A stretch of 38,945 nt of DNA from Anaerolineae bacterium (GTDB taxonomy: Bacteria > Chloroflexota > Anaerolineae > Anaerolineales > Villigracilaceae): positions 1 through 38,945 of the forward strand of contig JABGQV010000081.1 in NCBI GenBank assembly GCA_018648655.1, written 5' to 3'. The translations under genes were made by a program, and so were the position numbers. Positions within the stretch are counted from its first letter, which is position 1. The number at the start of each line of letters is the position of its first letter. The notes beneath the pieces were generated by a model. It saw nothing but the letters and a program-made list of their open reading frames with translations. It made no database searches and was not told the origin of the DNA. Positions 1-38,945 of the stretch are shown here, one piece after another.

Positions 1-69
1 ACTGTACTACAGGAAACCCTATTCATTCACGCTTTTTTTGGCGAAGGTATTGTAGTTGAGATATTGTAG
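1..69 (+). CDS. C-terminal end of an unidentified protein (partial)
   Basis: Frame 1 is open from the window edge for 22 codons and ends in TAG at 67-69, just ahead of the ribosome binding site of the next gene. The visible tail ends in GEGIVVEIL. It is too short to assign to a family. The spacing of 22 bases to cobU on the same strand would fit one operon, so an upstream corrinoid or related gene is possible, but nothing in the residues proves it. Confidence 0.35.
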   Translation, partial: TVLQETLFIHAFFGEGIVVEIL

Positions 70-91
70 ATAAAGCGAAAGGAAAAATATA

Positions 92-646
92 ATGGGAAAA
101 CTAACTTTAATTTTAGGCGGCGCACGCAGTGGAAAAAGCACCTACGCTGAAAAACTTGCGAAAGAGATTGGGGGAGATTGGGTTTTATATGTTGCCACAT
201 CAGAAGCAAAAGACGAAGAGATGCGAGAGAGAATTGAGAAGCATCGTGCTGCGCGCCCTGTTGCTTGGATCACGGTAGAAGCCCCTCGGAGCATTGCGCA
301 AGTCATTGTTCACGCGCGATGCGGAGAGGAAGTTGTTCTCGTTGATTGCATCACTGTTCTCGTCTCTAATATCCTTTTAGCAGAAAGTAGGAAAGCAAAT
401 GAGAATCCTTTTAATGTAAAAGTTGAAGAAGCAGTAAATGATGAAGTTACGCAATTGTTGCGAATCATCCATCAAACAAAGGGGCATTTTTTGCTGGTTT
501 CAAATGAAGTTGGGATGGGGCTTGTCCCCCCTTATGCGTTGGGACGAGCGTATAGAGATTTATTGGGGCGCGCAAATCAGCGTTTGACTGAAGCAGCGGA
601 TGATGTCTTTTTTCTAGTGGCAGGGCTTCCGATGCAGATGAAGTGA
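92..646 (+). CDS. cobU: Adenosylcobinamide kinase / adenosylcobinamide-phosphate guanylyltransferase
   Basis: This bifunctional cytosolic enzyme phosphorylates adenosylcobinamide and then transfers GMP to give adenosylcobinamide-GDP, in nucleotide-loop assembly and salvage of cobalamin. The 184-residue protein has the family length. The P-loop GGARSGKS lies at residues 9-16, the histidine that becomes guanylylated in this family is probably His51 (in EKHRAARP), and a Walker B-like LVDCITVLVSN follows near residue 84. The C-terminal VSNEVGMGLVPPYALGRAYRDL block is typical of CobU/CobP. An AAAGGA ribosome binding site lies just before the ATG. It converges with the HD-domain gene. No other cobalamin gene is visible, so salvage rather than complete synthesis cannot be decided here. 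Confidence 0.93.
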   Translation: MGKLTLILGGARSGKSTYAEKLAKEIGGDWVLYVATSEAKDEEMRERIEKHRAARPVAWITVEAPRSIAQVIVHARCGEEVVLVDCITVLVSNILLAESRKANENPFNVKVEEAVNDEVTQLLRIIHQTKGHFLLVSNEVGMGLVPPYALGRAYRDLLGRANQRLTEAADDVFFLVAGLPMQMK

Positions 647-699
647 GTGAGAAGGGGGTGCATTGCATCTTCTTTTGGATACGTTGCACATTTGGTTAA

Positions 700-1257
700 T
701 TATCCCGCTAAGCCCAACTCAGGTGCAATTTGACGCATGGCTTCAATAACATTGGTGATATGTGTCGATAGCTCTACATCAAAATCTGCTGCGCCGCGTT
801 CCATTTCTTCGCGGTTGGCTCCGGCGGCGAAATGCTTGTTTTTCCACTTTTTCTTCACAGATTTTGCTTTTAAATCCATCAACGAACGTGATGGGCGCAC
901 CAACGCAGTGGCAGTGATGAGGCCCGTGATCTCGTCACAGGCGAAGAGGGCTTTCTCCATCAGGGTATCACGTGGAATTCCAGTGTGATCCGCATGGCTG
1001 AGGATGGCACGGATGATGACTTCTGGCACATCTCGTTCTCGCAAGATGGGTGCACCTGCAGTGGGATGTCCCTCTTGAGTGGGATGAATTTCCCAATCAA
1101 AATCGTGCAAGAGACCAGCCAGTCCCCAAAGTTCTACATCTTCCCCTAATTTTTCAGCATAGAAGCGCATGGTGGCTTCAACAGCGAGCATATGTTTGAC
1201 GAGATTTTCGTTTTTGACAAATTCACGAACGATTGCGAGAGCTTCAGAGCGTTGCAT
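700..1257 (-). CDS. HD-domain phosphohydrolase (HDIG type)
   Basis: A small soluble metal-dependent phosphohydrolase of the HD superfamily, 185 residues. The HMLAVEA segment starts at His22, the diagnostic HD pair is His51-Asp52 in GLLHDFDWE, and further metal-site histidines occur in EGHP and SHADHTG. This arrangement matches short stand-alone HDIG proteins whose substrates are usually unknown; nucleotides are the common class. The ATG overlaps the stop codon of the upstream SanA-like gene (TAATG), and the upstream gene's last codons supply a GGAGGA ribosome binding site, so the two are translationally coupled. The substrate cannot be told from sequence. Confidence 0.85.
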   Translation of the reverse strand: MQRSEALAIVREFVKNENLVKHMLAVEATMRFYAEKLGEDVELWGLAGLLHDFDWEIHPTQEGHPTAGAPILRERDVPEVIIRAILSHADHTGIPRDTLMEKALFACDEITGLITATALVRPSRSLMDLKAKSVKKKWKNKHFAAGANREEMERGAADFDVELSTHITNVIEAMRQIAPELGLAG

Positions 1258-1943
1258 TATTCCTCCAGAAAGATGGGTTCAAATTCGCCTAAAATGGGCA
1301 AAGGGCGGGCGATGTGAATATCCCAAAGGGCGGTAAAGGTGGCGAGGGTTTCGCGTGCATTCCAAAAGAAACGTGAGCGTTTGAGATAAACGCGCTGATC
1401 TGCGCTGACGCCTGTGCTTTGGATGCCGAGTTTTTCGCATAGATAAAGGGCGCGCGAAAGATGAAATTCTTGTGTAACGAGAATAGCAGAGTCTAGCCCG
1501 AAAATTTCTTTGGCGCGGTAGCACGTATCGTAAGTGCGTCGCCCAGCATAATCCAGCACAATCGCTTCTTCGGGGACGCCCAACTCAATGGCGTAATTTT
1601 TCATTGCCGTTGGCTCATCATAATCTGTAGTACTATTATCTCCGCTCATCAATAGTTTTTCAACTTTTCCTTGGATATAAAGATCGGACGCGGTTTGAAT
1701 GCGATCCCGTAAAACGGGCGTAGGGCTGCCATCCCGCCAGAGGCCCGCGCCAAATACGATCGCTGCTCGTTCATTTGGCATATCCTCAACGCTGTACACG
1801 CGCCCCGCGCTGTGGATAGCGGTAATCAGCCGTGCAATGGTCAAAATAATTGTGCCACTAATAGCTAGGATGATGAAAAGTTTGAGTATCATTTTGAGAA
1901 TTCGTTTTATTAGAATGAAAATTTTTGATAAGAATTTTAACAT
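1257..1943 (-). CDS. SanA/YdcF-like DUF218 membrane protein
   Basis: A 228-residue protein with one N-terminal membrane segment (about residues 17-42) and a DUF218 domain outside or at the membrane. The family includes E. coli SanA, linked to envelope barrier function. Visible family motifs are AAIVFGAGLWRDG near residue 60, KLLMSGDN near 95, and ILVTQEFHLSRAL near 155, which carry the conserved polar residues of the fold. The start at 1943 lacks a strong ribosome binding site; an internal ATG at residue 18 would cut into the membrane segment and is less likely. It is the first gene of a two-gene operon with the HD-domain protein. Its biochemical activity is not established for the family. 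Confidence 0.82.
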   Translation of the reverse strand: MLKFLSKIFILIKRILKMILKLFIILAISGTIILTIARLITAIHSAGRVYSVEDMPNERAAIVFGAGLWRDGSPTPVLRDRIQTASDLYIQGKVEKLLMSGDNSTTDYDEPTAMKNYAIELGVPEEAIVLDYAGRRTYDTCYRAKEIFGLDSAILVTQEFHLSRALYLCEKLGIQSTGVSADQRVYLKRSRFFWNARETLATFTALWDIHIARPLPILGEFEPIFLEE

Positions 1944-1968
1944 TCGGGCATTTTACCATCTTAAAGAA

Positions 1969-2005
1969 AAAAGCTTCCGATATTTTGGAAACACCGGAAG
2001 CTTTT
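1969..2005 (-). terminator. Intrinsic terminator of the phn operon
   Basis: A perfect 11-base inverted repeat (1969-1979 with 1995-2005, AAAAGCTTCCG and its complement) with a 15-base loop sits 24 bases after the phnE stop. On the minus strand the stem runs into a T-rich stretch. It also insulates the divergently located SanA-like gene, whose start is only 26 bases away. Confidence 0.85.
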
Positions 2006-2028
2006 ATGTTATTTGAAAATACTAAACT

Positions 2029-3840
2029 CTAGACAAATTTCTCACGGATAACAGAGGAAATATAATCCATCGATGCGACAACAACTGCGATAGCGAGCAT
2101 TTGTGCGCTAGCGGCACGATAGTCGAGGAGGTTGATGTTTTGGCTGAGTAGGAAGCCGATACCACCACCGCCAACGAAGCCGATGATCGTGGACATACGC
2201 ACGTTAATATCCCAACGGTACATGGTGAAGGAGATATAGGGCGGGATAATTTGCGGAACAACGGCGTAGACAATGGTCTGCAATTGGTTTGCGCCAGTTG
2301 CCTGCACGGCTTCGATAGGACCAGCAGAGATGCTCTCTACTTGCTCTGAGTAGAGTTTAGCGAGCGCAGCGACTGTGTGCAAAGCCAGAGCCAGTGATCC
2401 TGCGAATGGACCAATCCCGACCCAGATCACGGCGATAATTGCCATGACGAGTGGTTCTACAGAGCGTGTCCCGTTTAAAATGGTGCGGGTGATGGTGTAG
2501 ATGATTAATCCTGTGGGGAGCGGGCTTTTTGCGGTAGTGGTGATCGCTAAGATTAATCCTAATGCTGCACCAACCCCAGCGGGGATGTAGAGTGTTTTGA
2601 CAGGGTTAGCAATTTGATAGAACCATTCTACGCCTGCGCCAAATAAAGCAAAGAGCGCAGCACCTGCGATAGAAGCAAGAAGGATATTGATTAACTTGAC
2701 TTGCGCGGCGGGCATATAATCGCTGATGCGTTGTCCGATTTTGCTCAAAGAGCTGCCCACAAATGCACCAAAGAAAATGGCGATTAGCGCGGGGGTGAGC
2801 ATGACCATAATTTCACCAAGTTGGAAGATGAAATTGCCAAAAAAGCCAAATGACCCTAAAGGCTCGGTGATTAATGTGCCAATAGCACGGAATGAAATGC
2901 TAAAGAAAATGGCAAAGGCGATGCCAAAGACAGCCAGTCCAATAGTGGATGTGACGCGTTTTGCCAGACTCGCTTTTTCATCTTCGTCTGTTCCGATGCT
3001 CCAACGTAAGACAGCATAGAGTATCGCAAAACTGACGAATGTGCCTGCAAGATTTAGGGCTAGATTATCCGCTATGGGTTCAAATAAAGTGAGTAACCAT
3101 TGCGTGGTTTGCGAACCAATCCAAATACCAATGAGCCAACCAATAACTGAAAAAGCAACACTGGTCAGTGGGCTAGTATTGTCTACCATCAAGTTGCGTG
3201 CGGCGATAAAACTGGTCGGGATAGCAATCAAAGTACCAATTGTGGTCGCCAATAAAGCGATGAAGATGGTTTCAATGATTTTATCCCAAGTTGCGATGGC
3301 GTTTTTTGACCACATTGGGCCGCCAATATTTGTACGCACTGTTGCGCGAATAGCTTGCGCTTCGGCTACAGGTTGGCGTTTTGGAACTTCAATTTCATAG
3401 ATAAAATAGCCATCTGCATCAGCTTGGAACTTCTCTAATTGTTTTTTCACGCCACTACTAGTGATAAAGTTAAGCGGTCCCTGTACATAAGCAGGAAAAT
3501 TGAAGCCTTCAACGGTGAGCATTTCACCAGGGCCAGCACAAGCGGCAGTTGCAGTGATATAAGGCTCATTAGAAGCGTTGTCTGGTAAAGAAGGTGTTTC
3601 GCCTTCGGGACAAGGCAAATAGAAGGGGATTTCAACATTTAATTCGCTGGTTTCATATTCAACCAAGTCAGGATGCGCTAAAGCGCGTAAAACGCGTGTG
3701 AGTGATGTTTGGCGCACTTCGTCACGTGTGGTGCCAAAATCTACATCTGTTACCTGAAAAGCATAGGCGAAAATAAAGATACCTATAGCAATAGAAAGAC
3801 CGAGACCAAGAGATTTTTTGAATGATTTTTTGTTATTCAT
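2029..3840 (-). CDS. phnE: Phosphonate-type ABC transporter permease, enlarged PhnE-like
   Basis: This is the inner-membrane channel of the phn-type importer. The C-terminal 150 residues are clearly PhnE-like: IGPFAGSLALALHTV near 476-490, the EAA-type loop IEAVQATGANQLQ near 509-521 that contacts the ATPase, and FVGGGGIGF near 555. The protein has 603 residues, against roughly 260-280 for a classical PhnE. The extra length has two sources. After TM1 (about 11-30) there is an extracytoplasmic stretch to about residue 180, with a TIG/IPT-like look around CAGPGEMLTVEGFNF. The permease core starts at about 184-216 and is then interrupted by some 220 residues with several additional hydrophobic helices before resuming near 440. 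The ATG is 8 bases after the phnC stop codon. Substrate could be phosphonate, phosphite or something else. Confidence 0.85.
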   Translation of the reverse strand: MNNKKSFKKSLGLGLSIAIGIFIFAYAFQVTDVDFGTTRDEVRQTSLTRVLRALAHPDLVEYETSELNVEIPFYLPCPEGETPSLPDNASNEPYITATAACAGPGEMLTVEGFNFPAYVQGPLNFITSSGVKKQLEKFQADADGYFIYEIEVPKRQPVAEAQAIRATVRTNIGGPMWSKNAIATWDKIIETIFIALLATTIGTLIAIPTSFIAARNLMVDNTSPLTSVAFSVIGWLIGIWIGSQTTQWLLTLFEPIADNLALNLAGTFVSFAILYAVLRWSIGTDEDEKASLAKRVTSTIGLAVFGIAFAIFFSISFRAIGTLITEPLGSFGFFGNFIFQLGEIMVMLTPALIAIFFGAFVGSSLSKIGQRISDYMPAAQVKLINILLASIAGAALFALFGAGVEWFYQIANPVKTLYIPAGVGAALGLILAITTTAKSPLPTGLIIYTITRTILNGTRSVEPLVMAIIAVIWVGIGPFAGSLALALHTVAALAKLYSEQVESISAGPIEAVQATGANQLQTIVYAVVPQIIPPYISFTMYRWDINVRMSTIIGFVGGGGIGFLLSQNINLLDYRAASAQMLAIAVVVASMDYISSVIREKFV

Positions 3841-3847
3841 TTTTCAC

Positions 3848-4600
3848 CTACCCAACCCGTTCGGCATCTTTGCCGTAAATTTCTTTGAATTTTGCATCAT
3901 CAATCTCGTTAGGAGGTCCATCAAACATCAACTTTCCATCATTGAGCGCAATCGCGCGGTCTGCATATTGATGCACCAAATCTAAAAAGTGAAGGCTGCA
4001 TAAAACAGTTACATTATGCTCTTTATTGATTTTTTCAAGATGTTGCATAATAGAATGTGCTAAAACGGGGTCAAGGCTGGCAACTGGCTCATCGGCGAGA
4101 ATAATAGCAGGATTTTGCATCATTGCACGAGCAATGCCCACGCGTTGTTGTTGCCCGCCACTCAATTCATCGGCGCGTTGATGTGCCTTCTCAGCAATAC
4201 CCACACGCTCTAATTCTTTATAGGCATTATCAACATCTTCTTGCGAGAACTTGTTAAAGAAACTCATTGCAGGGTTCGTATAGCCCAATCTGCCTGAAAG
4301 GACGTTGGTCAATACCGATGAGCGGCTCACAAGATTAAAGTGTTGGAAAACCATGCCAATCTTACGCCGAACTGTGCGCAGTTCATCATCTGAGGCAGCA
4401 GTCACGTTGATATCGTTCCAAACAATATCACCGGCAGTTGGCTCAATAAGTCTATTGATACAGCGCAATAAAGTAGATTTTCCAGACCCACTTAACCCAA
4501 TGACGGCGAGAAATTCTCCTTGCGGAATATTGAAACTCACGTCATCCAGAGCCAAGGGACCACCCTCGTATTTCTTTGAAAGATTTTTAATTTCTAGCAT
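3848..4600 (-). CDS. phnC: Phosphonate-type ABC transporter ATP-binding protein
   Basis: The 250-residue ATPase powers the PhnE-like permease from the cytosolic side. Walker A GLSGSGKS lies at residues 35-42, the signature [15 protein letters not shown] near 146, Walker [14 protein letters not shown] near 165, and the switch histidine follows in LCSLHFLDL. Overall wording ([25 protein letters not shown]) is that of PhnC. Only 7 bases separate it from phnE. It is separated from phnD by a strong terminator and about 320 bases of leader, so its expression is probably lower than or separately controlled from that of the binding protein. Confidence 0.93.
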
Positions 4601-4643
4601 AGGTTTATTCCAGTTTTAGTTTATAGGGATAAATTATATCGTC

Positions 4644-4738
4644 AAGACCCGAAAGGTTTTATCAGATTTCTTTCTGATAAGACGCTGTGTGAAAGCATAG
4701 GGTCTTTTAAGTTAGTGTTTATATGAAAGCTTTCGGGT
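4644..4738 (-). promoter_or_regulatory. Candidate structured leader RNA upstream of phnC
   Basis: Read on the minus strand, the block CTTTCGGGTCTT (4655-4644) can pair either with ACCCGAAAG (4738-4730, 9 bases perfect) or with AAGACCC (4706-4700, 7 bases perfect). The second pairing encloses a further hairpin, TTATCAG/CTGATAA (4659-4665 with 4674-4680). Mutually exclusive pairings of this sort are typical of attenuators and riboswitches. No known riboswitch class is recognised and the pairings could be chance in AT-rich DNA. Confidence 0.3.
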
Positions 4739-4901
4739 TTCCAAGATAAAAATATTCTGGGATGAAGAGCCTCGGCTCATCCTTGATTGCAACTTGCGTG
4801 CCTTTGGTCAACATCAATGTGGCGGTAGGCTTGATTCTGTTTTCGCCATGTGGATGCTTGAGGTTTTGCACCCCAGCAAAAATCAAGGGCAGAGCGGTTT
4901 C
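4719..4901 (-). other. Open frame of unknown status, possible gene remnant
   Basis: Between the phnD terminator and phnC a minus-strand frame stays open for 61 codons, ending in TAA at 4719-4721. It contains a protein-like stretch (TLMLTKGTQVAIKDEP, then RLFIPEYFYL). There is no ATG before the middle of the frame and no ribosome binding site; TTG at 4886-4884 is the first possible start. The opposite strand is also open across most of this more GC-rich block, so this may be a gene fragment or noncoding sequence. I do not recognise the protein. The rest of the 4601-4968 gap is covered by the leader and terminator entries. Confidence 0.2.
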
Positions 4902-4918
4902 TCATCCAGTGTCTAAAA

Positions 4919-4948
4919 AACAGCCCCAGACAAGTGTCTGGGGCTGTT
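4919..4948 (-). terminator. Strong intrinsic terminator after phnD
   Basis: A perfect 14-base inverted repeat (4919-4932 with 4935-4948; AACAGCCCCAGACA and its complement) begins 20 bases after the phnD stop. On the minus strand it continues into TTTTTT. Placement directly after a binding-protein gene is the usual way to make the receptor in excess over the membrane components. Confidence 0.93.
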
Positions 4949-4968
4949 GGGTCTTTCAAGAGTGGAGA

Positions 4969-6777
4969 TTACTCGCCAAGATTTTCAAGGGTGATGCCTT
5001 GAGCTTCCATGAGCAAGCGAACGCCATCAAAGTTTTCGTCAAAGATAGGACCAACGCCACTCCAGTCGTAGAAGCTTTCGTTACAGAGAGTGTCTGCACA
5101 TGCGTCAGATTCTACATAAGCGGTGAGGGCTTCTAAAACGGTTGTGCGCAAATCTTCGGGGAAATCAGGGGAGAATGACATGGTGTCATTGGGGATTTCG
5201 CCAGAGAGGGTGAGAATGCGGACTTTTTGTACTACATCAGGTGCCTCTTCGCGGATTGCGGAACGGGCATCGAGTACGCGGTATTCACCACAATAGAGTT
5301 TGCCTTCGTCATTCAGAGCGCAGTCAGGAACTAACTCGTCAGGAATGTCGGGGGAATCGCCCATTGCCCAGTTTCCTTCAGGAAGGAGTGGGGGGCTGAA
5401 ATAAGCAGTTGCAACATCGGCTTCGCCGTTATAGACAGCTTTTACAGCTTGCGGGTGACCACCAGCTTCAACTGTTTCGCCAATAGTGATGCCAAGTTCA
5501 TCAAACATTGCAGATGGGAACAAGAAGCCAGAGGTGGAGCCAGCATCAGGATATGCCCAAGTAGCACCTTCGAGGTCTTCGAGGGTTTCAAAATCGCTGT
5601 CGCGAGCAACAAGGAATTCTGCCCAGTAAACGTTCCAGCCATAGCGTGCGGAAGCCAAACCAGGTTCTACACCACAAAGTTGGTTAGCAAGTGCATAACC
5701 CATTGCAGGGATGAAACCAATGGTGTCTGTGGGGGAAGCACACATTGCTTCGATGGTTGCAGCGTAAGAAGTGGGGACACTGGCTTCAAAATAGAGACCA
5801 GTGGCATCATTCAATGCGGTTTCAATCAAGTCGCCACCAGCAATCATGAAGTCAACATCAACGGAAGGAACGAAGAGAACTTTAATTGGGTGTCCTTCTG
5901 AGCCGATTGCGTCTTCATCTGGGGGGAAGAGATCATCATAGGTGACATCAAAGTCAGCGCCGAAAAATTCGGCATTGATTGCTTCGAGGAAGCCATTTTT
6001 CATCAATTCTTCTAATGCAGCGTTGACTGGATCAACTAAGTCGCTACCTAATGGGTAGATGAAGCCAAGTTGGTCACTGGAAAGTGAATCGCCAACAAGT
6101 TTGAGAACGTCAGAATTTTCGCCCAAGTAACCTTGACCAGCGGTTTCGTCCATAATGACGGCATCAATATCGCCAGCAAGCAAAGCTTGTACTGCGAAGG
6201 GGAATTGCTCAAAAGCGTCGATGCGTTCAGCGTCTAAGTGCTTGAGAGCGGTTTCGTAGTTTGTGGTACCAGTTTGGGTGCCAAGTTTGAGATCAGCGTT
6301 ATCAACAATATCTTGCATGCCGGTGATACGATCTTCGTCGGCGCGAACGAGCAAGCGTTGTTCAATAGCAACATAGCCCATGGAGAAATCAACGATTTCA
6401 GCACGTTCTTCGGTGATGGTAACGCCATCTGCGCCAACATCAAATTGACCATCAGAAACAGATTGGATCATACCTTCCCAAGCAGATTCTACGAAAACGG
6501 GGGTACAGTTGAGTAAGCTACAGATTTCGCCCCAAATTTCATAATCCCAGCCTGCGCCTTCGCCAGTCTCAGGGTCAATATAGTTGAAGGGGAGATAAGC
6601 GTTTTCAACGGTGATGGTAACTTCTCTGCCATCAAGGTCGGCTAATCCGCCTTCTTCCACAGGTTCAGCTATGGGTTCTTCTGCTGCAGGTTCAGGTGCT
6701 GCTGCAGGAGTACAAGCTGCAAGCACCATTGCGCCAACAACGAGTAAAGCAAAAAGTACATATGAAACTTTCTTCAT
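4969..6777 (-). CDS. phnD: Lipoprotein with fused amino-acid-type (SBP_bac_3) and PhnD-type binding domains
   Basis: This is the substrate receptor of the phn-type transporter, but with two receptor domains in one 602-residue chain. A lipoprotein signal peptide ends in LAAC with Cys22, followed by a Pro/Ala/Glu linker. Residues about 50-274 form an SBP_bac_3 domain of the HisJ/GlnH kind: NAYLPFNYIDPETGEGAGWDYE, then FDVGADGVTITEERAEIVDFS, then LGTQTGTTNYETAL. Residues about 296-600 are PhnD-like (HPIKVLFVPS, AYPDAGSTSGFLFPSAMF, GGHPQAVKAVYNGEADVATA). Typical PhnD proteins have only the second domain. An AAGGAG ribosome binding site precedes the ATG. The gene heads the phn cassette and has its own terminator. 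Whether both domains bind ligand, and which, is unknown. Confidence 0.88.
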   Translation of the reverse strand: MKKVSYVLFALLVVGAMVLAACTPAAAPEPAAEEPIAEPVEEGGLADLDGREVTITVENAYLPFNYIDPETGEGAGWDYEIWGEICSLLNCTPVFVESAWEGMIQSVSDGQFDVGADGVTITEERAEIVDFSMGYVAIEQRLLVRADEDRITGMQDIVDNADLKLGTQTGTTNYETALKHLDAERIDAFEQFPFAVQALLAGDIDAVIMDETAGQGYLGENSDVLKLVGDSLSSDQLGFIYPLGSDLVDPVNAALEELMKNGFLEAINAEFFGADFDVTYDDLFPPDEDAIGSEGHPIKVLFVPSVDVDFMIAGGDLIETALNDATGLYFEASVPTSYAATIEAMCASPTDTIGFIPAMGYALANQLCGVEPGLASARYGWNVYWAEFLVARDSDFETLEDLEGATWAYPDAGSTSGFLFPSAMFDELGITIGETVEAGGHPQAVKAVYNGEADVATAYFSPPLLPEGNWAMGDSPDIPDELVPDCALNDEGKLYCGEYRVLDARSAIREEAPDVVQKVRILTLSGEIPNDTMSFSPDFPEDLRTTVLEALTAYVESDACADTLCNESFYDWSGVGPIFDENFDGVRLLMEAQGITLENLGE

Positions 6778-6809
6778 TTTTTTCTCCTTTAAGAAAAGTG
6801 AGTTTACGG

Positions 6810-6839
6810 TTGACTTTTCAACCTTTCAAAATTGATAAT
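6810..6839 (+). promoter_or_regulatory. Possible sigma70-type promoter for the DUF4230 gene
   Basis: TTGACT (6810-6815) and GATAAT (6834-6839) are separated by 18 bases, each one mismatch from consensus. It would give a leader of roughly 130 bases before the ATG at 6973. The site also lies within the divergent phnD leader, so other uses are possible. Confidence 0.35.
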
Positions 6840-6972
6840 AACGTGAAATGGTATAGAAATCAAGGTGACATCTGTTTATAAAATTCTATAATCAATTTTA
6901 GGTAAAATTTATGCAAATAGAGTATATTTATTCTAATAACTGCTTCATATTCATTATAGTCAGGAGAAAAAA

Positions 6973-7656
6973 ATGAAAAAAAATATAGTCCCCACCTTAT
7001 TGCTTATTATTGTTGCTGCATCGGCATATTTTATTGTTCAATCGGTACAGGAAAGTGCAAAAGAAGCACAAAATGCAGTAAAGCCATTTTCAGATGCCAG
7101 TAATGCTATGCAGACCCAAAACAGCTCCATGCAGACTCAAGTTTCTGATCTATTGCACCCAACCCCAACAATTATTCCTGACCCTGTTACTATCATTCAC
7201 GACGTACAATCTTTGGCTCGCTTAGAAACTATTCAATATTCAGTAGAAAAAGTGATTACTGCTGAAATAGGGCAGGGAACATTCGATTTTCTCTTTGGCG
7301 ACAAATTGCTTTTTGTAGCGCATGGTGTTGTTATTGCAGGCATAGACTTAGAAAAATTAGGATCTGATAATTTAAAGCTTGAGGGCGGGACACTCTACGT
7401 TACCCTTCCACTTGCTGAAGTTTTTATAGCCACTCTTGATAATGAGAAATCCTATGTTTATGATCGTGAAACAGGTGCGCTCACACACGGTGATACAAAT
7501 CTAGAAACTACAGCCCGCCAAGCCGCAGAGGATGAAATCTACAAAGCTGCAATGGAAGACGGTATTCTAAAACTAGCTCAACAAAACGCTGAGCATTTTC
7601 TCGAAAAATTCTTTGAAACACTTGGGTATAAACACGTGATTTTTCTTGATTCATAA
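6973..7656 (+). CDS. DUF4230 family membrane-anchored protein
   Basis: A 227-residue protein with an N-terminal membrane anchor (about residues 5-23), a linker rich in Gln, Ser and Met to about residue 60, and a DUF4230 domain after it. Recognisable family features are LARLETIQYSVEKVITAE near residue 77, LLFVAHGVVIAGIDLEKL near 111, the short beta segment LYVTLPLAEVF near 140, and a final helical stretch ending in GYKHVIFLD. The bulk would be extracytoplasmic. An AGGAGA ribosome binding site lies 8 bases ahead of the ATG. It is a single-gene unit closed by a hairpin. DUF4230 has no established function. Confidence 0.8.
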   Translation: MKKNIVPTLLLIIVAASAYFIVQSVQESAKEAQNAVKPFSDASNAMQTQNSSMQTQVSDLLHPTPTIIPDPVTIIHDVQSLARLETIQYSVEKVITAEIGQGTFDFLFGDKLLFVAHGVVIAGIDLEKLGSDNLKLEGGTLYVTLPLAEVFIATLDNEKSYVYDRETGALTHGDTNLETTARQAAEDEIYKAAMEDGILKLAQQNAEHFLEKFFETLGYKHVIFLDS

Positions 7657-7701
7657 AAATATAGTCTAGAAAAATCTCTAAGATTTTTCTAGACTATATT
7701 T
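7657..7701. terminator. Bidirectional hairpin terminator between convergent genes
   Basis: A perfect 21-base inverted repeat (7657-7677 with 7681-7701, loop of 3) starts directly after the DUF4230 stop and ends 9 bases before the stop of the convergent lipM gene. T runs inside both arms let it serve both strands. Confidence 0.85.
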
Positions 7702-7710
7702 CGCAATACT

Positions 7711-8526
7711 CTAAATACGTTCAGTCCAATCAGGATGAGCGTATTTTTTTTGGATTAAATCACTTGCTCTGCTTCGTTCAGCCTCTGATAAATCTTTAGG
7801 TATTAAGCTAATTCCCAAAACCGATTCAAAGGCACGTATAAAAGACTTGCTTGCTCTATCCCAATCAACTCCGTATCCTAAGGCAGATTTTAGTGTAGAG
7901 GCACTCTTTAATAGTTTTTCTGCAGCAGTTTGACGTTCTTGTGTATCGGGGAAAGCTAAAACTTCAGTAATGCGCGTCAAATCACCGATTAACGGGAGTG
8001 ATCCATGTTGTAAAATGCCGCCCTTTTGCCGCGCTTGCGCGCTCCCTATTAGCTTCTTCCCATTTACGGTAATTTCATATGCAGAAGGTGTTTCAAAGCA
8101 GACGGGGTTAAAGTTGCGGCTTTCCTTTCTTTTTTCTTTTTTCATTTCAACAGCAGCACCTAAATCCTTTAGTGCTGCAAGGAGCATTTTTGCAAGATGT
8201 TGGTAACTTTCTAAAATACTTCCTTGAAAATGTTGATTATCATTTTGTGCAATGATTGAGTAAGTTAGCTCATCTGTATGCAAAATAGCGCGTCCACCTG
8301 TTGGGCGGCGAACAACATCCCAACCCTGTTTTTTTAAGGATGCTGCATCTATATCAGTATAAGGTTGAGAGCGCCCTAAGGATAAGCAAGGTGGATTCCA
8401 CGCATAGAGTCGCAGTGTTGGGTGCGATACTCCGCTAACTATATTTTCTAAAATGGCTTCATCCACAGCCATATTCCATGCCCCAGTTGAGGGTGGAGAG
8501 ATATATAAACGCCAAACTTCTTTCAT
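7711..8526 (-). CDS. lipM: LipM-type octanoyltransferase (lipoate/biotin ligase fold)
   Basis: It transfers octanoyl groups from acyl carrier protein to lipoyl domains, the first step in making protein-bound lipoate. The 271-residue protein has the LplA/LipB fold motif VVRRPTGGRAILH at residues 71-83, and GSAQARQKGGILQHGS with the conserved lysine just before it (Lys158). The segment PVCFETPSAYEI carries Cys143 at the position of the catalytic cysteine of LipM, which favours octanoyltransferase over ATP-dependent lipoate ligase. A GGAG ribosome binding site precedes the ATG. No lipA or lipoyl-bearing dehydrogenase is nearby. A lipoate-protein ligase A annotation is the main alternative. Confidence 0.83.
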   Translation of the reverse strand: MKEVWRLYISPPSTGAWNMAVDEAILENIVSGVSHPTLRLYAWNPPCLSLGRSQPYTDIDAASLKKQGWDVVRRPTGGRAILHTDELTYSIIAQNDNQHFQGSILESYQHLAKMLLAALKDLGAAVEMKKEKRKESRNFNPVCFETPSAYEITVNGKKLIGSAQARQKGGILQHGSLPLIGDLTRITEVLAFPDTQERQTAAEKLLKSASTLKSALGYGVDWDRASKSFIRAFESVLGISLIPKDLSEAERSRASDLIQKKYAHPDWTERI

Positions 8527-8660
8527 TTATTGCTCCAGTGTTCGGGTAAAAATATGATAAAAAACGATGACAAGTTCAAAACACGCTCGAATTTTTCTTT
8601 ATCATTCTCATAAAACCCTTAAAATTAATGAGAGTGATGAGAAGTAATCCTTTTGGGTAG

Positions 8661-8689
8661 TTGCAAATCCTGTCAGGGCACACTATAAT
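8661..8689 (+). promoter_or_regulatory. Sigma70-type promoter of the kinase operon
   Basis: TTGCAA (8661-8666) and a perfect TATAAT (8684-8689) are 17 bases apart, and the start codon follows 53 bases later. This is among the best matches to a housekeeping promoter in the window and probably drives the six genes to 14530. The rest of the 8527-8742 intergenic region shows no other clear feature. Confidence 0.7.
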
Positions 8690-8742
8690 TCAGGATTATT
8701 CTTATAGAAGAGATTATAAGCCTGTATTATAAGTGAGGAAAT

Positions 8743-10644
8743 TTGGATAATAAAGATGTTACTCCTTCAATTACCCGCACTATGGATGCTGATGAAGCAC
8801 AGCCAGCTCATCGGCAATTGCAACCGGGGGTTACGCTTTCTGAGCGTTATTTAGTTCAGGAGATTGTTGGTATCGGTGGTATGGGGTCTGTTTACCGAGC
8901 TCGTGATTTGCATTTTCCCAATGTTGTTAAGCTTGTTGCTGTTAAAGAGATGGTTAACCTTGCTACTGACCCTCAGGTGAGGCAAACGGTTATCAAGAAT
9001 TTTGAGCGTGAAGCAAATATCTTAGCGACGCTCACACATCCTTCTATTCCGAATATCTTTGACTATTTCTCTGGTGAAGATCGTTCTTATCTTGTGCTGG
9101 AATATATTAATGGGCAAGATCTTGAAGCTGTAGTACGAGATTCAGAGAATATGCTTTCCTCTGCCCAAGTGGTTGCTTGGGCAATTGAGCTATGTGATGT
9201 TTTGAGTTTTTTACATACCCATGAGCCAGATAAAATTATTTTTAGAGATATGAAGCCCTCAAATGTGATGATTGATAGCCACGGTCATATTATGTTGGTC
9301 GATTTTGGGATTGCAAAGCAATTTCAGACAGGGCAAAAAGGGACAATGATAGGTACAGAGGGGTATTCTCCACCGGAGCAATATCGTGGTGAAGCAACAC
9401 ATTTAGCTGATATATATTCGTTAGGCGCTACAATTCATCATTTGCTTACTAATAGAGATCCTCGCTTAGAGCCACCTTTTTCTTTTGAAGAGCGACCAAT
9501 TTCTAAATTTAATGAAGAAGTTTCTTCTGAGATTCAGGCGGTAGTCACAAGGGCTTTGGCTTATGAGCCAAAAGACCGTTATCCTAATATAGATGAAATG
9601 AAAGACGCACTAGTGGCTGCAGCGCGCCAAACGGGATTGCTTTCAAGATTGCCCTCAAAGCAGCCTTCTTTAAACTTTCAGGCAGATGGAATTAAGCCTC
9701 TCTGGAAGTTTAAATGCGAAGATGAAATTCGAGGTACGCCTACTTATTTTGATAATACAATTTTTGTTGGGTGTTATGATAATAACCTCTATGCGCTGGA
9801 TGCAGCAGAAGGTGATTTTAAGTGGAAGTATCCGACTGATGGTGGCATAGTCTCTAAACCAGCCATCGCTGATGGAAATGTGTTCTTTGGTTCTGAAGAT
9901 CAACGTTTGCATGTTGTTAATGCACGCTCTGGAAAAATTATTTGGTCTTATTATGCTGAAGGACCTGTTCGGTCTTCACCGTGCATTGCCGAAGGACATG
10001 TTTTTATTGGATCTGATGATGGAGCATTGCATGCGGTTAATAGTTCCACAGGCCGTGCAGTTTGGATTTATCCAGCGATTTCAGCCATTCGTTCTACTCC
10101 CTTTGTAGCAAATGATGTGGTCTATGTAGGCTCCGAATCGGGAGAATTTTATTGTATAGACTTCAAAGGGAAGGTTAAATGGCAATTTAAAGCCAAGCGT
10201 GGTATCACATCTTCCCCCTTAGTTACAGAACATGCTGTTTATTTCACATCATTAGATGGACATTTATATGCAGTTGACCCGAAAAGCGGCTGGGTACTAT
10301 GGAAATTTAGACTCGGGAAAGGGTCAGTCTCATCCCCAGCTATTTTAGAAAACTTGATTTATACTGGTGCAGCCGATGGCTTTATTTATGCCGTTGATTT
10401 GAAAACTTCAAAAGAAGCTTGGCGTTTCCGTACAGACCATCAAGTCACAGCGTCACCTGTGGTATATAAAGACGCACTATATTGCACATCTGTTGATAGC
10501 CATCTCTATTGTTTAGATGCTAAAAACGGTCAGTTACGTTGGAAATATGCAACTGAAGGACCAATAACTGGCTCTCCATTAGTTTACGATGATATTGTTT
10601 ATGTGGGCTCTACAGACCATCAAATCTACGCACTCTTAGCCTGA
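8743..10644 (+). CDS. Ser/Thr protein kinase with C-terminal PQQ-type beta-propeller
   Basis: A Hanks-type kinase that phosphorylates protein Ser/Thr residues. Kinase domain, about residues 36-300: glycine loop GIGGMGSVY at 43-51, ATP-binding Lys68 in VAVKE, helix-C Glu90, catalytic loop FRDMKPSN starting at 167 (Phe replaces the usual His of HRD), DFG at 187-189 and a GTEGYSPPEQ activation segment. Residues about 315-633 hold seven or eight PQQ/quinoprotein-type blades with recurring LYALDA and W-K-Y/F motifs. There is no signal peptide and no membrane helix between the modules, so the propeller should be cytosolic. Translation starts at TTG (8743) behind GAGGAA. First gene of a signalling operon whose next member is a PP2C phosphatase. 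Confidence 0.92.
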   Translation: MDNKDVTPSITRTMDADEAQPAHRQLQPGVTLSERYLVQEIVGIGGMGSVYRARDLHFPNVVKLVAVKEMVNLATDPQVRQTVIKNFEREANILATLTHPSIPNIFDYFSGEDRSYLVLEYINGQDLEAVVRDSENMLSSAQVVAWAIELCDVLSFLHTHEPDKIIFRDMKPSNVMIDSHGHIMLVDFGIAKQFQTGQKGTMIGTEGYSPPEQYRGEATHLADIYSLGATIHHLLTNRDPRLEPPFSFEERPISKFNEEVSSEIQAVVTRALAYEPKDRYPNIDEMKDALVAAARQTGLLSRLPSKQPSLNFQADGIKPLWKFKCEDEIRGTPTYFDNTIFVGCYDNNLYALDAAEGDFKWKYPTDGGIVSKPAIADGNVFFGSEDQRLHVVNARSGKIIWSYYAEGPVRSSPCIAEGHVFIGSDDGALHAVNSSTGRAVWIYPAISAIRSTPFVANDVVYVGSESGEFYCIDFKGKVKWQFKAKRGITSSPLVTEHAVYFTSLDGHLYAVDPKSGWVLWKFRLGKGSVSSPAILENLIYTGAADGFIYAVDLKTSKEAWRFRTDHQVTASPVVYKDALYCTSVDSHLYCLDAKNGQLRWKYATEGPITGSPLVYDDIVYVGSTDHQIYALLA

Positions 10645-10658
10645 GCAAGGAGCTTTCT

Positions 10659-11564
10659 GTGTTTGAATCTATTAAAAAAATATTCCAAAAAGAAAAAAAA
10701 GAAGTTAACCTGACGCCAGAATTGAAAACGGTTCCTCTGTCGCCACAACAAGTAGAAGAGATTGTTATACATCAAACACTGCAATACGATTTGCAGCAAT
10801 TAGTTGCTGCAAGCGGTCAGTCTGTAGGAAAACAGCGGGAACTTAATGAAGATAGTCTCTCTCTGATTACTGCTACATTGGCAGGGCATGCAGGAAATAC
10901 TCCCTTTGGTTTATATATAGTCGCCGATGGCATGGGTGGGCATAAATACGGAGAAATTGCAAGTAATACAGCAATGAGAGTGTTTAATGGGTATATTATG
11001 GAAAAATTTCACCCCTACCTATTTGACTTACCAACAGTGCCCTTAGATGAATCTCTTCAAGACCTAATGCTAACTGGCGTTGCTCAAGCCCAAGAGGCCA
11101 TTCAACGAGAAGCACCAGGTAGTGGTACTACACTTACTGCAGCACTTGTTTTGGGCGAGCAAGTTATTGTTGCCCATGTTGGTGATAGCCGTGCCTACTC
11201 AATATACCCAGATGGTCGTTTTGATATGATTTCTCGAGATCATTCTTTGGTTGGGCGCCTTGAAGAACTTGGACAAATTACAGCAGAAGAAGCAGCAGTT
11301 CATCCACAAAAAAATGTTTTATATCGAGCCTTAGGACAAGGTGAAGTGCTTGAGCCAGATATTTTTACTACCCCTTTTCCTAAGCAAGGTATGTTGATGA
11401 TTTGCAGTGATGGACTCTGGGGTGTTTTGAGTGAGAAAGAAATGCACCAAGCCATTAAGAGCGCGGATACATTAGAACGTTCTTGTCAAAATCTTGTTAA
11501 TGCAGCGAATGCAGCAGGTGGCCCCGATAATATCTCTGTCGTACTTGTAAAAATGATTCAATAG
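10659..11564 (+). CDS. PP2C-family Ser/Thr protein phosphatase
   Basis: It removes phosphate from Ser/Thr residues and is the expected counterpart of the adjacent kinase. The 301-residue soluble protein has a basic N-terminal tail of about 50 residues and then a full PP2C domain. Metal-binding motifs are RELNEDS, ADGMGGHKYGE and GGPDNISV; GSGTTLTAALV and AHVGDSRAYS are also typical, and CSDGLWGVL is the late conserved motif. It starts at GTG (10659) with AAGGAG upstream, 14 bases after the kinase stop, and its stop codon directly abuts the next start codon. Its targets cannot be read from sequence; the kinase, the FHA protein and the J-VWA protein are candidates by position. Confidence 0.93.
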   Translation: MFESIKKIFQKEKKEVNLTPELKTVPLSPQQVEEIVIHQTLQYDLQQLVAASGQSVGKQRELNEDSLSLITATLAGHAGNTPFGLYIVADGMGGHKYGEIASNTAMRVFNGYIMEKFHPYLFDLPTVPLDESLQDLMLTGVAQAQEAIQREAPGSGTTLTAALVLGEQVIVAHVGDSRAYSIYPDGRFDMISRDHSLVGRLEELGQITAEEAAVHPQKNVLYRALGQGEVLEPDIFTTPFPKQGMLMICSDGLWGVLSEKEMHQAIKSADTLERSCQNLVNAANAAGGPDNISVVLVKMIQ

Positions 11565-13040
11565 GTGGAATTTTTGTCAGATTATTATGCACTTTTAGGC
11601 ATCTTTCGAGATGCAACAAAAGAAGAAATCAAGCGAGCCTACTTCGAGGCGGCGCAACGCGTGCATCCTGACAAAAATGAAGCACCCGGTGAAACAGAGA
11701 TTTTTTTGGATGTTCAGAAAGCCTACGATATTTTATCGAATCCCAAAAAACGTGCTGAGTATGATCTTTCGTTGGCACCAGAAGAAGAATCATCTTCTCC
11801 AATTCTTCAACGTACCTTTTATAGCCGCCAAAGTTTAGTTCGCCTTAACGAAACACAATTGATTTATGCTCTTCTAGAATGGAAACCACGCCAAAATAAA
11901 AATGAAGTAATTTCCCCACCGCTTAATATTTGTTTGGTTTTAGATAACTCTACTTCTATGAAAGGGGAGAATATAGGAATGGTTAAGGCATCTGCCATTC
12001 ATCTAATTCGTAGCCTAAGGCCAGAAGATATTCTTAGTGTTGTTACTTTTAGTGATCGTGCCAAAGTTCTAATCCCTTCTTCATTAAGACCTGATCATAG
12101 AAAAATGGAGAACAAAATTAGAGTGATGCACCCTTCAGGAGGAACAGAAATTTTTCAAGGCTTGCAAGAAGGCGTTGCTCAAGTACGTAAAAATTTTTCG
12201 GCAGAACGTGTTAATCATGTTATCCTGCTGACCGATGGGCAAACTTATGGCGATGAAAAAGAATCATTAGAGCTAGCAAAAGAGACCGCCGATTTTGGAA
12301 TAGGCATTAGTGGCTTAGGAATTGGTGAAGATTGGAACGATGAATTTTTAGATGAATTGGCTTCTAGAGCTGGTAGCAGTAGTTCTTATATTGCAAATCC
12401 ACAAGAAATACAAAAGTTTTTAGAAGAAAAATTTAAACAATTAGCAAAAGTATTTGCTGAAAATGTAGAATTGAAATTTAATGCCTCGCCTAATACTGAG
12501 CTCACTTATATTTATCGTGTACAACCAAATGCTGCGCACCTGCTCTCTAAAAAAACAATTCAACTGGGCATGATTTTGCGTGATAAGCCCCTTACTCTTT
12601 TGCTAGAGTTTACAGTCAAATCTTCAGCTGTTATAGAGGACGAAGTAAATTTACTTGTAGGTTCTCTAAGCTTTGAAATTCCTTCTCAAACTTTACAAAG
12701 TCAGCCTATGCGAGTGCGTGTATTTCGAGAGGTGACTGAAAAAGCAAGCCTTGAACCACCCTCACCAACTCTTGTTCAAGCTCTTGCAAATCTCAATTTA
12801 TTTAGAATGCAAGAAACGGCTCAAAAAGAAGCCGCCGATGGTAAATATAATGAAGCCTCACGACGATTACAACATCTAGCTACCCATTTACTCTCTCATG
12901 GAGAGCGTAGCATGGCAAAAACGGTTTTACTCGAAGCCGAAAACTTACAAGGCGAACAAAGTTTTTCGGAAGAAGGTCGCAAAAAAATAAAATATGGAAC
13001 GAGAGCGTTACTTCTCCCAGCAGAAAAAGGAAAAAACTAA
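11565..13040 (+). CDS. J-domain / von Willebrand factor A fusion protein
   Basis: A 491-residue soluble protein. Residues 6-70 form a DnaJ-type J domain: DYYALLGI, the HPD tripeptide at 34-36 that stimulates Hsp70, and AYDILSNPKKRAEYD. Residues about 118-300 form a VWA domain with an intact metal-ion site, DNSTS at 127-131, followed by GGTEIFQGL and LLTDGQTYGDE. The C-terminal part, about 310-491, looks like the mixed beta and helical tail seen in secreted or TerF-like VWA proteins and ends in helices. The GTG start directly follows the phosphatase stop. J domains imply Hsp70 recruitment and VWA domains metal-dependent protein binding; joining them in a kinase/phosphatase operon suggests a chaperone-linked signalling assembly, which is inference. 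Confidence 0.88.
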   Translation: MEFLSDYYALLGIFRDATKEEIKRAYFEAAQRVHPDKNEAPGETEIFLDVQKAYDILSNPKKRAEYDLSLAPEEESSSPILQRTFYSRQSLVRLNETQLIYALLEWKPRQNKNEVISPPLNICLVLDNSTSMKGENIGMVKASAIHLIRSLRPEDILSVVTFSDRAKVLIPSSLRPDHRKMENKIRVMHPSGGTEIFQGLQEGVAQVRKNFSAERVNHVILLTDGQTYGDEKESLELAKETADFGIGISGLGIGEDWNDEFLDELASRAGSSSSYIANPQEIQKFLEEKFKQLAKVFAENVELKFNASPNTELTYIYRVQPNAAHLLSKKTIQLGMILRDKPLTLLLEFTVKSSAVIEDEVNLLVGSLSFEIPSQTLQSQPMRVRVFREVTEKASLEPPSPTLVQALANLNLFRMQETAQKEAADGKYNEASRRLQHLATHLLSHGERSMAKTVLLEAENLQGEQSFSEEGRKKIKYGTRALLLPAEKGKN

Positions 13041-13543
13041 TGATTATGTGTCCAGCTTGTCAATATCAAGAAGTAGTAGGTGCTTTGTTTTGTAGTGAAT
13101 GTGGTGCTCAACTGCATAATATGGGAAGTCTCGCAACGCATAATATCCAAACCAATGAGATAAGAAGTCAGAGCTTCGAGGCACCTCCCCCAGAGCGAAA
13201 AGATTTAGTAAACTATCAGATAGCTAGTCTACAAATTTTAGATGGTGGGCAACTTCTCACACTCGCAAATCGAAATGAATTTACGGTAGGGCGTGTCAGC
13301 GAGGGGCAAACGATAATACCAGATGTTGATTTGACTGCTCATAACGCCTATGAATATGGCGTTTCACGTTTACACGTTGTCCTGAAAAGAAAAGAAAAGA
13401 AAATGATGATTATGGACCTCGGTTCTGCGAATGGCACCTATGTCGATGGCATTCGATTGAAGCCGGAACAAGAAACTCCTCTTTCTCACGGTAGTATTAT
13501 CTCGTTGGGAAAACTTAGAATCCAATTTCTTTTTCAAGACTAA
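13040..13543 (+). CDS. Zinc-ribbon and FHA-domain protein
   Basis: A 167-residue cytosolic phosphopeptide-reading protein. A small zinc ribbon (CPAC at residues 4-7 and CSEC at 18-21) is followed by a polar linker to about residue 55 and an FHA domain from about 75. FHA hallmarks are FTVGR, GVSRLHVVL and LGSANGTYVDG. FHA domains bind phosphothreonine, so this is a likely reader of the kinase's products. Its ATG overlaps the previous stop (TAATG), giving translational coupling; an ATG two codons downstream is an alternative start. Confidence 0.9.
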   Translation: MIMCPACQYQEVVGALFCSECGAQLHNMGSLATHNIQTNEIRSQSFEAPPPERKDLVNYQIASLQILDGGQLLTLANRNEFTVGRVSEGQTIIPDVDLTAHNAYEYGVSRLHVVLKRKEKKMMIMDLGSANGTYVDGIRLKPEQETPLSHGSIISLGKLRIQFLFQD

Positions 13544-13559
13544 TATCAAAGGAGTATAT

Positions 13560-13802
13560 ATGGCTTACGGCGTTATTTTACATGTTGCAGGCGAAGTCCC
13601 GATCTTTGGAGAAATTGAAGAATTACCAGATGCTTCCGCTACAATTATTACGGTAAGTAATCCTCGTTCTCGTGAAGGAAAAGATCTTCACTATATCCAG
13701 TCAGAAGTTGTCCAAGTAATTTGGCCCATAGACAAACTCAATTTTATTGAAATTATGCCTGGCGAAGAAGATGAGCAAATCATTGGCTTTGTAAGGGAGT
13801 AA
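13560..13802 (+). CDS. Unknown 80-residue acidic protein in the signalling operon
   Basis: I do not recognise this protein. It is predicted to be soluble and beta-rich, with a strongly acidic C-terminal part (EIMPGEEDEQ). It has no cysteines, no signal peptide and no membrane segment. A good AAAGGAG ribosome binding site 6 bases before the ATG, and tight packing (16 bases after the FHA gene, 2 bases before the response regulator), support it as a genuine gene of the operon. A binding or adaptor role with the FHA protein or regulator is possible but unproven. Confidence 0.75.
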   Translation: MAYGVILHVAGEVPIFGEIEELPDASATIITVSNPRSREGKDLHYIQSEVVQVIWPIDKLNFIEIMPGEEDEQIIGFVRE

Positions 13803-13804
13803 AA

Positions 13805-14530
13805 GTGCAAAACGAATTTGAAAGACGCAAAATTCTAGTTGTTGATGATGAAGAGAGAATGGTGCACTTTATTCGCCTTAATCTCGAACACGATGGTTTT
13901 CTTGTAATCGATGCCTTCAATGGAAAAGAAGCCCTTCGGCAGTTGCGTGGAGAATCCCCAGATTTAATTCTTCTTGATGTAATGATGCCTGGCCTAGATG
14001 GATTTGAAGTCTTGCAGATGATTCGTGAGGTTAGCAAAATACCCGTCTTGATGCTTACAGCAAAAGGTGAAGAAGACGACCGCATACGTGGCCTAGAGTT
14101 GGGTGCCGACGATTACATTACCAAACCTTTTAGCCCTCGCGAGATGGTCAGCCGAGTAAAAGCAGTTCTGCGGCGCACAGAAAGCTCTAGCGGCTCAATG
14201 CATGGTGTAATAGAAGTAGACAGCCGCTTAAAAATGGATTTTGATCGACGCGAAATTTGGTTAGAAGGCAAAATAGTAAAATTACGTCCTACAGAATATC
14301 GTTTGCTATATCACCTTGTGCAGAATGCGGGCTGGGTAGTTACTCATGACCAAATACTGACCCAAGTATGGGGTTACGAATATAGAGATGAACCACATTA
14401 TGTTCGTCTTTATATTAACTATTTGCGCAAAAAACTTGAGGAAGACCCCTCTAGCCCGAAATATATTTTAACAGAACGAGGCGTTGGTTATCGTTTTGTT
14501 GATTTTCGGAGAGAGAATTTAGCTTCCTAG
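13805..14530 (+). CDS. OmpR/PhoB-family response regulator
   Basis: A two-component DNA-binding regulator of 241 residues. The receiver domain covers about 8-125: acidic pair Asp14-Asp15, phosphoacceptor Asp58 in LLDVMMPGLDG, conserved Thr and Lys in LTAKG and ITKPFSP. The winged-helix output domain, about 140-235, has LRPTEYRLLYHLV and VRLYINYLRKKL. It starts at GTG (13805) with GGGAG five bases ahead and is the last gene of the kinase operon. No histidine kinase is present in the window, so its partner is elsewhere or it is influenced by the Ser/Thr kinase of its own operon. Confidence 0.92.
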   Translation: MQNEFERRKILVVDDEERMVHFIRLNLEHDGFLVIDAFNGKEALRQLRGESPDLILLDVMMPGLDGFEVLQMIREVSKIPVLMLTAKGEEDDRIRGLELGADDYITKPFSPREMVSRVKAVLRRTESSSGSMHGVIEVDSRLKMDFDRREIWLEGKIVKLRPTEYRLLYHLVQNAGWVVTHDQILTQVWGYEYRDEPHYVRLYINYLRKKLEEDPSSPKYILTERGVGYRFVDFRRENLAS

Positions 14531-14580
14531 CTGAGGTGCCCAGAAAAGAAGAGGGCGAACTTAATCCTAAACAGATAATT

Positions 14581-14631
14581 GAAGAAGAGATGACAAAGGC
14601 AGCTACAACGCACCCTTGTCATCTCTTCTTC
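14581..14631 (+). terminator. Hairpin after the signalling operon, overlapping the next promoter
   Basis: A perfect 16-base inverted repeat (14581-14596 with 14616-14631, loop of 19) lies 50 bases after the regulator stop codon. The second arm is pyrimidine-rich but not followed by a clean T run, so termination may be partial. Its distal arm contains the -35 box of the following gene. Confidence 0.55.
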
Positions 14632-14644
14632 TCTAAACTATACT
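14616..14644 (+). promoter_or_regulatory. Sigma70-type promoter of the NarL-family regulator
   Basis: TTGTCA (14616-14621) and TATACT (14639-14644) are 17 bases apart, each with one mismatch to consensus, 31 bases before the ATG at 14676. The -35 box sits inside the terminator-like hairpin. Confidence 0.6.
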
Positions 14645-14675
14645 CTTAGCCTATTTTGGAGTTATTGGAGAGACA

Positions 14676-15335
14676 ATGGCAAAAAAACGCATTATATTGG
14701 TAGACGACCACGAAGTTGTTCGAGTGGGATTAAAAACTTTATTAGAGCGACACCCTGAATATGAAGTGGTTGGGGAAGCTGCCTCAGCACGAGAAGCAAT
14801 AGAGAAAACAGTCAGCCTTGAACCAGATATAGTTGTAATGGATATTCGCTTACCTGGTGTTTCTGGCATTGATGCCTGTGAAGAAATTGTGAAACGCTTT
14901 CCGGATATTAGAGTCTTGATGTTGACTTCATATGCCGAAGATGAGATGCTTTTTTCAGCTATTCGTGCAGGTGCTTCTGGATATATACTGAAACAAATAG
15001 GTAGCGATGATTTGGTGAAAGCCCTAGAATCAGTTGGCAGCGGTGAAGGTCATCTTGACCCGGCTGTGACGCAACGTGTCTTTCAAGAAGTGCGTCGTGC
15101 TGTGCGCGAAGAAGAAGCTTCAGCTTTTGCTGATTTGAGTCAACAGGAAAAACATGTTTTGCAATTGGTTTCTGAAGGAAAAACAAATCGAGAGATTGCA
15201 AAAGCCCTTTTTCTTGGTGAAGGTACAGTGCGTAATTATGTAAGTAGCATTCTTTCAAAATTAGGTGTAAATAACCGTGCTGAGGCAGCAGCCTATGCTG
15301 TTGAACATTCTTTGAAAGAATATATTGATATGTAA
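14676..15335 (+). CDS. NarL/LuxR-family response regulator
   Basis: A 219-residue transcription regulator of the NarL/DevR/LiaR kind. Receiver domain: Asp10-Asp11, phosphoacceptor Asp56 in VVMDIRLPG, Thr and Lys in MLTSYA and GYILKQI. The C-terminal LuxR-type helix-turn-helix (about 150-210) reads [20 protein letters not shown] and [22 protein letters not shown] ribosome binding site precedes the ATG. It has its own promoter and terminator, so it is transcribed apart from the OmpR-type regulator upstream. No sensor kinase is adjacent. Confidence 0.92.
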
Positions 15336-15355
15336 AATCTTTTGATTAAAAATTG

Positions 15356-15390
15356 AGCCCTTAAAGGTTTTCCTTTAAGGGCTTTTTGTT
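15356..15390 (+). terminator. Intrinsic terminator after the NarL-family regulator
   Basis: A 12-base stem (15356-15367 with 15372-15383; AGCCCTTAAAGG and its complement) with a TTTT loop, followed by TTTTGTTT. It lies between convergent units and may also act on the minus strand after dgkA. Confidence 0.92.
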
Positions 15391-15424
15391 TAAGGTTTGG
15401 AGTTTTGGGAGCTTGACAAGGGAG

Positions 15425-15799
15425 TTATGGAATAAGTTTCTCCCAAAGTGGTGGGCCTAAAATTAGTAGGCCAATGAGAATAGAAGCTAGCGCAGCAATC
15501 AGTACACTAGCCGCTGCAATATCTTTGCCAGCTTTAGCAAGTGGATGCTCCTCTGGGCTAGCAAGGTCAATAATATTCTCTAGGGCTGTGTTGAAAAACT
15601 CAGCTGTCCAAACCATACCAATTGCCAGCACTAAAACAGCCCAATCTCGTGCGGGAAGGTGTAACCAAAATGCGGCGAGAACGACCAATATAGACACTAC
15701 TGCGTGTATCCAAGTGTTGGGTTCGTTGCGAAGAACATAGTTCCAGCCATGAAAGGCGTAGATAAAAGATTGCAGACGGGATTTTATAAAGTTGCTCAT
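15425..15799 (-). CDS. dgkA: Diacylglycerol/undecaprenol kinase
   Basis: A small membrane kinase of the DgkA family (124 residues with this start), with three membrane helices and the signature EFFNTALENIIDL that carries the catalytic glutamate and asparagine. In Gram-positive-type bacteria this family usually phosphorylates undecaprenol for cell-wall precursor carriers. The frame could extend upstream to 15862, but the ATG at 15799 overlaps the ybeY stop as ATGA and leaves a normal-length protein, so I use it. The ybeY-dgkA order is common in Firmicutes and related groups. Confidence 0.88.
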   Translation of the reverse strand: MSNFIKSRLQSFIYAFHGWNYVLRNEPNTWIHAVVSILVVLAAFWLHLPARDWAVLVLAIGMVWTAEFFNTALENIIDLASPEEHPLAKAGKDIAAASVLIAALASILIGLLILGPPLWEKLIP

Positions 15800-16254
15800 A
15801 TTTCTTGTATTTTGATTTTTTCCAAGCCAAGTTCTGTCAAAATTTTGCTTTGTGCAGTCCACATTTTTTCTTTTTCGGTAGCTTCTGCATGATCGTGCCC
15901 TAATAAGTGTAGAACACCGTGAACAATGAGGAGCTGCACCTCTGCTTCGAGAAGGTGACCATGTTCTTTTGCTTGTTTGGCGGCATAAGGAATTGAGAGG
16001 ATAATCTCGCCAAGGTAGAGCAAGCCTGTTTCAGGGTCGCGTTCGTGCACGTCAAATGAAAGTACGTCGGTGGGGCTATCATATCCACGATAATCACGAT
16101 TCAATGTTTTTATCTGCTCATCATCTGTTAATAAAATACTTAAGGTTGCATCTTCAGGTGCAGATTGGTTTTTTAATGCTGTGCGTGCAGCATTCTCTAG
16201 CAGGTGGCTATCCAATTTTTTGTCTATAATCTTATCGTATAAAATTTCAATCAT
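15796..16254 (-). CDS. ybeY: Endoribonuclease YbeY (rRNA maturation factor)
   Basis: A zinc-dependent RNase involved in 16S rRNA 3' end processing and ribosome quality control. The 152-residue protein has the metal motif HGVLHLLGHDH with His112, His116 and His122, preceded by NRDYRGYDSPTDVLSFD, both diagnostic. One base separates it from pgpH upstream and it overlaps dgkA by four bases, so the operon yqeY-pgpH-ybeY-dgkA is tightly packed. Confidence 0.94.
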   Translation of the reverse strand: MIEILYDKIIDKKLDSHLLENAARTALKNQSAPEDATLSILLTDDEQIKTLNRDYRGYDSPTDVLSFDVHERDPETGLLYLGEIILSIPYAAKQAKEHGHLLEAEVQLLIVHGVLHLLGHDHAEATEKEKMWTAQSKILTELGLEKIKIQEI

Positions 16255-16255
16255 A

Positions 16256-18379
16256 TTATTTGCCGTTAGGTTTTGTTTCTATGCCTTGTGATGCCGATTT
16301 TCCTTTATCTTTGGGATATTTCACACGAGGATGTCGAGTGCCCCTTAGAGTAGTGATAAATGATTCTTTGATTAAGGAGAGATCGCGTAAAGTTAAACGA
16401 GTATTCTCTAGTTGTCCGCTTTTTTGTACAGTTTCTATTGCTTTATGCACAAGAGATCGGAATTCATATTCTGTTTGTGGAGGTTCTGCTCTAGCCCATG
16501 CTTCTGTACCATCTGCAAGCATTAGCAGGGCAGTTTCTCGAGATTGTGGTACTGGGCCTGGATAACGGAATTTTTCAATATCAACTTTGCTTACATCGCC
16601 ATGAGCATCTTCAAGTGCTTGAGAGTATTGATAGCGAGTGATATTTGATCCGTGATGTTCGAGCATAAAATCAATTAGGCGACGTGGTAAGCGATATTTT
16701 TTGCCCAAAACAACCCCATCTGTAACATGACGGATAATAATTTTTGCGCTTTCCTCGGGAGCAAGATCTTCATGTGTGTTTATGCTTCCAACTGCCTGAT
16801 TTTCAATGAAAAAGAGTGGGTTTTGTGCTTTGCCAACATCGTGAAAAAGTGCGCCAACACGTACCAGTAGTGCATTTGCGCCAATGCTTTCAGCAGCTTG
16901 TTCTGCAAGATTAGCAACTTGCAAACTATGTTGATAAGTTCCGGGTGCGGCACGAAGTAGCAATTGGAGCAAGGGAGCATCTGGGCGAGAAATTTCCAAT
17001 AAACGTAGAGTGGTTGGTAAGCCCAAAATCTGGGCAAGAAAAAATTGTAAAAGAAGTGTCAGGCTAGCTGAAGCAATTCCGTTGAAGGATGCTGTAGCTG
17101 CCAATGTGGCTATTTCAACCCAATCTGGTGCGTTAAATGGAAGCCAATATGCTAAGAGCATAGCAATGCCCGTAAGCGATATAGCAAGCCCTGCTTTCAA
17201 AAAAGACCATGCTTGTCTTGCTTTCCCTAGAACAAGAATACTAACTAATGAAGAAACTAGATAATAAGCTGTTAGTGGAAGAGGATTATCTACGCCATAA
17301 GTGGCTAAAAAACTTAAGGAAATTACAAGCATGAATGCTGCATCTGCACCAAAAAGTGTTGCGATTAATAATCCAAAAGCTGGTATAGGATATAAATAAG
17401 GAATAAAAGCTTGGGTCGGAAGCGTTAAGCGAGCACCTACCAAGAAGATCAGAAAAATGATAGCTGTTGAAATTAAGCTACGAATATCTTTTAATTTTGT
17501 TGATGGGCGATATCTAAAATAAAGCCACAGAAAAATTGCCAGAGCTAAGGTTAGTGCTCCGGCACCAAGATATTCTAAAAACTCGTCCTGAGATTGGATT
17601 AACCCTAAATTTATTAGCGCTTCTAAATTTGCGGGTGTGATGATTTGACCGCTTGAGACTACTCGTTCTCCAGATTTATATTGCTGGATGATTGGTTCAA
17701 CTGCTTCGCGCGCGGAGTCTCGGCTTGCTTTCGTTAAAATATCACTGTATAAACTGTTGGGCACGATAAAAGCCTTCACAATTTCAGTGACTAATTGAGC
17801 TTGAATTTCTGTTAGTGCTAAAGAAACACGTGAAGGAATATTACGTTGGGTGCTGGTTATATCATTTTGCCGGATATTATTACGCATTACTTGTTCAAGA
17901 ACGCTTAAAGATTCTTGCTGAACAGCTTCCCACTGGGGATTGCTTATACTTAAAATAATAGAAATAGTTTCTTCTTTAAGGTTAAGATTTTCTAAGGCAA
18001 GTAAATCCGCTTTTTGTTCGTTCGGTGATGCATATTCATCTGCTTGAATAGTAGAAATATATTGAAAAACCCTGCGCAAATTATCTATTTGTTCTCTTGC
18101 AATAGATGGGTCTGCTTGTGTATAGACCGCATCAACTGTTAACGACGCGTATTGGCGTGCATCTTCTGTGCGAACATCACTGATATATTCGATTGCATAA
18201 GGAGCTTCTAAATTACGTGGTGCAACATCACCAACGGCGAGAGGGAGTGCAACAGCATCTAATAATATAGGCAGAACTAGCGCAACAAAAGAACCTACAA
18301 CTGCGAGTACTAAAATCAGTATGCGTAAAAAGGCTAAAAATTTAGCAGAGGAAAGGAATTTTTTTAGTGAGTGGGCCAT
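16256..18379 (-). CDS. pgpH: PgpH-type 7TM HD-domain phosphodiesterase (cyclic di-AMP)
   Basis: A membrane receptor-like phosphodiesterase. PgpH of Listeria hydrolyses cyclic di-AMP, and the same role is inferred here. Architecture over 707 residues: TM1 about 13-45, extracytoplasmic 7TMR-HDED region about 50-265, seven membrane helices about 270-455, then a cytosolic HD domain. HD motifs are TYQHS with His484, GALFHDVGK with His513-Asp514, and the later HH-containing LEHHGSN. The C-terminus is basic. Its position ahead of ybeY is the classical one for this family. The ribosome binding site is weak, suggesting coupling to yqeY 12 bases upstream. Confidence 0.9.
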   Translation of the reverse strand: MAHSLKKFLSSAKFLAFLRILILVLAVVGSFVALVLPILLDAVALPLAVGDVAPRNLEAPYAIEYISDVRTEDARQYASLTVDAVYTQADPSIAREQIDNLRRVFQYISTIQADEYASPNEQKADLLALENLNLKEETISIILSISNPQWEAVQQESLSVLEQVMRNNIRQNDITSTQRNIPSRVSLALTEIQAQLVTEIVKAFIVPNSLYSDILTKASRDSAREAVEPIIQQYKSGERVVSSGQIITPANLEALINLGLIQSQDEFLEYLGAGALTLALAIFLWLYFRYRPSTKLKDIRSLISTAIIFLIFLVGARLTLPTQAFIPYLYPIPAFGLLIATLFGADAAFMLVISLSFLATYGVDNPLPLTAYYLVSSLVSILVLGKARQAWSFLKAGLAISLTGIAMLLAYWLPFNAPDWVEIATLAATASFNGIASASLTLLLQFFLAQILGLPTTLRLLEISRPDAPLLQLLLRAAPGTYQHSLQVANLAEQAAESIGANALLVRVGALFHDVGKAQNPLFFIENQAVGSINTHEDLAPEESAKIIIRHVTDGVVLGKKYRLPRRLIDFMLEHHGSNITRYQYSQALEDAHGDVSKVDIEKFRYPGPVPQSRETALLMLADGTEAWARAEPPQTEYEFRSLVHKAIETVQKSGQLENTRLTLRDLSLIKESFITTLRGTRHPRVKYPKDKGKSASQGIETKPNGK

Positions 18380-18391
18380 TTAAATGAGATG

Positions 18392-18838
18392 TTAATTTTG
18401 TAGTAAATCACGAACTGTTTTGCTGATATCGCCGCCAGACGCACGCCCTTCTACACGCGGGATGAGTAGCTTCATAACCTTACCCATATCCCTAATTGTG
18501 CTCGCTTCTGTTTCAGCGATAACTTCTGCAGCAAGGGTGTGTAAATCTTCTGAAGACATTTCTTGAGGAAGATATTTTTTCAAAATTAGAATTTCAGCAG
18601 CTGTATCAGCAATAAGGTCTTCGCGCCCAGCTGTTTTTGCTTCACTAATTGTTTCTTGACGAGACTTGACTTCTTTCTGAAAAATTCCAAGGAGAGCCGC
18701 ATCATCAAGTTCTTCACGGCGTTCCTTTTCTGTTAATTGAATGGCAGCGCGTACCATCATCAGCGTGCGTTTAGCAACTTGATCTTTAGCGCGCATGGCC
18801 TCTTTCATATCGTTATTAAGTTGAGTTTTTATATCCAT
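18392..18838 (-). CDS. yqeY: GatB/YqeY domain protein
   Basis: A 148-residue soluble protein of the YqeY family, which resembles the tail domain of the GatB amidotransferase subunit and may bind tRNA. Family wording is clear: MKEAMRAKDQVAKRTLMMVR near residue 11, EILILKKYLPQEMS near 82, and MGKVMKLLIPRVEGRASGGD near 117. No ribosome binding site is seen before the ATG; a TATAAT at 18851-18846 lies so close that the mRNA could be leaderless. It heads the yqeY-pgpH-ybeY-dgkA operon and is 21 bases after cydDC. Confidence 0.88.
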   Translation of the reverse strand: MDIKTQLNNDMKEAMRAKDQVAKRTLMMVRAAIQLTEKERREELDDAALLGIFQKEVKSRQETISEAKTAGREDLIADTAAEILILKKYLPQEMSSEDLHTLAAEVIAETEASTIRDMGKVMKLLIPRVEGRASGGDISKTVRDLLQN

Positions 18839-18859
18839 GTTATGGATTATAACGGATAA

Positions 18860-21800
18860 TTACTCTGCCAAAATTCGATTTTGGTGTGCAAGCATCTGAC
18901 GATATAACCCCGCCTCGCGCGTGAGTTGGGCTTGGTCGCCGCGCTGGACAATTTTTCCTCGCTCCAAAACAAGAATTTTATCCACATTCTCCAACCCAAT
19001 CAGCCGATGCGTGATCAACAACGATGTTTTCCCGCGCATCAACGAGAAAAGAGACGTGAGCACTTCTTGCTCCGTAATCGGGTCAAGATTGGCAGTTGGT
19101 TCATCGAGAATCAAAATCGGTGCATCTTTGAGGATTGCCCGAGCAATCGCCAAGCGCTGACGTTCCCCTCCGCTCAAACGCGCTCCCTGCTCGCCGATAA
19201 AAGTCTCGTAACCTTTTGGCAGATTTTCGATGAAATTATGGATTTGCGCCTGCTTTGCCGCGTTCATAATTTCATCTTCGTTGGCACTAGGGCGCGCTAA
19301 ACTCAAATTATCGTGTACACTGGCATTGAAAAAATATGCCTGTTGCGGGATAATCGCGATCTGCGCTCGCACATTGTCCGCACCATAATTGCGCAAAGGA
19401 TGTTCGTTTAGCAAGATTTCACCCTCACGATAATCCCAGAAGCGGAGCAAAAGATTCATTAGGGTTGATTTTCCCGCGCCGCTGGGACCCACAACTGCAA
19501 GACTTTTTCCACCATTTACTTTGAAAGAAATATCATTCAAAGCATTTTCATCATTTTCTGCATAAGAAAAAATGAGATTAGAGAATTCGATACTCGGTTT
19601 TTTACTACTCTCTATTCTCTTCTCTCCACTCTCTACTATCTCTGGTTTTGCGTCCACAATCTCAAATAACCGCTTCGCCGTTTCATTTGTTTCACCGAGC
19701 ATCTGCGAAGCTAGGGGGAGGGGAGCAACAGCCTCGAAGCTAACCAGCGCAATCATTGTCAACGCAGCGAGCATTACGCCTGAGATAATTTCTGCTTCAA
19801 CAGCAGGAATTGCGATAATGAGCACTGTCCACATCCCCAGATTGGTTAGGAGAAGGCTTAATCCGCTGTGGAAGCCGGTTAGCCAGGATTCTCGTTGTTG
19901 CTCTGCGCCATAGTATGAGCCGGTTTCTGCAATTTCAGCGTGACGGGATGCTGATTGCCGAAAAGCAAGAATATCGCTGAGACCTTGAATCCCATCCACG
20001 AGTTGAGTGTGGAGCGTGGCTCGCGCTGCTACCAACTTTTTGCCTGAGTTTCTGCTAAGGAAACGTGTGAGCAGAGGCAATGCCACGCCGCTGGCGAGCA
20101 GAAAGGCGAATAATATCCAGCCAAGTGGCGCGTAGAAAATGCCAAGATATGCGGATGCGCCGAGTGAAATAATCAGCGCAACCAAAGGCGGTAAGACAAC
20201 GCGTATATAAAAATTTTCGAGCGTTTCTACATCCGAAACGACGCGGGAGAGGAGGTCGCCGCTGCGGTATTTCATCAGGCGTGCGGGAGCGAGCGGCTCA
20301 ATGGCTTCGTAGAACCATGTCCGCAGGCGGGCAAGCAAAGAAAAGGTGACTTGATGCGAGGTCAGCCGTTCAAAATAACGAAAAACGCCGCGGCTGATGC
20401 CAAAGAAGCGCACGCCGACTATCGCAACTTGTAATTCTGCAATCGAGGGGTGTAGCGCGGCAGCCGAAATCAGCCATGAGGATGTTCCGATTAATGCGAT
20501 GCTGCTGGCGATGGTCCCTGATCCGATTAAAGTAGCGAGGGCGACTTGTTTCCAAGAACCCTTTAGAAAACCGAGCAAGCGCGAAAAGATGGGGGTAGGT
20601 TTGAGGTTAGTGGGTTTAAAAGTTTGAATGTTAGAAGGTTTGAAGGCTGATGGGTGGAAACTTTCAACTTTTAACTTTGACCTTTCAATCTTAAACTTTG
20701 AACCTTGAACCATTTTTGCGTAGATACCATTTTTCGCCAACAACGCCTCATGCGAGCCTTGCTCTACCAAATTCCCCTTTTCTAGCACCAAAATTTTGTC
20801 GGCTTGGAAGATAGTGTTTAGGCGGTGGGCGATGGTGATGACGGTTCGACTTTCCATCAATTTTTTTGTCGATTCTTCGAGCGCAACTTCCGTTATCGGG
20901 TCTAGGCTGGAGGTGGGTTCGTCTAAAATGAGAATGGGCGCGTTTTTGAGATACGCCCGCGCTAATGCCAATCGCTGAGATTCCCCGCCACTTAAACGGG
21001 AGCCAGCCTCCCCCACGCGCGTTTCGTAGCCCATCGGCAATCCGATGATGAAGTCGTGTAGATGGGCTGCTTTGGCGGCATCCTGCACGGATTCTAAATC
21101 TGCATGAGGGTTGCCGAGACGGATATTTTCGGCGATGCTTTCATTGAAGATGAATGGATTCTGCGGAACCCAAGCGATTTGCTCGCGCCAAAGCTGTGGA
21201 GGGATTTGCTCGAGGGGAATCTTACCGATACGAACTTGACCCGAACTGGGGTGGAGGAACCGAAGCAGGATGTTTGCCAATGTGCTTTTTCCTGCCCCAC
21301 TTGCCCCGACAAGCGCAATCTTTTGACCCTTTTCAATGGTGAAAGAGATATTGTCGAGCGCAGGCGTGGATTCATCGGGATAGGTGAAGGAGAGATTTTC
21401 AAATGCAATCTCTGATTCCTGATCCCTGATCCCTAATCCCTGATCCCTAATCTCCGATCCCTGATTGACTGGGGTTTCAAGAATGGCAAAAATCTTGCGA
21501 GCAGCGGTGGTGCCGTTCATGCCAGCGTGAAAACGAAGCCCCAACATGCGCAGGGGAATATAAAATTCGGGGGCGAGGATGAGAAGGAAAAAGGCTTGCT
21601 CGAATTCGATTTTATAGTAGATGAGGCGCAGACCGATTTCGACGGCGATGACGGCGGTGCTGAGGGTGGCGACGAGTTCAAGGACGAGGGCAGAGAGAAA
21701 AGTGACGCGCAGGACGGTCATGGTGGTGTCGCTGAACTTTTCGCTGACTTTTTTGATCGTGCGGACGTGGGCTTTGCTCTGCCCAAATTGCTTGAGGGTG

Positions 21801-22420
21801 GTAATGCCTTGTAGACTATCGAGAAAATGTGCGCTGAGCCGACTGAGAGTCTCATATTGGCGATTGGTGATAATTTCCGCGCCTTTACCGATCATAATCA
21901 TGAAAACGGGGATGAGCGGGGCGGTGACGAAAAGAATAAACCCAGAGAGAGGGTCGAGGGGAAAGACGAAGACAAGAATGGAGAGGGGGACTAGGGCAGA
22001 TAAAACCAGTTGAGGTAGATATTGGCTGAAATAAGCATCGAGAGCTTCGATGCCTTCGACTGCGGCGGTGGTCAGTTCGCCAGTGCGCTCTTTGCGGGTG
22101 AAGCTGGGACCGAGTTTAACGATGTGGGCGAAGAGACGTTCTCGTAAATCATTTTTGACACGGACAACAACTGCTTTTGCGCTGACCTCGCTAATCCAGA
22201 CGAGGATGGAACGTCCAGCGATGATGAAGAGTAGGGCATGCAGAAGATTTGCGACATCTTGGAGAGTCTCTCCGTTAATGAAGACATTGTTGATGGTTAG
22301 GCTGAGGGCGCGGGCTTGAGCAATGGTTAATATCCCGCCCAAGAAACCAGCAAGGATGGTGATGATGAGGGCGGTGCGGCTATCACGGGCGAGGGAGAGA
22401 AGTCGGCGGTCTAGGTTCAT
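18860..22420 (-). CDS. cydDC: Fused CydDC ABC exporter for cytochrome bd assembly
   Basis: CydDC exports thiols (cysteine, glutathione in E. coli) or acts as a heme-linked reductant system required for cytochrome bd maturation. Here both half-transporters are joined in 1186 residues. CydD-like half, about 1-560: membrane domain, Walker A LVGASGAGKST near 366, signature RLSGGESQRLALARA. CydC-like half, about 610-1186: membrane domain, Walker A VVGPSGAGKST, signature RLSGGERQRLAIARA, Walker B LILDEPTANLDP. Three linkers carry repeat-derived peptide (near residues 318-336, 570-610 and 925-939). The ATG at 22420 has no clear ribosome binding site. It follows cydAB after a terminator. Sequence is visibly more GC-rich than the neighbouring signalling genes. 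Confidence 0.92.
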   Translation of the reverse strand: MNLDRRLLSLARDSRTALIITILAGFLGGILTIAQARALSLTINNVFINGETLQDVANLLHALLFIIAGRSILVWISEVSAKAVVVRVKNDLRERLFAHIVKLGPSFTRKERTGELTTAAVEGIEALDAYFSQYLPQLVLSALVPLSILVFVFPLDPLSGFILFVTAPLIPVFMIMIGKGAEIITNRQYETLSRLSAHFLDSLQGITTLKQFGQSKAHVRTIKKVSEKFSDTTMTVLRVTFLSALVLELVATLSTAVIAVEIGLRLIYYKIEFEQAFFLLILAPEFYIPLRMLGLRFHAGMNGTTAARKIFAILETPVNQGSEIRDQGLGIRDQESEIAFENLSFTYPDESTPALDNISFTIEKGQKIALVGASGAGKSTLANILLRFLHPSSGQVRIGKIPLEQIPPQLWREQIAWVPQNPFIFNESIAENIRLGNPHADLESVQDAAKAAHLHDFIIGLPMGYETRVGEAGSRLSGGESQRLALARAYLKNAPILILDEPTSSLDPITEVALEESTKKLMESRTVITIAHRLNTIFQADKILVLEKGNLVEQGSHEALLAKNGIYAKMVQGSKFKIERSKLKVESFHPSAFKPSNIQTFKPTNLKPTPIFSRLLGFLKGSWKQVALATLIGSGTIASSIALIGTSSWLISAAALHPSIAELQVAIVGVRFFGISRGVFRYFERLTSHQVTFSLLARLRTWFYEAIEPLAPARLMKYRSGDLLSRVVSDVETLENFYIRVVLPPLVALIISLGASAYLGIFYAPLGWILFAFLLASGVALPLLTRFLSRNSGKKLVAARATLHTQLVDGIQGLSDILAFRQSASRHAEIAETGSYYGAEQQRESWLTGFHSGLSLLLTNLGMWTVLIIAIPAVEAEIISGVMLAALTMIALVSFEAVAPLPLASQMLGETNETAKRLFEIVDAKPEIVESGEKRIESSKKPSIEFSNLIFSYAENDENALNDISFKVNGGKSLAVVGPSGAGKSTLMNLLLRFWDYREGEILLNEHPLRNYGADNVRAQIAIIPQQAYFFNASVHDNLSLARPSANEDEIMNAAKQAQIHNFIENLPKGYETFIGEQGARLSGGERQRLAIARAILKDAPILILDEPTANLDPITEQEVLTSLFSLMRGKTSLLITHRLIGLENVDKILVLERGKIVQRGDQAQLTREAGLYRQMLAHQNRILAE
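19604..19645 (-). repeat. Degenerate heptanucleotide repeat in cydDC, linker before second ATPase domain
   Basis: Plus-strand heptads ACTACTC, TCTATTC, TCTTCTC, TCCACTC, TCTACTA, TCTCTGG run in register for 42 bases. In the protein this gives a low-complexity Glu/Ser/Lys stretch around residues 925-939. Confidence 0.65.
20591..20710 (-). repeat. Degenerate heptanucleotide repeats at the CydD/CydC fusion joint
   Basis: Two adjacent blocks. At 20662-20710 plus-strand heptads are TTTCAAC, TTTTAAC, TTTGACC, TTTCAAT, CTTAAAC, TTTGAAC, CTTGAAC. From about 20591 to 20657 a looser G/T-rich heptad series (GGTTTGA, GGTTAGT, GGGTTTA...) of different consensus is seen. The encoded peptide has matching seven-residue periodicity, SKFKIER / SKLKVES, then FKPSN / FKPTN. 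Confidence 0.65.
21413..21468 (-). repeat. Heptanucleotide repeat in cydDC, linker before first ATPase domain
   Basis: Eight units in perfect 7-base register on the plus strand: TGATTCC, TGATCCC, TGATCCC, TAATCCC, TGATCCC, TAATCTC, CGATCCC, TGATTGA. Because three heptads make seven codons, the protein repeats SEIRDQG / LGIRDQE. Confidence 0.85.
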
Positions 22421-22466
22421 TTGGTATCACGAATAGTGTGAATTATGCGAATAGGATGAATAAAAG

Positions 22467-22502
22467 AAAATCGGCTAACAGGGATATCTGCCAGCCGATT
22501 TT
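22467..22502 (-). terminator. Intrinsic terminator after cydB
   Basis: Ten-base arms AAAATCGGCT (22467-22476) and AGCCGATTTT (22493-22502), plus an internal CAG/CTG pair, followed on the minus strand by CTTTTATTC. It separates cydAB from cydDC. Confidence 0.85.
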
Positions 22503-22524
22503 ACCGTTAAATTATCGTATATGT

Positions 22525-22597
22525 CTTTGCGAGGGGTACTTGTTTTTGCCCGAAGCAATCTCCCTTCTAGCAAGGAGACTGCTCCTCGCAGAGGCAA
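22525..22597. repeat. Imperfect palindromic intergenic repeat (MITE/REP-like remnant)
   Basis: The stretch has paired ends (CTTTGCGAGG with CCTCGCAGAG) and paired inner arms (GCAATCTCC with GGAGACTGC), each with a mismatch. The wording resembles the short intergenic palindromes containing GCAATCTCC and CTCGCA that are widespread in Chloroflexota and other genomes; that likeness is from memory. No transposase is nearby. Confidence 0.5.
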
Positions 22598-22608
22598 CAC
22601 GCGGGAAG

Positions 22609-23613
22609 TTAGTAAATCAGTGTTTCAGGATCAGCTTTGATGCGACCGCTGAAGACTTTGTATGTCCAGATTTGGTAGATTAAGACAACGGGAACGAAGG
22701 TGGCGGCGACGATGGTCATCACGTTCAACGCGTAAGGTGATGCGGAGGCGTTGTAGATGTTGAGGGTAAACGCCGGGTCTAGGCTAGAGATGAGAATGCG
22801 GGGGAATAGACCCGCGAAGACCATGATCGTAGTGAAGACGATTGTCAACGAGGTCATGATGAATGCCATGCCGTCTTTTCCACTTTTGGTGTACCAGCCT
22901 GCGAGCAAGAGCGCAACAGCCGCCAAGAGAGCAAAAATTAGACCCTGCGCCATAATGTCGGTTTCAAAGAAAGTCCAGATGAGGAAAAGGACGGCGAGAA
23001 CAGTTGCTGCCATCCATGCTTGGAAGCCGAATTTCTTGGCGCGCTCTACGAGTTCACCTTCGAGCTTGAGGGCGAGGAAGTTTGCGCCGTGAGCGGTGAA
23101 GAGGGCTACGAAGACGAAACCTGCGAGGAGGGAGTAGATATTGAGAAGCGGAAACAAGCCGCCCCAGTAGTTCATATCTGCATCAATGGCAAAGCCGCGC
23201 ATGAGATTACCGACGGTGACACCCCAAAGGAGGGCAGGAACGAGTGAGCCGGTAAAGATCGCCCAATCCCAGCGGTTACGCCAGATGAGGTCGTCTCGAA
23301 GGCTACGATATTCAAAGGCGAGGCCGCGTAAGATCAGCGCAGCAAGCATCAGGACAAGAGCGAGATAAAATCCGCTAAAGAGAGTCGCGTAAACATGAGG
23401 AAAAGCAGCAAATAACGCGCCACCGGCTGTGATCATCCAGACTTCGTTGCCGTCCCAGTGGGGTCCAATCGTATTGATGATTGCGCGTCTCTCGTTATCT
23501 TCTTTGCTCAGGAAAGGCATCAGAATACCGACGCCATAATCGAAACCTTCAAGAAAGAAGAAGCCGATGAATAAAATGGTTACAAGGATAAACCAGATGA
23601 TATTAAGATCCAT
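22609..23613 (-). CDS. cydB: Cytochrome bd-type quinol oxidase subunit II
   Basis: Integral membrane partner of CydA in the bd oxidase that reduces oxygen to water with quinol. The 334-residue, multi-helix protein begins with a membrane helix and shows GFDYGVGILMPF near residue 24 and GPHWDGNEVWMITAGGALF near 50, the most conserved CydB stretch. A GGAGA ribosome binding site precedes the ATG, 17 bases after the cydA stop, so both come from one mRNA. No CydX-type small subunit was seen downstream; a terminator and repeat follow. Confidence 0.95.
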   Translation of the reverse strand: MDLNIIWFILVTILFIGFFFLEGFDYGVGILMPFLSKEDNERRAIINTIGPHWDGNEVWMITAGGALFAAFPHVYATLFSGFYLALVLMLAALILRGLAFEYRSLRDDLIWRNRWDWAIFTGSLVPALLWGVTVGNLMRGFAIDADMNYWGGLFPLLNIYSLLAGFVFVALFTAHGANFLALKLEGELVERAKKFGFQAWMAATVLAVLFLIWTFFETDIMAQGLIFALLAAVALLLAGWYTKSGKDGMAFIMTSLTIVFTTIMVFAGLFPRILISSLDPAFTLNIYNASASPYALNVMTIVAATFVPVVLIYQIWTYKVFSGRIKADPETLIY

Positions 23614-23630
23614 GATTATTTCTCCAATTC

Positions 23631-24983
23631 TTAATGGATGGCATCTTCGATTTCGCCAGTGCCGTATTTGATTGCCAGTTTATAGGCGACGATGGTAAAT
23701 ATGGTGTAAATGATGGCCATCAGCCCGAGCGAAAAAGCAACATTCCAGGCAGGCACATTTGGCGAAACAGCGTCTTCAATTTTTTGCAGACCATAGACAA
23801 TCCAAGGCCAGCGTCCGGTTTCTGTCAAAATCCAGCCTGTGCTAACGGCAAGGTAAGGCAATACTGCGGCATAAACCATTACTTTTAGGTAGAGTTCCTT
23901 TTTTCCATCAAACTTGTTTTCTTTGCTCCAGAGAACGCCCAAGAAGGCAAGGAGTATCATTGCACCGCCCGCGCCAATCATAGCGCGGAAAGACCAATAA
24001 TTGAGCGCAACGGGCGGAACGTAGTCCCCGGGCCCATAGGTTTGCACAAATTCTTCTTGCAATTGGTTGATGCCCTTAATCTCACCATAGGGGCGGTTAT
24101 AGGTCATAAAGCTGAGCAAGGCAGGGATGCGGATCGAGAATACATCTTCTGTTTGCTCCCAGTTGCCGATAGTGAAAAGAGATAAGGATGCGGGGTCTTC
24201 AGTGTTCCAATGAGCTTCGGATACAGCCATTTTCATGGGCTGCGTTTCAACCAGATATTGCCCTTGAATGTGACCGATTGTCCCAACCAGCACCGAGCCG
24301 ACGAGTGCATAAAATGCTGCCATGCGGAAGGAACGGAGAAAGAACGCGGCCTCATGCTTGCGTAACAGATGCCAAGCACTGAAGGCCATAACGACGAAAC
24401 CCGCTAAAGAAACCCCTGAAGTCAACACATGTGGGAACTGGACCATCACATTGGGATTGAACACCAACGCGGCAAAATCAGACATCAGTACACGACCTGT
24501 TTCGGGATCAATGGTGTAGCCGACAGGATTCTGCATAAAGGAATTAGCGATCAAAATCCACAAAGCTGAGAGATTGGAGCCAATTGCAACCATCCAAGCT
24601 GCGGCGAGATGCTGCTTCTTGGTGAGCTTATCCCAGCCGAAGACCCACAGACCGATGAAAGTCGATTCCATGTAAAAAGCGAGAAGAGCTTCGATTGCCA
24701 ATGGTGCGCCAAAAATATCACCCATAAAACGGGAGTATTCTGACCAGTTCATCCCGAATTGGAATTCCTGAACGATACCAGTAACAACACCGATAGCAAA
24801 GTTGATTAGGAAAATTTTGCCCCAGAACTTTGCCATTTTTTTATACACCTCATCGCCAGTGCGGACGTATTTCGTCTCAATAATAGCGATAAAGATGGCT
24901 AGCCCCAAAGTAAGCGGGACATAAAAGAAGTGATAGATCGTGACGACGGCAAATTGCCATCGCGCAAGGATTGTAGCATCCAT
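23631..24983 (-). CDS. cydA: Cytochrome bd-type quinol oxidase subunit I
   Basis: Catalytic, heme-bearing subunit of the bd oxidase. I start it at the ATG at 24983, because GGAGG lies six bases upstream; the frame extends to a TTG at 24995 that would place that site inside the gene. The 450-residue protein has the early heme ligand His18 in TIYHFFYVPLTLG, QEFQFGMNWSEYSRFMGDIFGAPLA, AFYMESTFIGLW, QPMKMAVSEAHW, and GRWPW in place of the GRQPW motif seen in E. coli CydA. The length and short periplasmic loop before GRWPW fit the short Q-loop class (as in Bacillus). Oxygen affinity is typically high. Confidence 0.95.
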   Translation of the reverse strand: MDATILARWQFAVVTIYHFFYVPLTLGLAIFIAIIETKYVRTGDEVYKKMAKFWGKIFLINFAIGVVTGIVQEFQFGMNWSEYSRFMGDIFGAPLAIEALLAFYMESTFIGLWVFGWDKLTKKQHLAAAWMVAIGSNLSALWILIANSFMQNPVGYTIDPETGRVLMSDFAALVFNPNVMVQFPHVLTSGVSLAGFVVMAFSAWHLLRKHEAAFFLRSFRMAAFYALVGSVLVGTIGHIQGQYLVETQPMKMAVSEAHWNTEDPASLSLFTIGNWEQTEDVFSIRIPALLSFMTYNRPYGEIKGINQLQEEFVQTYGPGDYVPPVALNYWSFRAMIGAGGAMILLAFLGVLWSKENKFDGKKELYLKVMVYAAVLPYLAVSTGWILTETGRWPWIVYGLQKIEDAVSPNVPAWNVAFSLGLMAIIYTIFTIVAYKLAIKYGTGEIEDAIH

Positions 24984-25046
24984 AGGTGCCTCCAAAAAGT
25001 GAAATTATTTAGACCGTAATGCTTTGAGTAGAAAGAAGTGTTTTTT

Positions 25047-25057
25047 ACATTTACCTT
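25047..25057. promoter_or_regulatory. Candidate Rrf2 operator upstream of cydA
   Basis: ACATTTACCTT at 25047-25057 recurs exactly, in inverted orientation, upstream of rrf2 (25566-25576). It sits in the 89-base gap between the rrf2 end and cydA. The recurrence of an exact 11-mer in both regulatory gaps is the evidence; binding is not shown. Confidence 0.35.
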
Positions 25058-25072
25058 CTATAAAAGCAAATA

Positions 25073-25506
25073 CTAGATAGTAGCTAAAAGTTCAAATGCT
25101 TTTGCATCATGGGCTAATTCTTCAAAAGTAATTTTTTCAAGCTCTTTGCGTAGAATTTCTTGCAAAGGTTCCCAGCGACGATGAATTGGACATTCTGGTT
25201 CAAAGGGACAATCTCCTTTGTCTGTTTGGCATTCAGAAAGGTGGACGGGGCCTTCGAAAAGGTCGACAATGCTCACAGAGAAATATCTTTTGACTGACAA
25301 GCAAGTTCAATCCCGCCATCGCGACCGGGAAAGGTATGGATGAAGCCTCCACGAGCTAATCCCGCAACAATGCGGGGTGAAAGGGAAGGTGGAATGAGCA
25401 TCTCTTCTCTGATTTTCACACTTGAAATACGGGTTTTCGGAGGGTGTTTTGCTAAAGAGAGAATGACGCGAAAAGCGTAGTCAGTTTGGCGATTAATACG
25501 TATCAT
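25073..25506 (-). pseudogene. Rrf2-family transcription regulator with an apparent -1 frameshift
   Basis: Two overlapping minus-strand frames together make one Rrf2-type regulator. The first (25506-25273) carries the helix-turn-helix half: INRQTDYAFRVILSLAKH, then GRDGGIELACQ and SKDISL before TGA. The second continues exactly where the family requires, VSIVDLFEGPVHLSEC, with the three iron-sulfur cysteines in ECQTDKGDC and PECPIH. At 25278-25273 the sequence is CTG TGA, and stepping back one base gives CTG GTG, which restores the family sequence. This may be a real deletion, a sequencing error, or coupling, since GTG overlaps the TGA as GTGA. Iron-sulfur Rrf2 proteins (NsrR, IscR) sense NO or redox state, and the position suggests control of cydAB. 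Confidence 0.75.
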
Positions 25507-25565
25507 AGTTTTCTTATATGGTTTTCTTATTTTTTATGTGTGAATATAAATAAACAAATACATTA

Positions 25566-25592
25566 AAGGTAAATGTTTTCTTCTTAGGTAAA
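25566..25592. promoter_or_regulatory. Candidate Rrf2 operator upstream of rrf2
   Basis: AAGGTAAATGT (25566-25576) is the exact reverse complement of the motif upstream of cydA, and a partial copy AGGTAAA recurs at 25586-25592, 19 bases from the first. Both lie just downstream of the rrf2 promoter on the minus strand, where a repressor could block transcription. Confidence 0.35.
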
Positions 25593-25605
25593 GTTTGCGG
25601 CGTAA

Positions 25606-25634
25606 TTTATATCGCACATTGGCTACAAAGTCAA
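25606..25634 (-). promoter_or_regulatory. Sigma70-type promoter of rrf2-cydAB
   Basis: On the minus strand TTGACT (25634-25629) and TATAAA (25611-25606) are 17 bases apart, each one mismatch from consensus, about 100 bases before the rrf2 start. Confidence 0.65.
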
Positions 25635-25671
25635 CTAATATTTTTCTCATAAATGATGTGGAATTTAAAGC

Positions 25672-25707
25672 AAAAAAGGCTGGCAAAATTTTTTGCCAGC
25701 CTTTTTT
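25672..25707. terminator. Intrinsic terminator after the SQR-like operon
   Basis: A perfect 17-base inverted repeat (25672-25688 with 25691-25707), GGCTGGCAAAA with its complement flanked by A and T runs. On the minus strand it ends the cytochrome b-ferredoxin/SQR transcript, 12 bases after the stop of the 38-residue gene; by symmetry it could work on both strands. Confidence 0.93.
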
Positions 25708-25718
25708 GTGCGGTGAGT

Positions 25719-25835
25719 TTACGAACGTTTACTATGGTCTACAGCTTTAAGGATTTTTATATTGAGCACAATAAAACGCCATAGTTGAAAAAGCTTGTTA
25801 TTCATCCAAAATTTATCTTGTTTTGTGATTTCCAT
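25719..25835 (-). CDS. Small protein (38 residues) downstream of the SQR-like gene
   Basis: A short frame beginning MEITKQDKFW and ending KAVDHSKRS. AGGAGAG overlaps the stop codon of the SQR-like gene and lies seven bases before the ATG, and the terminator begins 12 bases after the stop, so the frame exactly fills the space. It is aromatic and basic, with a central semi-hydrophobic stretch LWRFIVLNIKIL that could be amphipathic or membrane-associated. I do not recognise a family. A role as a small accessory or assembly peptide for the SQR-like protein or the cytochrome b fusion is inferred from position only. Confidence 0.65.
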   Translation of the reverse strand: MEITKQDKFWMNNKLFQLWRFIVLNIKILKAVDHSKRS

Positions 25836-25844
25836 CTTTCTCTC

Positions 25845-27284
25845 CTATTCAGGGATAATTTTCCAGCCGGGGAGGGCGCGTAGTTTCCAGATAAAGGTAT
25901 CGTGGAGCATGCGTTTGAGCCATGCGCCACTGAGACCCATTTCCATATGGGTGGTGAAGAGGTCGCGTCCGCCTTCGTTGGGGTAGCGTCTCATATCGGG
26001 TACCACAGGATGAACAACGATCGTGGCGGCACTTCCATCCCACAAAGAGTTACCCATAGAAGCGATACAAGCGGCGACCATCTCGGACATGCGCTCGGAG
26101 TGAGTCATACGTCCATCTTTGATCAAGTCGATGATATTGAGTGCAACGACACGTCCGATGATGCCAGAGACCATGCCCGTGCGTGGAGGGGCGGCTGTGA
26201 TAGGTGTTCCGTTGGGGGTTTTGTGGGGGCGCGAGATAGGTCCGGGAGGTGCAAAGGCGATGCCAGCCGCAAAGATATTCGGGTAGGTGGGATTTTGATA
26301 TTGGGAAGGCCAAGCATCGGGATTGCGTTCTAGAGTGTCGTAATCTAGGTCGTAAATGCCATCAACAATAACGAAGCCACCTGCGTTGACCACTTTACTA
26401 GAAATATCAGAGCCATCTTTGCCAATATAGTCTATAGGTTGTCCGCTAAATTTCGGGATTAGCATAGCGAAATCGTAATCGGTTTCGCCTTCTTCACCTT
26501 CGTAATTTTCCCAATAGATTTTTTCTGCATCTACGCTTTTTACAGCAGTTTGCACCTGAGATTTGATACCTGCATCTTTGAAAACAGCAGAAATAAATTC
26601 TTCGCTGGTGGTGAGTTTACCTTTATATTTTGCGAGAACGCCACGTACGCCAAAATCACCTAAAGCAGTTTCATTTGAAAGCCATAGAAGTTCAGCTTTA
26701 TCACGGACGCCTTTTTTAATTAAATCTTTATGGACATTAGTAATAAATTCAAACGCCGCACCTTGACAGGTGGATGTTCCATGTCCTGTCCCGATAACCA
26801 TTTTGACTTTTTCACCTTTTTTCATGCGTTCAACATAGTCAAGATATTTATCGCGGGTTTCGGTAACGTGGGGGAGCGAGCAGATGGAATAAGTATTACC
26901 GCCTTGATCAGGGCCCAAGCCAGGCGTTGCATCAAAGGCTAATTTTGGGCCTGTTGCGACGAGCAAATAATCGTATTCTACACGCGTAGAATCGCCATTG
27001 GCTTTTTCAACTTCTACAAATTGTTGACCTTCATCGGGATATACTTTTGTGGCTTTTCCATGAATAAAATAGACATTTTTTCGTTTATAAACAGGACCTA
27101 GCTTGAAGGTTGTTCTTTCGGGCTTCATTTGCCCCACACTAACCCAAATCCAAGAGGGGATATAAGCAAAAGAATCATGGCGGTTGATGACAGTTACCGT
27201 ATGTTTTTTGCCCAGTTTATCTCCTAAATAGAGAGCTGCTGTATGACCAGCGAAACCTGCCCCTATTACTACAACTTTTGCCAT
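25845..27284 (-). CDS. Sulfide:quinone oxidoreductase-like flavoprotein
   Basis: A 479-residue FAD protein of the pyridine nucleotide-disulfide oxidoreductase family, closest in wording to sulfide:quinone oxidoreductases. The FAD-binding start VVVIGAGFAGHTAALYL is at residues 4-20, YDYLLVATGP near 104, and NIFAAGIAFAPPG near 335 is the second dinucleotide-fold motif. Cys135 (YSICSLP) and Cys173 (TSTCQGAAFE) match the region of the first two SQR cysteines. I see no cysteine between 180 and about 400, where the third redox-active one would be expected. It is 32 bases after the cytochrome b-ferredoxin fusion in the same unit. Sulfide oxidation feeding quinone is plausible; another thiol or NAD(P)H substrate is possible. 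Confidence 0.78.
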   Translation of the reverse strand: MAKVVVIGAGFAGHTAALYLGDKLGKKHTVTVINRHDSFAYIPSWIWVSVGQMKPERTTFKLGPVYKRKNVYFIHGKATKVYPDEGQQFVEVEKANGDSTRVEYDYLLVATGPKLAFDATPGLGPDQGGNTYSICSLPHVTETRDKYLDYVERMKKGEKVKMVIGTGHGTSTCQGAAFEFITNVHKDLIKKGVRDKAELLWLSNETALGDFGVRGVLAKYKGKLTTSEEFISAVFKDAGIKSQVQTAVKSVDAEKIYWENYEGEEGETDYDFAMLIPKFSGQPIDYIGKDGSDISSKVVNAGGFVIVDGIYDLDYDTLERNPDAWPSQYQNPTYPNIFAAGIAFAPPGPISRPHKTPNGTPITAAPPRTGMVSGIIGRVVALNIIDLIKDGRMTHSERMSEMVAACIASMGNSLWDGSAATIVVHPVVPDMRRYPNEGGRDLFTTHMEMGLSGAWLKRMLHDTFIWKLRALPGWKIIPE

Positions 27285-27316
27285 AATCCTTCTCCTTTTT
27301 TGTACTCAATATGCTT

Positions 27317-29299
27317 TTACTCTATCAATCCTGGAGCAACTAGCGTGATTAGATGAATATCTCTATCGATTAAAGTGAGTTCTTTTTTTGCTAAAGTCCA
27401 ACTTTCTTTTTCTGAAAGAACTTCTATTTCAAGTGCATAGTCATCGGGTGAGAGCATTACTTCACCAAATAGTGTCTCTATACTTGTATAAGAGAAATCG
27501 CTTTTCTTATAGCTTTTTTCTATTAGAGCTTCGCCATCTACGAGTAGCTTTATGGTTATTTCTTCGTTGGCATCAAGGGATGCAATTTGAGGGGCTAGCG
27601 CATGTTCTAGATCGTGTGAAACCAACTGAATTTTAGCTTGTGTTTCGGGGTAAGGCGTATAAGTTTGATTAGTGAATAAAATTTGCACAACCAAGAGTAA
27701 TATCAATAATCCGAAAACTGGAAGATAGTTTTTCCAATTTAGCTCAGCCACGTCTTTCTTTGTCTTCTTTTCAACAGCATCTTTGAAGAGGTTGGGCGGT
27801 TGCCAATCGAAATAAATTGGGGCATCTTTGAAGGCTGATCTAAGCAGAGGCTTGCGCTCGCGCGTTAATCTTTCTTCTGTCCAGATATTTCCTTTTCGCT
27901 GGGCACAATCTTCGGGCGGGCATCCGATCATTTGCACTTCAGATGCGCCCGCTTCGTAAGTTTTGCTCATTAAACTGGGATTTGCTGCACCCACGCAGGG
28001 TAGTGGAATGGTGATAATTTTCTGGGATGGTGAACTTGCTGAGACCTCGAGATTTGTTTTTATATTTTGAGAGATATGCCGCTCACAAGCAAAAACAACC
28101 TTGACCTCATCTTGGGGAGCGTTTTCTTTTGTTTCTTCTAAGAGAAGCTTAGTTGCTTCTTTTACGGCCTCTGCGTTTAATTCGCCGACTGTGATGGCAT
28201 CATATTCGCAAGAGCCTACGCAAATACCACAAGAAACGCAGAGTTCGGAGTGCGAAATAGCAAGAAGTTTAGAGCCTTTACCTTCTCTTTCGACCATTTC
28301 TAGGGCATTATAGGGGCAATCTATGGCACAGAGCTTACAGCCTATACAGGCATCGTCTGTTATTTTAACGGGTTCAAGTTTTTGGTCGCGTGTGATCCAA
28401 GGAATTGCCAAGAGGAAGGCTACCAAGATTAGGATGCCGCCCCAAAGTAAATTAGCAGCACGCCCGCTTGGTTCCAATTCCATAGGAAAATAAAAGAGGA
28501 AGAAGGGGTCTAGTTCGATAGTATCGGGGAGAAATTTGAAAGAGGCTTGGGGGAGCATATCTGCGGGAAAAAATGCAGAGGCAAGAATAATGACGGTGGC
28601 GGTGCTAATCATCCACATTCTTGGGGGTAAAAGTTTGGCTTTATTAAGGCGAAGAATATGCCACCAAAAGAAGAGACCAATTACACCAGAAATGAGAATA
28701 TGTACCGCAAGTAGCCAAAACATGACTGTCCAGGAGCCATCGTTTTGGTTAACCTTTATAAGGTTGAGGGCAAAATCATTACCACTATTCCCAAAATAGC
28801 GATTAAGGAAGTTTACGAATGTGTCGTTGATAACTTGGGCGCGTTGGTCCCAGATCATCCAGTAGCCAGTGATGCCATCGAGCCAAAGGAAGACTGCCAT
28901 GCCAATGCCCGTAACCCATGCGAGCCAGCGTGCACCATGAAAGCGATTGGTGAAAAATGTGCGGTAGGCATGAAGCAATGAGATAATAACCGCCGAGCCA
29001 GATGCGTAGCGATGCACAGAACGGACAGTGTTGGCAATAAACTGGCTATCCATTTTTGTAACGGCGCGGTATGAGCCAGTAAAGCCAAATTGGTAAAAGA
29101 GGGTGACGTATACGCCAGTGATGGCTACAATGAGCCAAAGGTAGACGGCGAGGGTGTCGGTATGGTAGAAGATATTTAATTGCAGAGTTTTACCAAGTTT
29201 GTTGAAAAACTGCTCTATAAGAAGAGCGAGCTTTTCTAGTTTTTGTAGCAGTTTTGGAGTTTTTCTTGACCAAGGGAATTGTTGGGATAATTTCAACAT
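27317..29299 (-). CDS. Diheme cytochrome b / 2x[4Fe-4S] ferredoxin / MvhD-like fusion protein
   Basis: A 660-residue membrane redox protein with an uncommon module order. Residues about 40-225 are a cytochrome b6-like four-helix core; histidine pairs His96/His110 and His200/His214 fit two b hemes. Two more hydrophobic helices follow (about 229-245 and 284-301). Residues 318-328 (CIGCKLCAIDC) and 354-364 (CVSCGICVGSC) are two [4Fe-4S] sites. Residues about 398-480 resemble the MvhD/hydrogenase delta subunit, with Cys405, Cys435, Cys460 and Cys465 as likely [2Fe-2S] ligands. A final helix (about 526-543) leads to an extracytoplasmic beta-rich tail. MvhD links hydrogenase to heterodisulfide reductase in methanogens. 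Here the fusion may pass electrons between a soluble donor and quinone. It is flanked by terminators and co-transcribed with the SQR-like gene. Confidence 0.85.
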   Translation of the reverse strand: MLKLSQQFPWSRKTPKLLQKLEKLALLIEQFFNKLGKTLQLNIFYHTDTLAVYLWLIVAITGVYVTLFYQFGFTGSYRAVTKMDSQFIANTVRSVHRYASGSAVIISLLHAYRTFFTNRFHGARWLAWVTGIGMAVFLWLDGITGYWMIWDQRAQVINDTFVNFLNRYFGNSGNDFALNLIKVNQNDGSWTVMFWLLAVHILISGVIGLFFWWHILRLNKAKLLPPRMWMISTATVIILASAFFPADMLPQASFKFLPDTIELDPFFLFYFPMELEPSGRAANLLWGGILILVAFLLAIPWITRDQKLEPVKITDDACIGCKLCAIDCPYNALEMVEREGKGSKLLAISHSELCVSCGICVGSCEYDAITVGELNAEAVKEATKLLLEETKENAPQDEVKVVFACERHISQNIKTNLEVSASSPSQKIITIPLPCVGAANPSLMSKTYEAGASEVQMIGCPPEDCAQRKGNIWTEERLTRERKPLLRSAFKDAPIYFDWQPPNLFKDAVEKKTKKDVAELNWKNYLPVFGLLILLLVVQILFTNQTYTPYPETQAKIQLVSHDLEHALAPQIASLDANEEITIKLLVDGEALIEKSYKKSDFSYTSIETLFGEVMLSPDDYALEIEVLSEKESWTLAKKELTLIDRDIHLITLVAPGLIE

Positions 29300-29318
29300 A
29301 TTTTTTGTGTTGGTGATG

Positions 29319-29332
29319 CGACATAAATGTCG
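29319..29332. promoter_or_regulatory. Palindrome upstream of the cytochrome b-ferredoxin fusion
   Basis: CGACATAAATGTCG, a perfect 6+2+6 inverted repeat, lies 20 bases before the start codon. It could be an operator or a small RNA hairpin. A related GACA...TGTC inverted repeat occurs ahead of the cytochrome c gene (35224-35238). Confidence 0.3.
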
Positions 29333-29380
29333 TGTTGCAGATGATAAAGGTCTGTTTTGAATAATTATATTTCTTTAGAA

Positions 29381-29411
29381 AAAACCCTAAGGTTTGTTGC
29401 CTTAGGGTTTT
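29381..29411. terminator. Intrinsic terminator between triheme cytochrome c and the cytochrome b fusion
   Basis: Arms AAAACCCTAAGG (29381-29392) and CCTTAGGGTTTT (29400-29411), loop of 7, with A and T runs on both sides. On the minus strand it ends the unit that includes the Rieske and split cytochrome b genes. Confidence 0.92.
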
Positions 29412-29442
29412 TTTTTATTAAAGATTTGTGGAGATTAGTGAT

Positions 29443-30594
29443 TTACTCTTGCCAAGTTCGTAAGAAAGCGATGATATTGGCTAATTGCTCTTCAGTGAGT
29501 ATGCCTTTATAGCCTTGCATTGCTGTTCCTTCTCGTCCGGCTTGGGTGAAGGCAAATACATCGGCATTAGTGCTTTCTGTAATGAAATCATTTGGTTGCA
29601 TTCGTTTGCCTACGCCACCTTGACCTTCGGAGCCATGACAACCAGCACAAGTCTCTTTATAGAGGGCTTCGCCAGCTTCTGCATCACCAGTAGGCCATGC
29701 GTCACGAAGGTCTGCCATTGTAGCTGCATCACCGTTGCCAGCTGCTATATCGGCACTTATGCTCTCAAAATCTGTAAGGAGGGGGCCAAAGGCAATTGGT
29801 TTAGCACGGTTCATGTAGAAAAGGGCATTTTCGCCATCACCTTGCTCAAGGGAGAAGAGAGCAGAATCTAGCATTTGGGCAACAGTTGCTTCAGGAGCAA
29901 CATTTTCGCCTGCCCGCCATGCGTCCATAAGAGCCAATAAGTCTTGAACTTGATTATCTGAGAGTGTTTCTCCCCAGATGGGCATTCCTGATGCAGGAAG
30001 ACCGTTGACAATAATTTGTTCGTACCAGTCATTATCATTTTTCTTCAAGCTATCAATATCATTGATAGCGAGAATTGTATTGCCATCTTCATCTTCTACA
30101 CCAAGACCATTTTCACCATGACAGGTGAAGCAAGTGGTTGAAAAGAGTGATGCGCCACGTGATGCGCTTGGGGTGAATTCGCCCACAATGACTTCGGGGG
30201 CATTTTCTTCAAAGGCACGGATGAAATCAACGATGGCATGAATATCTTCATCGGTGAGTGCGCCGCCATAGGCTTGGCCCCATGCAGGCATGGTGGTATT
30301 AGGGCGACCTGTTTGGATGGAGGCAAATAAGACACCATCGCTGGCTTCTTCGAGCAAGATTTTATCGTTGAGGGCGGGGCCTACAATCCCTTCACCGCGT
30401 GTACCATGACAAGAAGTGCAGTTTTCAACGAATAAGGCACGTCCGTACCCTAGACTCTCTTTGTGATGTTCGGCTGTGCTTTCTTCCATACGTATTGCTT
30501 CTGTGGCAAACATATAAGAGAAAGAAGCCAAGAGAACGAGAGTAATAATCAAGCCAATGAGAAGCTGTTTCGTGTAATTTTCGTTTTTCAGCAT
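29443..30594 (-). CDS. Membrane-anchored triheme cytochrome c
   Basis: A 383-residue electron carrier with an N-terminal membrane anchor (about residues 10-30) and three cytochrome c domains. Heme sites are CTSCH (59-63), CFTCH (155-159) and CAGCH (316-320). Likely axial methionines lie in TTMPAW (Met102), SGMPIW (Met204) and TAMQGY (Met359). A heme-free insert of about 80 residues (about 235-300) separates the second and third domains. Its place directly after the Rieske gene (9-base gap) makes it the natural cytochrome c subunit of the Rieske/cytochrome b complex, passing electrons to the oxidase. Confidence 0.92.
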   Translation of the reverse strand: MLKNENYTKQLLIGLIITLVLLASFSYMFATEAIRMEESTAEHHKESLGYGRALFVENCTSCHGTRGEGIVGPALNDKILLEEASDGVLFASIQTGRPNTTMPAWGQAYGGALTDEDIHAIVDFIRAFEENAPEVIVGEFTPSASRGASLFSTTCFTCHGENGLGVEDEDGNTILAINDIDSLKKNDNDWYEQIIVNGLPASGMPIWGETLSDNQVQDLLALMDAWRAGENVAPEATVAQMLDSALFSLEQGDGENALFYMNRAKPIAFGPLLTDFESISADIAAGNGDAATMADLRDAWPTGDAEAGEALYKETCAGCHGSEGQGGVGKRMQPNDFITESTNADVFAFTQAGREGTAMQGYKGILTEEQLANIIAFLRTWQE

Positions 30595-30603
30595 GGGTTC
30601 TCC

Positions 30604-31095
30604 TTAAGCCTGTGTAGTTTGAGAAGGATCAAAGGCTTTGCGCTCAAATGATTCTTCAGTATCAACGAAAACTTCGCCTTCTTGAATGAAGACGCGGAAA
30701 TAATCCATTGGGCGGGGGGCCGGACCACCAGCTACTTCACCTAATTTGTCAAATAAAGAGCCATGACAGGGGCAATGGAATTGGTCTTCGTCTTCCTCCC
30801 AAGGAACACTGCATCCTAAGTGGGTACAGCGTTGCCAGAGAGCGAGAAAGCTACCATCATCTAGGCGAGAAAGGAAGAAACGACCTTCTTTGACAAGGGT
30901 AATGCTTCCAGGAGGAAATTCTTCTAAGGTGCCAGCTTTTATGATGCCACCAAAGCCACCATCATTGATAGGTTGGATAAACCAACCCAGTGCGCCCAAG
31001 GTTTCGCCTATGAGGGCTAGGCCAGCACCTAGCCAAGCTAGGCTGAGGAATTGGCTGCGGTCAATTTTTTCTTTCTTTTTCTTTTCTTTAGTCAT
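30604..31095 (-). CDS. Rieske [2Fe-2S] protein of the cytochrome b complex
   Basis: High-potential iron-sulfur subunit that takes electrons from quinol at the Qo site. With the start at 31095 (163 residues) the motifs are CTHLGC at 90-95 and CPCHGS at 108-113, supplying the two cysteine and two histidine cluster ligands and the disulfide. A charged N-terminus and one membrane helix (about 18-38) anchor it. I choose the ATG at 31095 rather than the one two codons upstream because AAGGAG then lies seven bases away instead of two. It is 109 bases after the cytochrome b C-terminal gene, in the same direction. Confidence 0.92.
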
Positions 31096-31204
31096 TTGCA
31101 TTCTCCTTTAGATAGTTCCAAGTAAATAACTTTTTTGTCATTTTCTTATAAGGACTTTTGGTTATTTTTTTAATCTAAGTATTGGAACTGCCTTGTTCAC
31201 CGGT

Positions 31205-31972
31205 TTATAGGCCGTCTAGAGGGTTATATCCATTAGGCATAGCCCAAGGCAGATATAACTCAAAGCCAGGTCCACGGAATAAGAAACCTGTTAATGTGAG
31301 TACTACGCCGGTGAAAAACAGGACGGTGAATAAAACCAACATTACCTCTCTAGCAGTTGGTTTTTCTTTCTTTGTACGCATAAGCACCAATACTGGCAAA
31401 ACCACTAAGAAGGTCATTACACTACCAGGAATGACAGATTGGGTGATGAGATTTGGTAATACATCGCGCAACAACTCACGGGGAGGAAACGCGTTATCAA
31501 GTAGAACGAATCCAGTCATCGAGATGACGGTATAGAGAGCTGTCCAGCCTACAATTTTTTTTCCATATGCGGTGCTAAACCAAACCCCTGCATTCTCTTT
31601 ACTATAGTCAATAAAAGGAATCGAGATTAGGAAGGCTACCGCAACACCAGGGAGAATAATCCCAGCCAAGGTAGGGTGCATATGCTCTAACATTTCTTGT
31701 AAGCCCATGAAGTACCAAGGAGCTTTGGCAGGATCTGTTGTAATCAAAGGATTAGCTAGCTCTTCGAGTGGGGCATCTTTTAGTAGGGAAAAGAGAATCA
31801 AGAATAGCGTAGAGCCTAAGGCTAGAGCTAATTCTAATATCGCAACAATAGGGAATGCGAAAATTGTGTTTTCTGGTCCCCTATCTTTCATTGTCGTGGG
31901 TGATTTGACAATTTCAACTAGGTTATAAGTTTTTCTGGAGCCTCTGGAGAAACTTCTGTCTTTAGTTGTCAT
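31205..31972 (-). CDS. Cytochrome b C-terminal part (subunit IV-like)
   Basis: The second half of a split cytochrome b, like subunit IV of the b6f complex or the C-terminal domain of bc1 cytochrome b, which helps form the quinol site. The protein (255 residues from the ATG at 31972) has the motif [18 protein letters not shown], where APWY replaces the PEWY of canonical complexes, and several membrane helices, probably more than the three of subunit IV. GGAGG lies 9 bases ahead of this ATG, and the gene overlaps the end of the cytochrome b N-terminal gene by 11 bases, favouring it over the start six codons upstream. Confidence 0.9.
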
Positions 31973-32726
31973 TTTCTGCCTCCATTTCATCTGGGATTTC
32001 GTTTGCGGCTAGACCACCATCTTTGCGAACACGCCAAAGGTGGAAGGCGATGAGTATGAATAAGACAGCAGGAACGACCATAACGTGCAATCCGTAGAAG
32101 CGAGTTAGGGATGCCTGCCCCACTTCGGGGCCACCAAGCAAGATTTTTTGAATGGTCTTGCCCATTAATGGCTCGTAAGTCGCCACACTTGTCCCGACCG
32201 TGATTGCCCAGAAAGCCAGTTGATCCCAAGGAAGCAAATAGCCAGTGAAGCTACCAATGAAAGTAGCTAATAATAGGAAAACACCAATAATCCAGTTAAT
32301 TTCACGTGGGGGTTTATAAGCACCGGTATAAAAAACGCGTACCATATGCAAAATAGCGGTGAGTACCATTGCATGTGCGCCCCAACGGTGCATATTGCGG
32401 AGCAATTGCCCGAAAGGAACTTTGGTTTGCAGTTTCACGATGTCGAAATAGGCTAATTCTGTAGAAGGCACATAATAGAACATCAAGAAGATGCCAGTGA
32501 TAGAAAGAATGATGAACATCACGGTTGTGATGATGCCTAATCCCATCGAATATAAGGGTTTAATACTTTTCTTATTTACCTTTACAGGGTGTAGATGGAA
32601 AAATAGACTCTCCGTCATAATCAACGAACGGTCTAGGGGATTATTCGGTAAGCCATAACGGAAAGTTGCTTTCCATGGGCGGCTTGTAACGATTTTCTCC
32701 CATAAATTTGCTAATAAGTTTTTCAT
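31962..32726 (-). CDS. Cytochrome b N-terminal part (b6-like, diheme)
   Basis: Core quinol-oxidising subunit of the Rieske/cytochrome b complex, 254 residues, with four membrane helices. Heme-ligand pairs are His113/His127 (spacing 14) and His214/His229 (spacing 15). The second spacing of 15 is that of the b6f type rather than mitochondrial bc1 (14), and agrees with the split gene arrangement. The [17 protein letters not shown] stretch contributes to the quinol site. It starts 15 bases after the GltD-like gene stop, in one operon with it. Confidence 0.94.
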
Positions 32727-32741
32727 AGGGTCTCCAGCGGG

Positions 32742-34658
32742 CTAGTTTTTATATCCCAGTGTTTCTTCAAAGCGGAAGGATTCCATGGTGATGGCATCTG
32801 TTGGGCAACGTTCAGCACATAAAGCACAGCGAGTGCAGGCTTCATCATCTTTAAGCATCACCGACATTTTTGTATTGATTTCATGCTCTTTTGTTATCTC
32901 ATTCAAGGGAACACCTGTATGCTCCTCAATAACAGCATGAAGTGTTTCATCGCCAGAAATCTCATCGAGACTGACAATTTTCAAGCAATCCCAAGGGCAA
33001 ACATCTACACAACCATTGCATAAAATGCATAACTCACCATCAAAAATAGTATTGACGCTACATTCGAGACAGCGAATACTTTGTTCGACAGCTTGATCAG
33101 GGTCATAGCATAACTCAACTTGAGTATACCCAGTGCGTAGATTAGGGTCTAAGGATGGGGCTTTTTCACGTTGATATTTAAGCCAATTGTCGGGCATCAC
33201 GTGATCTTCAAGGTTTGTCCAATCAGACTTGACGGTGCTTTCGATTTCTTTGCTTTGAATATATTCATCAATAGACAATGCCGCGACATGTGCATCACGT
33301 ACAGCAGAAATAATCAAACTTGCACCATAAGCAACATCACCACCTGCAAAAACATCGGGAGCGGTGGTTTGTCCAGTTTCATTATCTGTTTTGAAAATGC
33401 CCCAAGGCTCAACAGTAATATCATCAGCACCTTCAACAAGGTGTAAATTAGATTGTTGTCCGATGGCAAAGATAATGGTGTCACATTCCCATTCTTTTTC
33501 GCTATTTTCAACAAATTTAGGGTTAAATTTCCCGTCTTCATCAAATACAGAAGCAACGTCTTTGGTTTCAAAACCAACCACTTTGCCATCTTTGCCAAGA
33601 ATACGTTTAGGTCCTGTGCTGGGGAACATCTCAATTTCTTCTTCCATTGCCTCTTCGAGTTCAAGGGGAGAGGCGGGTAACTCATCCCAGCTTTCGAGTG
33701 CCATTAGGGTTACTTTTCTTGCACCTAATTTTGCTCCATTTGCTGTGGCTTCTTCTAATGTTTCTTTGCGGTGTCCTGCGCGTAAGGCTGTTCGAGCGGC
33801 ATCCATGGCTACATCCCCACCACCGACAACGATAATGTTATCGCCGATATAGTCAATTTCCCGCTCCATGTTGAAGTCCATGAGCAAGTCCACTGCAAGG
33901 ATGATTCCTTCGTTTTCACGTCCCTCTAAGTGGCTTAAATCACGCCCATCCATTAAGCCTACGCCCAAGAAAACAGCATCATTTTCTTTGCGAATGTCGT
34001 TGAGCATAATATCTTTGCCAATGCGCGTATTATATTTAAAATCTACGCCCATATCGGCAATTTCTTGTATTTCGGCATCCATTTTTTTCCAATCTACACG
34101 GAAAGATGGAACGCCGTAACGAATCATGCCGCCAGCGTATGGACCAGCTTCATATATAGTGACTTCGTAGCCAAGAATGTTCAAATCGTGAGCAGCACTT
34201 AAACCAGCAGGACCTGCACCAATAACTGCTATTTTGCCACCTTTTCTGTCAGGATTGGATGCGAGTTTGGTTAAATTGGTGCGACTCCATCCAACATTGG
34301 ATGCATCTAAATCAAGCGCTGCATTCGGATCGAATATGACTTTTGACTTGGGTGCTGCTTCGGGACCATGTGCCATTGTGAGCACTTTTTTTAGTGGCCG
34401 GATAGCTACAGGTGCGTCTTCGTTGATATCCCCGCGTCTACAGGCGATTTCACAAGGTGCGCCACAAATTTGCCCACACATAGAAGAAAGCGGGTTTGGC
34501 TCACGAGAAATTTGATAACCTCGTTCCAGGTCACCTGCGGCCACAGCCATAATATATCCGCGTGCATCTGTTTGTACAGGGCAGGCTGCTTGGCATTTGA
34601 CCATTTCGCGGTAGGTATCCGTTGTTGGTACTTTTACCTTATATTGGTCTTTGCTCAT
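32742..34658 (-). CDS. GltD/NfnB-like FAD oxidoreductase with C-terminal ferredoxin sites
   Basis: A 638-residue soluble flavoprotein. N-terminal region: cysteines 22, 26, 61, 65, 69 and 73 in CQAACPV and CGQICGAPCEIAC, the iron-sulfur ligand set of glutamate synthase small subunit and NfnB. FAD fold: IGAGPAG near 146-152 and YEAGPYAGGMIRYG. NAD(P) fold: VVGGGDVAMDAAR near 276. C-terminal addition: CLEC (530-533), CILCNGCVDVC (544-554) and CTRCALCAERC (608-618), giving two further [4Fe-4S] sites. It lies directly ahead of the cytochrome b genes, so it may deliver NAD(P)H or ferredoxin electrons to the quinone complex. Similar flavoprotein genes beside Rieske/cytochrome b loci are reported in anammox bacteria (from memory). 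Glutamate synthase is unlikely: no gltB. Confidence 0.85.
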   Translation of the reverse strand: MSKDQYKVKVPTTDTYREMVKCQAACPVQTDARGYIMAVAAGDLERGYQISREPNPLSSMCGQICGAPCEIACRRGDINEDAPVAIRPLKKVLTMAHGPEAAPKSKVIFDPNAALDLDASNVGWSRTNLTKLASNPDRKGGKIAVIGAGPAGLSAAHDLNILGYEVTIYEAGPYAGGMIRYGVPSFRVDWKKMDAEIQEIADMGVDFKYNTRIGKDIMLNDIRKENDAVFLGVGLMDGRDLSHLEGRENEGIILAVDLLMDFNMEREIDYIGDNIIVVGGGDVAMDAARTALRAGHRKETLEEATANGAKLGARKVTLMALESWDELPASPLELEEAMEEEIEMFPSTGPKRILGKDGKVVGFETKDVASVFDEDGKFNPKFVENSEKEWECDTIIFAIGQQSNLHLVEGADDITVEPWGIFKTDNETGQTTAPDVFAGGDVAYGASLIISAVRDAHVAALSIDEYIQSKEIESTVKSDWTNLEDHVMPDNWLKYQREKAPSLDPNLRTGYTQVELCYDPDQAVEQSIRCLECSVNTIFDGELCILCNGCVDVCPWDCLKIVSLDEISGDETLHAVIEEHTGVPLNEITKEHEINTKMSVMLKDDEACTRCALCAERCPTDAITMESFRFEETLGYKN

Positions 34659-34697
34659 AGAATTTTCCTAAAAAATAGTAGGTGATAGATAATAAAA

Positions 34698-34729
34698 AAG
34701 CTGACAGGTCTTTAAGACCTGTCAGCTTT
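34698..34729 (-). terminator. Intrinsic terminator after the lipoprotein cytochrome c
   Basis: A perfect 16-base self-complementary pair (34698-34713 with 34714-34729; AAAGCTGACAGGTCTT and its complement, effective TTAA loop) followed on the minus strand by TTTTTTATTA. Only 39 bases separate it from the GltD-like start codon, so that gene depends on read-through or on a promoter inside this region. Confidence 0.9.
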
Positions 34730-34739
34730 GATGTGCTAG

Positions 34740-35141
34740 TTATTTTACAGTTACGAGATAAGCAAGAATATCAGCAATTTGTTCTTCGCTGAGATCATCG
34801 CCCCAAGATTGATACATGGAGCCAGCTTCAAAACCTTCTACCAAATAAGCATCAGGGTTGACGATAGATTCCATAATATATTCTTCTGCTGAAAGGCCAG
34901 GAACGCGACTTTCAGCGCGAGTGGCTGTGCCAGCGGTGAAGGGAGCATCGGTCTCATCGCCTTCGGAAGCATCCATATTATGGCAAGATGCACAACCTTC
35001 AGCTGATTTTGAGCCTAATGTTGCTTGATTATAAAGTTTTTCGCCGTTAGCGGCATCGGGGCCCTCAGAGGAGCCTCCACCACCACAAGCGGTGAGAACT
35101 AAAGCAAGTATTACAAGTGTGAATAAAACTGTTTTGCGCAT
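34740..35141 (-). CDS. Lipoprotein monoheme cytochrome c
   Basis: A 133-residue lipid-anchored cytochrome c. The signal peptide ends in LTAC with Cys19, followed by a glycine/serine-rich linker. The heme site CASCH is at 50-54 and the likely axial Met109 is in GSMYQSW. AAGGAG precedes the ATG. It lies between oxidase subunit I and the Rieske/cytochrome b operon and probably serves as the direct electron donor to the oxidase. It has its own terminator, and the 175-base gap upstream leaves room for its own promoter. Confidence 0.92.
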   Translation of the reverse strand: MRKTVLFTLVILALVLTACGGGGSSEGPDAANGEKLYNQATLGSKSAEGCASCHNMDASEGDETDAPFTAGTATRAESRVPGLSAEEYIMESIVNPDAYLVEGFEAGSMYQSWGDDLSEEQIADILAYLVTVK

Positions 35142-35270
35142 TTTCTTTTCTCCTTAGAAAAAATAGTGAATATTATATAGATATTTTATATTGATTATCT
35201 ACTTGTGATAAGTATAACAAATGGGACAATAAGTGTCCAGATAGTTGCTTGTTGTTATTAGAGTTTTCAT

Positions 35271-35295
35271 AGGGGCAGATTTCTCTTCTGCCCCT
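35271..35295 (-). other. Hairpin after oxidase subunit I, no T run
   Basis: Nine-base arms AGGGGCAGA and TCTGCCCCT (35271-35279 with 35287-35295, loop of 7) lie 22 bases after the subunit I stop. No T run follows on the minus strand, so it may protect the mRNA 3' end or attenuate weakly rather than terminate. The rest of 35142-35316 is AT-rich, with an inverted repeat GGACA/TGTCC at 35224-35238. Confidence 0.5.
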
Positions 35296-35316
35296 GTGAA
35301 AAAATGAAATTAATTC

Positions 35317-36948
35317 TTAGCCCCAAACTTGGAAGCCAGGTGAGAAAGCGGCTCCATCTGTAACGAGGTTGATAATCATTGGTGCATAAGCAATAATAAT
35401 TAAAGCAAAGACTGCAATTAGCCAAGGCTTCCAGTTGTTCAACCATGCGGGAACATCTTCTTCGTATAGGGTTTCTGCTACAGGAATTTCAACCACGACA
35501 TCTTTTTTGGAGAACCAAGCGGCGTGAATAACGACGTAGAAGAATAGTAATCCAGAGGTGAGGAGGATTGTGCCACCAATGCCGGTCATCATGCTAGCAA
35601 CTCGCCATTCGCCAGTGCCGTAATTTTCAATTGCTACACCAAGCATTGTGCGACGTGGTGCGCCGAGAAGGCCGATCCAGTGCATGCCACGAGAGAAGGT
35701 GAGCATACCGATGGCCCAAAGCCATGCTTGCCAGAGGGCAGCTTTACGAAGGATAGCTTTGCCTGTCAGGTGAGGAATGAGCCAGTACATGATGCCCATG
35801 AAGGAGAGGGTTGCGGCAGTTCCCACAGTAAGATGGAAATGACCAGGAACCCAAGCAGTATTATGGATAACAAGGTTGACGTTATAAGAAGCATTAATTA
35901 CACCACCAGCACCACCAAAGATGAAGATAATCATCGCGAGGTTTTGGGCTGTGTAAGAAGGATCGTTCCAGGGGAGGTTTTTGATCCAGCCCAAGAGCCC
36001 TTTACCGCCACGTGCTCGTCCACCGATTTCTAATGAAGCAGCTACATTGAAAGCTGTCAGAAGGCTGGGGAAGAATACTGCGTATGTTAAGACAGCGTGG
36101 AGATATTTCCAGCCAGCAGGAACACCAGGGTCAACATATTGGTGATGGAAACCAATCGGGGTTGAAAGCAAGAGGAAGAGCCAGAAAGCAAAGCGAGCCA
36201 TTGTGCCACTGAAAAGTTTGCCGCCAGCTTGCTTTGGCATCATTCCGTACCAGGAAATATAGGCAGGGAGTAACCAGAAATAAACCAGTGGGTGACCAGT
36301 AAACCAGAAGAGGGTGCGTGCTAATTGAACATCAATGCCAGGAACGAGACCTAAAGACCATGGAATTATGAGGAGGAGCATTTCAGCAGCAATACCTAAA
36401 GTACAGATTTGCCAAAGCGCCATGGTGATGACGGAAGCAAAGGCTTGGAAAGGGGCAGTTTCGCCAGGATTATCTTTGCGCCAATTGGCGAAGGTAATCA
36501 TCATGTTCCAGCCGCTCATCCAGCTGCCGACAACGAATAAGGTCATGCCTACGTAGAAATACCAAGGAGCCATCATTGGCGGGTACATGGTATATAAAAT
36601 GGAAGCAAGATTGAGCAAGAGCGGTACGGCTGCTAAGATTAAGCCAAAGACCATAGTGAAGAATCCAGCCCAGCTAAGTTTAGGGTAACGCATTGGACGT
36701 CCCAAGCTGGTGGCTGTGATATAGGTCAGGAAGCCGGTGATAAAGAAGGTAGTGAAAGCTAAGGCATTCAAAATACCATGCAAAGTTAAACCATGATAAT
36801 AAGATGCAATATATGGTTGCATAGCAGGGTAAGTGTTCCAGCCAGCATGTTCCCAAGCCTGTAATGGCCCAAAGAACGCACCAATAGATAAGCTGCTTAA
36901 GGCAAGGATGATATGCCAGCCAGCTAATTTCTTTTCGGTTTTGAACAT
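35317..36948 (-). CDS. ba3-type (B-family) cytochrome c oxidase subunit I
   Basis: Catalytic heme-copper subunit that reduces oxygen to water and pumps protons. The 543-residue protein has 12 or more membrane helices. Low-spin heme ligand His57 (TLHGILNALAF); CuB and crosslink motif GHPLVYFWLLPAY with His219 and Tyr223; His268-His269 in GFHHQYVDPG; heme ligands His370 and His372 in VPGHFHLTVG. The sequence HPLVYFW, and lack of the A-family GHPEVYIL wording, place it near Thermus ba3 (CbaA). B-family oxidases have high oxygen affinity and lack a separate subunit III, and none is present here. A GAGGA ribosome binding site precedes the ATG. Confidence 0.92.
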   Translation of the reverse strand: MFKTEKKLAGWHIILALSSLSIGAFFGPLQAWEHAGWNTYPAMQPYIASYYHGLTLHGILNALAFTTFFITGFLTYITATSLGRPMRYPKLSWAGFFTMVFGLILAAVPLLLNLASILYTMYPPMMAPWYFYVGMTLFVVGSWMSGWNMMITFANWRKDNPGETAPFQAFASVITMALWQICTLGIAAEMLLLIIPWSLGLVPGIDVQLARTLFWFTGHPLVYFWLLPAYISWYGMMPKQAGGKLFSGTMARFAFWLFLLLSTPIGFHHQYVDPGVPAGWKYLHAVLTYAVFFPSLLTAFNVAASLEIGGRARGGKGLLGWIKNLPWNDPSYTAQNLAMIIFIFGGAGGVINASYNVNLVIHNTAWVPGHFHLTVGTAATLSFMGIMYWLIPHLTGKAILRKAALWQAWLWAIGMLTFSRGMHWIGLLGAPRRTMLGVAIENYGTGEWRVASMMTGIGGTILLTSGLLFFYVVIHAAWFSKKDVVVEIPVAETLYEEDVPAWLNNWKPWLIAVFALIIIAYAPMIINLVTDGAAFSPGFQVWG

Positions 36949-36970
36949 AATTTTTTCCTCTCAGTAAATT

Positions 36971-37894
36971 TTAGATCAAAGTTTCGACATATATGAATAT
37001 TAGAGCTATTCCAAGATAGATATTTGAAACTTTAAAGACCTTGAAAGCCTGTTTTTGATCGGGATGGGTAATTAAGCGGATGGAATGTGATCCCATCCAT
37101 AGCGTGGCCACAGTTATTGGGATGAGATAAATCAGCCCAAGTTGTGGATGAAAAGCCAGTAAAAGTGCAAGGATAGAAGTTGCTCCCGTGTGAAGGGTGA
37201 TCCACCACGCTGTTGCTCGGTCGCTGACTACTGTGGGTAGCATGGGAATGCCCGCGCGAGAGTAATCGTCACGGTAGGCCATTGCTAAACTCCAAAAGTG
37301 AGTCGGAGTCCAAACAAAGATGAGCAAAGCCAAAGTAAGAGCACCAGGTTCTGCCCAATTACCTACAAGTGCGCTACCGCTTAAAACGGCACAACTTCCT
37401 GCTGCACCGCCAATAACGATATTTAGCAAAGTGCGAGGCTTTAACCAAACTGTGTAAATACCGATATAAATAGCGGCGCCTAAAGCTAAGAAAAATGCCA
37501 ATGCGAGATTATCAACATAGAGAGCTATGCCAACTGCGAGAGCAATTAATCCGCTTGCGATACCTAGAATTGCATGAGGGTTTGAGACAAGTCCAGCTGC
37601 TAGAGGGCGATTAAGCGTTCGTCGCATAAGAGCATCAGAAGAGCGTTCGAGATATTGATTTATTGCAGATGCGCCAGATGCCGAGAGAATGCCCGTTACT
37701 AGTAGCAAGCCTAAATTTGCGAGCGAAATCCTTCCTCCCGCAGCAAGAAATGCGCCTCCAAGAGATGAAAGTACCAGCAAGATAACAACACGCAACTTAA
37801 AGAGAACAGCGATAGAGCGCAAAGTATCTTTAAGAGTATCGGTGCTTAATTGAGGGCCGATTTTTACTTCAGAAGTGGTTTCTTGGCTATTCAT
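36971..37894 (-). CDS. ctaB: Heme O synthase (protoheme IX farnesyltransferase)
   Basis: A UbiA-family membrane prenyltransferase that attaches a farnesyl group to heme B for a- or o-type oxidases. The 307-residue protein has about eight to nine helices. The prenyl-diphosphate site reads NQYLERSSDALMRRTLNRP, with Glu in place of the first Asp of the common NxxxDxxxD form, and the second site is YRDDYSRAGIPMLP. A GGGAG ribosome binding site sits 11 bases ahead of the ATG, 15 bases after the subunit II stop, and 22 bases before subunit I, so it belongs to the oxidase operon. No heme A synthase is in view. Confidence 0.92.
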   Translation of the reverse strand: MNSQETTSEVKIGPQLSTDTLKDTLRSIAVLFKLRVVILLVLSSLGGAFLAAGGRISLANLGLLLVTGILSASGASAINQYLERSSDALMRRTLNRPLAAGLVSNPHAILGIASGLIALAVGIALYVDNLALAFFLALGAAIYIGIYTVWLKPRTLLNIVIGGAAGSCAVLSGSALVGNWAEPGALTLALLIFVWTPTHFWSLAMAYRDDYSRAGIPMLPTVVSDRATAWWITLHTGATSILALLLAFHPQLGLIYLIPITVATLWMGSHSIRLITHPDQKQAFKVFKVSNIYLGIALIFIYVETLI

Positions 37895-37909
37895 ACGCTT
37901 TTTAACTCC

Positions 37910-38428
37910 CTACTCTACGATTATAGTACCAAACATATTTTGGTGTCCTACACCGCAATATTCAGTACAAACATAGAAGTATGTGCCAGCTTCTTTAAAG
38001 GTATAGGTTAGGGTAGATTCTTGACCAGGTAAGACCATGAAGTTGATATTGGTATCAGGCGTTCTGCTACCATCAGCTCGGTCAGCACCAATCATCTTGA
38101 AGCCATGTTGTACATCTACGCTGGTGACATGGAAGGTAACTTTATCGCCAACAGTAAGACCAGTGACTTCATCAGGATAGAACTTCCAGGGGCTGGCTTC
38201 AGCACGAATATATAGCTCGTAATTGCCGGGTGAAAGTTCTTGCAAGCCAGGCTCTGAATAAGGACCTGATATAGCAGCAGTATTAGGATCGATTAACTGC
38301 GAAGGCGAAGGTACTTGGATGCCAAGCATAACACCAGCTACGGTAATTGCAGAAAAAAAGATAACTAAAACTACAATACCGATATAGATAAATTTCTTTT
38401 CATAGGGGTCTACATGCATACCTTTCAT
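37910..38428 (-). CDS. ba3-type cytochrome c oxidase subunit II (CuA)
   Basis: Electron-entry subunit with the binuclear CuA centre. With the ATG at 38428 (172 residues) there is one N-terminal membrane helix (about 13-35) and a periplasmic cupredoxin domain. CuA ligands are His108 (DVQHGF), Cys154, Glu156, Cys158, His162 and Met165 in VCTEYCGVGHQNM. The single helix and short length match the Thermus ba3 subunit II. The chosen ATG overlaps the stop codon of the preceding small gene (TGATG); a GTG one codon earlier and an ATG three codons later are alternatives. Confidence 0.93.
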   Translation of the reverse strand: MKGMHVDPYEKKFIYIGIVVLVIFFSAITVAGVMLGIQVPSPSQLIDPNTAAISGPYSEPGLQELSPGNYELYIRAEASPWKFYPDEVTGLTVGDKVTFHVTSVDVQHGFKMIGADRADGSRTPDTNINFMVLPGQESTLTYTFKEAGTYFYVCTEYCGVGHQNMFGTIIVE

Positions 38429-38565
38429 CACGATGTCATACCTCTCTCAAGCATGGTCATATAAACCCAGCTCCATAAAACAATAACGGTAACGATGAGT
38501 ATAAGCGCAATAGCCATTGCACCCTTTGGCTCAAATTCTTCCGTTGGTTTTTTATCTTCGCTCAT
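38428..38565 (-). CDS. ba3-type oxidase subunit IIa (small membrane subunit)
   Basis: A 45-residue single-helix protein beginning MSEDKKPTEEFEPKGAM, then a membrane helix (about 17-36) and LERGMTS. It resembles from memory the 34-residue subunit IIa of Thermus ba3, which has the same PKGA-helix-RG layout and supplies the helix missing from subunit II. A GGAGG ribosome binding site lies six bases before the ATG, and its TGA overlaps the subunit II ATG, so the two are coupled. Short genes of this kind are easily missed by automated gene finding. Confidence 0.85.
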   Translation of the reverse strand: MSEDKKPTEEFEPKGAMAIALILIVTVIVLWSWVYMTMLERGMTS

Positions 38566-38597
38566 TGTTTGCCTCCAAAAAATAGAATAAATATCTT

Positions 38598-38611
38598 GAG
38601 CCACGTGGCTC
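38598..38611. promoter_or_regulatory. Perfect 14-base palindrome upstream of the oxidase genes
   Basis: GAGCCACGTGGCTC is a perfect palindrome 33 bases before the subunit IIa start. It may be a regulator binding site or a short RNA stem. The rest of 38566-38773 is AT-rich, with no further structure that I can support. Confidence 0.3.
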
Positions 38612-38773
38612 GGAAATAGCTGGTATTTTCAATAAAGCACCTCCTGCTTTTTTGCATCTCCTCAGATGATGTTATTTGTAGAGATACTGTTGAAGTCTCT
38701 CGTTTTATTCTTCTTTTCCAGTTTTCTCGATAAATTTTTTATAGTTGTTCTTCAGACTGAGTTCGAGTGTTTT

Positions 38774-38911
38774 TTAGTGATCTAAAATATAAATAATATC
38801 TTCTGCCATATCGGCACCTTCAGCACCGTAGGGGAAGACCAGACGCATATAGCCATCGGGGTCAACGAGCATGGTGGTAGCGGTATGGTCTACTAAGTAA
38901 TCATCTAAAAA
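38774..38911 (-). pseudogene. SCO1/SenC-like copper chaperone, C-terminal fragment
   Basis: The last 45 residues fit the end of SCO-family copper chaperones that load CuA: DDYLVDHTATTMLVDPDGY, with the metal-binding histidine in VDH, then RLVFPYG. SCO next to oxidase subunits IIa and II is a usual order. Going upstream, an in-frame TAG at 38914-38912 interrupts the frame, and beyond it only 31 bases of the window remain. A frameshift or sequence error at the contig edge is the simplest explanation, since a one-base change would join it to another frame reading IRDVVF. The gene cannot be judged complete or broken from this window. Confidence 0.6.
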
Positions 38912-38945
38912 CTACATCCCGAATCTGGGTCGGATTGTGTAATTC

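Follow-up and report, generated by a model that had tools for sequence, protein, structure and literature searches.

A cytochrome b, ferredoxin and FlpD fusion protein tied to heme-copper oxidases in Anaerolineae

Introduction

CcoG (FixG) is a cupric reductase in the assembly of cbb3 oxidases (PMC7558416), and CrpH is proposed as a heme-based periplasmic reductase that supports heme-copper oxidases (HCOs; PMC13038864). For Kuenenia, a further study proposes that Rieske/cytochrome b complexes together with an NAD(P) oxidoreductase make NAD(P)H (PMC12954380). Within the HCOs, replacement of the cross-linked Tyr of subunit I by Gln serves as the criterion for eNOR (PMC8756737), and an eNOR-NirK operon has been reported from Ardenticatena (PMC4653789).

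Here we analyze a stretch of 38,945 nucleotides from an Anaerolineae metagenome-assembled genome (MAG), referred to below as the window, in which one open reading frame (ORF), hereafter the target, joins a diheme cytochrome b to two [4Fe-4S] sites, an MvhD-like domain, a further helix and an extracytoplasmic tail. The original prediction had made these domain calls from the letters of the DNA and had proposed a membrane module that exchanges electrons between ferredoxin or a flavoprotein and quinone. A literature search, with subscription journals mostly outside its scope, met no description of such a fusion beside an HCO among the titles and the beginnings of abstracts listed; a paper in PNAS from 2024 that treats the diversity of NO reduction may show such operons.

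Results

Architecture and cofactor ligands of the target

The domain calls proved correct by Pfam matches and conserved ligands (Table 1). The cytochrome b part was matched by PF13631 (E 1.1e-11) and PF00033 (E 2.4e-6), and the anticipated PF02662 (FlpD/MvhD) match was found at E 1.5e-10, with 41.6 bits against a curated cut-off of 22.3. In NCBIfam, the best stretch of the target fell on HdrA2 positions 573-748, its ferredoxin-MvhD end (E 5.9e-19), with a score of 67.7 bits, far below the cut-off of 1100.

Table 1 Features of the target and of its gene neighborhood in the window.
Feature	Coordinates	Strand	Basis
Target: cytochrome b, 2x[4Fe-4S], FlpD/MvhD, transmembrane helix, beta-sandwich tail; 660 aa, single ORF	27317..29299	minus	
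Six-helix cytochrome b core, residues 30-305; b6-like A-D, then subunit-IV-like E/F	28385..29212	minus	PF13631/PF00033, hhalign
Two [4Fe-4S] motifs, residues 311-370	28190..28369	minus	PF00037/PF12838
FlpD/MvhD-like domain, residues 401-508; Cys 405/435/460/465	27776..28099	minus	PF02662
Further transmembrane helix, ~residues 525-543	27671..27727	minus	hydropathy peak 2.44
Extracytoplasmic beta-sandwich tail (predicted), residues 551-660	27320..27649	minus	AlphaFold2 of residues 521-660
HCO subunit II, CuA/cupredoxin type (COX2)	37910..38431	minus	PF00116 22.2 bits, cut-off 22
Heme O synthase CtaB	36971..37894	minus	TIGR01473 240.5 bits, cut-off 210.3
HCO subunit I (COX1), GHPLVY = Tyr, O2-reductase type	35317..36948	minus	PF00115 1.6e-88 + motif
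Single-heme cytochrome c; lipoprotein-like N-terminus judged by eye	34740..35141	minus	
GltD-like Fe-S flavoprotein, putative NAD(P) oxidoreductase	32742..34658	minus	PF07992, PF14691, Fer4
Cytochrome b6, ExtP-like	31962..32726	minus	272.7 bits, cut-off 290
Subunit-IV-like cytochrome b C-terminal protein; APWYF replaces PEWYF	31205..31990	minus	
Rieske protein	30604..31101	minus	PF00355 3e-12
Triheme cytochrome c	29443..30594	minus	three PF13442 stretches
SQR-like FAD protein	25845..27284	minus	PF07992

Conservation was counted in the 75 of 87 target loci whose ORF reaches at least 640 aa; the other 12 have shorter ORFs and were excluded, the causes being contig ends, stop codons or a tail carried on its own gene, as in L006. 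All four heme histidines, paired as H96/H110 and H200/H214 with the predicted 14/14 spacing, are present in 75/75 homologues, as are all eight ferredoxin cysteines (318, 321, 324, 328, 354, 357, 360 and 364). The FlpD cysteines are kept or lost together, with all four in 63/75 homologues and none in 12/75, and their expected conservation holds within the lineage of the window and fails across the family as a whole. The 12 homologues that lack them form a single eNOR-linked clade, represented in the tree by 11 rows with support of 100, the near-copy L005 having been left out. At E up to 1, PF02662 has a match in 63 of the 77 C-terminal regions.

The original prediction had described the core as b6-like from its heme histidines, which stands, and had overlooked two further helices. 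When a profile of the membrane part of the homologues was compared by hhalign with a profile of cytochrome b6 plus subunit IV built from 11 loci, the window's first among them, six helices aligned (probability 98.8, E 7.4e-17); the core therefore also contains helices E and F, which precede the ferredoxin part. The PEWY motif of the Qo site is not kept in the ef loop. Instead, D264 (codon 28508-28510) has variable neighbors and occupies the Glu position of PEWY as assigned by motif, hhalign setting that position one column off; an example is LDWFYMPIY in L006, set against the reference PEWYFLPFY. On the p-side, D151 is present in 75, D264 in 74, Y146 in 72 and P245 in 75 of the 75 homologues, and the loop charges agree with the inferred sidedness.

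The fusion is confirmed as genuine and not an assembly error: a separate MAG (L003) carries all of it in one ORF with 68% identity over query residues 5-658, and the 75 loci above each have an ORF of at least 640 aa. In two Proteobacteria, L006 and L165, the tail is a separate gene.

Modelled with AlphaFold2 on the basis of five sequences, residues 521-660 are predicted with fair confidence to form a beta-sandwich (pLDDT 76.8). The full-length model from six sequences reached a pLDDT of 44 and a pTM of 0.24, and for this reason no cofactor distances were taken from it. Foldseek returned no solved structure matching the tail at E 0.001 or better; among the best 50 rows from VIA, the top match was the luminal domain of HGSNAT (Z 8.5), with generic sandwiches below it, and the absence of FixG structures from those 50 rows is uninformative as to relationship. 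No Cys or Met column of the tail reaches 45 of the 75 homologues, and the one His column that is kept in 58/75 holds Tyr in the window protein.

FixG_C (PF11614) was not among the matches of the window protein at E up to 1, had no match in the window's genome (G000), and did not appear in the list for the 77 C-terminal regions, which covers 25 of 33 Pfam families. Searched across the class, PF11614 matched at least 120 of 396 genomes at E 0.001, mostly, among the matches listed, as Ig-like repeats in long ORFs (profile positions ~34-119); matches at 2e-13 or better, again among those listed, came from four genomes (G480, G324, G321 and G128).

Gene order in the window and content of its genome

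In the window, the order is COX2-CtaB-COX1-cytochrome c-GltD-like-b6-subunit IV-Rieske-triheme c-target-SQR-like. The original prediction had named as adjacent systems a second Rieske/cytochrome b system and two flavoproteins, and missed the oxidase genes at the head of the same run, COX2, CtaB, COX1 and cytochrome c. The GltD-like flavoprotein scored 405.8 bits with PRK12771, under the cut-off of 516. A relative of the single-heme cytochrome c is fused to the C-terminus of 21/75 target homologues; by Pfam the fusion was found in 21/77 C-terminal regions, in agreement with that count.

Elsewhere in this genome there is one other FlpD gene (C125, 145 aa). The lack of hydrogenase and HdrABC noted in the vicinity of the target extends to the genome, in which we found no NiFe hydrogenase large subunit and for which the HdrA2 profile gave only Fe-S, FlpD and nucleotide-binding fragments, none over cut-off. 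Because the MAG is 85% complete, these absences and that of FixG_C are weak.

Distribution of the family

At E 9.2e-90 or better, a profile built from 17 homologues identified 82 target genes, including that of the window, spread over 73 of the 396 genomes of the class Anaerolineae; a looser tally at 1e-30 gives 89 genomes and takes in matches to the cytochrome b part or the C-terminal part alone. Nine genomes carry two copies. When the window protein was searched against 301 genomes sampled across the phylum, all matches listed at E 1e-60 or better came from the same family or class. Outside the phylum, homologues were found in a gammaproteobacterial Thiotrichaceae MAG (L006) and on an alphaproteobacterial Defluviimonas plasmid (L165, WP_347309654.1), the only one of 72,556 plasmid records to match at 1e-10.

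Association with heme-copper oxidases

Neighborhoods were read from in-house ORF calls and home-made profiles (E 1e-10 or 1e-8), except for L165, which has curated annotation; the near-identical loci L004, L005 and L007 are each counted among the 87. COX1 lies within the fetched stretch in 72/87 target loci, and in 73/87 after a wider fetch around L097 (L153), where the chance of an HCO within 8 kb of a random gene is roughly estimated at ~1%. Fourteen loci have no COX1, 11 of them with less than 6 kb of upstream sequence; in L041, L057 and L059, COX1 is absent from at least 7.8 kb upstream. The COX1 motif is readable in 70 loci, two others holding COX1 fragments without it. Forty-seven are of the Tyr type (O2) and 23 of the Gln type (eNOR-like; GHPAQQ or GHSSQQ), the Gln and Tyr positions being equated by motif and the window's own COX1 having Tyr.

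There are three main layouts: SCO-SCO-COX2-COX1(GHPLVY)-cytochrome c-target, in which the cytochrome c is often fused to the target C-terminus; COX2-COX1(GHPAQQ)-DsbD_2-copper ATPase-target; and the order of the window, with the GltD-like gene and the Rieske module between the oxidase genes and the target. The proteobacterial loci read COX2-COX1(GHSSQQ)-CtaB-SCO-target-tail-hemerythrin. Among the 47 Tyr-type loci, 28 contain SCO, 36 a separate related cytochrome c and one a copper ATPase; in 19, the window included, the stretch contains neither SCO nor DsbD_2 nor a copper ATPase. The 23 Gln-type loci contain a P1B copper ATPase in 21, DsbD_2 in 21 and SCO in one, and in 17 of the 21 that have it the ATPase sits immediately upstream of the target and shares its strand. 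No cytochrome c gene separates COX1 from the target in any of the 23. With a weaker profile, a c-type ORF was detected anywhere in the stretch in nine of them, six being a small ORF on the opposite strand near COX2 (L004 and L045 by Pfam; L005, L007, L046 and L052 have similar ORFs by profile); in L006 a small cytochrome c gene lies downstream of the target. In two O2-type loci, L099 and L101, no CxxCH ORF of more than 90 aa was found.

The natural reading of the protein is still the membrane electron-transfer module first proposed; the partners named for it miss the constant neighbor, COX1. The GltD-like gene occurs in 9/47 O2-type and 0/23 eNOR-type loci and a Rieske gene in 8/47 and 0/23, and Rieske-module genes are also present in L003, L086, L091 and L097, whose stretches have no COX1. 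The SQR-like gene adjoins the target in 9/47 O2-type loci.

At L043, HCO genes and a gene for a multicopper-oxidase-like protein with cupredoxin and Cu-oxidase domains lie divergently beside the target; by our own reading, that protein is NirK-like.

Pairing, phylogeny and exceptions

Where both genes exceed 500 aa, COX1 and the target share a strand in 62/64 loci, and 63/64 agree in HCO type with their nearest target relative. All seven testable two-copy genomes hold one target copy per HCO type, the copies being 28-33% alike. Target and COX1 distances correlate at 0.87 (Mantel; largest of 999 shuffles 0.11), or 0.90 and 0.92 within types, the value of 0.87 partly reflecting shared species phylogeny. 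On a tree of 81 rows, which keeps only L004 of the trio L004/L005/L007 and omits rows with fewer than 250 letters in the part used, HCO type changes once (65 rows labelled; shuffled mean 18.6), as does cytochrome c fusion. Support is weak for the branch that divides the two HCO types (SH-aLRT 42). SH-aLRT is 99 both for the O2 set without L103 (51 rows) and for the Chloroflexota eNOR set (27 rows); L103 and L117 sit on long branches.

Among 68 close COX1 relatives (E 1.2e-187 or better), at least 12 lack a target in the vicinity (L133-L143 and L152), where some of the stretches stop 2 to 4 kb past COX1, G637:C379, G622:C360, G632 and G599 are outside the neighborhood count, and L151 ends at COX1. 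Ten of the 12 belong to family f110, and the class search at 1e-30 found no target anywhere in 11 of the 12 genomes, the exception (G514) having an eNOR-type copy. At least two eNOR-type loci, L158 and L159, also have no target. An obligate partnership was rejected on the count of target-less COX1 relatives; these and the target-less eNOR-type loci indicate that HCOs can manage without the target. The gene in the target's slot at L141 and L142 is pyruvate phosphate dikinase.

Discussion

The family is made up of single-chain electron conduits associated with heme-copper enzymes, and its members are very probably dedicated functional partners of HCOs. Our tentative first choice for their role is a dedicated electron-supply arm. 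A cytoplasmic low-potential carrier (ferredoxin, or the GltD-like or SQR-like flavoprotein) would reduce the FlpD/[4Fe-4S] part, from which electrons would pass to the n-side b heme, the p-side b heme and an exit outside, the direction expected from the usual potentials of such cofactors; the tail would keep the chain beside the oxidase, and in O2-type loci the fused or adjacent cytochrome c would pass the electrons on to CuA. Reduced ferredoxin or NAD(P)H would thereby be coupled to O2 or NO reduction in a class of which many members live largely by fermentation.

We place electron supply first because the fused cytochrome c, as a relative of the window gene beside COX1, points to delivery to CuA. 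The COX1 pairing and same-strand order, the single target copy per HCO type in two-copy genomes, the one change of HCO type on the tree, the cytochrome c fused in 21/75 homologues or separate in 36/47 O2-type loci, the invariant heme and Fe-S ligands with matching loop charges, and the similar arrangement of genes on an alphaproteobacterial plasmid and in a gammaproteobacterial MAG are all consistent with it. It fits less well with the two O2-type loci that showed no CxxCH ORF, the three loci that have long upstream sequence and no COX1, the target-less COX1 relatives and eNOR-type loci, and the loss of the FlpD cysteines in 12/75; the shared phylogeny behind the Mantel value and the weak branch between HCO types also temper it.

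The eNOR-type loci, where no cytochrome c gene separates COX1 from the target and a copper ATPase immediately precedes the target in most, suit assembly better. On that reading the target could be a maturation reductase like CcoG: during assembly of the oxidase or NOR, cytoplasmic electrons would travel by way of the b hemes, so that Cu(I), SCO or the CuA cysteines stay reduced. This is a plausible close rival, nearly as likely as electron supply because of the copper ATPase, DsbD_2 and SCO neighbors and the CcoG-like plan. Copper ATPase and DsbD_2 mark 21/23 eNOR-type loci each, the proteobacterial order places CtaB and SCO between COX1 and the target with its tail, and the plan of transmembrane part, 2x[4Fe-4S] and a putatively Ig-like outer domain resembles CcoG as PMC7558416 describes it. 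The O2-type loci divide on the point, since SCO accompanies the target in 28/47 whereas 19/47, the window included, offer none of the three copper-related genes, and family f110 retains SCO yet has no target. A strong FixG_C match in only 4/396 class genomes, among the matches listed, speaks for this reading, as does CrpH, a proposed heme-based periplasmic reductase supporting HCOs (PMC13038864); however, FixG_C is missing among the matches listed for the 77 C-terminal regions down to E 0.2, the tail shows no well-kept Cys or Met and its one kept His is Tyr in the window, and the fusion to cytochrome c and the separate copy for each HCO type exceed the needs of a general copper reductase.

It is unlikely, though less so than the remaining readings, that the target is instead a quinone-coupled module, in which menaquinol would be oxidized, or menaquinone reduced, at the p-side site, the Fe-S arm would carry electrons to or from cytoplasmic ferredoxin or NAD(P), and the oxidase would act as high-potential sink. 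The conserved p-side residues occupy positions that match the Qo region of cytochrome b, and parts like those of the Kuenenia set (PMC12954380) are present in the window; the loss of PEWY and the scarcity of Rieske genes speak against it. The original proposal is partly supported: it overlaps with quinone coupling, to which D151 and D264 lend some room, and in part with electron supply, while its flavoprotein and Rieske partners occur in a minority of O2-type loci.

We give a slightly lower chance to a Rieske-free quinol-bifurcating complex wired to the oxidase, in which menaquinol would be oxidized at the kept p-side site and its electrons split, one going to the tethered cytochrome c or straight to CuA and on to O2 or NO, and the other being driven by way of the b hemes to the [4Fe-4S]/FlpD arm, where it would yield reduced ferredoxin or NAD(P)H; if true, the oxidase would directly pay for low-potential reductant. 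An MvhD-type partner of hydrogenase or heterodisulfide reductase is very improbable and was set aside: PF02662 is over cut-off and the ferredoxin-FlpD cassette is like the HdrA2 C-terminus, but neither a NiFe large subunit nor an above-cut-off HdrA2 was found in the window's 85% complete MAG, and 12/75 homologues have no FlpD cysteines while the remaining features persist.

A constant partner, heme-copper oxidase, is now given to a large family of which one annotated member is named 'cytochrome b N-terminal domain-containing protein'. An unexpected electron path from the cytoplasm to the outside is placed beside the O2 and NO reductases of Anaerolineae, and two questions become testable, namely the electron source of these HCOs and the maturation of eNOR-type enzymes.

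Among known systems, the target resembles CcoG/FixG, as PMC7558416 presents it, in its membrane helices, two [4Fe-4S] motifs and predicted sandwich-fold outer domain, and in its position beside an HCO and, in the eNOR lineage, a copper ATPase. It differs in having a two-heme cytochrome b core, an FlpD domain and sometimes a fused cytochrome c, in partnering Tyr-type and Gln-type HCOs, none assigned to cbb3, and in the failure to detect FixG_C. With MvhD and the end of HdrA2 it shares the ferredoxin-then-FlpD order and the four Cys, whereas its FlpD domain is joined to a membrane cytochrome b, and hydrogenase or Hdr was not found. The six aligned helices, two bis-His pairs, GYxxxWDQ and an acidic ef-loop residue are those of cytochrome b6 plus subunit IV; unlike that pair, the target is a single chain in which PEWY is replaced, usually stands without a Rieske gene and bears an Fe-S domain on the n-side. 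Finally, the GltD-like, b6, subunit IV, Rieske and multiheme c genes of the window make up a set like that of Kuenenia (PMC12954380), likened by gene content and not by sequence; in contrast to Kuenenia, most target loci have no adjoining Rieske gene, and the target adds a further cytochrome b that bears an Fe-S arm of its own.

Hydrogenase and hemerythrin genes beside the oxidase clusters

In family f110, [NiFe] hydrogenase genes adjoin the target-less O2-type (Tyr-type COX1) COX2-COX1 cluster at loci L141 and L138, and the row at L141 is HoxEFUYH-like. Loci L142 and L143 carry ORFs that are similar to these in size. In both proteobacterial target loci, a hemerythrin gene continues the eNOR-type (Gln-type COX1) gene run that includes the target.

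Coordinates of the features
Locus	Position	Feature
L141	687-6505	Consecutive 2Fe-2S thioredoxin-like, Nuo51, Fer2, Oxidored_q6 and NiFe large subunit genes
L138	7192-11927	Nuo51 and NiFe large subunit (the two ORFs covered by domain search)
L006 (Thiotrichaceae MAG)	12039-12425	Hemerythrin gene
L165 (Defluviimonas plasmid)	14041-14445	Hemerythrin gene
L050 (G000:C125)	2750-3187	Stand-alone FlpD
L051 (G000:C111)	8836-11816	Cytochrome b, Rieske, triheme c
Window	29443-34658	GltD-like flavoprotein, b6, subunit IV, Rieske, triheme c
Window	31205-31990	Subunit-IV-like protein

Relatives within the genome and the Rieske/cytochrome b module

The window's own genome (G000) encodes a second, stand-alone FlpD protein of 145 aa, near whose gene lies an ArsR-like regulator, and a further cytochrome b/Rieske/triheme c set, in which the cytochrome b is a single 459-aa ORF matching the window's b6 as well as its subunit IV. 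In the window's Rieske module, the subunit-IV-like protein has APWYF in place of the expected PEWYF. The module resembles, in its set of parts, the Kuenenia Rieske/cytochrome b complexes, for which NAD(P)H production is proposed (PMC12954380).
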